Part shown: in pieces, positions 1-37,133 of the stretch
Layout of the letters: each line of letters starts with the position of its first letter
Numbering within the stretch: the first letter of the stretch is position 1
IMG/VR virus record: IMGVR_UViG_3300027659_000094
Span: 1-37,133 of that record
Strand: one strand, 5' to 3'
DNA: 37,133 nucleotides
DNA from: a virus
Notes under the pieces: model-generated
Databases searched by the model: none
Told to the model about the DNA's origin: nothing
The model's input: the letters and a program-made list of their open reading frames with translations, nothing else
Made by a program: the position numbers and the translations under genes

Positions 1-696
1 ACCAACACTGCTGGCACTATCACATCGTCTGTAAGCGCCAACACGACCAGCGGGTTCAGTGTGGTGACGTACACGGGTACGGGAACAAACGGCGCAACTG
101 TAGGCCACGGGCTTAACGTGACTCCGGGGTTGTATATCGTCAAGCGCCGAAATTCCACGGGGAACTGGGTGGTTGTGCCCGGTAATTCCACGTTGTTTGG
201 TGGCTCTTTTTACTTGCAACTGAACACCACATCTGCGCTAATTTCAAACAGCGATGTGTTTACTTCGTATCCGGGGTCAACTGTTTTTTACCTAAGTACC
301 AATGCCGATGTAAACGCATCAGGCGGGACGTATGTCGCCTACTGCTTTGCTCCCATCGCTGGCTTCAGCGCATTTGGCAGCTACACAGGCAACGGAAGTA
401 CGGATGGGCCGTTCATCTACACGGGGTTCAGGCCACGGTGGATCATGTGCAAATCAACAACCGAGGTAGGCAGTTGGACAATGATTGACACATCACGCAT
501 TGGCTACAACGCAAACAATTACACGTTGTACGCTGATTTGACAAATACTGACCAGGGGTACTTGACGGCAGATATTGTTTCTAACGGATTCAAAATTCGT
601 GTGACAGGAACCGGAACAAGTTTTAACACATCTGGTCAATCATATATCTACGCTTGCTTTGCCGAAAACCCATTTAAAAACGCTCTTGCGAGGTAA
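1..696 (+). CDS. Tail / receptor-binding-type protein, 5'-truncated (DUF7483-like)
   Basis: The reading frame is open from base 1, so the gene starts left of the window; 231 residues and the stop are present. The visible part is rich in Gly, Thr, Ser and aromatic residues. Two similar modules are seen, one beginning YTGTGTNGATVGHGL and one beginning YTGNGSTDGPFIYTGFRP, each followed by an I[VM]x(K/C)xx strand. This pattern matches what I recall of the DUF7483 domain found at the ends of phage tail and fibre proteins. The protein is probably an exposed virion component that contacts the host surface (inference). It lies just upstream of a tail-assembly-like gene and the lysis cassette. The family name is from memory; the structural assignment is firmer than the receptor-binding role. 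Confidence 0.65.
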   Translation, partial: TNTAGTITSSVSANTTSGFSVVTYTGTGTNGATVGHGLNVTPGLYIVKRRNSTGNWVVVPGNSTLFGGSFYLQLNTTSALISNSDVFTSYPGSTVFYLSTNADVNASGGTYVAYCFAPIAGFSAFGSYTGNGSTDGPFIYTGFRPRWIMCKSTTEVGSWTMIDTSRIGYNANNYTLYADLTNTDQGYLTADIVSNGFKIRVTGTGTSFNTSGQSYIYACFAENPFKNALAR

Positions 697-699
697 CCC

Positions 700-1233
700 A
701 TGTTTGCAATTGTTCAAAACGACACCATCGTCCAGCTTGTGCCAGAGGGCACAGCCTTTGAGTTGGACGGGGTTCAGTACCCTGCCAACTGGTGCAACCT
801 GTCCACCCCCGAGGACAAGGCTGCTATTGGCATGGTTGATGTGATCTACGGTCAAGCACCGTCTGACACCTATTACTGGGTGACGCAAGAAGCGCCAGTG
901 CTGGTTGACGGTCAGGTGCTGGTCAACTACACCTCAACGCCCAAGGACTTGGACCAGACCAAGGCCACCTGCAAGTCGCAGATCAACAACACTGCCTACA
1001 CGCTGCTGTTCCCGACAGACTGGATGGTGGTTAAGGCCACAGAAACCAGCACCCCGATGGCCCCTGCATGGAACACATGGAGACAAAGCGTGAGGACCAG
1101 AGCAGACACTTTCCGGGCAGAGGTGGAAACCGCCCCGAGTATGGTCGAGGTTGAGTTCGTAATGAACAACATGGCATGGCCCCACGATCCCAATTACATT
1201 GAACCCGTACAGTCAACAGAGGTGCAACCATGA
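700..1233 (+). CDS. Tail fibre assembly / chaperone-like protein
   Basis: This 177-residue protein starts 3 bases after the preceding tail gene, with GAGG upstream of the ATG. The N-terminus (MFAIVQNDTIVQLVPEGTAF) resembles the short beta-rich start of many phage tail-fibre assembly proteins. The C-terminal half, from about residue 85, is helical and contains YTLLFPTDWMVVKATE followed by a W-R-x-x-V-R segment. That resembles the C-terminal region of tail assembly chaperones related to DUF4376, which place a Q..R..L.xTDW-type segment before a final helix. Position directly after a putative receptor-binding protein supports a folding or assembly role (inference). It could instead be a minor structural protein. 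The last codons overlap the next gene by 4 bases (ATGA). Confidence 0.5.
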   Translation: MFAIVQNDTIVQLVPEGTAFELDGVQYPANWCNLSTPEDKAAIGMVDVIYGQAPSDTYYWVTQEAPVLVDGQVLVNYTSTPKDLDQTKATCKSQINNTAYTLLFPTDWMVVKATETSTPMAPAWNTWRQSVRTRADTFRAEVETAPSMVEVEFVMNNMAWPHDPNYIEPVQSTEVQP

Positions 1234-1832
1234 GAATGATCGCTCCAATCATTGCAGTACTGTCCCTGACAGGCTGTGCTACTGCTGAATACGCAGCCTA
1301 TGCTGATGCCCACAAAGCACAAGCAGCGGCTCAGACAGCACGTTACCAAGCTCTGGCAGACATTGCCAAGCAGGGTGATACCACGGCCAAAGTCGCTGCG
1401 GTCATGTCCTTGCAAATGGGTGGCGGTCAGCAGAACACGCAGATCAATGCTCCCAAGAACTGGGCAGATTACGCTTTGCAGTGGACGGGTCTTCTCCTGC
1501 CTACGTTCGGGCAAATCTACACGATCAACAAGCAGACCACTCTGGGCATGCGCCAGTCTGACAACGCCACCGCAGTGGCCGTCAGCACCAACTCTGCTTT
1601 TGTGGGAATTGCAAGCCAGATTCAGGCTCCAGCAGCCAATGTCACTACAATTGGTGGCAACGGCGTGATTGGCGCGGGAAGCTATTCGATTGGAGCGAAC
1701 AGTGGTCAAAACTCTGGCAACTCTGGTCGCTTGGCTGGTGCTTCTATTACTGACAATACGGCTGTACCAACTGTGGTGACAAGCACCAACACCACCACCA
1801 CCACAACAACAACTACCCCGGCAGTACCATGA
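1230..1832 (+). CDS. Predicted lipoprotein with Thr-rich tail (possible spanin component)
   Basis: This 200-residue protein begins with a short hydrophobic signal sequence ending in the lipobox LTGC at residues 13-16, so Cys16 would be lipidated after signal peptidase II cleavage. The following 40 residues are Ala/Gln-rich and probably helical. The middle contains the hydrophobic segment WTGLLLPTFGQIY, and the C-terminus is Ser/Thr/Asn-rich with nine consecutive Thr near residues 188-196. It overlaps the previous gene by ATGA and the next gene by ATGA, so it belongs to the lysis and membrane cassette. An outer-membrane spanin (Rz1-like) role is possible, but 200 residues is long for Rz1 and Pro richness is absent. 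No enzymatic motif is visible. Confidence 0.65.
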   Translation: MRMIAPIIAVLSLTGCATAEYAAYADAHKAQAAAQTARYQALADIAKQGDTTAKVAAVMSLQMGGGQQNTQINAPKNWADYALQWTGLLLPTFGQIYTINKQTTLGMRQSDNATAVAVSTNSAFVGIASQIQAPAANVTTIGGNGVIGAGSYSIGANSGQNSGNSGRLAGASITDNTAVPTVVTSTNTTTTTTTTTPAVP

Positions 1833-2029
1833 ACCAAATTGACGCAACAGATGCAAAGTTGAGCACGCATGAGGCAGTGTGCGCGGAGCGTTACGCCAGC
1901 ATTCAAAAGTCTTTTGAATCGGGTAGCAAGCGCATGAGCCGGATTGAGTACATCCTCTACGCGCTGATTGCTGTCACGCTGCTTGGCCCCGGCTTTGCAG
2001 CAGAGCTTTTGAAGAAGGTATTGTTGTGA
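1829..2029 (+). CDS. Small membrane protein with soluble N-terminal helix (holin-like or XhlA-like)
   Basis: This 66-residue protein overlaps the lipoprotein gene by ATGA. Residues 1-37 are charged and probably helical (MNQIDATDAKLSTHEAVCAE). Residues 40-60 form one hydrophobic segment (IEYILYALIAVTLLGPGFAA), and the end is a short basic tail with KK. A soluble helix followed by one membrane segment resembles the XhlA/hemolysin-type phage membrane proteins that act alongside holins, but the similarity is architectural only. Its place in the lysis region suggests it helps hole formation or its timing (inference). Confidence 0.6.
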   Translation: MNQIDATDAKLSTHEAVCAERYASIQKSFESGSKRMSRIEYILYALIAVTLLGPGFAAELLKKVLL

Positions 2030-2124
2030 AGGACTGGGCTGTTGCATTCACTGCAGCGGCCCTTCTTTGTGGGTTTGTTGTTTGGTGTACAAGCATAATC
2101 GTGCCATTTGTATGGGGGCTGTAA
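2026..2124 (+). CDS. 32-residue single-span membrane microprotein (GTG start)
   Basis: A GTG codon overlaps the TGA of the previous gene (GTGA) and opens a 32-codon frame ending in TAA, one base before the next start. The peptide begins MKDWAVAFTAAALLCGFVVW and is almost entirely one hydrophobic helix with two Cys and two Trp near its ends. The same stop-start coupling is used at nearly every junction in this cassette, and the frame exactly fills the space between two genes, which supports a real gene. Its function is unknown; it may be an antiholin-like or accessory lysis peptide (inference). It has no independent Shine-Dalgarno stronger than GAAGAAGG upstream. Confidence 0.5.
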   Translation: MKDWAVAFTAAALLCGFVVWCTSIIVPFVWGL

Positions 2125-2125
2125 A

Positions 2126-2575
2126 ATGCTTGCAGAACTTGCGGCTGCGAACGCGGCCTTCGCTGTCATAAAGGGTGCGCTGGCCAACGGTAAAGACTTG
2201 TCCGACCTTGGCTCTAGGGTCTTTGACTATTTCGACAACAAGGCCAAGATTCAGGCAAAGGTCACAGAGAAGGGCAACCGTTCTGACATTGAAGAATTCT
2301 TTGCTCTCGAAAAACTTAATGCTCAAGAGGTCGAACTACGTGAAAGAATGATTTACGCTGGTAGACCGGGCATGTGGCAAGATTGGCAGAAGTTCCAAGC
2401 CGTCGCTGCTCGTAGACGCAGGGAAGCAAAAGAGGCTGAAATCAAAGCCATCAGGGTTCGTAAAGCCAAGACAGAGCAATTAATTGAATATATTGCAATC
2501 GGTATATCCACAGTTATTTTGACTGTCATGTTAATTTACGGCATTATTATTTACATGATGTATATACGGAAATGA
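2126..2575 (+). CDS. Tail-anchored coiled-coil membrane protein in lysis cassette
   Basis: The likely start is the ATG at 2126, one base after the preceding stop and downstream of GGGGG, giving 149 residues. A longer frame would need a TTG at 2108 inside the microprotein gene. The N-terminus (MLAELAAANAAFAVIKGALA) is an Ala-rich helix. A highly charged helical stretch rich in Lys, Arg and Glu spans about residues 45-115. One long hydrophobic segment (about 120-143) lies near the C-terminus, followed by RK. The N-terminal pattern resembles a conserved but uncharacterised phage family that I recall from other aquatic phages. The gene overlaps the next one by ATGA. A lysis role is inferred from context only. 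Confidence 0.6.
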   Translation: MLAELAAANAAFAVIKGALANGKDLSDLGSRVFDYFDNKAKIQAKVTEKGNRSDIEEFFALEKLNAQEVELRERMIYAGRPGMWQDWQKFQAVAARRRREAKEAEIKAIRVRKAKTEQLIEYIAIGISTVILTVMLIYGIIIYMMYIRK

Positions 2576-3189
2576 GCGACGATAAGCTAAACGCCAACTC
2601 CGCCCTCGACAAAGTGCTTGGGTATGTGGACTCGCCGTTCAAGCTGTTTGCCATCCTCATCATGGGCGTTGTGGCGTTCTCAGGGTACTTCCTTTGGCAG
2701 AATCAGACTTTTATGATGGACGCTTACAAAGAGTCCAAGAAGCTGCCGGAGATCAACACCAACCGAGCTGATGACGCAAGCTCAATGCTGCTGAAGAAGA
2801 CGGGGGCCACGGTAGTGGCGGTGTTCAGAGTAAACCCACTGTTCAACAGCAGAGTGTTGTATAAAGCCTACACTAAGGACGGACGCGACAAAACAATCGA
2901 AGACATTGACGTGGGGCTTTTCAGCCAGAACACAGCCAACAACAGCGATGTAGTCAAGCTGATGACCAACGAAATTCCTTGCGGAGACTACCGTTACGCG
3001 CAGTCTGAGGTGGGTTTGTGGTATCTTGAGAAGGGTGTAACGTACACTTGCCGGATCAGTGTCCCACCGGACTCACATCGTTTTGTTGGCCAGATCACAG
3101 TTGGTTGGGCAGAGCCGCCAAAAGACCTTGAGCAGACAAAATTCATGCTGGAGATCGCCAGCGCCATGTTGACAAAAAGGGGTAATTGA
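2572..3189 (+). CDS. Membrane-anchored periplasmic-facing protein (possible inner spanin or lysis regulator)
   Basis: This 205-residue protein has one hydrophobic segment at about residues 24-43 (KLFAILIMGVVAFSGYFLW). About 160 mainly soluble residues follow, containing two Cys in ETP-like spacing: C within EIPCGDYRYAQ and C within YTCRISVPPD. The domain ends in an amphipathic helix. An N-terminal anchor with a soluble C-terminal domain is the inner-membrane spanin layout, but the domain looks beta-rich and not like the usual coiled coil, so this is uncertain. It could instead be a holin regulator sensing the periplasm, as T4 RI does. It overlaps its upstream neighbour by ATGA and touches the holin start (TGATG). 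Confidence 0.55.
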   Translation: MSDDKLNANSALDKVLGYVDSPFKLFAILIMGVVAFSGYFLWQNQTFMMDAYKESKKLPEINTNRADDASSMLLKKTGATVVAVFRVNPLFNSRVLYKAYTKDGRDKTIEDIDVGLFSQNTANNSDVVKLMTNEIPCGDYRYAQSEVGLWYLEKGVTYTCRISVPPDSHRFVGQITVGWAEPPKDLEQTKFMLEIASAMLTKRGN

Positions 3190-3692
3190 TGCTTTCACTG
3201 TTCTCAACTCTTGGGGGTCTGCTGATTTCTGGTCTTCCTAAACTGCTGGAATACTTCCAGAACAAAGCTGACCAAGCTCACGAACTAAAACTGGCTGGGT
3301 TGCAAAACGAGCGTGAACTGGCCATGGCCGCTCAGGGCTTCGCCGCCCAGTTGAAGGTCGAAGAGGTCCGCACCGACCAAGTAGCGATGGAGACCGATGC
3401 CCGGATGACTGAGGCAGCTCTTGAGCATGACGCCAAGGTGCTGGAAAAAGCCTCTACATGGGTGTCTAACTACGTTGGTACTGTGCGCCCCACAGTCACT
3501 TACATCTTTGTGGCAGAGCTGGTTTGCATCAACGCTTTTATGGCTTGGTACCTGTACCAGCAACCGGGTTTGATTACCAGCATTGACGACATCATCCGCT
3601 ATTCAGACCTGATCTTTAGTGCTGATGAAATGGCCATGTTGGGCGGCATCATTGGGTTTTGGTTCGGTTCTCGTCAGTGGAGCAAAAAGTGA
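3189..3692 (+). CDS. Holin, three-transmembrane (GTA holin-like)
   Basis: The ATG at 3189 overlaps the previous TGA by one base and follows AAGGGG, giving 167 residues. An N-terminal amphipathic or hydrophobic segment (MLSLFSTLGGLLISGLPKLL) is followed by a long charged helix (about 22-90) rich in Glu, Ala and Lys. Two hydrophobic spans follow, around residues 102-123 (TYIFVAELVCINAFMAWYLY) and 147-162 (EMAMLGGIIGFWFGSRQW). The long helix between membrane segments and the GxxxGFWFGSR ending fit the holin family I recall as GTA_holin_3TM (PF11351). It would form inner-membrane holes releasing the lysozyme encoded next. The last codons overlap the endolysin gene by GTGA, so the two are translationally coupled. 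Confidence 0.75.
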   Translation: MLSLFSTLGGLLISGLPKLLEYFQNKADQAHELKLAGLQNERELAMAAQGFAAQLKVEEVRTDQVAMETDARMTEAALEHDAKVLEKASTWVSNYVGTVRPTVTYIFVAELVCINAFMAWYLYQQPGLITSIDDIIRYSDLIFSADEMAMLGGIIGFWFGSRQWSKK

Positions 3693-4204
3693 AACTGAGC
3701 AAGGCAGGTGAAAACCTGATGCACCGGTACGAGGGCTTTCGCTCTCGCCCCTACCTTTGCCCAGCGCACATCTGGACGATTGGCTACGGCCATGTCCTGT
3801 ACCAAGAGCAGATCAGGCTCCCGATGGTTCGGCCACCCGGCAAGACCAAAGACGACATCCCGATGATTCGCAGCGAATACCCACTGAAACCGGAGGACAA
3901 CCGTGTCTGGACTAAAACGGAGATCGACGAACTATTCCGAGTTGATGTCGGAACTTTTGAACGGGGTGTTCTTCGTCTTGTTCCCAGTGTGGTTGGGCGT
4001 CAAGGCAGCTTTGACGCTTTGGTCTCTATAAGTTTCAACTTCGGACTGGGCAATCTGCAAAAGTCAACCATCCGCATGAAGGCAAACCGAAGCGACTGGG
4101 ATGGTGCAGCCGAGGCTTTCAGGGCTTGGACCAAGGGCGGCGGCAAGGTTCTCCCCGGGCTGGTCAAACGCCGAGAAGCTGAAATCGCACTGTTTTTGTC
4201 CTGA
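3689..4204 (+). CDS. Endolysin, GH24 (T4-type) lysozyme with Cys at the catalytic Asp position
   Basis: The preferred start is the GTG at 3689, which overlaps the holin stop (GTGA) and has GGAG six bases upstream, giving 171 residues. It hydrolyses the glycan strand of peptidoglycan. The catalytic Glu is E15 in RYEGFR, and the WTIGYGH signature contains T30. The position nine residues after the Glu, where T4 lysozyme has Asp20, is C24, so the triad reads Glu-Cys-Thr. Phage P1 Lyz also uses Cys here, but P1 carries a SAR signal-anchor and this protein has none: the N-terminus is charged (MKLSKAGENLM). A longer loop (about residues 37-70) separates the triad from the C-terminal lobe. Export therefore probably needs the upstream holin. 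Confidence 0.88.
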   Translation: MKLSKAGENLMHRYEGFRSRPYLCPAHIWTIGYGHVLYQEQIRLPMVRPPGKTKDDIPMIRSEYPLKPEDNRVWTKTEIDELFRVDVGTFERGVLRLVPSVVGRQGSFDALVSISFNFGLGNLQKSTIRMKANRSDWDGAAEAFRAWTKGGGKVLPGLVKRREAEIALFLS

Positions 4205-4207
4205 CTG

Positions 4208-4223
4208 GGTACAATCAAGGCTA
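4208..4223 (+). promoter_or_regulatory. GGTACAAT..GGCTA element, copy 1
   Basis: The sequence GGTACAATCAAGGCTA lies in the 33-base gap before the 849-residue tail gene. A near copy (12006-12020) lies in the gap before the giant ejection-protein gene. TACAAT fits a sigma70 -10 hexamer at 5 of 6 positions, but no convincing -35 lies 16-18 bases upstream. It could be a phage late promoter core or a regulator site. Only two copies were found by eye. Confidence 0.35.
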
Positions 4224-4237
4224 GTGAGGAAATTACC

Positions 4238-6787
4238 ATGGCCGTTATCCCGATCAAGTCTTTTGGTGGCATTTCGCCCAAGACGCCGCCGCGCTATTTG
4301 CCGGACTCTGGTGCTCAAACCGCGCTTAACGCTTCGGTGTTCAACGGTTCTTTGCAGCCGCTGTCAAACGTAGGTGCTGCTGTACACACGCTGACCAAGA
4401 CAGGTGTTCCTCAGACTATCTACCGGTTTGGCCAAGACTCAGTGTCTGACTCGCAGTACTGGTTTCACTGGACTTCTGACGTTGACGTGTGCCGCAGCCA
4501 AGTATCTGGTGATACCTCCGAGTGGACGTTTTACACGGGTGACGGTGCTCCCAAGGCCACGTACGCACAGATCGCGCTGGCAGGCGCTAATTACCCGTTC
4601 ACGTCGCGTCTTCTAGGCCAAGCCGCTCCCACACAAGCGTTGACTGTCAGCCCTTCGACGTTTACGCCTACGACTTCTGCTGCCGAAGTAATCTTGACGG
4701 CCACAATGATCGGGCTGTTGACTACAACATATGGCGTTCAATTTAGCATCGTAGGCACTGCCGACGGCGACTACACAACTGTTACCCTGACCAACCCAAT
4801 TACTGCCAGCTCTGTTGCCTCTGCGATGAACGCTGCTACAGGTATTGCGGCTGTGGTTCAAGATACTGGAGTCAAAGTTACCAGCGACGCAACTGGTGAT
4901 ACCGCTAAGCTCTATGTGCGGTTCCGCACAGGTACTACGCCAAACACAAGCGGCACGTTCACCTACTCTGGCCTTGACGTGCAAGGTACTGGCACTGCTA
5001 CCACATCGCCTCTTATAATCATAAACGATTCTGAAATTGGCTCTATTATTTCTGGCGACGTCATTGCGTTAGGTGGTAGTGGCGTTTTATACGTTAATGA
5101 GTCTACAACAGGGACATTAACAGCCACTGGTTTAGCCACGTTTTTAACCGATCGCATGTCTGGACAACTTGTTGCTACTGCGTATGGTTCCTGCGTAGTT
5201 GTTACACCCGGCTCTGCGGCAAGTGGGGCTTCCGGTTCAATTGGATACAACAGATACAGGGGAGGTATAGAAGTAGCTGGCATATATTCTTTCGGTTCGG
5301 AATCACCAGCTCCGGGCAAAGTTTTTGTGACGCAAGCCAACGTCGACAGCGTAGAGAACCGATACTTGTCTGTACTTATTAACGGCGTTGAAAACTTTAT
5401 TGCTGTGCCTAACGTGTACACGGTAAACAACTTGGCCGTCATCAGTGGCTACGGTGGCAGTGTTGAAATTTTTGGTTCGATAGCCCCTTTTGCAATTGTG
5501 TCTACAACGGCTATCGGCACTTCTGCATCCATCCGCCTGCGCGGCGGGGATTACCCAACCACCATACAGTACTCCTCAATCAACGCGTCAGGCGTCACGG
5601 ACGTTGCAGCAATTCCTGAGACCCGCGTGTATACATTTACATGGGTCAACAAAGAAGCTGGCTTTGAGTTTGAGTCCGCGCCCGCTCCAGCATCAGATTC
5701 CGTAGATGTGCGCGTAGAGCAGACAGTGGCCATCTCGGGGCGTGGATCGGTCCCTACTGGATACTTGGCAACACACTGGCGGATATATCGTGCTGTAGCT
5801 GGCATATACCTGTTTGTGACTGAGCTGCCGCTCTCCCAAACCTCATTTACCGACGCCGTGAAAGCCGAAAGCCTTGGCGAAGAACTGCCGAGTCTGACAT
5901 GGCTTACACCACCTGACACGCTGCGTGGCTTAATCAACTTGCCTAACGGCATCATGGCTGGGTTCACTGGACGTGACGTCTACTTCTGCGACCCATACCA
6001 CCCGCACGCATGGCCTGTTGGGTACAACCAGACTATGGATTTCCCAGTGGTGGGCCTTGGCCGCATGGACACTACGCTTGCGGTTTTGACAACCGGAACA
6101 CCGTACTTCATCCAAGGCAGTCACCCAGACTCCATGGTGGTCGTTAAATCCGATCTGGAGCAGTCCTGTGCATCCAAGCGCAGCATTGTCAGCCACGGCG
6201 GCGCGGTTATCTACGCAAGTCCTGACGGCCTTGTCATGCTGAGCTCCGGCGGCTCTAGGGTGATTACGGATAAGTTTTTTACCCGGGCTCAATGGCAGTC
6301 GACATTCCGCCCTTCGTCAATTAACGCATATCACCACGACATGAAGTATGTGGCGTTCTATGACAACGGTACAACCACGGGCGGCTTTATCTTTGACATG
6401 ACGTCTGGTCAGTTTATTCTCCACACGATCTACGCTACCGCTGGCTATAACGATTTGCTGGCTGACAAACTGTACACGACATCCTCAAACCGCCAAGTAA
6501 AAATATGGCTTGATGGCGCGGCCATGTCGTATACATGGAAGTCCAAGAAGTTCACCATGCCGCAAGTCATGGGATTTAGTTGCGCTCAAGTTGAAGCCGA
6601 AGCCTACCCAGTGACAGCCAAGGTTTACGTCGATGGCACGCTGGTGCGCACTCAAACTGTTGCAAGCCGTGTGCCGTTCCGTTTGCCGGTGTCCCCGGGT
6701 CGTGACTGGGAGTTCCAGATCGAAGGCAACACCGAGGTGTTTGCTGTACTCGTAGCTCAGTCGATGGAGGAGCTGGCCAATGGCTAA
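4238..6787 (+). CDS. Tail nozzle-like virion protein
   Basis: This 849-residue protein begins after GAGGAAATTACC. The N-terminus (MAVIPIKSFGGISPKTPPRY) and length are similar to the nozzle or tail-tube B type proteins of short-tailed phages (T7 gp12 is about 790 residues). About residues 130-430 are Thr/Ser/Gly/Val-rich beta modules, probably surface insertions. The C-terminal third (from about 560) has propeller-like strands: a PNGIMAGFTGRDVYFCDPYH segment, then LTTGTPYFIQG, VIYASPDGLVML and YVAFYDNG. These features are typical of podoviral nozzle proteins, which form a six-bladed ring at the tail tip. It overlaps the fibre gene by 8 bases. The assignment rests on size, position and propeller pattern. 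Confidence 0.6.
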   Translation: MAVIPIKSFGGISPKTPPRYLPDSGAQTALNASVFNGSLQPLSNVGAAVHTLTKTGVPQTIYRFGQDSVSDSQYWFHWTSDVDVCRSQVSGDTSEWTFYTGDGAPKATYAQIALAGANYPFTSRLLGQAAPTQALTVSPSTFTPTTSAAEVILTATMIGLLTTTYGVQFSIVGTADGDYTTVTLTNPITASSVASAMNAATGIAAVVQDTGVKVTSDATGDTAKLYVRFRTGTTPNTSGTFTYSGLDVQGTGTATTSPLIIINDSEIGSIISGDVIALGGSGVLYVNESTTGTLTATGLATFLTDRMSGQLVATAYGSCVVVTPGSAASGASGSIGYNRYRGGIEVAGIYSFGSESPAPGKVFVTQANVDSVENRYLSVLINGVENFIAVPNVYTVNNLAVISGYGGSVEIFGSIAPFAIVSTTAIGTSASIRLRGGDYPTTIQYSSINASGVTDVAAIPETRVYTFTWVNKEAGFEFESAPAPASDSVDVRVEQTVAISGRGSVPTGYLATHWRIYRAVAGIYLFVTELPLSQTSFTDAVKAESLGEELPSLTWLTPPDTLRGLINLPNGIMAGFTGRDVYFCDPYHPHAWPVGYNQTMDFPVVGLGRMDTTLAVLTTGTPYFIQGSHPDSMVVVKSDLEQSCASKRSIVSHGGAVIYASPDGLVMLSSGGSRVITDKFFTRAQWQSTFRPSSINAYHHDMKYVAFYDNGTTTGGFIFDMTSGQFILHTIYATAGYNDLLADKLYTTSSNRQVKIWLDGAAMSYTWKSKKFTMPQVMGFSCAQVEAEAYPVTAKVYVDGTLVRTQTVASRVPFRLPVSPGRDWEFQIEGNTEVFAVLVAQSMEELANG

Positions 6788-8783
6788 ACTACCAAGCGTA
6801 GTATCGTCGCTACCCCAAGACCTAAAGGCGTTTGTCAACCAAGTACGTGAGGCGATTGACGGACGCAACGGAGACAGGCTGTTAACAGTCAATGATCTTG
6901 TCAGCAGCGGCATTGCCAGCACTGGACCCGGCAACACCATAACACCGCCTCCCGGCTTGGTAAGCCCTCCAAGTACGCCTAGAAACGTGCAGGCTTCTGG
7001 CGCAATCCAGAACATCATTGTGACGTGGGATGACCCCCTGTACAACGGCCACTCGCACGCGGAAATATGGGGTTCTTCTACCGACGATTTGGGCGCTGCT
7101 GTAAAAGTTGGTATGACCCCCGGAGCCATATTTGTCGACTCTGTTGGCCCTAGCGTAACCAGATATTACTGGGTTCGATTCATCAACGTGCTGGGAGTTG
7201 TCGGTGCGTTTAACGCAGTCGCTGGTGTACAAGGCGTAACTGGCCCCGCTGTGACGTATTTAATAGATACGTTGACTAGTGCTGCCCTTGATCCTAGTTC
7301 TCCGTACACCAAGTTCGCTGTACGCGCAGACTTGTTTTATGTGGTGCCAGATGTAGACTTTAACCAAGAGGCTACTCCAACAGCAACTGCAACAGGTAAT
7401 CTTTGGTATCAGCCATCTTCTGAGCTCACCCGTACATGGAATGGCAGCGCGTGGGTTTCTTTTTCAGTACAACTACCGTTCGTTGTCAACTCCTCACCCC
7501 AGACAATCAACGGCGTATCTGTCCCGGCTGGCGTCTACATGGATGCTGCGTTTATCAAGAACGGCACGATTACCACTGCAAAGATTGGCAACGCGCAAAT
7601 CGACGACGCCAAGATCGCCAACCTCAGCGCAGGCAAAATCACTGCTGGCTTTATCAGCGCAGATCGGATTCAGGCGGGTTCTATCGACGCCAAGATTGCA
7701 ACGCTGGACGCCGCAGTCATCGGAACCGGTGTCATCAACGACGCCCGCATCGGCTCGCTCTCGGTCGACAAATTACTGGCTGGAACTACCACCTCTCAAG
7801 GCGGAGTTACGTTTGGCTTTGGCCTCGGCACTTCTGTATACGGCATTGCTACTGCTGGTTTTTTTAAGAGTGTTAACGGAGGAACTGCTGGTTTGGCAGG
7901 GATTGCAACCAACAGCGTAGGTGTCGCTGGAAACACAGCCTCTACATCCTCATATGGAGCTTTGTTTTCCAACACATACGGTTACGACAGCATAAGCTCG
8001 ACTTATGTTGTTACAGGATTATCGGTCGCTGGGCCAAACTTTGGCATATTTACGCAACGTAAAAGTCAACAAGGAGCATCTACCTCTGAAGGAGCTCCAA
8101 GTACATACACTGCGGCTTACTCCTATCTGGCTTATCTTGATGGCAGTGCCCATTACGGCGGTAAATTGTTTACCACCAATACTAGCGGCGTTGACGTTCG
8201 AGGGATTATTGCAGGCGGGCCAACGTATGGGTTGACTGTATCTGGCGGCACTGCTCCATTTACGGGTTGCCACGATGGTCTGATGCTAAAAACAATCACC
8301 GCTATTGCTGGTGACATTGTTGTTGATACCGGTGTAGTCGTGGCCACAGACGGCGTAACCGACACCATCACAGAAGTCACGCCGAGTGCAAGTCCAAACC
8401 AGAAAAACGCTATTGGTGTATTTGCAGCAATAAGTCCGCAAATTCCTAAACTACTTCAAATTTCTGTCATTGTGCCTAAATGGGAACACGAAGAGTGGGT
8501 TGATACCGTCGAGTACAAACTCAATCCTATCTACCAGCCAATCGTAGACACGCACGACTACGTGGCCATCAACTCTGTCGGCGAAGGTCAGATCAACGTC
8601 TGTGGAGAAGGCGGTGACTTTGCAGTTGGCGACTTGATCGTGACAAGCTCCACTCCGGGCAAGGGTATGAAGCAAATCGACGACATTGTCCGAAGCTCGA
8701 CAGTTGCCAAGATACGGGAAAACGTGACCTTTGCCAGCCCGACGGAAGTCAAACTGGTTTCCTGCATCTACATGTGCGGGTAG
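6780..8783 (+). CDS. Central tail fibre / tip protein with FN3-like domain
   Basis: This 667-residue protein starts inside the end of the nozzle gene, with GGAGGAG upstream. About residues 60-145 form a fibronectin type III-like beta sandwich (PSTPRNVQASGAIQNIIVTW onward). Residues about 255-335 contain repeating I/A-rich units with the pattern TxxKIGNAQIDDAKIANLSA, as in the stalk of lambda J-like central fibres. A Gly/Thr/Ser-rich beta region follows. The C-terminus has GDFAVGDLIVTSSTPGKGMK and ends in CIYMCG, an ending I recall from fibre or tip proteins of other phages. It probably forms a trimeric stalk at the tail end that contacts the host (inference). Confidence 0.68.
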   Translation: MAKLPSVVSSLPQDLKAFVNQVREAIDGRNGDRLLTVNDLVSSGIASTGPGNTITPPPGLVSPPSTPRNVQASGAIQNIIVTWDDPLYNGHSHAEIWGSSTDDLGAAVKVGMTPGAIFVDSVGPSVTRYYWVRFINVLGVVGAFNAVAGVQGVTGPAVTYLIDTLTSAALDPSSPYTKFAVRADLFYVVPDVDFNQEATPTATATGNLWYQPSSELTRTWNGSAWVSFSVQLPFVVNSSPQTINGVSVPAGVYMDAAFIKNGTITTAKIGNAQIDDAKIANLSAGKITAGFISADRIQAGSIDAKIATLDAAVIGTGVINDARIGSLSVDKLLAGTTTSQGGVTFGFGLGTSVYGIATAGFFKSVNGGTAGLAGIATNSVGVAGNTASTSSYGALFSNTYGYDSISSTYVVTGLSVAGPNFGIFTQRKSQQGASTSEGAPSTYTAAYSYLAYLDGSAHYGGKLFTTNTSGVDVRGIIAGGPTYGLTVSGGTAPFTGCHDGLMLKTITAIAGDIVVDTGVVVATDGVTDTITEVTPSASPNQKNAIGVFAAISPQIPKLLQISVIVPKWEHEEWVDTVEYKLNPIYQPIVDTHDYVAINSVGEGQINVCGEGGDFAVGDLIVTSSTPGKGMKQIDDIVRSSTVAKIRENVTFASPTEVKLVSCIYMCG

Positions 8784-8792
8784 AATGATCCA

Positions 8793-9209
8793 ATGGCAGA
8801 ACTTGTCTACGACCAGAAAGAACGCATCGGCGCATGGGTTGCCGCGCAGGTCGATCAGGGAACTGACTGGGGCAGCTTCTACGCTATTGGTGTGGTGAGT
8901 GGTGACGAAATCTTGGCTGGCGTGGTCATCAACAACTACAACGGGGCCAACGCAACGTGCCACATTGCCATCGCCAAGCATACAAAACAGATCGTTCCGC
9001 TGTTCCAAGCGGTGTGTGACTACGCCTTTCGCCACTGCGGCCTCAAAAGATTAACTGGCATGGTTCCGTCAAATGAGCCTAAAATACTGGCATTTGACAA
9101 ACACCTCGGTTTCGAGGAAGAGTTCGTCATGAAAGACGGTGCCCCCGGTGCCGACATGCACGTTTTGGTAATGCGGCCTGACACCTGTCGTTGGCTGCGC
9201 AAGGAGTAA
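8793..9209 (+). CDS. GNAT-family acetyltransferase in the virion gene block
   Basis: This 138-residue protein has the layout of a GNAT N-acetyltransferase. Central strands contain IGVVSGDEILAGVVINNYNG and a conserved C-terminal block contains LKRLTGMVPSNEPKILAFDK followed by LGFEEE, the usual acetyl-CoA fold ending (N..a......GF..E). GNATs of this RimJ/RimL-like type recur next to internal virion protein genes in podovirus-like genomes, where the target is unknown. It may acetylate a virion or host protein (inference). The start is weak: no clear Shine-Dalgarno lies before the ATG at 8793, and translation may depend on coupling to the fibre gene 9 bases upstream. Confidence 0.72.
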   Translation: MAELVYDQKERIGAWVAAQVDQGTDWGSFYAIGVVSGDEILAGVVINNYNGANATCHIAIAKHTKQIVPLFQAVCDYAFRHCGLKRLTGMVPSNEPKILAFDKHLGFEEEFVMKDGAPGADMHVLVMRPDTCRWLRKE

Positions 9210-9212
9210 ATT

Positions 9213-10160
9213 ATGGGCGGTAAACGGCAACCAACACCAGATTACGAGCCGATGAAAAAACTTGGCGAAAGGCAGCTTGCATTTGCTGAGCGTCAGTACG
9301 CTGAGATGAAGCCTTTGGCTGAACGAGTCTATGGCCAGCAGATGGCTGCACAAGAGCAGCAGATGCGACAGGCACAGGACTACTACGACTACCAAAAAAA
9401 TACGTTCCGCCCGGTGGAGCAAGGTCTTGTCCGAGACGCTGAGCGGTTTAGCACTGAGGGGTATCGTGAGCAGCTTGCTGGCCAAGCCGCCGCCGCTGCG
9501 GGTCGCGCCTTTGGAGTTCAGCAGGAGATGGGCCAGCGGGCCATGGCTTCTCGTGGGGTAAACCCTAACTCCGGTGCTGCAATGGCGCTGCAGGCTCAGG
9601 GCAATCTGGGTCTTGCCGCACAACGTGCCAACGCTATGACAGGCGCACGCACTCAGGCTGAACAGCTCGGCTTTGCTCGTCGTATGGACGTCACAGGTCT
9701 GGGCCGCAACCTTGCAGGCGCTTCGACTGCTGCTTACGGTGGCGCTACTAGCGCAGGTTCTGCAGGCATGAACACAGCCATGGCCCCGGGTGGTCAGTAC
9801 ATGCAGGGTATGGGTCAGACAGGTCAGACGTATGGCAATATCCTTAACAACCAGACAAGTCAGTTCAACACAGGTTTGAACGCTGAAGGCGAAGTCATGG
9901 GCGCTTTGGTTGGTGCTGGTACAACCGCTGCGTTTAGGTCGGACCGCCGCCTTAAGGAAAATATTGAGTTGGTTGGCCGCGATGAGCGCACCATGTTGCC
10001 GCTGTATGAGTTCGAGTACATCAACGGTTCTGGCAGACGCTTCATGGGTGTCATGGCGCAGGACGTTGTAGAGTCGCACCCAGACATGGTCTTCACAATG
10101 CCTGATGGATTTATGGCAGTCAACTACGCCGGACTCGGCATCGAAATGGTGGAGGTTTAA
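9213..10160 (+). CDS. Internal virion-type protein with C-terminal S74 intramolecular chaperone domain
   Basis: This 315-residue protein starts after AAGGAG. Residues 1-240 are Ala/Gln/Gly/Met-rich helices (PMKKLGERQLAFAERQYAEM and Q/A-rich runs), typical of internal or ejection-type podoviral proteins. From residue 243 the sequence switches to SDRRLKENIELVGRDE and then YEFEYINGSGRRFMGVMAQD, which is the Peptidase_S74 (ICA) chaperone signature. Ser243 and Lys248 have the spacing of the catalytic Ser-Lys pair that self-cleaves the chaperone in tailspikes and endosialidases. The domain is short (about 73 residues against roughly 100-150 usually), so cleavage is not assured. S74 normally trimerises fibres, so its presence here suggests a trimeric assembly or a tail-tip protein (inference). 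Confidence 0.72.
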   Translation: MGGKRQPTPDYEPMKKLGERQLAFAERQYAEMKPLAERVYGQQMAAQEQQMRQAQDYYDYQKNTFRPVEQGLVRDAERFSTEGYREQLAGQAAAAAGRAFGVQQEMGQRAMASRGVNPNSGAAMALQAQGNLGLAAQRANAMTGARTQAEQLGFARRMDVTGLGRNLAGASTAAYGGATSAGSAGMNTAMAPGGQYMQGMGQTGQTYGNILNNQTSQFNTGLNAEGEVMGALVGAGTTAAFRSDRRLKENIELVGRDERTMLPLYEFEYINGSGRRFMGVMAQDVVESHPDMVFTMPDGFMAVNYAGLGIEMVEV

Positions 10161-10162
10161 TC

Positions 10163-11995
10163 ATGGGATTCGCAGCAGGTTTTCAAGTAGGTGCTTCCGC
10201 TGTTGAACGCGGCTTAAAAATGCGCGAAGAGCGTCAAGAACGAGAACGCCTGCGTGAAGCCATGGGGCTTAAACCTCAAGAGATTGCTGCTCGTCAGCCT
10301 ACTGAAGACGAACTTACCCGCGCTCAGGCTTACACGCAAGCAATTGCTGACCAAGACGCGAGGATGTTTGCCACGGATAATTCGGTAGAAAACCGCACAG
10401 GTCTTTTTTCAGCTAATCCCGCAGAAAGACCTGTAGATGCTTCCGTCGCTCCTCAGATGCCTTACGTAGGCCAAAGCGTTGGAGGAACTCAGTACGGCCT
10501 TGGCGGTCAGACTTTTAGCCGCATGCCAACGCAGCAAGAAATTGATTCCGCCCGTTATGCTGCCGCTGCCAATGTAATTGCCGAGCGTGACCCTGTGGCT
10601 GCTATGCGTATGCGCCAAGAGCAAATTCGTATGGAGACCGAGTCTAGAGAGGCACCTCTTCGCTTTAAGGGTTTGGAGCAGCAAGTAGCACTTGGCGGGC
10701 AACAGCTCGAAACCGGCGCTCTTACCCTTGCGCAACAGAGACGCTTGGCTGAGGAACAACAACGAGGTTCTGATTTCGCGGCATTTGCAGCAAAGAACCC
10801 TGACATGCCAGTAGCCGAACTGAAAGATAATGCATTTAAGCAGTTCAATTTCACTCCTAAGCAATGGCAGGAAACTGTGGCTACACGTCTGCAAATCGAA
10901 ACAGGCGAGATGGACATCTTCAAGAAAAGCATTGCAAAAAAGCTGCAAGGTAAAAATCTTACGCAGCTTGGAGCTTTGTACAACTCAGACCCAGACTTCG
11001 ACGACAAGACCGACTTGGCCATCGTGCCCGGTAAAGGCGGCGCTGTTACGCTCAACTTTATCGACAAGGCCACCAAGCGCATTACAGGCACTCAGACGTT
11101 TAAAAACGAAGCGTTGGCTACAGAGTACCTTAACAAGCAAGCCACTGAGCCTGAGACCATTGGTTCTTGGATGATGAACTTGCAGAAAGCCGAAGTGGGC
11201 ATGGACAAGGATCGTGCGGCTATCGAAGCTTCTAAGTCAACCGTCAATTACAACGCCGCTCGTATTACCCAGATCAACCAGATGAACAACGCTCTGGCTA
11301 CAAACCTGAAGAACAGCGAAGAGGCTAAACAGATTCAAGCTCAGTTTGCCACGTTGGACGATACCACCGATCCCGGTGGTTCCAAACGCCAGAGCCTGAT
11401 TACGCAGTTCAACATGCTGTCTGTCAAAGCTGGCGGAACAATTCCAACAACTGGCGGCGGTAAAAAAGGCTCGGTACTGCAGACTCCCGTCGACGTCAAG
11501 AAGAACGACGACGGCACATACACTGCGTTTGCCAAGGATGGCGGTCAAGCGCTGTACAACACGTTTAACGGCGAAACTATTCCACTTGGCATGGAAGTGG
11601 ACACCTACAAAGGCATGAAAGAAGCTGCCAAGAAAAACGGTGTTGGTTTGGTCGCAGGCGAAGACAACGGTCGACTGGTGATTAAGTTTACCGGCGCTGA
11701 CGGTAAGTTCTACGACGACGCCGAAAAAGCCAAGTACGCCAAGCCTGCTAAGGCTGCTGACCAGCCGGGTGGATTAGACACGTCGCGTACGACAGTTGTT
11801 CAGCCTGCAGCAGAACCTACTGTACCAACGCCTAAACCAGAGAAACGCGCTGGAGAAAAACAAACTGACTTCAGAGATCGACTTCTTGCTTGGGATAGAA
11901 ACCGCATGGCTTACGAAAGTCTTATGACAGAGCAGCGCCTTAGAGGGCAGCTGAGCGGCAACGCTGCCGGACTGCGCCGACCACTAGTTGAGTAA
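10163..11995 (+). CDS. Internal virion (ejection) protein
   Basis: This 610-residue protein starts after GGAGG, 2 bases downstream of the S74 gene. It is rich in Ala, Gln, Lys and Glu and mostly helical, with an amphipathic start (MGFAAGFQVGASAVERGLKM) followed by REERQERERLREA. Helical repeats rich in Q/E/R run from about residue 120 to 260 and 340 to 430. The C-terminal third is mixed, with KKNDDGTYTAFAKDGGQALY and a Pro/Ala-rich linker before the last helix. The composition and position just before a giant internal protein match the T7 gp15-type ejection proteins. No enzymatic motif is visible. The preceding S74 protein and the following giant protein are likely partners in the ejection assembly. 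Confidence 0.6.
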   Translation: MGFAAGFQVGASAVERGLKMREERQERERLREAMGLKPQEIAARQPTEDELTRAQAYTQAIADQDARMFATDNSVENRTGLFSANPAERPVDASVAPQMPYVGQSVGGTQYGLGGQTFSRMPTQQEIDSARYAAAANVIAERDPVAAMRMRQEQIRMETESREAPLRFKGLEQQVALGGQQLETGALTLAQQRRLAEEQQRGSDFAAFAAKNPDMPVAELKDNAFKQFNFTPKQWQETVATRLQIETGEMDIFKKSIAKKLQGKNLTQLGALYNSDPDFDDKTDLAIVPGKGGAVTLNFIDKATKRITGTQTFKNEALATEYLNKQATEPETIGSWMMNLQKAEVGMDKDRAAIEASKSTVNYNAARITQINQMNNALATNLKNSEEAKQIQAQFATLDDTTDPGGSKRQSLITQFNMLSVKAGGTIPTTGGGKKGSVLQTPVDVKKNDDGTYTAFAKDGGQALYNTFNGETIPLGMEVDTYKGMKEAAKKNGVGLVAGEDNGRLVIKFTGADGKFYDDAEKAKYAKPAKAADQPGGLDTSRTTVVQPAAEPTVPTPKPEKRAGEKQTDFRDRLLAWDRNRMAYESLMTEQRLRGQLSGNAAGLRRPLVE

Positions 11996-12005
11996 CCACT
12001 TCATT

Positions 12006-12020
12006 GGTACAATTCGGCTA
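12006..12020 (+). promoter_or_regulatory. GGTACAAT..GGCTA element, copy 2 (possible extended -10)
   Basis: The sequence GGTACAATTCGGCTA lies in the 45-base gap before the giant ejection-protein gene. Here TGG precedes TACAAT, making an extended -10 box (TGnTACAAT), so a promoter independent of a -35 box is plausible. It is nearly identical to the element at 4208-4223. AAGGGG, the ribosome binding site of the next gene, follows. Confidence 0.4.
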
Positions 12021-12040
12021 AATTTAGTTAAGGGGCAGCA

Positions 12041-15000
12041 ATGGCTTTCGTACCAATCCGCACTATTGTTGGAACCGATGAAGAAGACACTGGTTTTAAG
12101 CCGTTGCGGGATGTCTACTTAGGGCCAGCTCCGCAGCGTGGAGCCATTGCTGCCGGTCTTTCGGCTGGTGTTGACCAGCTTCAGGGGTTAGGTTACAGCG
12201 CTCTTGGTGGTGTTGCTGATATTGCTGGAGCAAGCGGAGTTAGTGACTGGGCGAACGAACAAGCCCGTCGCAATCAAATTGACGCTTCTGTTGGCGGTCG
12301 CCCTGATCTTGAGCGTATTGAAGACCAAACACTTGGGTCTGCTCTGCCTTACGTCGGTTATCAGATTGCCAAACAAGTTCCTACCATGGCCGGTATTGCC
12401 GGTGCGCAGTTTATTCCCGGATTTGGCCAAGCGGCTACTGCCTTGGGTCTTACACGCCTTGGGGCTGTTGCACCTCGTATGCTGGGCGGCGGCGGTTTGC
12501 AAGCTGGCTCTAGTGCTGCGGCGCGTCGTGCTGCTTTGGCTCAGGGCGAAGCTTTTGGTACTGGCACGCTGGCTGGCTCTGCAATGGGTTTTGGCTCGCT
12601 TTACGGCGAGTCTGTTGAGGGTGGTGACCCAAGCCCATTCAAGGCTCTGGCACTGGCTCCAATTTATGGCGCTGCTGAAGCTGTTCTTCCCGCTGTGTTG
12701 CAAGGCAGTTTGCGTGCGCCAGCTCGGTACTCCGGCAATCTTGGCACTCGCATGGCTAAAGCTGGTGGGGTTGCTGGTGCGGGTGAAAGCTTGACAGAAC
12801 TCGGCCAAAACGAACTTGAAATGGGCATGCGGTCAGACTTGACCGCTGAAGAAATGGCGTCTCGTCGCCTTAACGCAGCAGCAGCTGGCCTCATTGTCGG
12901 CGGTAGTTTGGGTACTGTTGGCGGTCTTCGCGGTCCAATGGACTTGACTAAACCTGACACAGAACAAGAAACCCAAACAAGTACTGAGCAAAAACCAATC
13001 CTTGGGTTGCAGTACAACCCGTTGGCTGGCACGCCGATCATTTTTCCGGACGGCACGGTTGCTTTGGGCAGCGAACAAGAAATGCTGGCCCGCACAGGCA
13101 TCAAGCTGCCTGCCGCCGCTGCTGAAAAAGACCTGACAGCACCAGCCGGTACAACTACAGCCGCTGCTGGGGTTACCAAGCCAACTACGCCGTCGATCTT
13201 CAGCGAAACAGATACTGCGCTGAACAAACTCGGTGTCAAGCCTACAAAGAATTCTCGAGGCATCTACGACTACTTGGTGGCAGAAGGCATTGACCCAGCT
13301 TCCCCAGAGGCCGAGCCAGTCATGAACGCCTTGGCTGCCAGCAAAGTTGGCGAGGCCCGTAAGGCCGTTGGTGAAATCATCCGAGCGAGGAGTACCCGTG
13401 GCACAGGAATTTCTACTGTACAGCAGCCTGCAGGAGGCTTGGGAGTTGGGAGCCCTGTCGTTCAAGGAACTGTGGGAGATGCAGGACGCGTTGCTCCTGT
13501 CGCAGGAACAGTGGTCGGAGGTGCCCCAGCAGCTGGAGCCCCACTTCAACAAACTGGCCTTCTTCCAATCACAGCCGGGCAACCATCTACCCCTGTAACT
13601 ACTGGAGCACTAAGTGGCCCTCAAGCCTCTCAAACCATCGAAACAGCGCCGCAAGGACAAACCACTACCACCGTTTCAACTGCCGCCCCGGTAAGCCAGC
13701 CGCTTGCGCCCGGTCAGTTCCGCCGCGCTCCTAAGCCAATGACAGTCTTGCAAGCTGCACGGGCAACTCCAACTCCATCAACGGCAGCGGAGCCAGTCGT
13801 AGATGAACGCCGAGAAATCTTGCAAAAAATCTTTGGCGAACGCAACGGTGGCATCATCTTTGACGTGGTGGGTATGGGTATGCCCGAGCCAGAGGCTGCT
13901 GCCAAGTACGGCTTGAGCCGTCAGTCCATTCAGAAGATTGCTGGTGCTACGGGTCAGAAAGAGTGGCCAGCGCTTATTGCAGGTGCCAAGGCTAAATTTA
14001 ATCTGACTGATGCTCAGATTGCGGATGCGTTCAATACAGTTGCGCCAGACAGCACAGAAGGTCAAATAGCCAGTGAAGTGTTTACGCAGGACCAAGCCAG
14101 CATGGACGAAAACGAAGCCATTGAGGCTGGTCTGGGTAACATCGTCAAAACCGCTGGCGCTGGAACTTCAGAGGTTGAAGGCTTTACCAAACTGCAAAAA
14201 GAAATTGACGCTACGCTCGAAGCACTGGCTGTAGAAACAGACCCTGCTGTGTTGGCAGATTTGAATGCCAAGTTGACTGCTCAGATTGAGAAGGTCAAGG
14301 CAGTTGAAAAACAAGCCCAAGCCGAAGTGCGGGCGCTTGCTGGTCGTAAGTCTGACAAGGACGCTAGCGACGAAAAAGAAGCTAAAGCCGATCAACCCAA
14401 AGAATTAGGAGCAGAAGATGCCGTTCAAGTCGAAAGCACAACAAGCGTATCTGTTCAGCCAAAAGCCGAAACTAGCAAAGCAGTGGTCGGACAAGTACGG
14501 CGTGTCAAAAAGCCTGCCACAGAAAGTAAAGCCCAAGTCCCAGCCGTCATCCTCACCCAAGCCGAGCAAGCAGCCCAAGCGTGGGATGTAGTCGCTGCTA
14601 ATTTTCCCGGGGCTCCTAAGTTTGCTGACCTGACTAAAGCCCAGCAGAACACCTTCATTGGTTTTGGTGAAGGTAACTGGGAGCGCGGTGACGTTGAGCT
14701 TGAGCTGACCAAACTGGCCAGAACTGCTGCGTCTACTCAACGAGCTATTGGCCGTGAGCCAGTGACCATTGACGTCGAGTCCCGCATCATTGACGAGACC
14801 GTTGCTCCGCAAGTTGCCAAGCTGCCTGCGCCTCAAGTCACTCGACTGGAAAACCACTACAACGCTAAGCGTGACAGTGCTGAGTTCTTGGCCAAGGTCA
14901 AGGCCGACGTTGTTCTGTACGCCACCAAGGGTGCCGAGGCAGTTGCTGGCGCTATCCGCGACATCATCAAGTCCATCCACGCAGGTGTTCTGTCAGCGGC

Positions 15001-18000
15001 TATGATTTTTAACCCGACTGCCATTTCGCAAGTCGAAGCCTTCGTGGTGATCCCACAGGAGACTCAGACTACAACAACGCAGGTTTTGGCAGAACTGCCA
15101 GCCGAAGTGAAGGGTATGTCCGAGGCAGGCAAGCAAGCCTACGCCACACTGATCCCAGCTCTCAAGGGCAAGATTGGCGACAAGTTCGTTACCATCGCTG
15201 ACAAGCCAAGCGGTCGTATCTTTGTGTTCAAGGCCAATGGCGAACTGGTTCTCCAGCAGAAAGCTCTGTTTGGTTTGGCCAAGGGTGACCTGTACAAGGG
15301 CAACAACGACCTCAAGCAGAACCGTGTGACTCCAGCCGGTCTCTTCGGTATCAACGTGGTGGACGCTGCCAAAGGTGGGGACGCCGCCAAGACCGCAGGT
15401 GACTACGACTTCGGCAAAGTGTTTGCTCTGGACGATCCGGATGCCACCGTTACGTTCATGCACTCCGTCTGGCTCAAAGAGTCGGACGCTGCCAAGCGTG
15501 CTGCTGCCCTGAAGAACGATTCCGCTGCTGACTCGCGCTACTCGTTTGGCTGCATCAACGTAGACAAAGAGACGTTCAAGGACATGGTCGGCAAGTACAG
15601 CAACCAGATGGACGGCTCCAAGCTCTTCGTGGTTCCTGACGTGCAGAGCACCGTCAACGACTTCATCACTGGCAATGTGGCCAACGACCGACTCGTGCGC
15701 GAAGGCGTACAGCCAGTCACCAAGACTACCACTACTCCAGTCAAATCGGCCACCAAGACTGCTGGTGTTGACCGCACAGTAGCTGCCAAAGATGAAGAAG
15801 TCGGTGGCATGAAGTTTGGTAAAGAGGGTGCTCCAGTCAAGCAGCCGTACACAGCCAAGGAACTGCTGGCCGAACTCAAAGACTTTATACGAGCAGACAT
15901 TCCCGGTCGTAAATTGATGGTTGTGGACAGCGTAGTTGATTTGCTCACTTCTACAGACGAAAAAATACGAGCAGTTGGTGCTGCTTTGCAGCTTGAGGGC
16001 GCTTATGGCGTGGCCGTAGATGGTCGTGCGTACCTAATTGCAAACCGAATCAAACAGGGCTCTGGTCGCGCTAAGTTTATGCACGAAGTCGGCGGTCACT
16101 TGGGTCTGGACAATTTGCTTACCAAGGCAGATCAGGACAAGCTGGTCAATCAAATCAAGACGTGGGCTAAGAAAGCTGACGGCTCTTTGGAAGCTGAATT
16201 GGCGCTGCAAGCCTTCGAGCGTGTGCAAGCTGCGCAGACTCCTCAAGAAGACCGACGGTCGGAACTGATTGCTTACTTCATTGAGTCGGCCATGGAGATG
16301 GGTGTAGACCCGACTGCTGCCAATGACACCAAGTTGTCTGGCCCACTACGTGAATGGTTCCGCAATCTGTGGGCAGCATTTAAAGTAGCCGCTCGCAAGT
16401 TGGGCTTGAAGCCTGAGTCCATGACAGCCCAAGACGTTGTCAACTTGGCCTATGGTGCTGCTCGTTTGGAAATCAACGGCACATGGCACGGTACTGCTGC
16501 ATCATTTCGGAACTTCCGCCACAAGTTTATGGGGACTGGAGAAGGCGCACAAGCTTTTGGCTGGGGTACGTACTTGGCTCAACGCACTGGCATTGCCAAA
16601 GCCTACTGGACTGCGGATGTCGAGCGCAAGGCTAGTGGCCAACCTCGCCAACTAGCGGATTACCCCGGCAAAGATGCTTTTGAGGCTGCGGCTGCGGCAA
16701 ACGACTACCTCGGGCTTGGCCGCATGGGCAACCTCATCTCCTCCGCGAAACGGGGGGGAATGGATTTGATGCGTTCCCAATACGACATTTCCGCAGCACT
16801 AGACAAAGAACTTACAGCTTTCATGAATTGGGTACGCCCTGAAGGCAACCTGATGCGCGTCGACACCGCCGTTCCAGAAAACGAAATGTTGGATTGGGAT
16901 AAAGTTCTTTCTAGGCAGACTTCAGTTTTGAATAAGATTAAAGCTAAGTTGCCGGAAGACCTGCGCGAAGCCGTGGAAGAAGAAGTAAACGAAACGCTTG
17001 AAGGTATGACCGGCGAAGACTTTTACAGAGCTTTGATGTTCGTAGAAGACCGCGACGGTTTTGTCAGCGAGCAATTTGACGTAGCGGATTACAACAAACG
17101 ACTGGCCAACGCGCCAACCAAACAAGTTGTTTCCGCTTTTATTGACGAAAAACTCGGCGTCAACGGATTGAAGTTTTTGGACTCTGCCAGTCGTGGTAAT
17201 CCAGAGTTGCTCAAAGCTAAGTTGAAACAAAAACAAGAACTGTTGGCGGAAAAACAAAAAGACCTCGATAAAGCCAGCAAGGAGGCAGATCGCTGGGAAG
17301 GTCTATACGACGACGCGCCCGCAGATCAAAAAACATACGCACGTAAAACGTGGCTAAACGCAGTCTCTGCACGTACATCAAAAGAGTTTGAAGTTGAACA
17401 ACTCAAACAAGACATTGTGCAAGACACAAACAAGCTGCGTTCCATCGAGAAAAAAACGCGCAACCTTGTTATCTTCAACGATAAGAACATTTTCCGCGTG
17501 GGTTCTGAGGCTGCTGCGGATCGCCAGCGCATGAAGTTCGGCAGTGACATGGTTGAGTTGGGCAAGCGCGGCCAGTTGAAAGAGAAGGCTGGTAAGACAC
17601 GAGTTGATACTGCCAATGACCGTGCTATCAAACTCTTGGAGAAGGCGGCTAAGACCAAAGACCCAGCCGAAGCTGAGGCGCTGCGTGCCGAAGCTAACGC
17701 GCTATTTAGTGCCACTGCTGGCAAGTTGTCCGGCATGAAGTTTGGTAAGAACGCAGTGCCGCAAGGACTGATCGACCGCAACATTGCCAAGCTGCCTAAT
17801 ATGTCCCAGCAGCCGGTGAAGCGTGTTGTTGAGTCTATTGGTGATCTGGGTGGCAAGTACCTCGACTATGCCTTGTTTACTAACGATCTGGTCAAGCGTG
17901 CTCAGGCTTTGGGTCTGGGCGCTGCCAAAACTTTCTTCGACCGACTTGCTGCACGCAACGCCAAGGTCAGTGAGGAAGAGCGCAAGATTGAAAAGATCGC

Positions 18001-20581
18001 CGACCGCTACGCCCTGATCGAAGACGTCAACAAAGGCTCTGGCCCCGGCTCCGTCAACGAGTTCTTGTTTGAGTCCACCCGCACAGGCAAGTGGGGCTAC
18101 GACACAGCCAAGTTCAAAGCTGACCCAGCGATGAAGGCCGAGTTCGACAAGCTGGGCCCCAAGGCTCAGCAGTTCGTCAAGGACGTGTTTGCCCATGGCG
18201 ATGCCACGCTGTCGAACAAGAAGACGATTGTCCTGAACGCCACCAACTCCGAGTACGACGCCATGATTAAGGCAGCTCAGGACTTGGTAAACACTGCCAC
18301 GGACAGCAAGGTCAAAACCGACGCTGAGAAAGAGCTGGCCAAGCTCAAGGCAGAGAAAGCCGCTACGCTCAAGCGTTTCCAGACGCTGTTCCGCATCCGC
18401 GAGGGCATCCCCTACTCGCCTATCAAGCGCACTGGTGCTTACGTGGTAATCGGTGAGTCCGCTGAGTACAAAGCTGCCAAGGCCAATAAAGACACAGCCA
18501 CAGTCAAGAAGCTGGAGTCTGACCCAGACCACTACCATGTGTCGTTTGTCGATACCAAGTGGCAGGCTCGTAACCTAAAAGACAATTTGGCCGAGCAAGG
18601 TGTGTTCGATAGCCCGCAGATCGTGAAGCGCTCTGAGTCGTTTGATGAAGCGTTCAGTGGTGAGGCCATGCTGCCAGCCCTGACAAAGATGCGTGCCGCT
18701 GTTGATCGCCGTGCGCAAGACGCCAATGGCAAGAAAGACCCGACTGCTGGCAAGCTGCTCAACATCATCAACCAGTTGTACTTGGAGGCGTTGGCTGAGG
18801 GTAGTGCCCGCAAGTCTGAGATGCGCCGCCGTGGTGTGTCTGGTGAAGTGGACATGCTCCAGTCGTTCACACAGCAAGGCCGTGCCGATGCCAACTTCTT
18901 GGCCAGCGTTGAGTTTGAGCCTAAGATTCAGGACGCCCTGCAGCAGATGCGTAACCAGTCACGCACTGGCGACCGTGAGCGCAAGTCTGAAATCTTTGAC
19001 GAGCTGACCCAGCGCTACGCTGACTCGTTGGAGCCCAAAAACAATCCGTTCATCAACGGCCTGACCAACATGGCGTCCAAGTTCTTCTTGGCTTCCAGCC
19101 CCGGCTACTACCTGCAGAACTTGACACAGCCATTCATGATGTCGCTGCCTGCTATGGCAGGTCGCCACGATTACACCAAAGCTGCTGCTGCGCTGGCCAA
19201 GGCATACACTGAGTTGGGTCCGCTGTTCAAGGACGTGAAGCTGTTTGACCAGCAGTTTGACTTCTCCAAGGTGCCTGCTGACGTACGTACAGCTATCAAC
19301 GACTTGGTCAACCAAGGCAAGATTGACATCGGTCTGGCCACTGAGATTAACGAGTACAAGGTAGAAGCTGACGGCAAACTCAGCCAGTTTGCACAGCGCC
19401 TGAACAAGGGCATGCGTATGGCTGTCCAGAAGGTGGAAGCTACCAACCGTTTGTCTACTGCCATTGCTGCATACCGCTTGGAGTTTGAGCGGGCTAAGAA
19501 AGACCCAAAGATTGCAGACCCTAAAGCTGCAGCCACACAGTACGCTGCTGACATCCTGACTGAAACCCATGGTGACTACACAGCCTTTAACGCTCCTCGT
19601 GCGTTCAACACCCAGTGGGGTAAGGTGGCTTTGCAGTTCCGCAAGTTCCAGTTGATTCAGATTGCGTTCTACACCAAGCTGATCCGTGATGCGTTTACTA
19701 ATCCGGACGAGCGTGCAGTCGCCATGAAGACTCTGGGATACTCACTTGGCCACACTGCGGTGTTCGCTGGCATGATGGGCTTGCCCGGCTACGCTGCCAT
19801 TGCTGCGATCATGAGCGCCTTTGGCGACGAAGACGAGCCATACGACCTGACCGCTGAGATGCGCAAGGCGCTTGGCCCAGAGTGGGCTGACATGATTATG
19901 CGTGGCGCTCCTACCTTAGTTGGTATGGACTTGTCAGGCAAGATCGGTGCTGGCAACATGCTGTCCATCATGCCATTTAGTGACGCTGACTTGAGCACCA
20001 ACGCAGGCCGTGCCGAAGCGTTCGGTACATTGATGGGCGGTGCTGCTCTTGGTATGGCATCTCGAGTGGTTGACGGTCTTGGCCTTATTGCCAGCGGTGA
20101 CTACTACAAGGGTATTGAGCGCACTATGCCCAAGGGTGTGTCCGACGCACTCAAGGCTGGCCGTCAGGCTGCTGAAGGTATGACTCGCCGCAATGGTGAT
20201 GTGATCTTGCCTGACAGTGAAATTAGTGCAATCGACACAGTGATGACCGGATTGGGTGTGCCTGCTGTAAAACAAGCTGTGACCTACGAGCGTCAGAACC
20301 GCATGCGTGATATCACTGAGAACTTCCAAGACCGCACTACGCGCATCAAGAACGACTACACCAAAGCTGTTCGGGAGCAAGATACCGAGGCCATGGCAGA
20401 AGCCCGTGCTGCATGGACGAAACTACAGCAGACTCGCCAGCGTAACGGCTTGACACCGCAGCCAGTATCTAGCTTGCTGAAAGCGCCGCAGGAACAGAGG
20501 GCTCGTGAGCAGCGCACCGTAGGTGGTGTACAGTACCGCGAAGGCCAGCGTAAACTGGCAGAATCCGTAGTTGAAAATTAA
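12041..20581 (+). CDS. Giant polyvalent ejection protein: YkuD-like, metallopeptidase-like, ART-like and LPD38-like segments
   Basis: A single uninterrupted 2846-residue frame starts after AAGGGG. Residues about 30-310 are Gly/Ala-rich with hydrophobic helices, possibly membrane-inserting. A helix-turn-helix-like stretch (PEPEAAAKYGLSRQSIQKI) starts near 615. About 1035-1215 resembles an L,D-transpeptidase (YkuD): H1141 and C1171 within YSFGCINV, a variant of SHGC. About 1257-1470 holds HEVGGH (H1348, E1349, H1353), a possible zinc peptidase of HExxxH form. From 1483, HGTAASF then GTGEGAQAFGWGTYLA matches the ART-PolyVal ADP-ribosyltransferase pattern. Coiled coil fills about 1705-1800, and about 2330-2660 resembles LPD38. 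Its place as the last and largest internal protein fits the T7 gp16 slot, injected with DNA. Activities are inferred, not shown. Confidence 0.8.
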   Translation: MAFVPIRTIVGTDEEDTGFKPLRDVYLGPAPQRGAIAAGLSAGVDQLQGLGYSALGGVADIAGASGVSDWANEQARRNQIDASVGGRPDLERIEDQTLGSALPYVGYQIAKQVPTMAGIAGAQFIPGFGQAATALGLTRLGAVAPRMLGGGGLQAGSSAAARRAALAQGEAFGTGTLAGSAMGFGSLYGESVEGGDPSPFKALALAPIYGAAEAVLPAVLQGSLRAPARYSGNLGTRMAKAGGVAGAGESLTELGQNELEMGMRSDLTAEEMASRRLNAAAAGLIVGGSLGTVGGLRGPMDLTKPDTEQETQTSTEQKPILGLQYNPLAGTPIIFPDGTVALGSEQEMLARTGIKLPAAAAEKDLTAPAGTTTAAAGVTKPTTPSIFSETDTALNKLGVKPTKNSRGIYDYLVAEGIDPASPEAEPVMNALAASKVGEARKAVGEIIRARSTRGTGISTVQQPAGGLGVGSPVVQGTVGDAGRVAPVAGTVVGGAPAAGAPLQQTGLLPITAGQPSTPVTTGALSGPQASQTIETAPQGQTTTTVSTAAPVSQPLAPGQFRRAPKPMTVLQAARATPTPSTAAEPVVDERREILQKIFGERNGGIIFDVVGMGMPEPEAAAKYGLSRQSIQKIAGATGQKEWPALIAGAKAKFNLTDAQIADAFNTVAPDSTEGQIASEVFTQDQASMDENEAIEAGLGNIVKTAGAGTSEVEGFTKLQKEIDATLEALAVETDPAVLADLNAKLTAQIEKVKAVEKQAQAEVRALAGRKSDKDASDEKEAKADQPKELGAEDAVQVESTTSVSVQPKAETSKAVVGQVRRVKKPATESKAQVPAVILTQAEQAAQAWDVVAANFPGAPKFADLTKAQQNTFIGFGEGNWERGDVELELTKLARTAASTQRAIGREPVTIDVESRIIDETVAPQVAKLPAPQVTRLENHYNAKRDSAEFLAKVKADVVLYATKGAEAVAGAIRDIIKSIHAGVLSAAMIFNPTAISQVEAFVVIPQETQTTTTQVLAELPAEVKGMSEAGKQAYATLIPALKGKIGDKFVTIADKPSGRIFVFKANGELVLQQKALFGLAKGDLYKGNNDLKQNRVTPAGLFGINVVDAAKGGDAAKTAGDYDFGKVFALDDPDATVTFMHSVWLKESDAAKRAAALKNDSAADSRYSFGCINVDKETFKDMVGKYSNQMDGSKLFVVPDVQSTVNDFITGNVANDRLVREGVQPVTKTTTTPVKSATKTAGVDRTVAAKDEEVGGMKFGKEGAPVKQPYTAKELLAELKDFIRADIPGRKLMVVDSVVDLLTSTDEKIRAVGAALQLEGAYGVAVDGRAYLIANRIKQGSGRAKFMHEVGGHLGLDNLLTKADQDKLVNQIKTWAKKADGSLEAELALQAFERVQAAQTPQEDRRSELIAYFIESAMEMGVDPTAANDTKLSGPLREWFRNLWAAFKVAARKLGLKPESMTAQDVVNLAYGAARLEINGTWHGTAASFRNFRHKFMGTGEGAQAFGWGTYLAQRTGIAKAYWTADVERKASGQPRQLADYPGKDAFEAAAAANDYLGLGRMGNLISSAKRGGMDLMRSQYDISAALDKELTAFMNWVRPEGNLMRVDTAVPENEMLDWDKVLSRQTSVLNKIKAKLPEDLREAVEEEVNETLEGMTGEDFYRALMFVEDRDGFVSEQFDVADYNKRLANAPTKQVVSAFIDEKLGVNGLKFLDSASRGNPELLKAKLKQKQELLAEKQKDLDKASKEADRWEGLYDDAPADQKTYARKTWLNAVSARTSKEFEVEQLKQDIVQDTNKLRSIEKKTRNLVIFNDKNIFRVGSEAAADRQRMKFGSDMVELGKRGQLKEKAGKTRVDTANDRAIKLLEKAAKTKDPAEAEALRAEANALFSATAGKLSGMKFGKNAVPQGLIDRNIAKLPNMSQQPVKRVVESIGDLGGKYLDYALFTNDLVKRAQALGLGAAKTFFDRLAARNAKVSEEERKIEKIADRYALIEDVNKGSGPGSVNEFLFESTRTGKWGYDTAKFKADPAMKAEFDKLGPKAQQFVKDVFAHGDATLSNKKTIVLNATNSEYDAMIKAAQDLVNTATDSKVKTDAEKELAKLKAEKAATLKRFQTLFRIREGIPYSPIKRTGAYVVIGESAEYKAAKANKDTATVKKLESDPDHYHVSFVDTKWQARNLKDNLAEQGVFDSPQIVKRSESFDEAFSGEAMLPALTKMRAAVDRRAQDANGKKDPTAGKLLNIINQLYLEALAEGSARKSEMRRRGVSGEVDMLQSFTQQGRADANFLASVEFEPKIQDALQQMRNQSRTGDRERKSEIFDELTQRYADSLEPKNNPFINGLTNMASKFFLASSPGYYLQNLTQPFMMSLPAMAGRHDYTKAAAALAKAYTELGPLFKDVKLFDQQFDFSKVPADVRTAINDLVNQGKIDIGLATEINEYKVEADGKLSQFAQRLNKGMRMAVQKVEATNRLSTAIAAYRLEFERAKKDPKIADPKAAATQYAADILTETHGDYTAFNAPRAFNTQWGKVALQFRKFQLIQIAFYTKLIRDAFTNPDERAVAMKTLGYSLGHTAVFAGMMGLPGYAAIAAIMSAFGDEDEPYDLTAEMRKALGPEWADMIMRGAPTLVGMDLSGKIGAGNMLSIMPFSDADLSTNAGRAEAFGTLMGGAALGMASRVVDGLGLIASGDYYKGIERTMPKGVSDALKAGRQAAEGMTRRNGDVILPDSEISAIDTVMTGLGVPAVKQAVTYERQNRMRDITENFQDRTTRIKNDYTKAVREQDTEAMAEARAAWTKLQQTRQRNGLTPQPVSSLLKAPQEQRAREQRTVGGVQYREGQRKLAESVVEN

Positions 20582-20590
20582 GGAGTAACC

Positions 20591-20845
20591 ATGGCCAAGT
20601 CACCTGCATGGCAGCGCAAGGAGGGCAAGTCCGAAAAGGGCGGGCTCAACGCCAAAGGGCGTGCGTCGTACAACAAGGCAAACCCCGGCAAGCCGGGGCT
20701 CAAGGCTCCTCAACCCGAGGGTGGCCCACGACGCGACTCGTTCTGTGCCCGCATGGAGGGTATGAAAGAGAAGCTAACCAGCGCCAAGACAGCCAAAGAC
20801 CCCAACAGCCGCATCAACAAATCGTTGCGTGCATGGAAGTGCTGA
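20591..20845 (+). CDS. Small basic protein, DUF6321-like
   Basis: This 84-residue protein starts after AAGGAG, 9 bases after the giant gene. It begins MAKSPAWQRKEGKSEKGGLN followed by AKGRASYNKANPG and a PRRDSFCARM segment, and ends in SLRAWKC. This is the pattern I know as DUF6321, a short, basic, Gly/Lys-rich family found in phages, often late in the structural operon. Its function is unknown; nucleic-acid binding is suggested by its charge only. It is the first of five tiny genes arranged head to tail before the convergence. Confidence 0.7.
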   Translation: MAKSPAWQRKEGKSEKGGLNAKGRASYNKANPGKPGLKAPQPEGGPRRDSFCARMEGMKEKLTSAKTAKDPNSRINKSLRAWKC

Positions 20846-20846
20846 C

Positions 20847-21035
20847 ATGGCTACCAAGGCAAAGTCCACGGTGAACGCCGCTGGCAACTACACCAAGCCC
20901 GAACTGCGCAAGCGGATCGTGTCACAGGTCAAAGCCGCTGCAACCCAAGGCACTGGTGCTGGCCAATGGTCAGCTCGCAAGGCACAGCTTGTAGCCAAGA
21001 AGTACAAGGCCGCTGGCGGGGGGTACAGAGATTGA
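20847..21035 (+). CDS. Small basic protein, conserved phage family
   Basis: The ATG at 20847, one base after the previous stop, gives 62 residues; an earlier in-frame ATG at 20829 lies inside the preceding gene. The sequence starts MATKAKSTVNAAGNYTKPEL and contains GAGQWSARKAQLVAKKYKAA, ending GGGYRD. The GQWSARKAQ block is highly characteristic of a small family I recall from phages and giant viruses (possibly DUF5872; the number is from memory). It is strongly basic. The function is unknown. The stop overlaps the TTG start of the next gene (TTGA). Confidence 0.68.
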   Translation: MATKAKSTVNAAGNYTKPELRKRIVSQVKAAATQGTGAGQWSARKAQLVAKKYKAAGGGYRD

Positions 21036-21265
21036 AAGCCCCCCAAAAATCCCTCAAAGACTGGTCCAGTCAAAATTGGAGAACCAAAAGTGGTAAAAAA
21101 TCTTCTGACACGGGCGAAAGGTATCTACCTGAGTCTGCAATTAAAAGTCTTAGCCCTGCTGAGTATGCTGCAACAACGCGTGCGAAACGCGCTGGCAAAG
21201 CTGCGGGGAAACAGTTTGTAGCGCAACCCAAAAAAGTAGCTGCAAAAACCGCGAAGTACCGTTAA
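21032..21265 (+). CDS. Small basic protein (TTG start), conserved phage family
   Basis: The best start is the TTG at 21032, overlapping the previous TGA (TTGA); this gives 77 residues beginning MKAPQKSLKDWSSQNWRTKS. The middle reads GERYLPESAIKSLSPAEYAA and the end is a Lys/Ala-rich basic tail (KKVAAKTAKYR). The pattern 'KxPQxSLxxWxxxxWRTKSG ... YLPE.AI..L.P.EYAATTxAKRxG' recurs in phage genomes in my memory, always without known function. A longer frame from 20966 would overlap the previous gene by 70 bases and lacks the conserved start. The basic, Trp-containing N-terminus suggests binding to nucleic acid or another virion protein. Confidence 0.68.
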   Translation: MKAPQKSLKDWSSQNWRTKSGKKSSDTGERYLPESAIKSLSPAEYAATTRAKRAGKAAGKQFVAQPKKVAAKTAKYR

Positions 21266-21284
21266 CCCCCAACTGGAGAACCCC

Positions 21285-21434
21285 ATGATGAAAGCAAAGA
21301 AGCCGAACCCGTTCGGCAAAGGCGAGTCCAAGATGATGGAAGCCAAAGAGAAGAAGATGGCTGGTGGCAAAAAAGCCTACGCCGCCATGGAAAAGAAGTA
21401 CGAGGGTAAGAAGTCCACCTCGAAGATGAAATAA
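21285..21434 (+). CDS. Tiny Lys/Met-rich protein
   Basis: A 49-codon frame starts at the ATG at 21285 behind AACTGGAGAACCCC, the same extended Shine-Dalgarno context used by several minus-strand genes. The peptide begins MMKAKKPNPFGKGESKMMEA and is one charged helix of Lys, Glu, Met and Gly. Composition and the strong ribosome binding site support a real gene. Function is unknown; its setting in a run of similar basic microgenes suggests a shared role. Confidence 0.6.
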   Translation: MMKAKKPNPFGKGESKMMEAKEKKMAGGKKAYAAMEKKYEGKKSTSKMK

Positions 21435-21445
21435 GGAGAACCACC

Positions 21446-21583
21446 ATGATGTACGGAAAAATGATGATGGCTAAGGCCCCCGCAGGTAAAAAAGCTGCCC
21501 CCTTCAAGCCCTGTGCCAAGTGTCCCAACCCCGCCAAATGCGCCAAGATGGGCGCTTGCATGGCCAAAGCCAAGTCCAAGTGA
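21446..21583 (+). CDS. Tiny Cys-containing basic protein (possible zinc-binding knuckle)
   Basis: A 45-codon frame begins at 21446 after GGAGAACCACC. It reads MMYGKMMMAKAPAGKKAAPF and then has four Cys (C23, C26, C32, C38) in the arrangement CAKCPNPAKCAKMGAC, ending KAKSK. The C-x2-C-x5-C-x5-C spacing could bind one zinc ion (inference). It ends 2 bases before the U-tract side of the convergent terminator. The Cys motif makes chance translation unlikely. Confidence 0.62.
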   Translation: MMYGKMMMAKAPAGKKAAPFKPCAKCPNPAKCAKMGACMAKAKSK

Positions 21584-21584
21584 C

Positions 21585-21615
21585 AAAAAAACCCCCGGGT
21601 CTTTCGACTCGGGGG
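21585..21615 (-). terminator. Rho-independent terminator of the minus-strand replication operon
   Basis: A 10-pair stem (21592-21601 with 21606-21615) closes a 4-base loop. Read on the minus strand the loop is GAAA and the stem is followed directly by seven T (complement of 21585-21591). One internal pair is A-C on the minus strand but G-U on the plus strand. The plus strand has no T tract after the stem, so this fits termination of leftward transcription ending at the primase-helicase gene. Confidence 0.8.
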
Positions 21616-21663
21616 CTAAGGTTCCTCAACACAAAGGAGCTAACATGACAGTCAGCGAGCGAA

Positions 21664-24600
21664 TCATACCTCGTTGACTGCATCACCGTCAAATTGGCTA
21701 GTCACCAACGTCAATACTGGCGTAGCCGAATCTGCATTCAAGCGTCGTGTGTCCACGACAATGCAACGTGTCTGCTGCGACGTGCAGTCAGTACCACGGG
21801 TGATGACAAACTTTTCACCCTGAGACACAAGCGCGTTGGCTTCCTTGATGCTGGCCACCATCGAGTGGTAGTCCATGCGGTGAGCCATGCACCATTCCCG
21901 AACTTCCTTCTGGGACAAGATCAAGCGCCCAGCCAGTTCTTTGCTGTTGGCCGTGCCTAGGATGTAGCGCCCAGCAATAGGGCCATTGACTCTGTTGCGC
22001 GGGGTCTCAGGGCCACGCCCGTCACGGCTGTCACGGCACTCGGTAGTGACAATAATTCGCTGGCTCAGCATGCTAATCATGCGCTGGAACGCATCTTCAG
22101 ACGACACCGTGTTGTTCTCCTCTACGGAGTCAGACAGATCACGCAGCAAGCTCACCGTAAACTTGTACAGCTCCTTGATGTCAAACTCCACAATGCCCAG
22201 CTTCTTGGCGATCTTGGCAATCACGATGGTGCATGCGCTGTGAGCCCGGTAGAAACGGAACTTGGGGTTGGACAGCACCTCAGTGAACTTGCCCAGCATG
22301 GTCTGCATGTCACGGAAGACCTCAGCTTCGTTGGCCAGAATGTACTTGACCATGGCAGCACCCGCATGGCCGGAGTTGGCAGTCATCTTCTTGATGTTCT
22401 CGGCAGCTACCATGGCAGATGCTGACCTCCATGCGTCCTCGCCTTCTTCTGTGTCCGGGTATGCAGCTCGGTCTACAAGCATCAGTGGGTTGTAGCGGTC
22501 CACGTTGAGCTGGATCAGGCGTACGGCCTCGGCCTGCGAGTTGGCTTGGTTAGCAGCCAGCAGCCCGTAGAAGTCACGGTTGCCAGTCACGTACACGTTC
22601 AGCCGCCACTCGGATGACTTGGCGAACACCACGCCGCCGCCCTTGGATGTCAGGCGAACCTTCTCTTGGCCGTTGGATACGCCGTAGGCTACGTCACTGA
22701 ACACGCCAGCTTCCATGTTGGTCAGCTCATCAGCCAGCACGGGGATGTTGTTGTACACACCTAGCGTAGCCCACAGAGCGTTGGTGGTGAAGCCTTCCTT
22801 GGAGTTGAGCGTCATCTTCTCAGGGTTGCCGAACGCAGCCAGTGCAGCGTGGCATGCTGTAGTTTTCCCCCGGCCAGACTTGCCGCCTTGCAGGGCCAGA
22901 ATCAAGCCCTTGTACAGGTCTTCGCAGTGGTGCGATACCAGTGAACCCCAGCCAGCGCATACGGTGTACTGCCAGTGGACGGCCTCTGGCCTGTTGTACA
23001 TGAAGTTCATGGCCTCGGCGTAGCCTTCCAAGCTGCCACGGCCATTCTTGAATGCGTTGGCACGCTCCTTGGCGTTGCCGCCTACCAGCACTTTGCGCTC
23101 TGTGCCGTCTTGGGCGAACAACGTCTCACCGATAAGGAACGACTTGTGGTCATCCTTCCAGCCAAAGGCTGTCATGGTGTTGGTCTCAGTGATGCTGCGC
23201 TTTAAGGACTGCAGTTGGTCCAGCAGATATGCCGCCATGTGCTCTCCAGCGTTTTTGTGGTTGCTCTTCGTGAGCTCGTATCTGGCCATAGCCCTCAGCA
23301 AATCCGTTGGTGACGCCACGGACTCACCTGAAATCTCAAAGTCACGGATGCGCTTGTCGGGTAGGTGCAGTCGGATGCCATAACGGAACGTGCCGTCCTC
23401 ACCCCGGATACGAGTCGTTGGATAGAACAGGTTCTCACAGAACGGGAAAATTTGCATGACCCCTTCCTTGTCGGGGATCAGGCGGCTCAACAGACCAGCG
23501 TCCCACTGGTATCCGCGAGGTAGTGCTGGTATGGTCGCTTGCTCAGTAACACCTTCCTCAGTAACGGTCTCAGCAGTAGTTTCTTCTGGCTCCGGCATTA
23601 CCCGACCTAGCACCAGCGGGGTCTTGATCTTGTCCTTGAACGCGCAGCCATTGCAGCCGTCGGGGTTGCACTTGCTGAAGAACTCGCACGTTGTGGGCCC
23701 AGCAGTCCATGTGTCGTAGCGGATGTCCCAGTCAACTTGGCCATGGCCAGTTTCTTCACGCTTGGAACTCCATGACTGAGCTAACTCACGACCATCAACG
23801 CAGTGGGTCAGCAGACCGATAACGCCGCGCCAAGTCTCGTAGTCCACGTCACCCATGGTGTCGCGCATCTTGCCAGCTTGCAGGCACTTGTCTGCCATGA
23901 CGTTGGCATCTACCGGGACTTCAGGGTATTGGGTCAGGTGGGCTGTCAGGTCTGAGTTAAGGTCAGTCGGCTGATACTGTTTCTTGGGCGTCTCTTTGAC
24001 CGGCTTGACGCCGTTCTCTTTGGCGTAGGCAAACAGCGCTACAGCGAATTCTTTGGGGTCAATGGCTTCACAGGTAGCCATCAGCTTGACTGTCTTGGCG
24101 TCGCCGTTCTTGCGGTTGGTCGAATTAATTGGGCGCAGTATGGAGCTGAAGTCAGCCGTACGTGTCGGGTCAGCTATGACCTTCTCGTGAGCCAGCGTAG
24201 CCTTGAGAACCGTCGCCACCTTGCGCCACAGCTCGTGGCCAATCTCATGGGTCAGCGGCCAGTAGGCATGCATACCGTAGCCGGAATCAACCAGCATGGG
24301 GCGCGGGATACCAACGTCCTTGGCGAACTTGGCCATGGCCACACAAGCGTCCTTCTTGGTAAGGTAGCCCTGCTTCTTGTCGAACTTCTCTTGGCCGCAG
24401 TCAACGTCCACCCAGAACGCCTTGGCCTTGTCCCAGTTCTCAGGGATACGGTACTTGCGTTTGGGGTTGCCCTTGATGTCGAGTTCTTCCAACTCGATGA
24501 CGGCCTTCTGGTACGAAGCACATGCATGGTACACAGATACTTGCTTGCTACGGGACATAGCATCAACTGCTTCCGCCATGGTCTCAAGGTCGGTGTAGAC

Positions 24601-24696
24601 CTTGTGGGCCGGGTATTTGTAGCCCTCTTTGAACAGGGCGAGGTAATGGATGCCGAACTCAGGCAGTATTGTTTTGAGGAACTCTAGGGTGTTCAT
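21664..24696 (-). CDS. Primase-helicase: AEP-type primase fused to DUF927-like helicase
   Basis: This 1010-residue protein starts at an ATG preceded by GGGTGAAG. The N-terminal part has archaeo-eukaryotic primase hallmarks: WVDVDCG with acidic D97 and D99, SGYGMHAYW with H143, and an R-containing ILRPINSTNRK segment near 187-197. A Cys cluster (CEFFSKCNPDGCNGC, about 336-350) could bind zinc. The C-terminal part has a Walker A motif GGKSGRGKTT at about 599-608 and a Walker B-like VLADELTNM around 650, in the DUF927 helicase style. It would prime synthesis and unwind DNA at the fork, with the polymerase and SSB encoded upstream in the same operon. It sits after its own terminator and may have its own promoter. 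Confidence 0.82.
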   Translation of the reverse strand: MNTLEFLKTILPEFGIHYLALFKEGYKYPAHKVYTDLETMAEAVDAMSRSKQVSVYHACASYQKAVIELEELDIKGNPKRKYRIPENWDKAKAFWVDVDCGQEKFDKKQGYLTKKDACVAMAKFAKDVGIPRPMLVDSGYGMHAYWPLTHEIGHELWRKVATVLKATLAHEKVIADPTRTADFSSILRPINSTNRKNGDAKTVKLMATCEAIDPKEFAVALFAYAKENGVKPVKETPKKQYQPTDLNSDLTAHLTQYPEVPVDANVMADKCLQAGKMRDTMGDVDYETWRGVIGLLTHCVDGRELAQSWSSKREETGHGQVDWDIRYDTWTAGPTTCEFFSKCNPDGCNGCAFKDKIKTPLVLGRVMPEPEETTAETVTEEGVTEQATIPALPRGYQWDAGLLSRLIPDKEGVMQIFPFCENLFYPTTRIRGEDGTFRYGIRLHLPDKRIRDFEISGESVASPTDLLRAMARYELTKSNHKNAGEHMAAYLLDQLQSLKRSITETNTMTAFGWKDDHKSFLIGETLFAQDGTERKVLVGGNAKERANAFKNGRGSLEGYAEAMNFMYNRPEAVHWQYTVCAGWGSLVSHHCEDLYKGLILALQGGKSGRGKTTACHAALAAFGNPEKMTLNSKEGFTTNALWATLGVYNNIPVLADELTNMEAGVFSDVAYGVSNGQEKVRLTSKGGGVVFAKSSEWRLNVYVTGNRDFYGLLAANQANSQAEAVRLIQLNVDRYNPLMLVDRAAYPDTEEGEDAWRSASAMVAAENIKKMTANSGHAGAAMVKYILANEAEVFRDMQTMLGKFTEVLSNPKFRFYRAHSACTIVIAKIAKKLGIVEFDIKELYKFTVSLLRDLSDSVEENNTVSSEDAFQRMISMLSQRIIVTTECRDSRDGRGPETPRNRVNGPIAGRYILGTANSKELAGRLILSQKEVREWCMAHRMDYHSMVASIKEANALVSQGEKFVITRGTDCTSQQTRCIVVDTRRLNADSATPVLTLVTSQFDGDAVNEV

Positions 24697-24744
24697 ACTT
24701 CACCCTTTGTTGTATTTTTGCAACTCATGGCCACTCCAGAAAGC

Positions 24745-24766
24745 GAAAAAGCCCGCTGACGGGCTT
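24745..24766 (-). terminator. Rho-independent terminator after the SSB-like gene
   Basis: A 7-pair stem (AAGCCCG at 24749-24755 with CGGGCTT at 24760-24766) has a 4-base loop. On the minus strand it is followed by a T run (complement of 24746-24750). It lies between the SSB-like gene and the primase-helicase gene, and so could reduce primase-helicase expression relative to SSB. The rest of the 118-base gap shows no clear promoter. Confidence 0.7.
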
Positions 24767-24814
24767 GGAAGAGTAGGGCCAGTGTACTTCAACGCCACTG
24801 ACCCCACAAGTTGC

Positions 24815-25759
24815 TTAATCGTCGAAGCTGATACCGTCGAGGTCGAGGTCCATGTCATCTTCAACTGGAGCGGGCTTAGGAGCTGGCTTGGCAGCAGCTT
24901 TGGGCTTGGCCACTGGCTTAGGAGCTTCCTCTTCCTCAGCAGCTTCCTCAACTACAGGCTTGGCTTTGGGCTTGGCCACAGGAGCTGGGGCTTCCTCTTC
25001 CTCAGCGGCAGCAGGTGCTTCGGCAGCAATGGCAGCAACCACGGACGAACCGAGGATGTTGGACACCACGTCAGACGCAGCGATCTCTTGGACTTCAGCG
25101 AAGCCCTCGTCGTCCAACAAACCAACAGCGGAGAACGTCAGCTTGGGAGACTCAGCTTGCAGGTCGAAGCCAACCTTGGTGACAACCATGTTGTAGCCAA
25201 CACCGCGCTTGGCCAACATCTGACCATACTCACCCAGTGCCTTGATGGACGCAGGTGGCACACGCAGCAGCATAGCGTCGTTGATCTGACCAGCAGGGGC
25301 CACGGCCATACGAACGGCATCAGCGCAAGCCTTACCCTTGGTAGCGCCCTTCTCAGAGACACGCGAGCCCCACTGGTTGTGCGGGCATGTAGCGCACTTC
25401 TTGGCTTGCTTGTTCTGAGAATCAGCTGCTGGCTCAACGCCGTCGTTGGAGTAACAGTCAGGCTTCTGGCCTTCGCTGGAATCCTTGTCGTAGCCCTTGA
25501 TGTAGAACACCTTGCTGGTGCCCTTGTTGGCTTTTAGCAACACCACGTTCAGGCTGGTAGCAGCACTGTCCGGGTCTTTAGGGTTCATCTGGATTTCGCG
25601 CTCACCGTCGCGGACGACGGCAAAGGTTTTACCCTTGATGGAGATGACAGGGAAGCCGCCACCAGCGTGTGCGGTCAGGTCGGAGTTGAGCGCGGCGACG
25701 TCAACTTTTTTCAGGAAGGCTGGCAGCTTGCTGCCGGAGTCGAATGGAATGATGTTCAT
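24815..25759 (-). CDS. Putative single-stranded DNA-binding protein with acidic C-terminal tip
   Basis: This 314-residue protein starts after AGAGAAAATT. Residues 1-235 form a mixed beta-rich domain. It contains a Cys/His zinc-site candidate (CATCPHNQWGSRVSEKGATK and a later C, about 121-146) and the segment QKPDCYSNDGVEP. A 75-residue Pro/Lys/Ala/Glu linker follows, with a tandem duplication of EEEEAPxPVAKPK. The extreme C-terminus is acidic (DDMDLDLDGISFDD), the tail type by which SSBs such as T7 gp2.5 contact polymerase and helicase. The family recurs next to replication genes in phages. The SSB call rests on tail, linker and context, since the OB fold cannot be confirmed by eye. Confidence 0.6.
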   Translation of the reverse strand: MNIIPFDSGSKLPAFLKKVDVAALNSDLTAHAGGGFPVISIKGKTFAVVRDGEREIQMNPKDPDSAATSLNVVLLKANKGTSKVFYIKGYDKDSSEGQKPDCYSNDGVEPAADSQNKQAKKCATCPHNQWGSRVSEKGATKGKACADAVRMAVAPAGQINDAMLLRVPPASIKALGEYGQMLAKRGVGYNMVVTKVGFDLQAESPKLTFSAVGLLDDEGFAEVQEIAASDVVSNILGSSVVAAIAAEAPAAAEEEEAPAPVAKPKAKPVVEEAAEEEEAPKPVAKPKAAAKPAPKPAPVEDDMDLDLDGISFDD

Positions 25760-25786
25760 AATTTTCTCTGTGAAGGGAAGAGGAGT

Positions 25787-26173
25787 TTATGCCGAACGGC
25801 GGATGTTGACAACGCGTTCTGAGCGAATATTTATGCCCGGTGGTAACTCGTTGTCATTGTTGTCGCGGAACTGTTCAATGGCGGTCTTTGCAGCCCGCAC
25901 CTCGATCAAGCTCCACTCTTCGTTGGCCTTCACAAATTCCATGAAGGCGTCACGATCTGCAACGCTGGCGGTTGTACGCACAGCGGTGTAAGCCGTACCA
26001 TGCTCAGTCTTCACTGAGTCCATGCCGGTCTTGTTGAATACGTCCAACAACTTGGCTTCCAGCTTGTCCATCTTTTCATTGATGGGTGCAACCGAAGCGT
26101 CGAAGTCGGACTTCATCTCTGCTTTTTTGTCCCGGAGCCGTATGTACAGGCTCACTGCTTCTGATAATTTCAT
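25787..26173 (-). CDS. Coiled-coil protein of a phage replication cassette, function unknown
   Basis: This 128-residue protein starts at an ATG overlapping the helicase stop (ATGA). Residues 1-50 are a charged helix (LRDKKAEMKSDFDASVAPIN then EKMDKLEAKLL) likely to form a coiled coil. It is followed by a short beta part with KTEHGTAYTAVRTTASVADR and a C-terminal ELPPGINIRSERVVNIRR. I recall this combination in proteins encoded next to SSB in many phages. The arrangement loosely resembles host-nuclease inhibitors of the Gam type, but I cannot support that call. It lies 27 bases before the SSB-like gene. Confidence 0.6.
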   Translation of the reverse strand: MKLSEAVSLYIRLRDKKAEMKSDFDASVAPINEKMDKLEAKLLDVFNKTGMDSVKTEHGTAYTAVRTTASVADRDAFMEFVKANEEWSLIEVRAAKTAIEQFRDNNDNELPPGINIRSERVVNIRRSA

Positions 26174-27741
26174 TGGTCTATCCGCTCTTTCATCATGTCG
26201 AGTAACACACCCTGCATAGACTGTTTGTCTTGCAGTCTTTTATACACACGCCGCTCAACATCCGTACCTGCAATGTGAACGATCACTGTGGTTCTTGTCT
26301 GGCCCGGTCGCCTTACGCGAGCACAAGCCTGTTCGTAAGTTTCATTCGAGTGAACTGGGGCGTACCACACGATGGTGGTTGCTGCCGTCAGTGTCAGCCC
26401 ATGGCTCATGGTCGATGCGTTAGCCACCAACACACGAGGGTCAAGACCCCGTTGAAACTCACTAAAAATTCTGTCGCGCTCGGACTTGCTAGTCCCGCCA
26501 TGCACCGTTTCTACCGCCATATCCTTACGCAGTTCTGACGCTACGCTTTCCAGTGCGCCTGTCAGTGGCACGAACACGATGACTTTGCCTTCGGACTCCT
26601 CGATGATTTCCTTGAGGACGTCTATGCGAGGCTTGGATGGGATGACAACTTCTTCGCCACCTGTCCCGTACGCGACACCACATGCGATCTGGATTAACTT
26701 GTTGGCCTTCACAGCCTCGTTGACAGCCAGAATCTGCCCACCGGAGTACTCGGTAGCCAGCTTGGTCATCATGTCCTTGTATGCCTTCTCCTGCTCCTTG
26801 GTGAGGGCCACATCACGGGTAATGAACGTCTGCTCTGGCAAGTCCACGCAGTCATCCAGTGAGAACCGGATAGCTGGCTGCATCATCTGATACACGGCGT
26901 CGTTGGCGTCCTGCCTAGCTGCCCACTTGAATGGTGTGATCTGCCGCATCACGCGGTCACGGAACGCACTGAAATACTTTGGCACAGTAGAGTTGTCTGG
27001 TGTCACCAGCTTGCACTGAGCCCATGCGTCGGTAGGAGCGTTGGGAGTCGGAGACCCGGTCATGCCCCACACACGGCGAGTAGACTGCTTGTTGCAGATG
27101 GTGTTCAGAATCTTCCAGCGGTCAGTGCCAGAGTTACGCGCCAACGCAAGTTCGTCTACCACGATCAGGTCGATGTCAGGGCGCTTGGCCAGTTCGTCTT
27201 TGATAGTAGCCAGCCCGTCGATGTTGATGACGTAGACATGCACGTCTTGCTTGAGCAGCTTGTTGCGTCTGTCCCGTGAGCCATGCAGCACCACGCAGTC
27301 TAAGTGCGGGAATGTCTGGAACACTGAGTCAGCCCACGTACGCTCCATGGTAGACAGCGGACATACAACGAGCATCTTCTTGACTGTCTTGGTACGGCGC
27401 AGGTAGTCGTACGCCCATAACGCAGCGTTGGTCTTACCAGTGCCCATACCGTTGAGGCAGAACGCACGGCTGTTCATGGACAGAAATGAAGCCGTCTCCA
27501 GTTGAGCGGAGAACGGACTGTGCCTACCACTGACCTTGGGCCAGTCATAGTGCATGGGCATGGGGTCAGGAACCTCGAAGCCCAAGTTACGCAGCACCCG
27601 AGTTTCATCAGGTCTGTGTGGCACTGCTACCAGTGTCGCGCCTTTGTGTTCGACCAACACTGCGGTTGGTATTACAGTCGTTACTCGTGTCGGGTTGCGA
27701 AGCTTGAGTACGACTGCTTTTTTGTCTTTGTGTATCAGCAT
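26170..27741 (-). CDS. SNF2-type DNA helicase / translocase
   Basis: This 523-residue superfamily 2 ATPase has a Q-motif-like SAQLETASFL and Walker A NGMGTGKTNAA near 95-105. The Walker B is VVDELA near 190-195 (DE then LA, not DEAD), motif III is TGSPTPN, and the second RecA domain has VIVFVP. The C-terminal part contains MSHGLTLTAATTIVWYAPVH and motif VI QACARVRRPGQTR near 465-477, typical of SNF2 family enzymes. It would use ATP to move on double-stranded DNA, perhaps in replication or recombination. The start overlaps the preceding gene by 7 bases and lacks a strong Shine-Dalgarno, suggesting translation coupling. Length is close to other phage SNF2 helicases. Confidence 0.88.
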   Translation of the reverse strand: MLIHKDKKAVVLKLRNPTRVTTVIPTAVLVEHKGATLVAVPHRPDETRVLRNLGFEVPDPMPMHYDWPKVSGRHSPFSAQLETASFLSMNSRAFCLNGMGTGKTNAALWAYDYLRRTKTVKKMLVVCPLSTMERTWADSVFQTFPHLDCVVLHGSRDRRNKLLKQDVHVYVINIDGLATIKDELAKRPDIDLIVVDELALARNSGTDRWKILNTICNKQSTRRVWGMTGSPTPNAPTDAWAQCKLVTPDNSTVPKYFSAFRDRVMRQITPFKWAARQDANDAVYQMMQPAIRFSLDDCVDLPEQTFITRDVALTKEQEKAYKDMMTKLATEYSGGQILAVNEAVKANKLIQIACGVAYGTGGEEVVIPSKPRIDVLKEIIEESEGKVIVFVPLTGALESVASELRKDMAVETVHGGTSKSERDRIFSEFQRGLDPRVLVANASTMSHGLTLTAATTIVWYAPVHSNETYEQACARVRRPGQTRTTVIVHIAGTDVERRVYKRLQDKQSMQGVLLDMMKERIDQ

Positions 27742-27971
27742 GTGAGTTTCATTGCAACAAGTGCGGCAAGTATTCCTTCGTCGGTTTGTTCAAACGGCAT
27801 AGCATGTTGGTCTGCATTTTTTGTTGTCCATCTAAGTTCAACGTCGTAGAACGTATGGTGCGTTCGCATTACTTCAACGTGCGCGACACCATCAGGGATT
27901 TTTTGGCCGAAGAACATGCGGGAGCCGTCGGGTCTCCAGTAGCCTTCATTTATCTGGGTTATAACTGCCAC
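27735..27971 (-). CDS. Small protein, unknown (GTG start)
   Basis: The best start is the GTG at 27971, preceded by GGAGG at seven bases, giving 78 residues (MAVITQINEGYWRPDGSRMF). A longer frame from a GTG at 27989 has no such site. The protein has a central YDVELRWTTKN strand and ends in a helix EGILAALVAMKLTC. Its C-terminal helix resembles those of the two small proteins at 31230 and 31502. It overlaps the upstream HNH-like gene by 26 bases and the helicase by 7 bases. Function is unknown. Confidence 0.55.
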   Translation of the reverse strand: MAVITQINEGYWRPDGSRMFFGQKIPDGVAHVEVMRTHHTFYDVELRWTTKNADQHAMPFEQTDEGILAALVAMKLTC

Positions 27972-28212
27972 TGCCTTTCCTCCATCCACGGTTGGTTGTA
28001 CGGTCTTGCACAGCTACGTTGCCCTTGTGGTTGCCACCGCCGTTCTCCAGTGACTTCTTGTGGGCTACGTCTTTACCATCGCCGACTTTGGCCTTGCCAT
28101 CTTTGATAGATTCGCGCCGTGCAGCGTTGTTCTTCACACGCTTGGCCACTTCTTCAGGGCGAGCGTTGTAGGACTTTTGGTACTCCAGTTTGCGGGGGGT
28201 TGACTTTGGCAT
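27946..28212 (-). CDS. HNH-like mini-protein (possible nuclease)
   Basis: This 88-residue protein starts after AACTGGAGAAATCAA. Residues 1-40 are basic helix (MPKSTPRKLEYQKSYNARPE). Residues 48-74 read DVAHKKSLENGGGNHKGNVA then VQDRTTNR, which parallels the HNH nuclease layout: D48-V-x-H51, N61, N65, R71 and N74 correspond to the D-V-x-H, N and R..N positions of many phage HNH enzymes. Flanking zinc Cys are absent. Very similar small proteins occur in other phages beside replication genes. A nicking or resolving role is inferred. It overlaps the VRR-NUC gene by 59 bases, an unusually long overlap here. Confidence 0.6.
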   Translation of the reverse strand: MPKSTPRKLEYQKSYNARPEEVAKRVKNNAARRESIKDGKAKVGDGKDVAHKKSLENGGGNHKGNVAVQDRTTNRGWRKGSGSYNPDK

Positions 28213-28528
28213 TTGATTTCTCCAGTTTGGAATAAACGTCGATCACGTCGAACAACATCGGCATGTCATCAGGATTGTCCACTACCCAAGCAAAGCCGTC
28301 AGCATTTCTGATAGCTTCAATTACTCTTTCTTGGTTTGACGTAATGTTCTTTTTCTTGCCGGGTGCTTTAGTTTCAATGGCTACAAACACGCCCTTGTAG
28401 CAGATGATGATGTCGGGTATGCCGACTTGTCCCATGCCGTTGGACACGGGCATAAAGAACCACGCGCCGCGCTCCTTGAGGAACTTCTTGCAAGCGTCTT
28501 TGACCTTGCCTTCTGGGGTATTAGCCAT
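28154..28528 (-). CDS. VRR-NUC domain nuclease
   Basis: The likely start is the ATG at 28528, preceded by GGGAGAAAGA, giving 124 residues; an ATG at 28549 in the same frame has no site. VRR-NUC (PD-(D/E)XK superfamily) motifs are visible: GQVGIPDII with G36-I-P-D39, and VAIETKAPG with E52-x-K54. The N-terminal EGKVKDACKKFLKERGAW and the later SNQERVIEAIRNADGFAWVV fit the family. Such proteins in phages are proposed to act on branched or flapped DNA during replication and recombination. Its start overlaps the preceding RecB-type nuclease gene by 8 bases, and both nucleases would be made together. Confidence 0.85.
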   Translation of the reverse strand: MANTPEGKVKDACKKFLKERGAWFFMPVSNGMGQVGIPDIIICYKGVFVAIETKAPGKKKNITSNQERVIEAIRNADGFAWVVDNPDDMPMLFDVIDVYSKLEKSNAKVNPPQTGVPKVLQRSP

Positions 28529-29177
28529 TCTTTCTCCCGTTGAATTCACAGCTCAATACTGAACACCACGCCTTACACAGCCCTGACGTTTTGGCTGGCC
28601 AGCTGTCTCTATCGTATGCAGACTCCAGCTTGGCCACACGGGGTACGAACCCCTGCCAGATGATGGGCACTTCCTTGCGCTCCACAGGCTTCCAGTCGAT
28701 CTTCTTTTCTTTGAGCCAGATGAAACCAGTGGTAACTTTGTTGACCTCTGGGTGGTGGGCAAACACGTAGTTGGCGTACAGGTCTAACTGCTCGGTGGGC
28801 TTGCGCTTGCCAGTCTTGTAGTCTGCAACGACAGCCTTGTCTCCATGGATGACAACCAAGTCGGCGATGCCGCGAGTCCATGCGCCTTTCCATGAGGTGG
28901 GTTGGAAGTTACGGTCAAGTGCGTATTCCTTCTCACACAGCTTCTGGCCCGGTAGTGCGGCCAGCTTGAACGCTAGCTTCTGCCACTGATCCATACCTTC
29001 TGGCAGCATGACCCCGTCTTTGATGAAGTCTTCAAAGGCAGTGTGTACCCGTGTACCCCACTCGGTATGTACTGTAGGCGGCTCGACAACGTCGCGCTTG
29101 ACCTTTAGGTGGTAGAACTTACGCGGGCAGGTCTCGAACGTATCAAGCTGGCTGTACGTCCATGCTGGGTTTGTCAT
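28521..29177 (-). CDS. RecB/Cas4-type exonuclease (PDDEXK_1)
   Basis: This 218-residue protein begins MTNPAWTYSQLDTFETCPRK, the classic start of PDDEXK_1 RecB-like nucleases. Motifs are in order: GTRVH with H45, GIADLV with D106, DYKTGK with D119 and K121, and Q130xxxY134 (QLDLY). An intact nuclease centre is therefore predicted. It would resect DNA ends during phage recombination or replication. No four-Cys iron-sulfur set as in typical Cas4 is visible: C17 and C81 are not in cluster spacing. It is first after a predicted promoter and hairpin and precedes VRR-NUC in the operon. The start has GGAA upstream. Confidence 0.85.
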   Translation of the reverse strand: MTNPAWTYSQLDTFETCPRKFYHLKVKRDVVEPPTVHTEWGTRVHTAFEDFIKDGVMLPEGMDQWQKLAFKLAALPGQKLCEKEYALDRNFQPTSWKGAWTRGIADLVVIHGDKAVVADYKTGKRKPTEQLDLYANYVFAHHPEVNKVTTGFIWLKEKKIDWKPVERKEVPIIWQGFVPRVAKLESAYDRDSWPAKTSGLCKAWCSVLSCEFNGRKNG

Positions 29178-29196
29178 GTTGTTCCAATGCGGTGAC

Positions 29197-29225
29197 GCCC
29201 CAATACGTCATTTGACGGTTGGGGC
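29197..29225. other. Strong stem-loop in the 5' leader of the nuclease gene
   Basis: The arms GCCCCAA (29197-29203) and TTGGGGC (29219-29225) pair, and inner arms CGTCA (29206-29210) and TGACG (29213-29217) pair, with a 2-base loop and a small bulge. It is a strong interrupted stem of 12 pairs. No T tract follows on the minus strand, so it is not a standard terminator. It could stabilise or attenuate the nuclease mRNA. Confidence 0.55.
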
Positions 29226-29243
29226 TTTGTGTTCTGAAGCTCT

Positions 29244-29271
29244 ATGGTAGCAGCATGGTGAGTGGTGTCAA
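29244..29271 (-). promoter_or_regulatory. Predicted sigma70-like promoter upstream of the nuclease genes
   Basis: On the minus strand TTGACA (29271-29266) matches the -35 consensus fully. TACCAT (29249-29244) matches -10 at four of six positions, with 16 bases between them. It starts 3 bases after the polymerase gene stop. It would drive the nuclease, HNH and helicase genes separately from the polymerase. Confidence 0.5.
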
Positions 29272-29274
29272 CAA

Positions 29275-31230
29275 TTATTTGACTTCGCCATACGTGTCAC
29301 CGACGTCGCCTTCAGACCATGTGATTAGCTCAGGCCACCACGACACGCCCTTACGCATAATGCTCTGCAATTCGTCGAGAACTTCGTTCGCCACAGTCTC
29401 AGGAACGATGTACACCAGCTCGTCATGCACCGCCAGTGATGGGCGGTATCCGGTACGTTTGAACATGGTCAGGGCATGCTCAGCGATCACGTCACGGGCA
29501 AGGGCTTGCACCAAGTTCTCAACGCCTTTTCCAGCGTAGATACGAGCGCGGCTACGGCCAGAGCCGTACCACCATTCAGACTTGCCGTTGTCCATCTCTT
29601 TGGTCAGGCCGGGGTAGTAAATCTTGCGACCGGACGGTAGGCGCACAGCGTGCTTCTCGGTAACGCACAGACCCCATGGGTCAATGGCTACCTCTGTACC
29701 TTGCTGGATGTTGGGGATGTTGTTCTGAAACGACTTCCAACCTTTGACGATGTCATGGTACGTGTCACGCCATGAAGTCACCACCTCAAGCGACTCGGCT
29801 TCTGACAAGTCCAGACCGCCCATGAGCTTGGCCACCTTGCGGAACGTAGGCGCACCAGCACCGAAGCCCAGACCCAACTGAGCGATCTTGGCCAGCTGTC
29901 GCTGATCTTTGGTCACCTCGCTCTCGTCGATGCCGTAGCGTGCAGCAGCAAACGATTTGTACAAGTCAGCCTCAACGTCAGCGGAGTACAAGTCCATGGA
30001 CTGCTTGACCTTCCACAGGAAGTGGTTGACCCGCAACTCGATGCCAGACAAGTCAGCTACGACGACCTTGTGCTTCTTAGGGGCACGCAGTGAGTTACGT
30101 AGGGCATCAGAGGGCTTGGGAACCTTGGGGTTAATGCGCGGCAGGTTCTGCATGTTGTACTGCTCACCAGACCAGCGCCCAGTGGTGTCAGCGCCAGCGT
30201 ACTTGAGTGGCACGGGGATACGACCACCGCATGCGTCAGCGGCCTTGATGAACGCTTGCAGTCTTGTCTCCAGCAGGGTGGACTTGACCTCCAGCCGCAC
30301 ACGGGCAGCAGCAGCGATGATTGGGTCTTCGTGGTCTTGCAGTGCGATGAACGCATCGTCAGTCTTGGCCAGCGCAGGTGTCATCTTGGCCGGGTTGGTA
30401 GGCGACTGCTTCATGGGAATTTCGACCCCGCGAGATGTAAGCAACTCACCGAACTTGGCGGCGCTTGCCATGGTCATGCGGACATATTCTTCGGGGTCGG
30501 TGGGGTCGCCCTCCAGCTTGCGGGCCACTGACTCAGCTTGCGTAAACAGCAAATCATACAAGTCGTTGAGGGACTTGGCCTTCTCAGCTTTCACATCCTC
30601 CAGCGCCTTGTTCACCATGCCGTAGTCGAGTTGGAACTTGGGCTCCACAAGCATACGTGTAGTCATGTCAATGTGCATCAGCTCTGCCTTGGGGAATCCC
30701 TTGGCCAGCTTCTTGAACAACTCAGCGCACAGGTCAGTGTCCACCTTGTTGTACTCTTCCATCTGAGCCAGCTCATCAGGGCTGAAGTCACATAAGTGTT
30801 TACCCTTAGTGTTCGTAGCTTCGAGGTCTAGCTTTGCACCGACCTTCAACTCAGCAGCCAGCTTCTTGAGCGACACGCCTGTAAGGAACTTGCCACCAAC
30901 GGACGTGCCTGTCTTGGAGTATTTGGAACGTGCCATGGCAGCAGTGCAGCCGTACATCTTGGGGTTGATGCCAAGTCTCCATGCAAGGATCATCGCATCG
31001 AAGCCAGACATGTTGTGACCAATTGCGATCTTGTCGCTCCAGTCCATGTCCTGCATGTGTCTTCTGATCTTGTCCTCACCAAACAGTACGTACGTAGGCT
31101 CATCGCCCTCACGTATAGCCACCGAAATGATCTCAGTGTCTGGGTGCTGTATGTACTCAGTGGGGGACATACGACTCAGCGTGTGAGTCGTAGACCAGAA
31201 ACTTTCAAAGTCAATGTAGACGGGTGTCAT
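29275..31230 (-). CDS. DNA polymerase, family A, with 3'-5' exonuclease domain
   Basis: This 651-residue protein starts at an ATG overlapping the preceding stop (TAATG), with GGAG upstream. The N-terminal exonuclease has YIDFES with D7 and E9 and IAIGHNMSGFDAMIL near 70-84. Polymerase motif A is VVADLSGIELRVN near 389-401, motif B is RQLAKIAQLGLGFGAG near 438-453, and motif C is AVHDELVYIVP near 596-606. Motif B has Leu where T7 and Taq have Tyr/Phe before Gly, a form I recall in other phage PolA-type enzymes. It is the replicative polymerase, acting with the primase-helicase and SSB-like protein. No thioredoxin-binding loop is obvious. Confidence 0.93.
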   Translation of the reverse strand: MTPVYIDFESFWSTTHTLSRMSPTEYIQHPDTEIISVAIREGDEPTYVLFGEDKIRRHMQDMDWSDKIAIGHNMSGFDAMILAWRLGINPKMYGCTAAMARSKYSKTGTSVGGKFLTGVSLKKLAAELKVGAKLDLEATNTKGKHLCDFSPDELAQMEEYNKVDTDLCAELFKKLAKGFPKAELMHIDMTTRMLVEPKFQLDYGMVNKALEDVKAEKAKSLNDLYDLLFTQAESVARKLEGDPTDPEEYVRMTMASAAKFGELLTSRGVEIPMKQSPTNPAKMTPALAKTDDAFIALQDHEDPIIAAAARVRLEVKSTLLETRLQAFIKAADACGGRIPVPLKYAGADTTGRWSGEQYNMQNLPRINPKVPKPSDALRNSLRAPKKHKVVVADLSGIELRVNHFLWKVKQSMDLYSADVEADLYKSFAAARYGIDESEVTKDQRQLAKIAQLGLGFGAGAPTFRKVAKLMGGLDLSEAESLEVVTSWRDTYHDIVKGWKSFQNNIPNIQQGTEVAIDPWGLCVTEKHAVRLPSGRKIYYPGLTKEMDNGKSEWWYGSGRSRARIYAGKGVENLVQALARDVIAEHALTMFKRTGYRPSLAVHDELVYIVPETVANEVLDELQSIMRKGVSWWPELITWSEGDVGDTYGEVK

Positions 31231-31502
31231 TACTGCTCCAATGCGTTGATTGCCATGATACGGGCAATGACGTCCGGGATTTTCTCGTCGTCCTTGACGA
31301 TGTAAAGGTGGTGCAGCCAGTCAGGGCCGCGCTGCTGTGGCTTGTACTGCGACGCCTTAATGATGTAGCCGTTGGTGGCTTTGATGATGTTAAAAGTTAG
31401 CAGGGCGTCTTCCTCGGATAGCCTGTTCCCAGCAATAGTTTCTGAAGCCGACACTTTTGCATCTGACAGAAGCCAGTTACGGAACCATTGTTTGATACTC
31501 AT
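31230..31502 (-). CDS. Small protein, unknown (paralogue-like pair, member 1)
   Basis: This 90-residue protein starts at an ATG that shares its first base pair with the neighbouring gene's stop region, with AACTGGAGAAGTA immediately upstream. Residues 1-40 contain MSIKQWFRNWLLSDAKVSAS. The core has ATNGYIIKAS and a second strand LYIVKDDEK, ending in a helix VIARIMAINALEQ. The core NG(Y/F)(I/V)I strand and C-terminal helix are also seen in the gene at 31502-31801. No known domain was recognised. It lies directly before the polymerase, so it is probably co-expressed with it. Confidence 0.6.
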   Translation of the reverse strand: MSIKQWFRNWLLSDAKVSASETIAGNRLSEEDALLTFNIIKATNGYIIKASQYKPQQRGPDWLHHLYIVKDDEKIPDVIARIMAINALEQ

Positions 31503-31801
31503 TACTTCTCCAGTTGGAATGCGACCATCGCTGCTGCAATGATCTCGTTGACTTCAGTGATTGTGTGTGCGATGTGCGTCTCGTACTCGTAGCCTTCGCG
31601 GGTTGCAATGTTAATCACAAAGCCGTTGGCCACTTGATTAACCTCAATGTTGCCGCTGAATATCTTTTTGCTTCGTGTTTGCCTTGCTTGAACTTGCCCA
31701 AACATGCCTTGATGGCTGATACCACTAGAGGTGGTCAGCACGCCCTGCGCTGCGTTTTGTGCGCTGTTGCCAGTGAGGGCGTGCATCAGTTCTTTGAGCA
31801 T
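31502..31801 (-). CDS. Small protein, unknown (paralogue-like pair, member 2)
   Basis: This 99-residue protein starts behind AACTGGAGACACGCAC. The N-terminal half is polar (MLKELMHALTGNSAQNAAQG). The second half has VANGFVINIATREG followed by a helix EVNEIIAAAMVAFQLEK. The strand plus final helix resembles the gene at 31230-31502 (NGYIIKA and VIARIMAINAL). The start overlaps the DUF3310 gene by 16 bases. No enzymatic motif is present. Function is unknown. Confidence 0.6.
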   Translation of the reverse strand: MLKELMHALTGNSAQNAAQGVLTTSSGISHQGMFGQVQARQTRSKKIFSGNIEVNQVANGFVINIATREGYEYETHIAHTITEVNEIIAAAMVAFQLEK

Positions 31802-32070
31802 GTGCGTGTCTCCAGTTCGATCAATAGTTCAATGTAGTGCTTGGCTTTCTCCAAGTCTTTGATGCCGTTCTTGGCTTTCCAGCGTGATACGTACTTGATG
31901 ACGTTGCCCTCGAAGTAGCCAATGTTGTTGGCATGGATGTACTCCACAGGTTGAATGGCCAAGTCTTTGTAGTGACTGCCAGCAACTTGTATGTCAAGGG
32001 CACTCGTGCCGTTAGCGCCTTTACTCAGCATCTGTTGCATAGCTTCCTCTTCTTCTGTTGTCCAGTTCAT
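31786..32070 (-). CDS. DUF3310 protein
   Basis: This 94-residue protein starts after GAGGAGATCGA and overlaps the previous stop by ATGA. Residues about 28-85 match DUF3310 (PF11753): VAGSHYKDLAIQPVEYIHAN, then FEGNVIKYVSRWKAKNGIKD and KAKHYIELLIELE. DUF3310 is widely found in phages near nucleotide metabolism or replication genes, as the protein itself or as a fusion domain (T7 gp1.7 carries a related region and is a nucleotide kinase). This short form has only the domain and a polar N-terminal extension, so the enzymatic activity is not assured. Confidence 0.85.
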   Translation of the reverse strand: MNWTTEEEEAMQQMLSKGANGTSALDIQVAGSHYKDLAIQPVEYIHANNIGYFEGNVIKYVSRWKAKNGIKDLEKAKHYIELLIELETRTCSKN

Positions 32071-32255
32071 TCGATCTCCTCTATGCGTACTCTGACGCGG
32101 ATTGGTTTAGCTTTGACGTTGCGGAAATGCTTGACGGTCATGGATGCTTCAAAAGCTGGTGTCCTGACCCTCCACAGCACTGGAATACCATCGTTGTCCA
32201 GCATGAAGCTCCTGCCGCCAGTCTTGACGGCCCATGCTTTGATGTCTCGTTTCAT
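32067..32255 (-). CDS. Small protein, unknown
   Basis: This 62-residue protein starts after GAGGAAGCC and overlaps both neighbours by ATGA. It begins MKRDIKAWAVKTGGRSFMLD and contains IPVLWRVRTPAF. The end is basic then acidic (IRVRVRIEEIE). The strands suggest a small beta fold. No domain was recognised and no paralogue is visible in the window. Confidence 0.6.
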   Translation of the reverse strand: MKRDIKAWAVKTGGRSFMLDNDGIPVLWRVRTPAFEASMTVKHFRNVKAKPIRVRVRIEEIE

Positions 32256-32458
32256 GGCTTCCTCATCTTTAAAGTCTCTGCACGGCAGTCGTTCCAGCCC
32301 TCGTGGTAATCGGGGCTTTCTTTGTCGGCAATCGTCAGGGCATCGGGGACGGCTGGCTGTGCGTTAGTGAGGCTAACAAAGTGGTCAGCAAGTTCACGGG
32401 CACGATGCTTGCCGATTCCTTCTCTCACAAGATTTGCTACGATTACTTCGCGGTTCAT
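32252..32458 (-). CDS. Small protein, unknown (corrected start)
   Basis: The ATG at 32458, preceded by GAGGAG at 6 bases, gives 68 residues; a longer frame would run through the microprotein gene at 32455-32565. It begins MNREVIVANLVREGIGKHRA and ends with HEGWNDCRAETLKMRKP. The YHEGWNDCR-type end recurs in small early proteins of many phages, with no assigned function. It overlaps both neighbours by ATGA. Confidence 0.6.
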   Translation of the reverse strand: MNREVIVANLVREGIGKHRARELADHFVSLTNAQPAVPDALTIADKESPDYHEGWNDCRAETLKMRKP

Positions 32459-32565
32459 AAACAACTCCTCAATGTCATCAGTGTCAACATGAAGGCGATG
32501 AACGCTATTACGATCCAAAGAAGCTGGTCGTCAGCGGGCTCAGGTTTGTCTTCGTCTTCGTTCAT
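32455..32565 (-). CDS. 36-residue single-span membrane microprotein
   Basis: A 36-codon frame starts at 32565 behind TAGGAGGATCATCAA, a strong Shine-Dalgarno. The peptide begins MNEDEDKPEPADDQ and then has one hydrophobic segment (LLWIVIAFIAFMLTLMTL), ending RSCL. The stop overlaps the next start (ATGA) and its start overlaps the preceding gene's stop (ATGA). An acidic head and one membrane span suggest a small inner-membrane protein that may act on the host early in infection (inference). Confidence 0.6.
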   Translation of the reverse strand: MNEDEDKPEPADDQLLWIVIAFIAFMLTLMTLRSCL

Positions 32566-32663
32566 TTGATGATCCTCCTAAACGCCCCGCAACGGGCGCA
32601 GTGATACATACCTTGGCCCTCAACGGGCTCCCACCTGTGCTTGCATTCGGTCATTCGGTTCAT
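32562..32663 (-). CDS. 33-residue zinc-ribbon-like microprotein
   Basis: A 33-codon frame starts at 32663, overlapping the previous stop (ATGA), with GTGGAG upstream. It contains TECKHRWEPVEGQGMYHCAR and CGAFRRIIK: C7, H9, then C22 and C25 (C-x-H...C-x2-C), a possible single zinc knuckle. It ends in an Arg/Lys tail. The overlaps on both sides fit the operon pattern of this region. Function is unknown. Confidence 0.6.
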   Translation of the reverse strand: MNRMTECKHRWEPVEGQGMYHCARCGAFRRIIK

Positions 32664-33130
32664 GTCTTCTCCACAATAGGTGTCATCTTCTTTAAGCGGA
32701 ACTCTTCTTGGACAAGTGCAATGGCTTCGTCCATATCTCTCAGAGTCACCACCTCCATCTGTGCGTCATGCAGTTCCATGAACTCATTGAGCGCAGTCAT
32801 CTCAACGGCCTTCAGAATAAATCTGCCAGACTCAGCGCCACGCCTACCAACAGCACGTAGAGCCAGCAGTCCTTCCTTGACCACATCGCTGTAGTCCTTA
32901 CCAAAGCCCATGCGTGCAAAGGCTTCCGTGATATTGCCCATGGCAACCAGTGTGTTGATGTCAGCGTGTGTTGCCACTCCCTTGGTCAATGAGTCCAACG
33001 CAGCATGGTTCTTGATCTTGAGGTCAACCATGAACGGTGTGTGAGACCGCACGGGAGACAAGTTCTCCATCACAAATCCCACGGGATTAAGCAGCACATG
33101 CTTAGGTCTGTATTTGCTACGCTTGCGCAT
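32660..33130 (-). CDS. Conserved phage protein, unknown function
   Basis: This 156-residue protein starts after AGGAAGTGAC. It begins MRKRSKYRPKHVLLNPVGFV followed by PVRSHTPFMVDLKIKNHAAL. The middle is helical and includes AFARMGFGKDYSDVVKEG and LLALRAVGRRGAESGRFIL. The end contains DAQMEVVTLRDMDEA. The start resembles a small conserved phage family that I recall, lacking a known activity. A basic N-terminus followed by a compact helical body is consistent with nucleic-acid or protein binding. It lies 15 bases after the next gene upstream. Confidence 0.6.
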   Translation of the reverse strand: MRKRSKYRPKHVLLNPVGFVMENLSPVRSHTPFMVDLKIKNHAALDSLTKGVATHADINTLVAMGNITEAFARMGFGKDYSDVVKEGLLALRAVGRRGAESGRFILKAVEMTALNEFMELHDAQMEVVTLRDMDEAIALVQEEFRLKKMTPIVEKT

Positions 33131-33145
33131 GTCACTTCCTGTTGG

Positions 33146-33643
33146 TCAGCCTCCAAAGATTTTCTTGAGTGCGTCGTACAACTCACGAGCTTGCACGATA
33201 GACAGTGTGTCCAGTAGATGCGGCACAGTCGTTGTCAGTTTGACATTATCAGGCACTGGTGTTGGCTTAGGTGTCACCACTGCAACAGGCTTAGCCTTTT
33301 TAGCTTTGTCTCTTGCTACGTACCCTCTAACGTAGTGGTTGCCTACGGTTGTGTATGTTGACACGCTGCCATTCTTTGCGGCTTTGATGAGGCTGCGTTT
33401 GGTAAACTGCACGATCAGAGATGATGACGATGAATCTTTGATGTTGGCTTTGCGTGCGAGCTCAACCAATTCTGATCTTGTAAGACCGGGGTTGTCTCTG
33501 ATGATGTTGAAAAGTTTCTCAGACACTCCTAAAAAGTCTGGTACGCCTATAGCTGCTGGTAGTGTAATCACGTTTGTTGTATCTCCATCGTCGTCAAATT
33601 TAAGGGCTTCGAGTTTCTTCAGTTCAGATTTCAAGTCAGGCAT
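33146..33643 (-). CDS. Putative DNA-binding protein with winged-helix-like middle
   Basis: The start is the ATG at 33643, with AACTGGAGAACGAAT upstream, giving 165 residues; a longer frame from 33691 lies inside the neighbouring gene. The N-terminus is charged (MPDLKSELKKLEALKFDDDG). About residues 40-105 contain SEKLFNIIRDNPGLTRSELV, then a helix ELARKANIK, QFTKRSLIKAAK and TYTTVGNHYVRG. This looks like a winged-helix fold (helix, turn helix, then a beta wing). The linker is Lys/Pro/Val-rich and the C-terminus has IVQARELYDALKKIF. It could be an early regulator (inference). The gene overlaps the previous one by 8 bases. Confidence 0.55.
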   Translation of the reverse strand: MPDLKSELKKLEALKFDDDGDTTNVITLPAAIGVPDFLGVSEKLFNIIRDNPGLTRSELVELARKANIKDSSSSSLIVQFTKRSLIKAAKNGSVSTYTTVGNHYVRGYVARDKAKKAKPVAVVTPKPTPVPDNVKLTTTVPHLLDTLSIVQARELYDALKKIFGG

Positions 33644-34283
33644 ATTCGTTCTCCAGTTCGTCAATGATTTCGGTGAGTATGTAGTTAGCATCTAACGCTT
33701 CCAATACAGATTCGTCCGAGGTCAGCGCGTCGTACTCGACTTCGAGTCGGTTGTATAGCGAACGCATGTGACGCTTGAACTCTTTCTCGAACGCTTCCTC
33801 AAAGTCTGAGCGCTTGTAGTCAGCGATCAATGCCATCCATGCAGCAGTCTGAATCTCTGACTTGTATGGCGAGAAGACACTAGCAAAGTCTTCTTCATCG
33901 TAGGCGTCATTGCAGTCAAGTGTGTTGAGGCATGTATCGAAGCGGGTGCAGTTCTCATGGTAGTAGTGACCCTTGTGCTCGACACCAAAGCTCCAGCCAG
34001 TGTTAGCTAGCGTTATGAGTGCTGGGTCTTTGTATCCGAGCGATGGCAAGAAGTCCTCCCATGAAAACACACGACCCTCGAAGCATGCACCGTCACCCTG
34101 TGAGCCGAACCCGCTGAAGTACATGCGATGTACCTCAATGCCAATGTCGTCCATGTCGCGCTTGAAGTCGTCGTAGACAGCATCCCACCATTCGAGGTGC
34201 TCTGTGCTAAAGCGACGATGCTTGTCGAGTATCTCGTCTCGTTGCTTTGTTGGCAGTGCTTTGAATCTTTCCATGGGTGTCAT
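33636..34283 (-). CDS. Conserved phage protein with FSGFGSQGDGACF motif
   Basis: The start at 34283 (MTPMERFKALPTKQRDEILD) is preceded by TTGGAGAGTCAA and overlaps the previous stop by ATGA, giving 215 residues. The middle contains IEVHRMYFSGFGSQGDGACF, a motif I recall in many phage and bacterial hypothetical proteins, and later KGHYYHENCTRFDTC. The rest is acidic and helical (VLEALDANYILTEIIDELEN). No known activity was recognised; a structure-based search would be needed to place it. It is co-transcribed with the unknown genes around it. Confidence 0.65.
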   Translation of the reverse strand: MTPMERFKALPTKQRDEILDKHRRFSTEHLEWWDAVYDDFKRDMDDIGIEVHRMYFSGFGSQGDGACFEGRVFSWEDFLPSLGYKDPALITLANTGWSFGVEHKGHYYHENCTRFDTCLNTLDCNDAYDEEDFASVFSPYKSEIQTAAWMALIADYKRSDFEEAFEKEFKRHMRSLYNRLEVEYDALTSDESVLEALDANYILTEIIDELENEYA

Positions 34284-34462
34284 TTGACTCTCCAATACTT
34301 ACGGGTAACTTGCACAACTTCTTCCTTCGGCGGGATAGGTTCGAACTTGTTGCCGAATGGTGGTATCCAGCCGAAGCGACGCCACGTAGCCTGCACGTCA
34401 GCGCCTGACGTCCACTTGTAGTCGGGGTGGCTGACAGGGATGGTTGGTAATGTTTTCTTCAT
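34280..34462 (-). CDS. Small protein, unknown
   Basis: This 60-residue protein starts after GGAGG and overlaps both neighbours by ATGA. It begins MKKTLPTIPVSHPDYKWTSG and contains VQATWRRFGWIPPFGNKFE, a Trp/Pro-rich stretch. It ends KYWRVK. Composition suggests a small folded domain, but no family was recognised. Confidence 0.6.
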   Translation of the reverse strand: MKKTLPTIPVSHPDYKWTSGADVQATWRRFGWIPPFGNKFEPIPPKEEVVQVTRKYWRVK

Positions 34463-35130
34463 GATGCCTCCGCTAGTTTGGCTGCAATGGCTGCGGCTGT
34501 AAGACCGTCAGTGTCAATGTCATCAACGATTGCTTTTCGCTGTGATACACGCTCGACCTTGCGATTGAGACGCTCCATGTCTTCGCTGTGAATGTACATA
34601 GTCACATTGGGGAATAGCTTGACTGCCTCGTTGAGTGACTTGCACTTCTTGAGGAACTCGTTAATGTCTGTCTCGACCTTAGTCCACTTGGCGTCAATGT
34701 CCATGGCGATAATAGCTTCGTCCCAGCGTTGTAGCAACTCGGCGCGACCTACTATATCTTCTGGCAGTGAGCGAACGTAGTCGAATGTCAGCTCAGAGTC
34801 TGTCTTGTTGTAATAGCTGTCCTTGGGGCGAGCGTACGCGTACTTCATGCCGCTGAACCTAACAGTGGTAGCTAGGGTACGACCATCATCTAACTTGCCA
34901 TTGATGGTGATGTTGCCGTCATCAATTTTGCCCAGCCAATCCTTGGGGATTTGATTGACGAGGTGTACGTGCTGCATACCCCAGCATCCGATGTTGAACA
35001 GCTGACTGGCGTCAACAAGGATGTTATCGGTGAAGTGGGGTAAGTCAGCATTGCGCTCAGACCTACGCATTGCGTTGATCTTGGTCGAGACGCGATTGAT
35101 AAGCTCTTTGGTGATGTATACGGTAGCCAT
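34459..35130 (-). CDS. Conserved phage protein, unknown (weak Nmad5-like pattern)
   Basis: This 223-residue protein starts after AAGGAAAATC. The N-terminus (MATVYITKELINRVSTKINA) is followed by LPKDWLGK-like IPKDWLGKIDDGN. The C-terminal half contains VETDINEFLKKCKSLNEAVK and FPNVTMYIHSEDMERLNRKV, a layout I associate with phage proteins of the putative nucleotide-modification family Nmad5. I am not confident of that, and no catalytic residues are identified. It overlaps the following gene by ATGA and is separated from the upstream 50-residue gene by a hairpin. Confidence 0.6.
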   Translation of the reverse strand: MATVYITKELINRVSTKINAMRRSERNADLPHFTDNILVDASQLFNIGCWGMQHVHLVNQIPKDWLGKIDDGNITINGKLDDGRTLATTVRFSGMKYAYARPKDSYYNKTDSELTFDYVRSLPEDIVGRAELLQRWDEAIIAMDIDAKWTKVETDINEFLKKCKSLNEAVKLFPNVTMYIHSEDMERLNRKVERVSQRKAIVDDIDTDGLTAAAIAAKLAEAS

Positions 35131-35159
35131 GATTTTCCTTGTGTTGAGGTTTAGAAGAG

Positions 35160-35177
35160 GCCACCTCTGCGGGTGGC
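35160..35177. repeat. Inverted repeat (hairpin) in the gap before the 223-residue gene
   Basis: GCCACC (35160-35165) pairs with GGTGGC (35172-35177) across a 6-base loop. There is no T tract on either strand beside it, so it is not a typical terminator. It may reduce read-through or mark an mRNA processing site. Confidence 0.35.
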
Positions 35178-35185
35178 TTACTTAT

Positions 35186-35338
35186 TTACTTAGCAGCTGA
35201 CTGAACGAAGTCAGCGATTGCTTCTCTGAGTTTGTCGCGTGTCTCCTGTGGTGCGTCCTCTGCTAGTGCGTCATAGCACTGCTTGAAAATGTTGTTGTAA
35301 GCCTCGATGAGACTGTCAAGTTGGTCTTTGGTATCCAT
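35186..35338 (-). CDS. 50-residue acidic helical protein
   Basis: The start is the ATG at 35338, with GGAG seven bases upstream inside the end of the metallopeptidase gene. The peptide begins MDTKDQLDSLIEAYNNIFKQ, then CYDALAEDAPQETRDKLREA, and ends in FVQSAAK. It is helical and mostly acidic. A longer frame through 35539 would overlap the preceding gene by 200 bases and is not supported. It starts one base after the preceding stop, so it is likely translated with it. Function is unknown. Confidence 0.6.
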   Translation of the reverse strand: MDTKDQLDSLIEAYNNIFKQCYDALAEDAPQETRDKLREAIADFVQSAAK

Positions 35339-35339
35339 G

Positions 35340-36446
35340 TCATTGCTCCAAGGTAAAGTGGATATTGTCGCCGTAAGGAGCCTTGATGTCACTAGAGATA
35401 CACCAGACCACTGGATAGTCAGGCGCATTGGCCGTGTTGAAGTCAGTGTAACCGTCGGTGAGGCAGACGAACACCTCGGGATTGATACCCTCCTTGGCGA
35501 TGTAGTTGAAGCCCTCCTCCATGTCAGTGCCGCCGCCACAGTAGAACGTCAGCGCCACCTCCTCGCCCTGCTCGAACACCTCGTGCTTGACTACGCTAGT
35601 GTCAACATACAAGACATGGACACGGGTGGGGTTGCACATCGACACGATGCGCTGTAAGTGACCGTTGTAGTGGTCAAGCTCGGACTTGGAGATAGAACCA
35701 GACACGTCAACTTGGATGACAACCTCGCCCATCTCGGGGGACTTGCCAGTGGATGGAAGATAGCAGTCAACGAAGCGGCGGTTAGGACGCGACCATGTGT
35801 AGTCACCACGGGTGAAGGTGGTCATGTAGCGCTCGAGAATGTCGTGCCATGGTGTGCGTACGTCGATGAGTTCAGCAACGATCTTGGCCAGCGCACCGGG
35901 CATCTTGCCTTGAGCCTTGGCAGCTTGGGCAGCTTGGGCAATCTCTACGCGAGTCTCAGCGTCGATGCGGTCAGCCTCCTCGCTAGTGAGTGGTGAGCCA
36001 CGCTCAATCAAGTCATCACCAGTACCACCGGGGCCGTTGCCGTCGGGTTGGTCGGGCAGCTTGTTGTAGATGACGTCGACTGTCTCGTCCTTGGAGCCGG
36101 GCATATCGACACAGCCGGGGATGACAGAGCCGATGCCAGCGTCCTTGAGCATGTCGTTAATCCATGCGTCACCAGCGATGTTCCACTTCTTGGGCTGACG
36201 TGCGCCACGGCGCAGGGCATGCTGACCGATGACATGGCCTACCTCATGACACAGCAAGAACACAAGCTCGTCAACAGACAGCTTGTCAACGAATGACTTG
36301 TTGTAGTAAATCTGACCACGCTGGTCGACAGCAGCAGTGGGGATGGTGTTGTCCTCGATGAGCTTACGCTTCATGAGGATGGATGCAAAGAACGGATGCT
36401 GGGTAACTATTGATACCTTGGCCCGGTCGAGTGTGGTAACTGCCAT
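35340..36446 (-). CDS. Metallopeptidase-VWA protein (DUF2201-like)
   Basis: This 368-residue protein starts after AAGGAGTAATC. Residues about 20-100 contain the zincin motif HEVGH (H67, E68, H71) in LLCHEVGHVIGQHALRRG, matching the putative metallopeptidase domain (PF13203). From about 230 a VWA-like region (PF09967) follows: VVIQVDVSGSISKSELDHYN holds DxSxS of the metal-ion-dependent adhesion site, then LYVDTSV and FVCLTDGYTD. Such proteins usually pair with a MoxR-type AAA+ ATPase encoded next to them; the partner might lie beyond the right edge. Its phage role is unknown. Confidence 0.82.
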   Translation of the reverse strand: MAVTTLDRAKVSIVTQHPFFASILMKRKLIEDNTIPTAAVDQRGQIYYNKSFVDKLSVDELVFLLCHEVGHVIGQHALRRGARQPKKWNIAGDAWINDMLKDAGIGSVIPGCVDMPGSKDETVDVIYNKLPDQPDGNGPGGTGDDLIERGSPLTSEEADRIDAETRVEIAQAAQAAKAQGKMPGALAKIVAELIDVRTPWHDILERYMTTFTRGDYTWSRPNRRFVDCYLPSTGKSPEMGEVVIQVDVSGSISKSELDHYNGHLQRIVSMCNPTRVHVLYVDTSVVKHEVFEQGEEVALTFYCGGGTDMEEGFNYIAKEGINPEVFVCLTDGYTDFNTANAPDYPVVWCISSDIKAPYGDNIHFTLEQ

Positions 36447-36448
36447 GA

Positions 36449-36991
36449 TTACTCCTTGAAAGTGATGATGTGGATTGGCTCAGTGCCTCTGAGCATGTCG
36501 GCTACTTGTTTAGATTTGTCTTTCATCTCCTGTGTAGTGTGCTCGGCCAAGATTTCTATAACCTTACGGATTGCGTCCTTGTCGTGCATGTTGACGTAAA
36601 AGTTAGAATTCAGGTTGTTGATGCAGACCATAGCGTCCTCGTACCGGTCTTTGTAGTATCCCTTGCGGTATGTAGGCTCTTCCAGTAACCGCGCAGTCCA
36701 GTCAGCACGTACAACCTCCGCCACACTGGGTGCTGCTTCTGCCGATAGACCTAGGATATGTAAACCGTTCCAGTTGGTTGAGCCACACTGAAGCCCGTGC
36801 TGCTGCGACAGTGCTTGTGCTATCTGCTTAGACTTGGACGACCAGCCACCTTGGAGGGTGCGGCACTCCAACATGCGGATAATGCGGTTACGCATCCTTA
36901 CACCTAGCCGTTGTGGGTGTAGCGTAACTGTTGTCTCTGTACAGGGCATACCAGTGATACGCCCTCGTTGAAAACTAGTCATGTTGCTCAT
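36449..36991 (-). CDS. Protein of unknown function
   Basis: This 180-residue protein starts after GAGGAGAGCAA and overlaps the truncated gene upstream by ATGA. It begins MSNMTSFQRGRITGMPCTET, with basic RNRIIRMLECRTLQGGW next. The middle has ICNN-like VCINNLNSNFYVNMHDKDAI and the end contains EMKDKSKQVADMLRGTEPIH. Charged and helical, it has no domain I recognise. It sits directly upstream of the metallopeptidase-VWA gene with 2 bases between them, so the two are likely translated together. Confidence 0.55.
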   Translation of the reverse strand: MSNMTSFQRGRITGMPCTETTVTLHPQRLGVRMRNRIIRMLECRTLQGGWSSKSKQIAQALSQQHGLQCGSTNWNGLHILGLSAEAAPSVAEVVRADWTARLLEEPTYRKGYYKDRYEDAMVCINNLNSNFYVNMHDKDAIRKVIEILAEHTTQEMKDKSKQVADMLRGTEPIHIITFKE

Positions 36992-37133
36992 TTGCTCTCC
37001 TCAAAAAAGTATCCATCGTCTCGTTGCACAATCTTTCCTTTCTTTTCATAGACACCAACTAACCAGTTGGCGTACTTGTTTGCACGTCGCTCCTCGAAAA
37101 TAGCCCACATCTTTATGGACTGGTTACGCCACA
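36988..37133 (-). CDS. Truncated gene at the right edge (3' end only)
   Basis: An open frame runs from the right edge to a TGA at 36988-36990 that overlaps the next start (ATGA). The visible 47 residues contain WRNQSIKMWAIFEERRANKY and then NWLVGVYEKKGKIVQ, ending FFEESK. The gene begins beyond the window, so length and family cannot be judged. The overlap shows it belongs to the same operon. Confidence 0.6.
   Translation of the reverse strand, partial: WRNQSIKMWAIFEERRANKYANWLVGVYEKKGKIVQRDDGYFFEESK

Follow-up and report, generated by a model that had tools for sequence, protein, structure and literature searches.

The open reading frame at 12041..20581 (+) encodes a giant of 2846 residues which, judged by its sequence, is a polyvalent protein of an uncultured short-tailed phage, and which probably serves as a virion-packaged effector in which a constant carrier bears exchangeable enzymes in the middle of the chain. 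The window, i.e. the whole stretch of DNA analysed, is a linear record of 37,133 bases and probably an incomplete viral genome. A YkuD (L,D-transpeptidase-fold) domain, a zincin-like metallopeptidase (MPTase) and an ADP-ribosyltransferase (ART) follow one another in a single frame without internal stops, so that disparate enzyme domains share one frame as in polyvalent proteins. The initial annotation had described one intact frame of 2846 codons with three enzyme-like segments, and each motif that it cited is found at the residue given for it. The separable, swappable nature of the three enzymes goes beyond what had been observed there.

Genomic context

The giant closes a late gene block. 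Upstream lie a phrog_511 internal virion protein (4238..6787, +; match 4.5e-146), tail genes, an acetyltransferase (8793..9209, +), a virion structural protein with a Peptidase_S74 chaperone domain (9213..10160, +) and, adjoining the giant, a 610-aa ORF (10163..11995, +) that is a probable virion protein by position and an analogue of JC1 gp68; the phrog_511, tail and S74 genes mark this as a late/virion gene neighbourhood. The acetyltransferase is syntenic with POI1126 gp24, and POI1126 has an equivalent of the S74 protein in the same relative order. On the other side a convergent replication module adjoins, with a large primase/helicase-like protein containing DUF927 at 21664-24696 (-), a homologue of which is encoded close to the giant at 98 of the 135 loci. 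Directly 3' of the giant a small DUF6321 protein is encoded (20591-20845, +); several longer phage proteins, themselves of unknown function, end in this domain.

The YkuD-fold domain

The first enzyme segment comprises residues 1052-1182 (15194..15586, +) with the catalytic residues H1141, S1168, C1171 and N1173, the cysteine being contained in YSFGCINV. The Pfam profile PF03734 stays below threshold against the window's protein (E=0.081 for the whole protein, 19.5 bits for a slice as compared to the curated cut-off of 23.4). The same profile matches 17 of 22 relatives, and two others, L096 (34.3 bits, 4.3e-8) and L128 (24.2 bits, 5.5e-5), exceed the curated cut-off; E values in relatives range from 2.9e-5 to 4.3e-8, apart from that of L128. 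The best-scoring YkuD domain is that of L096 (L096:1718-15061), at 4448 residues also the longest relative found. Across 69 sequences with pairwise identities down to 23%, H1141, S1168, G1170, C1171 and N1173 are invariant (69/69), as are T1097-P-A-G1100, Y1122 and R1153.

An AlphaFold model of residues 1014-1860, built from an alignment of 70 sequences, has a mean pLDDT of 86.6, and in its YkuD part pLDDT is mostly 92-98. This part is structurally matched to the L,D-transpeptidases 4xvo/5bmq (Z 10.9; 117-122 residues, rmsd 2.3-2.7), to Csd6 (Z 10.8), to LdtMt2 (Z 10.2-10.6) and to B. subtilis YkuD 1y7m (Z 10.5), while the coiled-coil entries with the same Z align elsewhere in the model; in a Foldseek search with the model 5bmq was again the top match, though at an E value of 0.05. 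Because relatives match the profile, two of them above its cut-off, the catalytic residues are conserved and the predicted fold is confident (Z about 10.5-11), the YkuD-type fold proposed in the initial annotation is strongly supported, even with the window's own score below threshold.

The canonical histidine of SHGC is replaced by F or Y in 68 of the 69 sequences, the window having S-F-G-C. The spacing from H to C is 30 residues in the window as compared to roughly 17 in the textbook signature. Owing to these two departures, the reaction cannot be assumed from the fold, and the predicted domain may act as a transpeptidase, a carboxypeptidase or an endopeptidase. No relative of the segment was found among 50,697 phage records, nor in a pattern-based scan of 84,980 species genomes of bacteria and archaea, which thus offered neither a prophage copy nor a clue to the host; the absence from cellular genomes would fit a virulent life style without proving it. 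An NCBIfam search gave nothing relevant, and PDB profile searches with the YkuD alignment and with the MPTase+ART alignment yielded nothing beyond chance hits on repeats and helices.

Metallopeptidase and ADP-ribosyltransferase

The YkuD domain is joined to the metallopeptidase by a linker of low confidence (residues 1232-1263; 15734..15829, +), where pLDDT drops below 50 (model residues 219-250) and which is a candidate processing site. The putative metallopeptidase occupies residues 1255-1480 (15803..16480, +), with HEVGGH at 1348-1353 and E1408 as third ligand. H1348, E1349, H1353 and the distal E1408 are conserved in 37 of 37 sequences, related sequences carry the variants HEVGAH, HEVGSH and HEVGVH, and the AlphaFold model has a small sheet followed by two helices, which bear the H/E/H motif and E1408. 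The motif is of the HEXXXH form described for MPTases of polyvalent proteins (PMC5512222). No match was obtained in Pfam, NCBIfam or PDB, and no zincin is among the structural matches listed for the combined model, a list filled by matches of the other domains. The peptidase suggested initially is hence supported in motif, conservation, third ligand and predicted order of secondary structure, with no family or fold library match to add to these; of the three folds expected, YkuD and ART were matched by the model and the zincin was not among the matches listed.

The third segment (residues 1481-1830; 16481..17530, +) contains HGTAASF from residue 1483 and GTGEGAQAFGWGTYLA from residue 1498, both where the initial annotation had placed them. 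The ART-PolyVal profile PF18760 is below threshold for the whole window protein (E=0.21), while 10 of 11 sequences match it, the best at 2.2e-5 and the window at 0.021, under the cut-off. The H-Y-D triad expected on strands 1, 2 and 5 is formed by H1483 (35/37), Y1511 (37/37) and D1814 (D or E in 33/33). When the model was compared to a library of viral structures, ART-PolyVal-like proteins and LPD giants were among the nearest (E 1e-17 to 1e-8), as was a giant bearing SleB. Profile, triad and model together make a strong case for an ADP-ribosyltransferase of ART-PolyVal type, in agreement with the earlier proposal, with a predicted helical hairpin/coiled-coil insertion at residues 1721-1803 (17201..17449, +; model residues 708-790). 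Loss of the key residues in relatives, by which the three assignments could be judged, is rare or absent, C1171 being retained in 69/69 sequences, H1348 and E1349 in 37/37 and H1483 in 35/37.

Exchange of whole enzyme cassettes

Five scans of IMG/VR recovered 135 distinct giants or fragments, 108 of them complete. An HExxH or HExxxH motif is present in all 108 complete giants. YkuD is found in 57 of these and the ART cassette in 41; nine, the window's giant among them, have both and 19 have neither, shares that are biased by the queries used. The order of the domains is fixed: the metallopeptidase motif lies within 600 residues after YkuD in 60 of 62 relatives, as compared to 0.9% of shuffled sequences, and ahead of it in one of 62. 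This frequency, like the conservation of the catalytic residues in all three segments, places the motifs of the initial annotation beyond chance. The metallopeptidases paired with YkuD are of many types.

Gain, loss and exchange of the enzymes affect entire cassettes and take place at fixed positions. The YkuD cassette (residues 895-1254; 14723..15802, +) is cleanly missing from L002, where window positions 14722 and 15803 are contiguous (L002 12004|12005), an in-frame absence of 360 codons, and it is also missing from L001 and L007. L014 diverges at the junction point of L002 into a different metallopeptidase cassette, and L005, L006 and L008 change over to other metallopeptidase cassettes at 15799-15803. 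Seven relatives come together again further downstream, at 17762 (residue 1908), all within one nucleotide, and four relatives rejoin within a nucleotide at 14418 (residue 793). In-frame junctions consequently recur at residues 793, 895, 1254/1255 and 1908, and the blocks shared between close relatives are mostly 70-94% identical in DNA. A short K-F-G-K/S motif is seen at cassette borders (15812-15823, 17534-17545 and 17738-17749; residues about 1258, 1832 and 1900); as a linker or cleavage tag, K-F-G-K / R-F-S was rejected, being only about twofold enriched in the family (75 as compared to 34 expected).

The presence of many MPTase subtypes in one slot, as for effectors with changing targets, could also mean that the peptidase is directed at host proteins and not at its own chain. 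This is rather unlikely, as a motif maintained in 108/108 giants, whatever their other cargo, fits better with a shared role in processing, which is also argued for by Iyer 2017 (PMC5512222). A little less likely again is that the YkuD domain is an accessory effector which, instead of opening the wall for entry, remodels or seals it once the DNA has passed (as a carboxypeptidase or a transpeptidase) or harms competitors. Its presence in about half of the complete relatives, its absence from close ones, and structural matches that span transpeptidases and the L,D-carboxypeptidase-type Csd6/Pgp2 are consistent with such a role; its position in the chain before the peptidase, together with the lytic wall enzymes that related phages bear in their DarB giants (PMC6630229), speaks rather for a role in entry. 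In the giants lacking YkuD no other wall enzyme is recognisable at Pfam sensitivity, and the wall step may therefore not depend on YkuD. Some of the YkuD-less giants, L132 and others of alignment A7, carry ParB_N, LPD23 or LPD38.

The C-terminal module and probable virion location

The shared C-terminal helical module (residues 1908-2846; 17762..20578, +) is of the DarB-like/PLxRFG kind. The C-terminal third matches the DarB-like phrog_10089 (1.5e-54), and among 50,697 annotated phages relatives match this third of the giant only. Residues 2021-2830 match DarB-like/PLxRFG giants at 23-28% identity (tblastn E values down to 2e-39) in Serratia phage Parlo, Klebsiella LASTA, SopranoGao, PBC5, POI1126, Atu_ph08 and others; identity to the module of the DarB-like podovirus giants is 22-28% over about 550-600 aa. 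The predicted model of the module (pLDDT 84, pTM 0.80) has no clear match in PDB, from which no conclusion is drawn. In POI1126 an acetyltransferase, an S74 chaperone protein, a hypothetical protein and a giant of about 4840 codons succeed one another, which, if some small additional POI1126 genes are disregarded, is the order of 8793-9209, 9213-10160, 10163-11995 and 12041-20581 in the window.

DarB of phage P1 is a known virion component. In purified virions of the Bcep22-like phage JC1, mass spectrometry detected the 4515-aa DarB-like gp69 together with its upstream neighbours gp67 and gp68 (PMC9144972). C-terminal homology and gene order both link the giant to DarB-like giants, and one such protein has been found in virions; the giant is therefore very probably a component of the virus particle and likely ejected with the DNA, in line with the ejection protein postulated in the initial annotation. 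The closest model is offered not by T7 gp16, which was cited there, but by the DarB-like/polyvalent giants. The source phage is probably a podovirus and a distant relative of the Bcep22/PBC5 type. For this phage the giant is known from sequence, and its gene stands last in the late block beside the convergent replication module, which would also be compatible with a protein made late and acting within the producing cell, with no delivery by the virion; the virion location of DarB-like giants of the same synteny (PMC9144972), and of P1 DarB, makes this improbable.

Proposed mode of action and relation to known systems

The carrier would consist of the conserved helical C-terminal module and an N-terminal part, with the exchangeable enzymes between them. 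Packaged in the head, the chain would be ejected together with the DNA, whereupon the YkuD domain, once in the periplasm, may act on the stem peptides of peptidoglycan and so help the ejectosome through the wall. The same role would be filled by a transglycosylase or a SleB-like hydrolase in relatives. Bcep22 DarB carries an N-terminal lytic transglycosylase, and in Atu_ph08 DarB a cell-wall hydrolase precedes a peptidase (PMC6630229). Since DarB-like kin carry such enzymes there, the earlier suggestion that YkuD replaces another wall enzyme fits well. The metallopeptidase would then cleave the chain at linkers and release its parts, and the ART may reach the cytoplasm and modify host proteins early. 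That the YkuD fold is instead a cysteine peptidase or ligase working on the polyprotein itself is very improbable, in spite of its constant pairing with a metallopeptidase and the altered S-F-G-C motif, as known YkuD enzymes use peptidoglycan peptides and we know of no self-processing member.

Giant multidomain phage proteins encoded by late genes, with zincin-like MPTases (HEXXXH included), H-Y-D ARTs, wall-degrading and LPD domains, have been catalogued as polyvalent proteins, their wall domains being lysozyme, SpoIID-like and DD-peptidase, with YkuD or transpeptidase unmentioned in the main text (PMC5512222). The general kind of protein is thus already known, and the YkuD cargo is new relative to the main text of that catalogue. 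No description of a virion-delivered YkuD protein or of YkuD/transpeptidase as polyvalent cargo, nor of the YkuD module and its exact swap points, was found in the openly licensed literature searched; among phage lytic proteins in PhaLP, YkuD occurs in only 10 (PMC8310338).

The DarB-like giants of the Bcep22/PBC5/POI1126 type share the C-terminal module and gene order with the window giant (virion location being shown for JC1), but they are often 4500-4900 aa long and combine methylase/helicase with transglycosylase or hydrolase, whereas the window giant has YkuD-MPTase-ART in 2846 aa. An identity as an antirestriction methylase-helicase was ruled out, as no methylase or SNF2 helicase match to Pfam is present in the chain. 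With the L,D-transpeptidases of PF03734 the window domain shares the fold, TPxG, the histidine and the S-x-G-C-x-N signature; it differs in having F or Y before G-C, in a longer H-C loop and in its location within a phage giant. The window ART, of ART-PolyVal fold, resembles T4 Alt as a probably injected ADP-ribosyltransferase. T4 Alt stands as a protein on its own and belongs to a different ART clade, whereas the window ART is a cassette of one polyprotein. T7 gp16 is alike in its described role, being an internal protein of the virion that is ejected and carries a domain acting on the wall; that domain is of another fold and, to our knowledge, gp16 has neither ART nor MPTase.

A bolder generalization, somewhat short of an even chance, is that of a plug-in injected polyprotein, in which a constant ejected carrier offers interior slots with junctions fixed at codon level, always includes a processing metallopeptidase and exchanges whole enzymes between related phages, among them an undescribed L,D-transpeptidase-fold virion cargo acting on wall peptides and not on glycans. 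A wall-peptide enzyme fold is hereby added to the tools that phages appear to inject, and the arrangement suggests how effectors for the periplasm and for the cytoplasm, together with their own cutter, could be delivered in a single chain. Natural swap pairs among close relatives, with or without YkuD and with or without ART, allow the role of each domain to be compared. For expression, the in-frame junctions that recur show in practice where the domain borders may be set. The N-terminal 200-300 residues of the giant (12041-12940, +) are likewise swapped among relatives, whose alternative starts include MAFVPIRT, MPSLQELR, MSRRLTDE and MSALDKIR.

Follow-up and report, generated by a model that had tools for sequence, protein, structure and literature searches.

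What do the genes at the right edge of this phage genome do, and does the one recognisable protein among them work with a MoxR-type AAA+ ATPase? The window analysed here is the whole virus record (37,133 bases). Its left part carries, on the plus strand, genes matching an internal virion protein, a tail fibre and other structural proteins, and its right part carries primase-like, helicase, exonuclease and DNA polymerase genes on the minus strand. Eight consecutive minus-strand genes running from 33146 to the right edge, all present as open reading frames (ORFs) as the initial annotation had claimed, form the upstream end of the run that bears the replication genes. Four-base overlaps (ATGA) join three neighbouring pairs, and in two others the gap is 1–2 bases; because of these overlaps and short gaps the eight genes look like one operon, and the spacing of −4 to +2 bases suggests co-translation of several neighbours. 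Most of the starts are preceded by a purine-rich stretch. The gene order is conserved in related viral contigs (71 loci, consisting of 69 viral contigs, CRP-7 and Pollock, many of them short fragments).

The peptidase-VWA protein and its neighbours

The 368-residue product of the gene at 35340..36446 (minus strand) is a DUF2201 protein with a putative metallopeptidase domain and a VWA domain, resembling gp25 of phage N4. Both motifs first read from the sequence are present, as HEVGH and DVSGS. Pfam analysis of the protein gave strong matches to DUF2201_N (E 1.3e-49, 169.7 bits against a cut-off of 23.2) and DUF2201 (E 4.1e-20, 72.6 bits against 26.4) and a weaker one to Peptidase_M48 (E 3.2e-5), and it belongs to PHROG 1314 (E 7e-91). 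In 38 aligned closer sequences H67, E68, H71, D93, D247, S249, S251, T307 and D331 are invariant, so that the MIDAS (DVSGS, T307 and D331) is complete; judging from its place in a conserved motif, Asp93 is a candidate third zinc ligand. A more diverse set of 45 sequences retains HExxH in 44 and the MIDAS DxSxS in all 45, the sole HExxH exception being Vibrio phage pVco-5, where the motif reads HITWH and the catalytic Glu is absent while both motif histidines and the MIDAS are kept. In the predicted model (mean pLDDT 79.1), residues ~197–368 match VWA domains with Z up to 12.0 (rmsd 3.1 over 155 residues), the fold matches spanning only the VWA part (residues 191–368). A tblastn search with the protein matched 635 of 50,697 phage records, all at below 60% identity, and a scan of viral contigs found 69 loci, most at 70–98% identity.

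The initial annotation held that this was the only one of the eight genes with a clear family, which is nearly right: most neighbours are without one, the exceptions being a 223-residue protein that resembles Nmad5 by predicted fold and a 215-residue protein that falls in PHROG 5162, itself a family of unknown function. Pfam gave no match above cut-off for the 180-, 223-, 215- and 181-residue proteins or for p156. Directly upstream of the VWA gene lies the 180-residue gene (36449..36991, minus strand), with relatives in the corresponding position in 53 of the 71 loci; it is fast-evolving in the alignment of these relatives, and the window copy has no PHROG match, three of 40 family members matching PHROG 17741. 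Directly downstream is a 50-residue gene (35186..35338, minus strand; relatives in 58 of 71 loci) that starts at 35338 rather than 35539.

The 223-residue gene (34459..35130, minus strand) has relatives in 57 of the 71 loci. Its likeness to Nmad5 rests on the predicted model (pLDDT 81.6), for which five of the best 16 BFVD matches carry the name nucleotide modification associated domain (E 0.008–0.03); the Pfam Nmad5 model reached a best E of 0.077, in two of 35 family members, and a comparison with the PDB gave no match at E ≤ 0.001. CRP-7 gp16, encoded downstream of the CRP-7 VWA gene, was tried as a relative of this protein and rejected (probability 0.7%). A 60-residue gene follows (34280..34462, minus strand; relatives in 35 of 71 loci), then the 215-residue protein with a conserved FSGF-SQGDGA motif (33636..34283, minus strand), which had been listed as a 219-residue ORF and starts at the ATG at 34283, in agreement with the alignment of its relatives (28 of 71 loci). 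The 181-residue gene (33146..33691, minus strand) has relatives in 42 of 71 loci and no PHROG match.

A probable MoxR-like ATPase beyond the edge

Upstream of the VWA gene the window's own record continues for just 687 bases before it ends; for that reason it holds no AAA+ gene, and it gave no AAA_5 match. A MoxR-like AAA+ gene does lie upstream of the VWA gene on the same strand in 60 of the 71 loci, at a distance of 0.7–5.3 kb, and the remaining 11 have just 2 to 1,998 bases of sequence upstream of the VWA gene; the expectation that a MoxR gene would be found just past the edge was thus borne out in every relative with enough upstream sequence. In the nearest relatives (L003, L005 and L004) the ATPase match begins 2.9–3.5 kb upstream of the VWA gene, and the window phage, going by the gene order observed in these relatives, presumably encodes its ATPase ~3 kb past the right edge and, between that gene and the VWA gene, the DUF3150-like protein described below. 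The truncated gene at the edge itself (36988..37131, minus strand), which had been put forward as a possible part of the complex, is not the ATPase; it encodes the C-terminal part of a protein of ~65 residues with a hydrophobic N-terminus and has matches in 23 of the 71 loci. Of its full-length relatives, 11 of 18 contain a 19-residue stretch with a mean hydropathy of at least 1.6, and the protein is probably membrane-anchored.

The ATPase of relative L005 matches PHROG 1297 at E 3.6e-65, and the upstream gene is labelled MoxR family ATPase in the records of CRP-7 and cyanophage MinM2. The Walker A residues, E98, N135, R153 and R204 are invariant in the ATPase alignment. The match of the ATPase to Pfam AAA_5 is weak: E ≤ 1e-3 was reached in 49 of 71 records and the cut-off exceeded in 12 of 71, the L005 protein scored E 0.039, and in Pollock the two matches are other P-loop genes and not the ATPase of the pair.

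Beyond the window's relatives, 20 phage records picked for diversity (W01–W20) all contain both the ATPase and the VWA protein, with best values per record of 1.5e-68 or better for PHROG 1297 and 3.2e-92 or better for PHROG 1314. Among them are schitoviruses, vequintaviruses, an Arenbergviridae phage (287 kb), an Eneladusvirus (355 kb), Sinorhizobium phage Phosso (469 kb), Bacillus phage G and Thermus phage phiFa. At most ~6 kb separates the ATPase gene from the VWA gene in these phages, and in the vequintaviruses Murica and KpS8 the two stand on opposite strands. In the sample, the pair occurs in phages infecting many Gram-negative hosts as well as Bacillus and Thermus, and on plasmids too. 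A lack of any nearby AAA+ gene together with a lack of co-occurrence across phages had been named as speaking against the idea of a complex; the relatives show neither, given the ATPase gene in 60 of 71 loci and co-occurrence in 20 of 20 phage records.

Within the window family the ATPase and VWA proteins have mean identities of 79% and 78%, as high as those of the DNA polymerase (74%) and exonuclease (75%), and since the small neighbours are far less conserved (38–46% for the 223-, 50-, 180- and 181-residue proteins and p99), the pair is core. Distances of the two proteins also correlate in a mirror-tree comparison (r 0.91 for 33 elements), and in a thinned set (n=28) r was 0.74 against a largest value of 0.25 in 5000 permutations; eight near-duplicates of the window family, Rhodothermus, Pollock and pVco-5 were left out, the last two because their ATPase genes are split. 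However, in a control within the window family the VWA protein correlated with other genes from these same genomes at r 0.70–0.90, and its correlation with the exonuclease and the 223-residue protein equalled or exceeded that with the ATPase. We therefore reject the mirror-tree as proof of partnership, the signal being non-specific and showing shared descent.

A DUF3150-like third gene shared with plasmids

ORF clustering revealed a family of ~290-residue ORFs between the ATPase and VWA genes in 50 of the 55 loci with both genes. Among phage records it has three matches only, all to cyanophage records of 65,014 bases, and the MinM2 copy, annotated DUF3150, matches the window-family profile with a probability of 99.6 (E 9e-24). 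Of 39 phage records, not one matched Pfam DUF3150 (PF11348) at E ≤ 0.1, a search in which the controls were silent too, and on a plasmid relative the model gave E 1.1e-4 and 22.1 bits, below its cut-off of 24.9; because this cut-off was not reached we call the gene DUF3150-like only. A profile of the family matched 13 of 34 records, namely eight of nine viral contigs, MinM2 and four plasmids; several of these positives had themselves supplied rows of the profile, and L019, L034, L056, L060 and L071 had not. The same profile gave no match in the 20 diverse phage records (0/20), and the DUF3150-like protein was accordingly rejected as a universal third part.

The MinM2 protein matched 42 plasmid records, and four of these plasmids all show the order ATPase, DUF3150-like, VWA, with PHROG 1297 and 1314 confirmed by family scans in all four. 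Plasmids with the trio include Cupriavidus pRK1-1, Burkholderia pBVIE02 and those of Rhodovastum and Simplicispira (Burkholderiales and Rhodovastum), the ATPase gene of the Simplicispira plasmid lying 3.6 kb further upstream; three of the four are typed conjugative. Terminase and portal models gave no match in the 11 records searched, but five phage records among these were missed as well. With a plasmid VWA protein as query, 109 of 72,556 plasmid records matched. In Synechocystis pSYSA and Rhodococcus pREL1 the ATPase and VWA genes are adjacent, with no DUF3150-like gene between them, and on the Rhodothermus plasmid the annotated gene preceding the VWA gene is without a Walker A motif. The VWA tree did not show the DUF3150 association arising just once: 19 labelled rows require seven changes, at least five of them by well-supported branches; L050 took its label from its near-twin L051, and L046 and the window were unlabelled, the window because its third gene would lie past the edge.

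The window's locus resembles several known arrangements. N4 gp24/gp25 and their Schitoviridae relatives likewise comprise an AAA+ ATPase followed by a peptidase-VWA protein; the Schitoviridae tested share PHROG families 1297 and 1314 with the window family, although by profile search they are without the DUF3150-like gene, and N4-like gp25 relatives are ~25–34% identical to the window protein. Group 2.2 jumbo phages, as described in the part of the account available (PMC7824862), have the same two-gene architecture with a vWA domain fused to an N-terminal metallopeptidase, whereas the window's longest relatives are 55–63 kb and hold extra conserved genes between the pair. The plasmid AAA / DUF3150 / VWA-like cassettes (pRK1-1, pBVIE02, Rhodovastum) agree with it in all three families and in their order; on the plasmids these genes are contiguous, and in the phage family they are distributed across a few kb together with small additional genes. 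The phage peptidase-VWA/MoxR pair has already been published (jumbo phages in 2021; N4 gp24/gp25). In the literature searched, whose coverage was incomplete with subscription journals mostly absent, we found no report of a DUF3150-like gene with the pair common to phages and plasmids, nor any mention of DUF3150 or of Schitoviridae together with MoxR.

Proposed role of the pair

We favour, with moderate confidence, a reading in which the 368-residue protein is the peptidase-VWA partner of the MoxR-like ATPase and the two remodel or clip an intracellular client in early or middle infection. A described counterpart is NorQ/NorD, likewise a MoxR ATPase with a VWA protein bearing a MIDAS, which has nitric oxide reductase as its client; the Foldseek matches of the VWA model include a NorQD chain, 9qhe_G (rank 44, E 0.066 or lower in rank), and for NorD, unlike the 368-residue protein, the sections available describe no metallopeptidase domain (PMC13036017). 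By analogy with NorQD and other MoxR/VWA pairs, from which we infer ring assembly, proteolysis and the nature of the client, the ATPase would form a ring in whose pore the VWA domain would dock, the MIDAS metal would grip an acidic residue of the client protein, and ATP hydrolysis would twist the client open; the N-terminal zinc domain, replacing the N-terminal domain of NorD, would clip or hold it. The client would most likely be an intracellular host or element protein met early in takeover or replication, and not a structural virion protein.

The main competing proposal, that the pair acts in particle maturation by folding and trimming structural proteins, has been made for group 2.2 jumbo phages with this MoxR / peptidase-VWA architecture, with reference, in the part of that paper available, to the tail chaperone of Acidianus two-tailed virus (PMC7824862), and in roseophage RPP1 a second structural module with virion genes is described near gp24/gp25 in the excerpt available (PMC4193335). 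As a common role it is weakened by carriage on plasmids, by position in a replication operon and by the timing of N4 gp24/gp25, listed as middle genes in the portion of the comparison available (PMC4193335): the same genes, together with the DUF3150-like gene, occur on plasmids of which three of four are typed conjugative, which makes virion proteins less likely as the common target, and in the window family the VWA gene heads an operon with DNA polymerase, exonuclease and helicase on the strand opposite the virion genes. We consider virion assembly unlikely. A chaperone without cleavage, whose peptidase domain just binds clients, seems a little less probable again; cleavage may indeed be dispensable, since pVco-5 has lost the catalytic Glu with both histidines and the MIDAS retained, and NorQ/NorD works by remodelling in the passages available (PMC9976466; PMC13036017), but HExxH persists in 44 of 45 members from phages and plasmids alike.

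The two remaining readings derive from existing labels. In archaeal tailed viruses and cyanophages, phage AAA+/VWA pairs carry the annotation cobST, according to the parts of those reports available (PMC8651126; PMC9503304), which would make the pair a cobaltochelatase boosting host vitamin B12; DUF2201_N, however, was absent from both cyanophages tested (P-SSM2 and S-PM2), and the PHROG described as 'porphyrin biosynthesis' gave weak matches (E 4e-7 and 6e-5) to two of five ATPases from plasmids and cyanophages and none to the L005 ATPase, so we regard this role as very improbable. The description of PHROG 1314, and with it the labels of many public records, calls the protein an HNH endonuclease; Pfam finds metallopeptidase and VWA domains and no HNH domain, residues 197–368 have the VWA fold, and we take the label to be wrong and give that function practically no credence.

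Returning to the peptidase-VWA/MoxR partnership, the shared pair, sometimes with its third protein, is probably a protein-remodelling machine inside the host cell. More speculatively, and in our view doubtful as it stands, the MoxR ATPase, DUF3150-like and peptidase-VWA proteins might be a mobile module passed between phages and plasmids and serving the same purpose in a newly entered cell, where it would use ATP-driven remodelling and cleavage to dismantle a host complex (a defence or replication-control complex, for example), the DUF3150-like protein acting as the adaptor for the client.

N4 gp24 and gp25 belong to the core gene set of a large phage family, and the 2014 core-gene table, in the part available (PMC4193335), gives gp24 as 'Unknown' and gp25 only as 'vWFA domain'. 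The present analysis corrects the 'HNH endonuclease' label borne by many public records, and the occurrence of the pair with its third gene on plasmids allows the published virion-assembly proposal to be tested against a role in takeover or in countering the host. What emerges is a solid pair of core genes whose role can be tested through its three-gene variant.

Relatives of the DNA polymerase and the virion half of the window

The DNA polymerase of the window (29275-31230, minus strand) was nearest to those of Pseudomonas phage Rollin, Rhizobium RHph_TM and the KPP25-type phages of 61-64 kb, with 29-32% identity, and RHph_TM27B also gave a match to the MoxR-like AAA+ ATPase (PHROG 1297, N4 gp24-like). 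The virion half includes a 2,846-aa ORF (12041-20581, plus strand), an 849-aa internal virion protein (4238-6787, plus strand) and, among the tail genes, an Acyl-CoA N-acyltransferase-like gene (8793-9209, plus strand; PHROG 4470). The top matches to the 849-aa protein came from records 57-63 kb long, among them Aeromonas phage phiARM81mr and Stx-converting phages, and no record in the same match search reached 80% coverage of the protein.

Arrangement and interruption of the ATPase gene in other phages

The vequintaviruses Murica and KpS8 carry the ATPase gene and that of the metallopeptidase-VWA protein (PHROG 1314, N4 gp25-like) linked, yet not in one operon, because the two lie approximately 4-5 kb apart on opposite strands. 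In Escherichia phage Pollock (2792-3144, 3426-3652 and 4071-4230), group I introns interrupt the gp24 ATPase gene, with an RF00028 match of 101 bits and two further, sub-threshold group I matches (33.5 and 28.9 bits) flanking an HNH gene. The ATPase gene of Vibrio phage pVco-5 is split at approximately the same profile position as that of Pollock (115-119), and in this phage a group I match scored 28.5 bits, below the threshold.

The 'HNH endonuclease' label of PHROG 1314

Both PHROGs and many phage records give the peptidase-VWA family the name 'HNH endonuclease'. An HNH gene precedes gp25 in phage G7C, and the label of PHROG 1314 has possibly spread from HNH genes inserted beside gp24/gp25.
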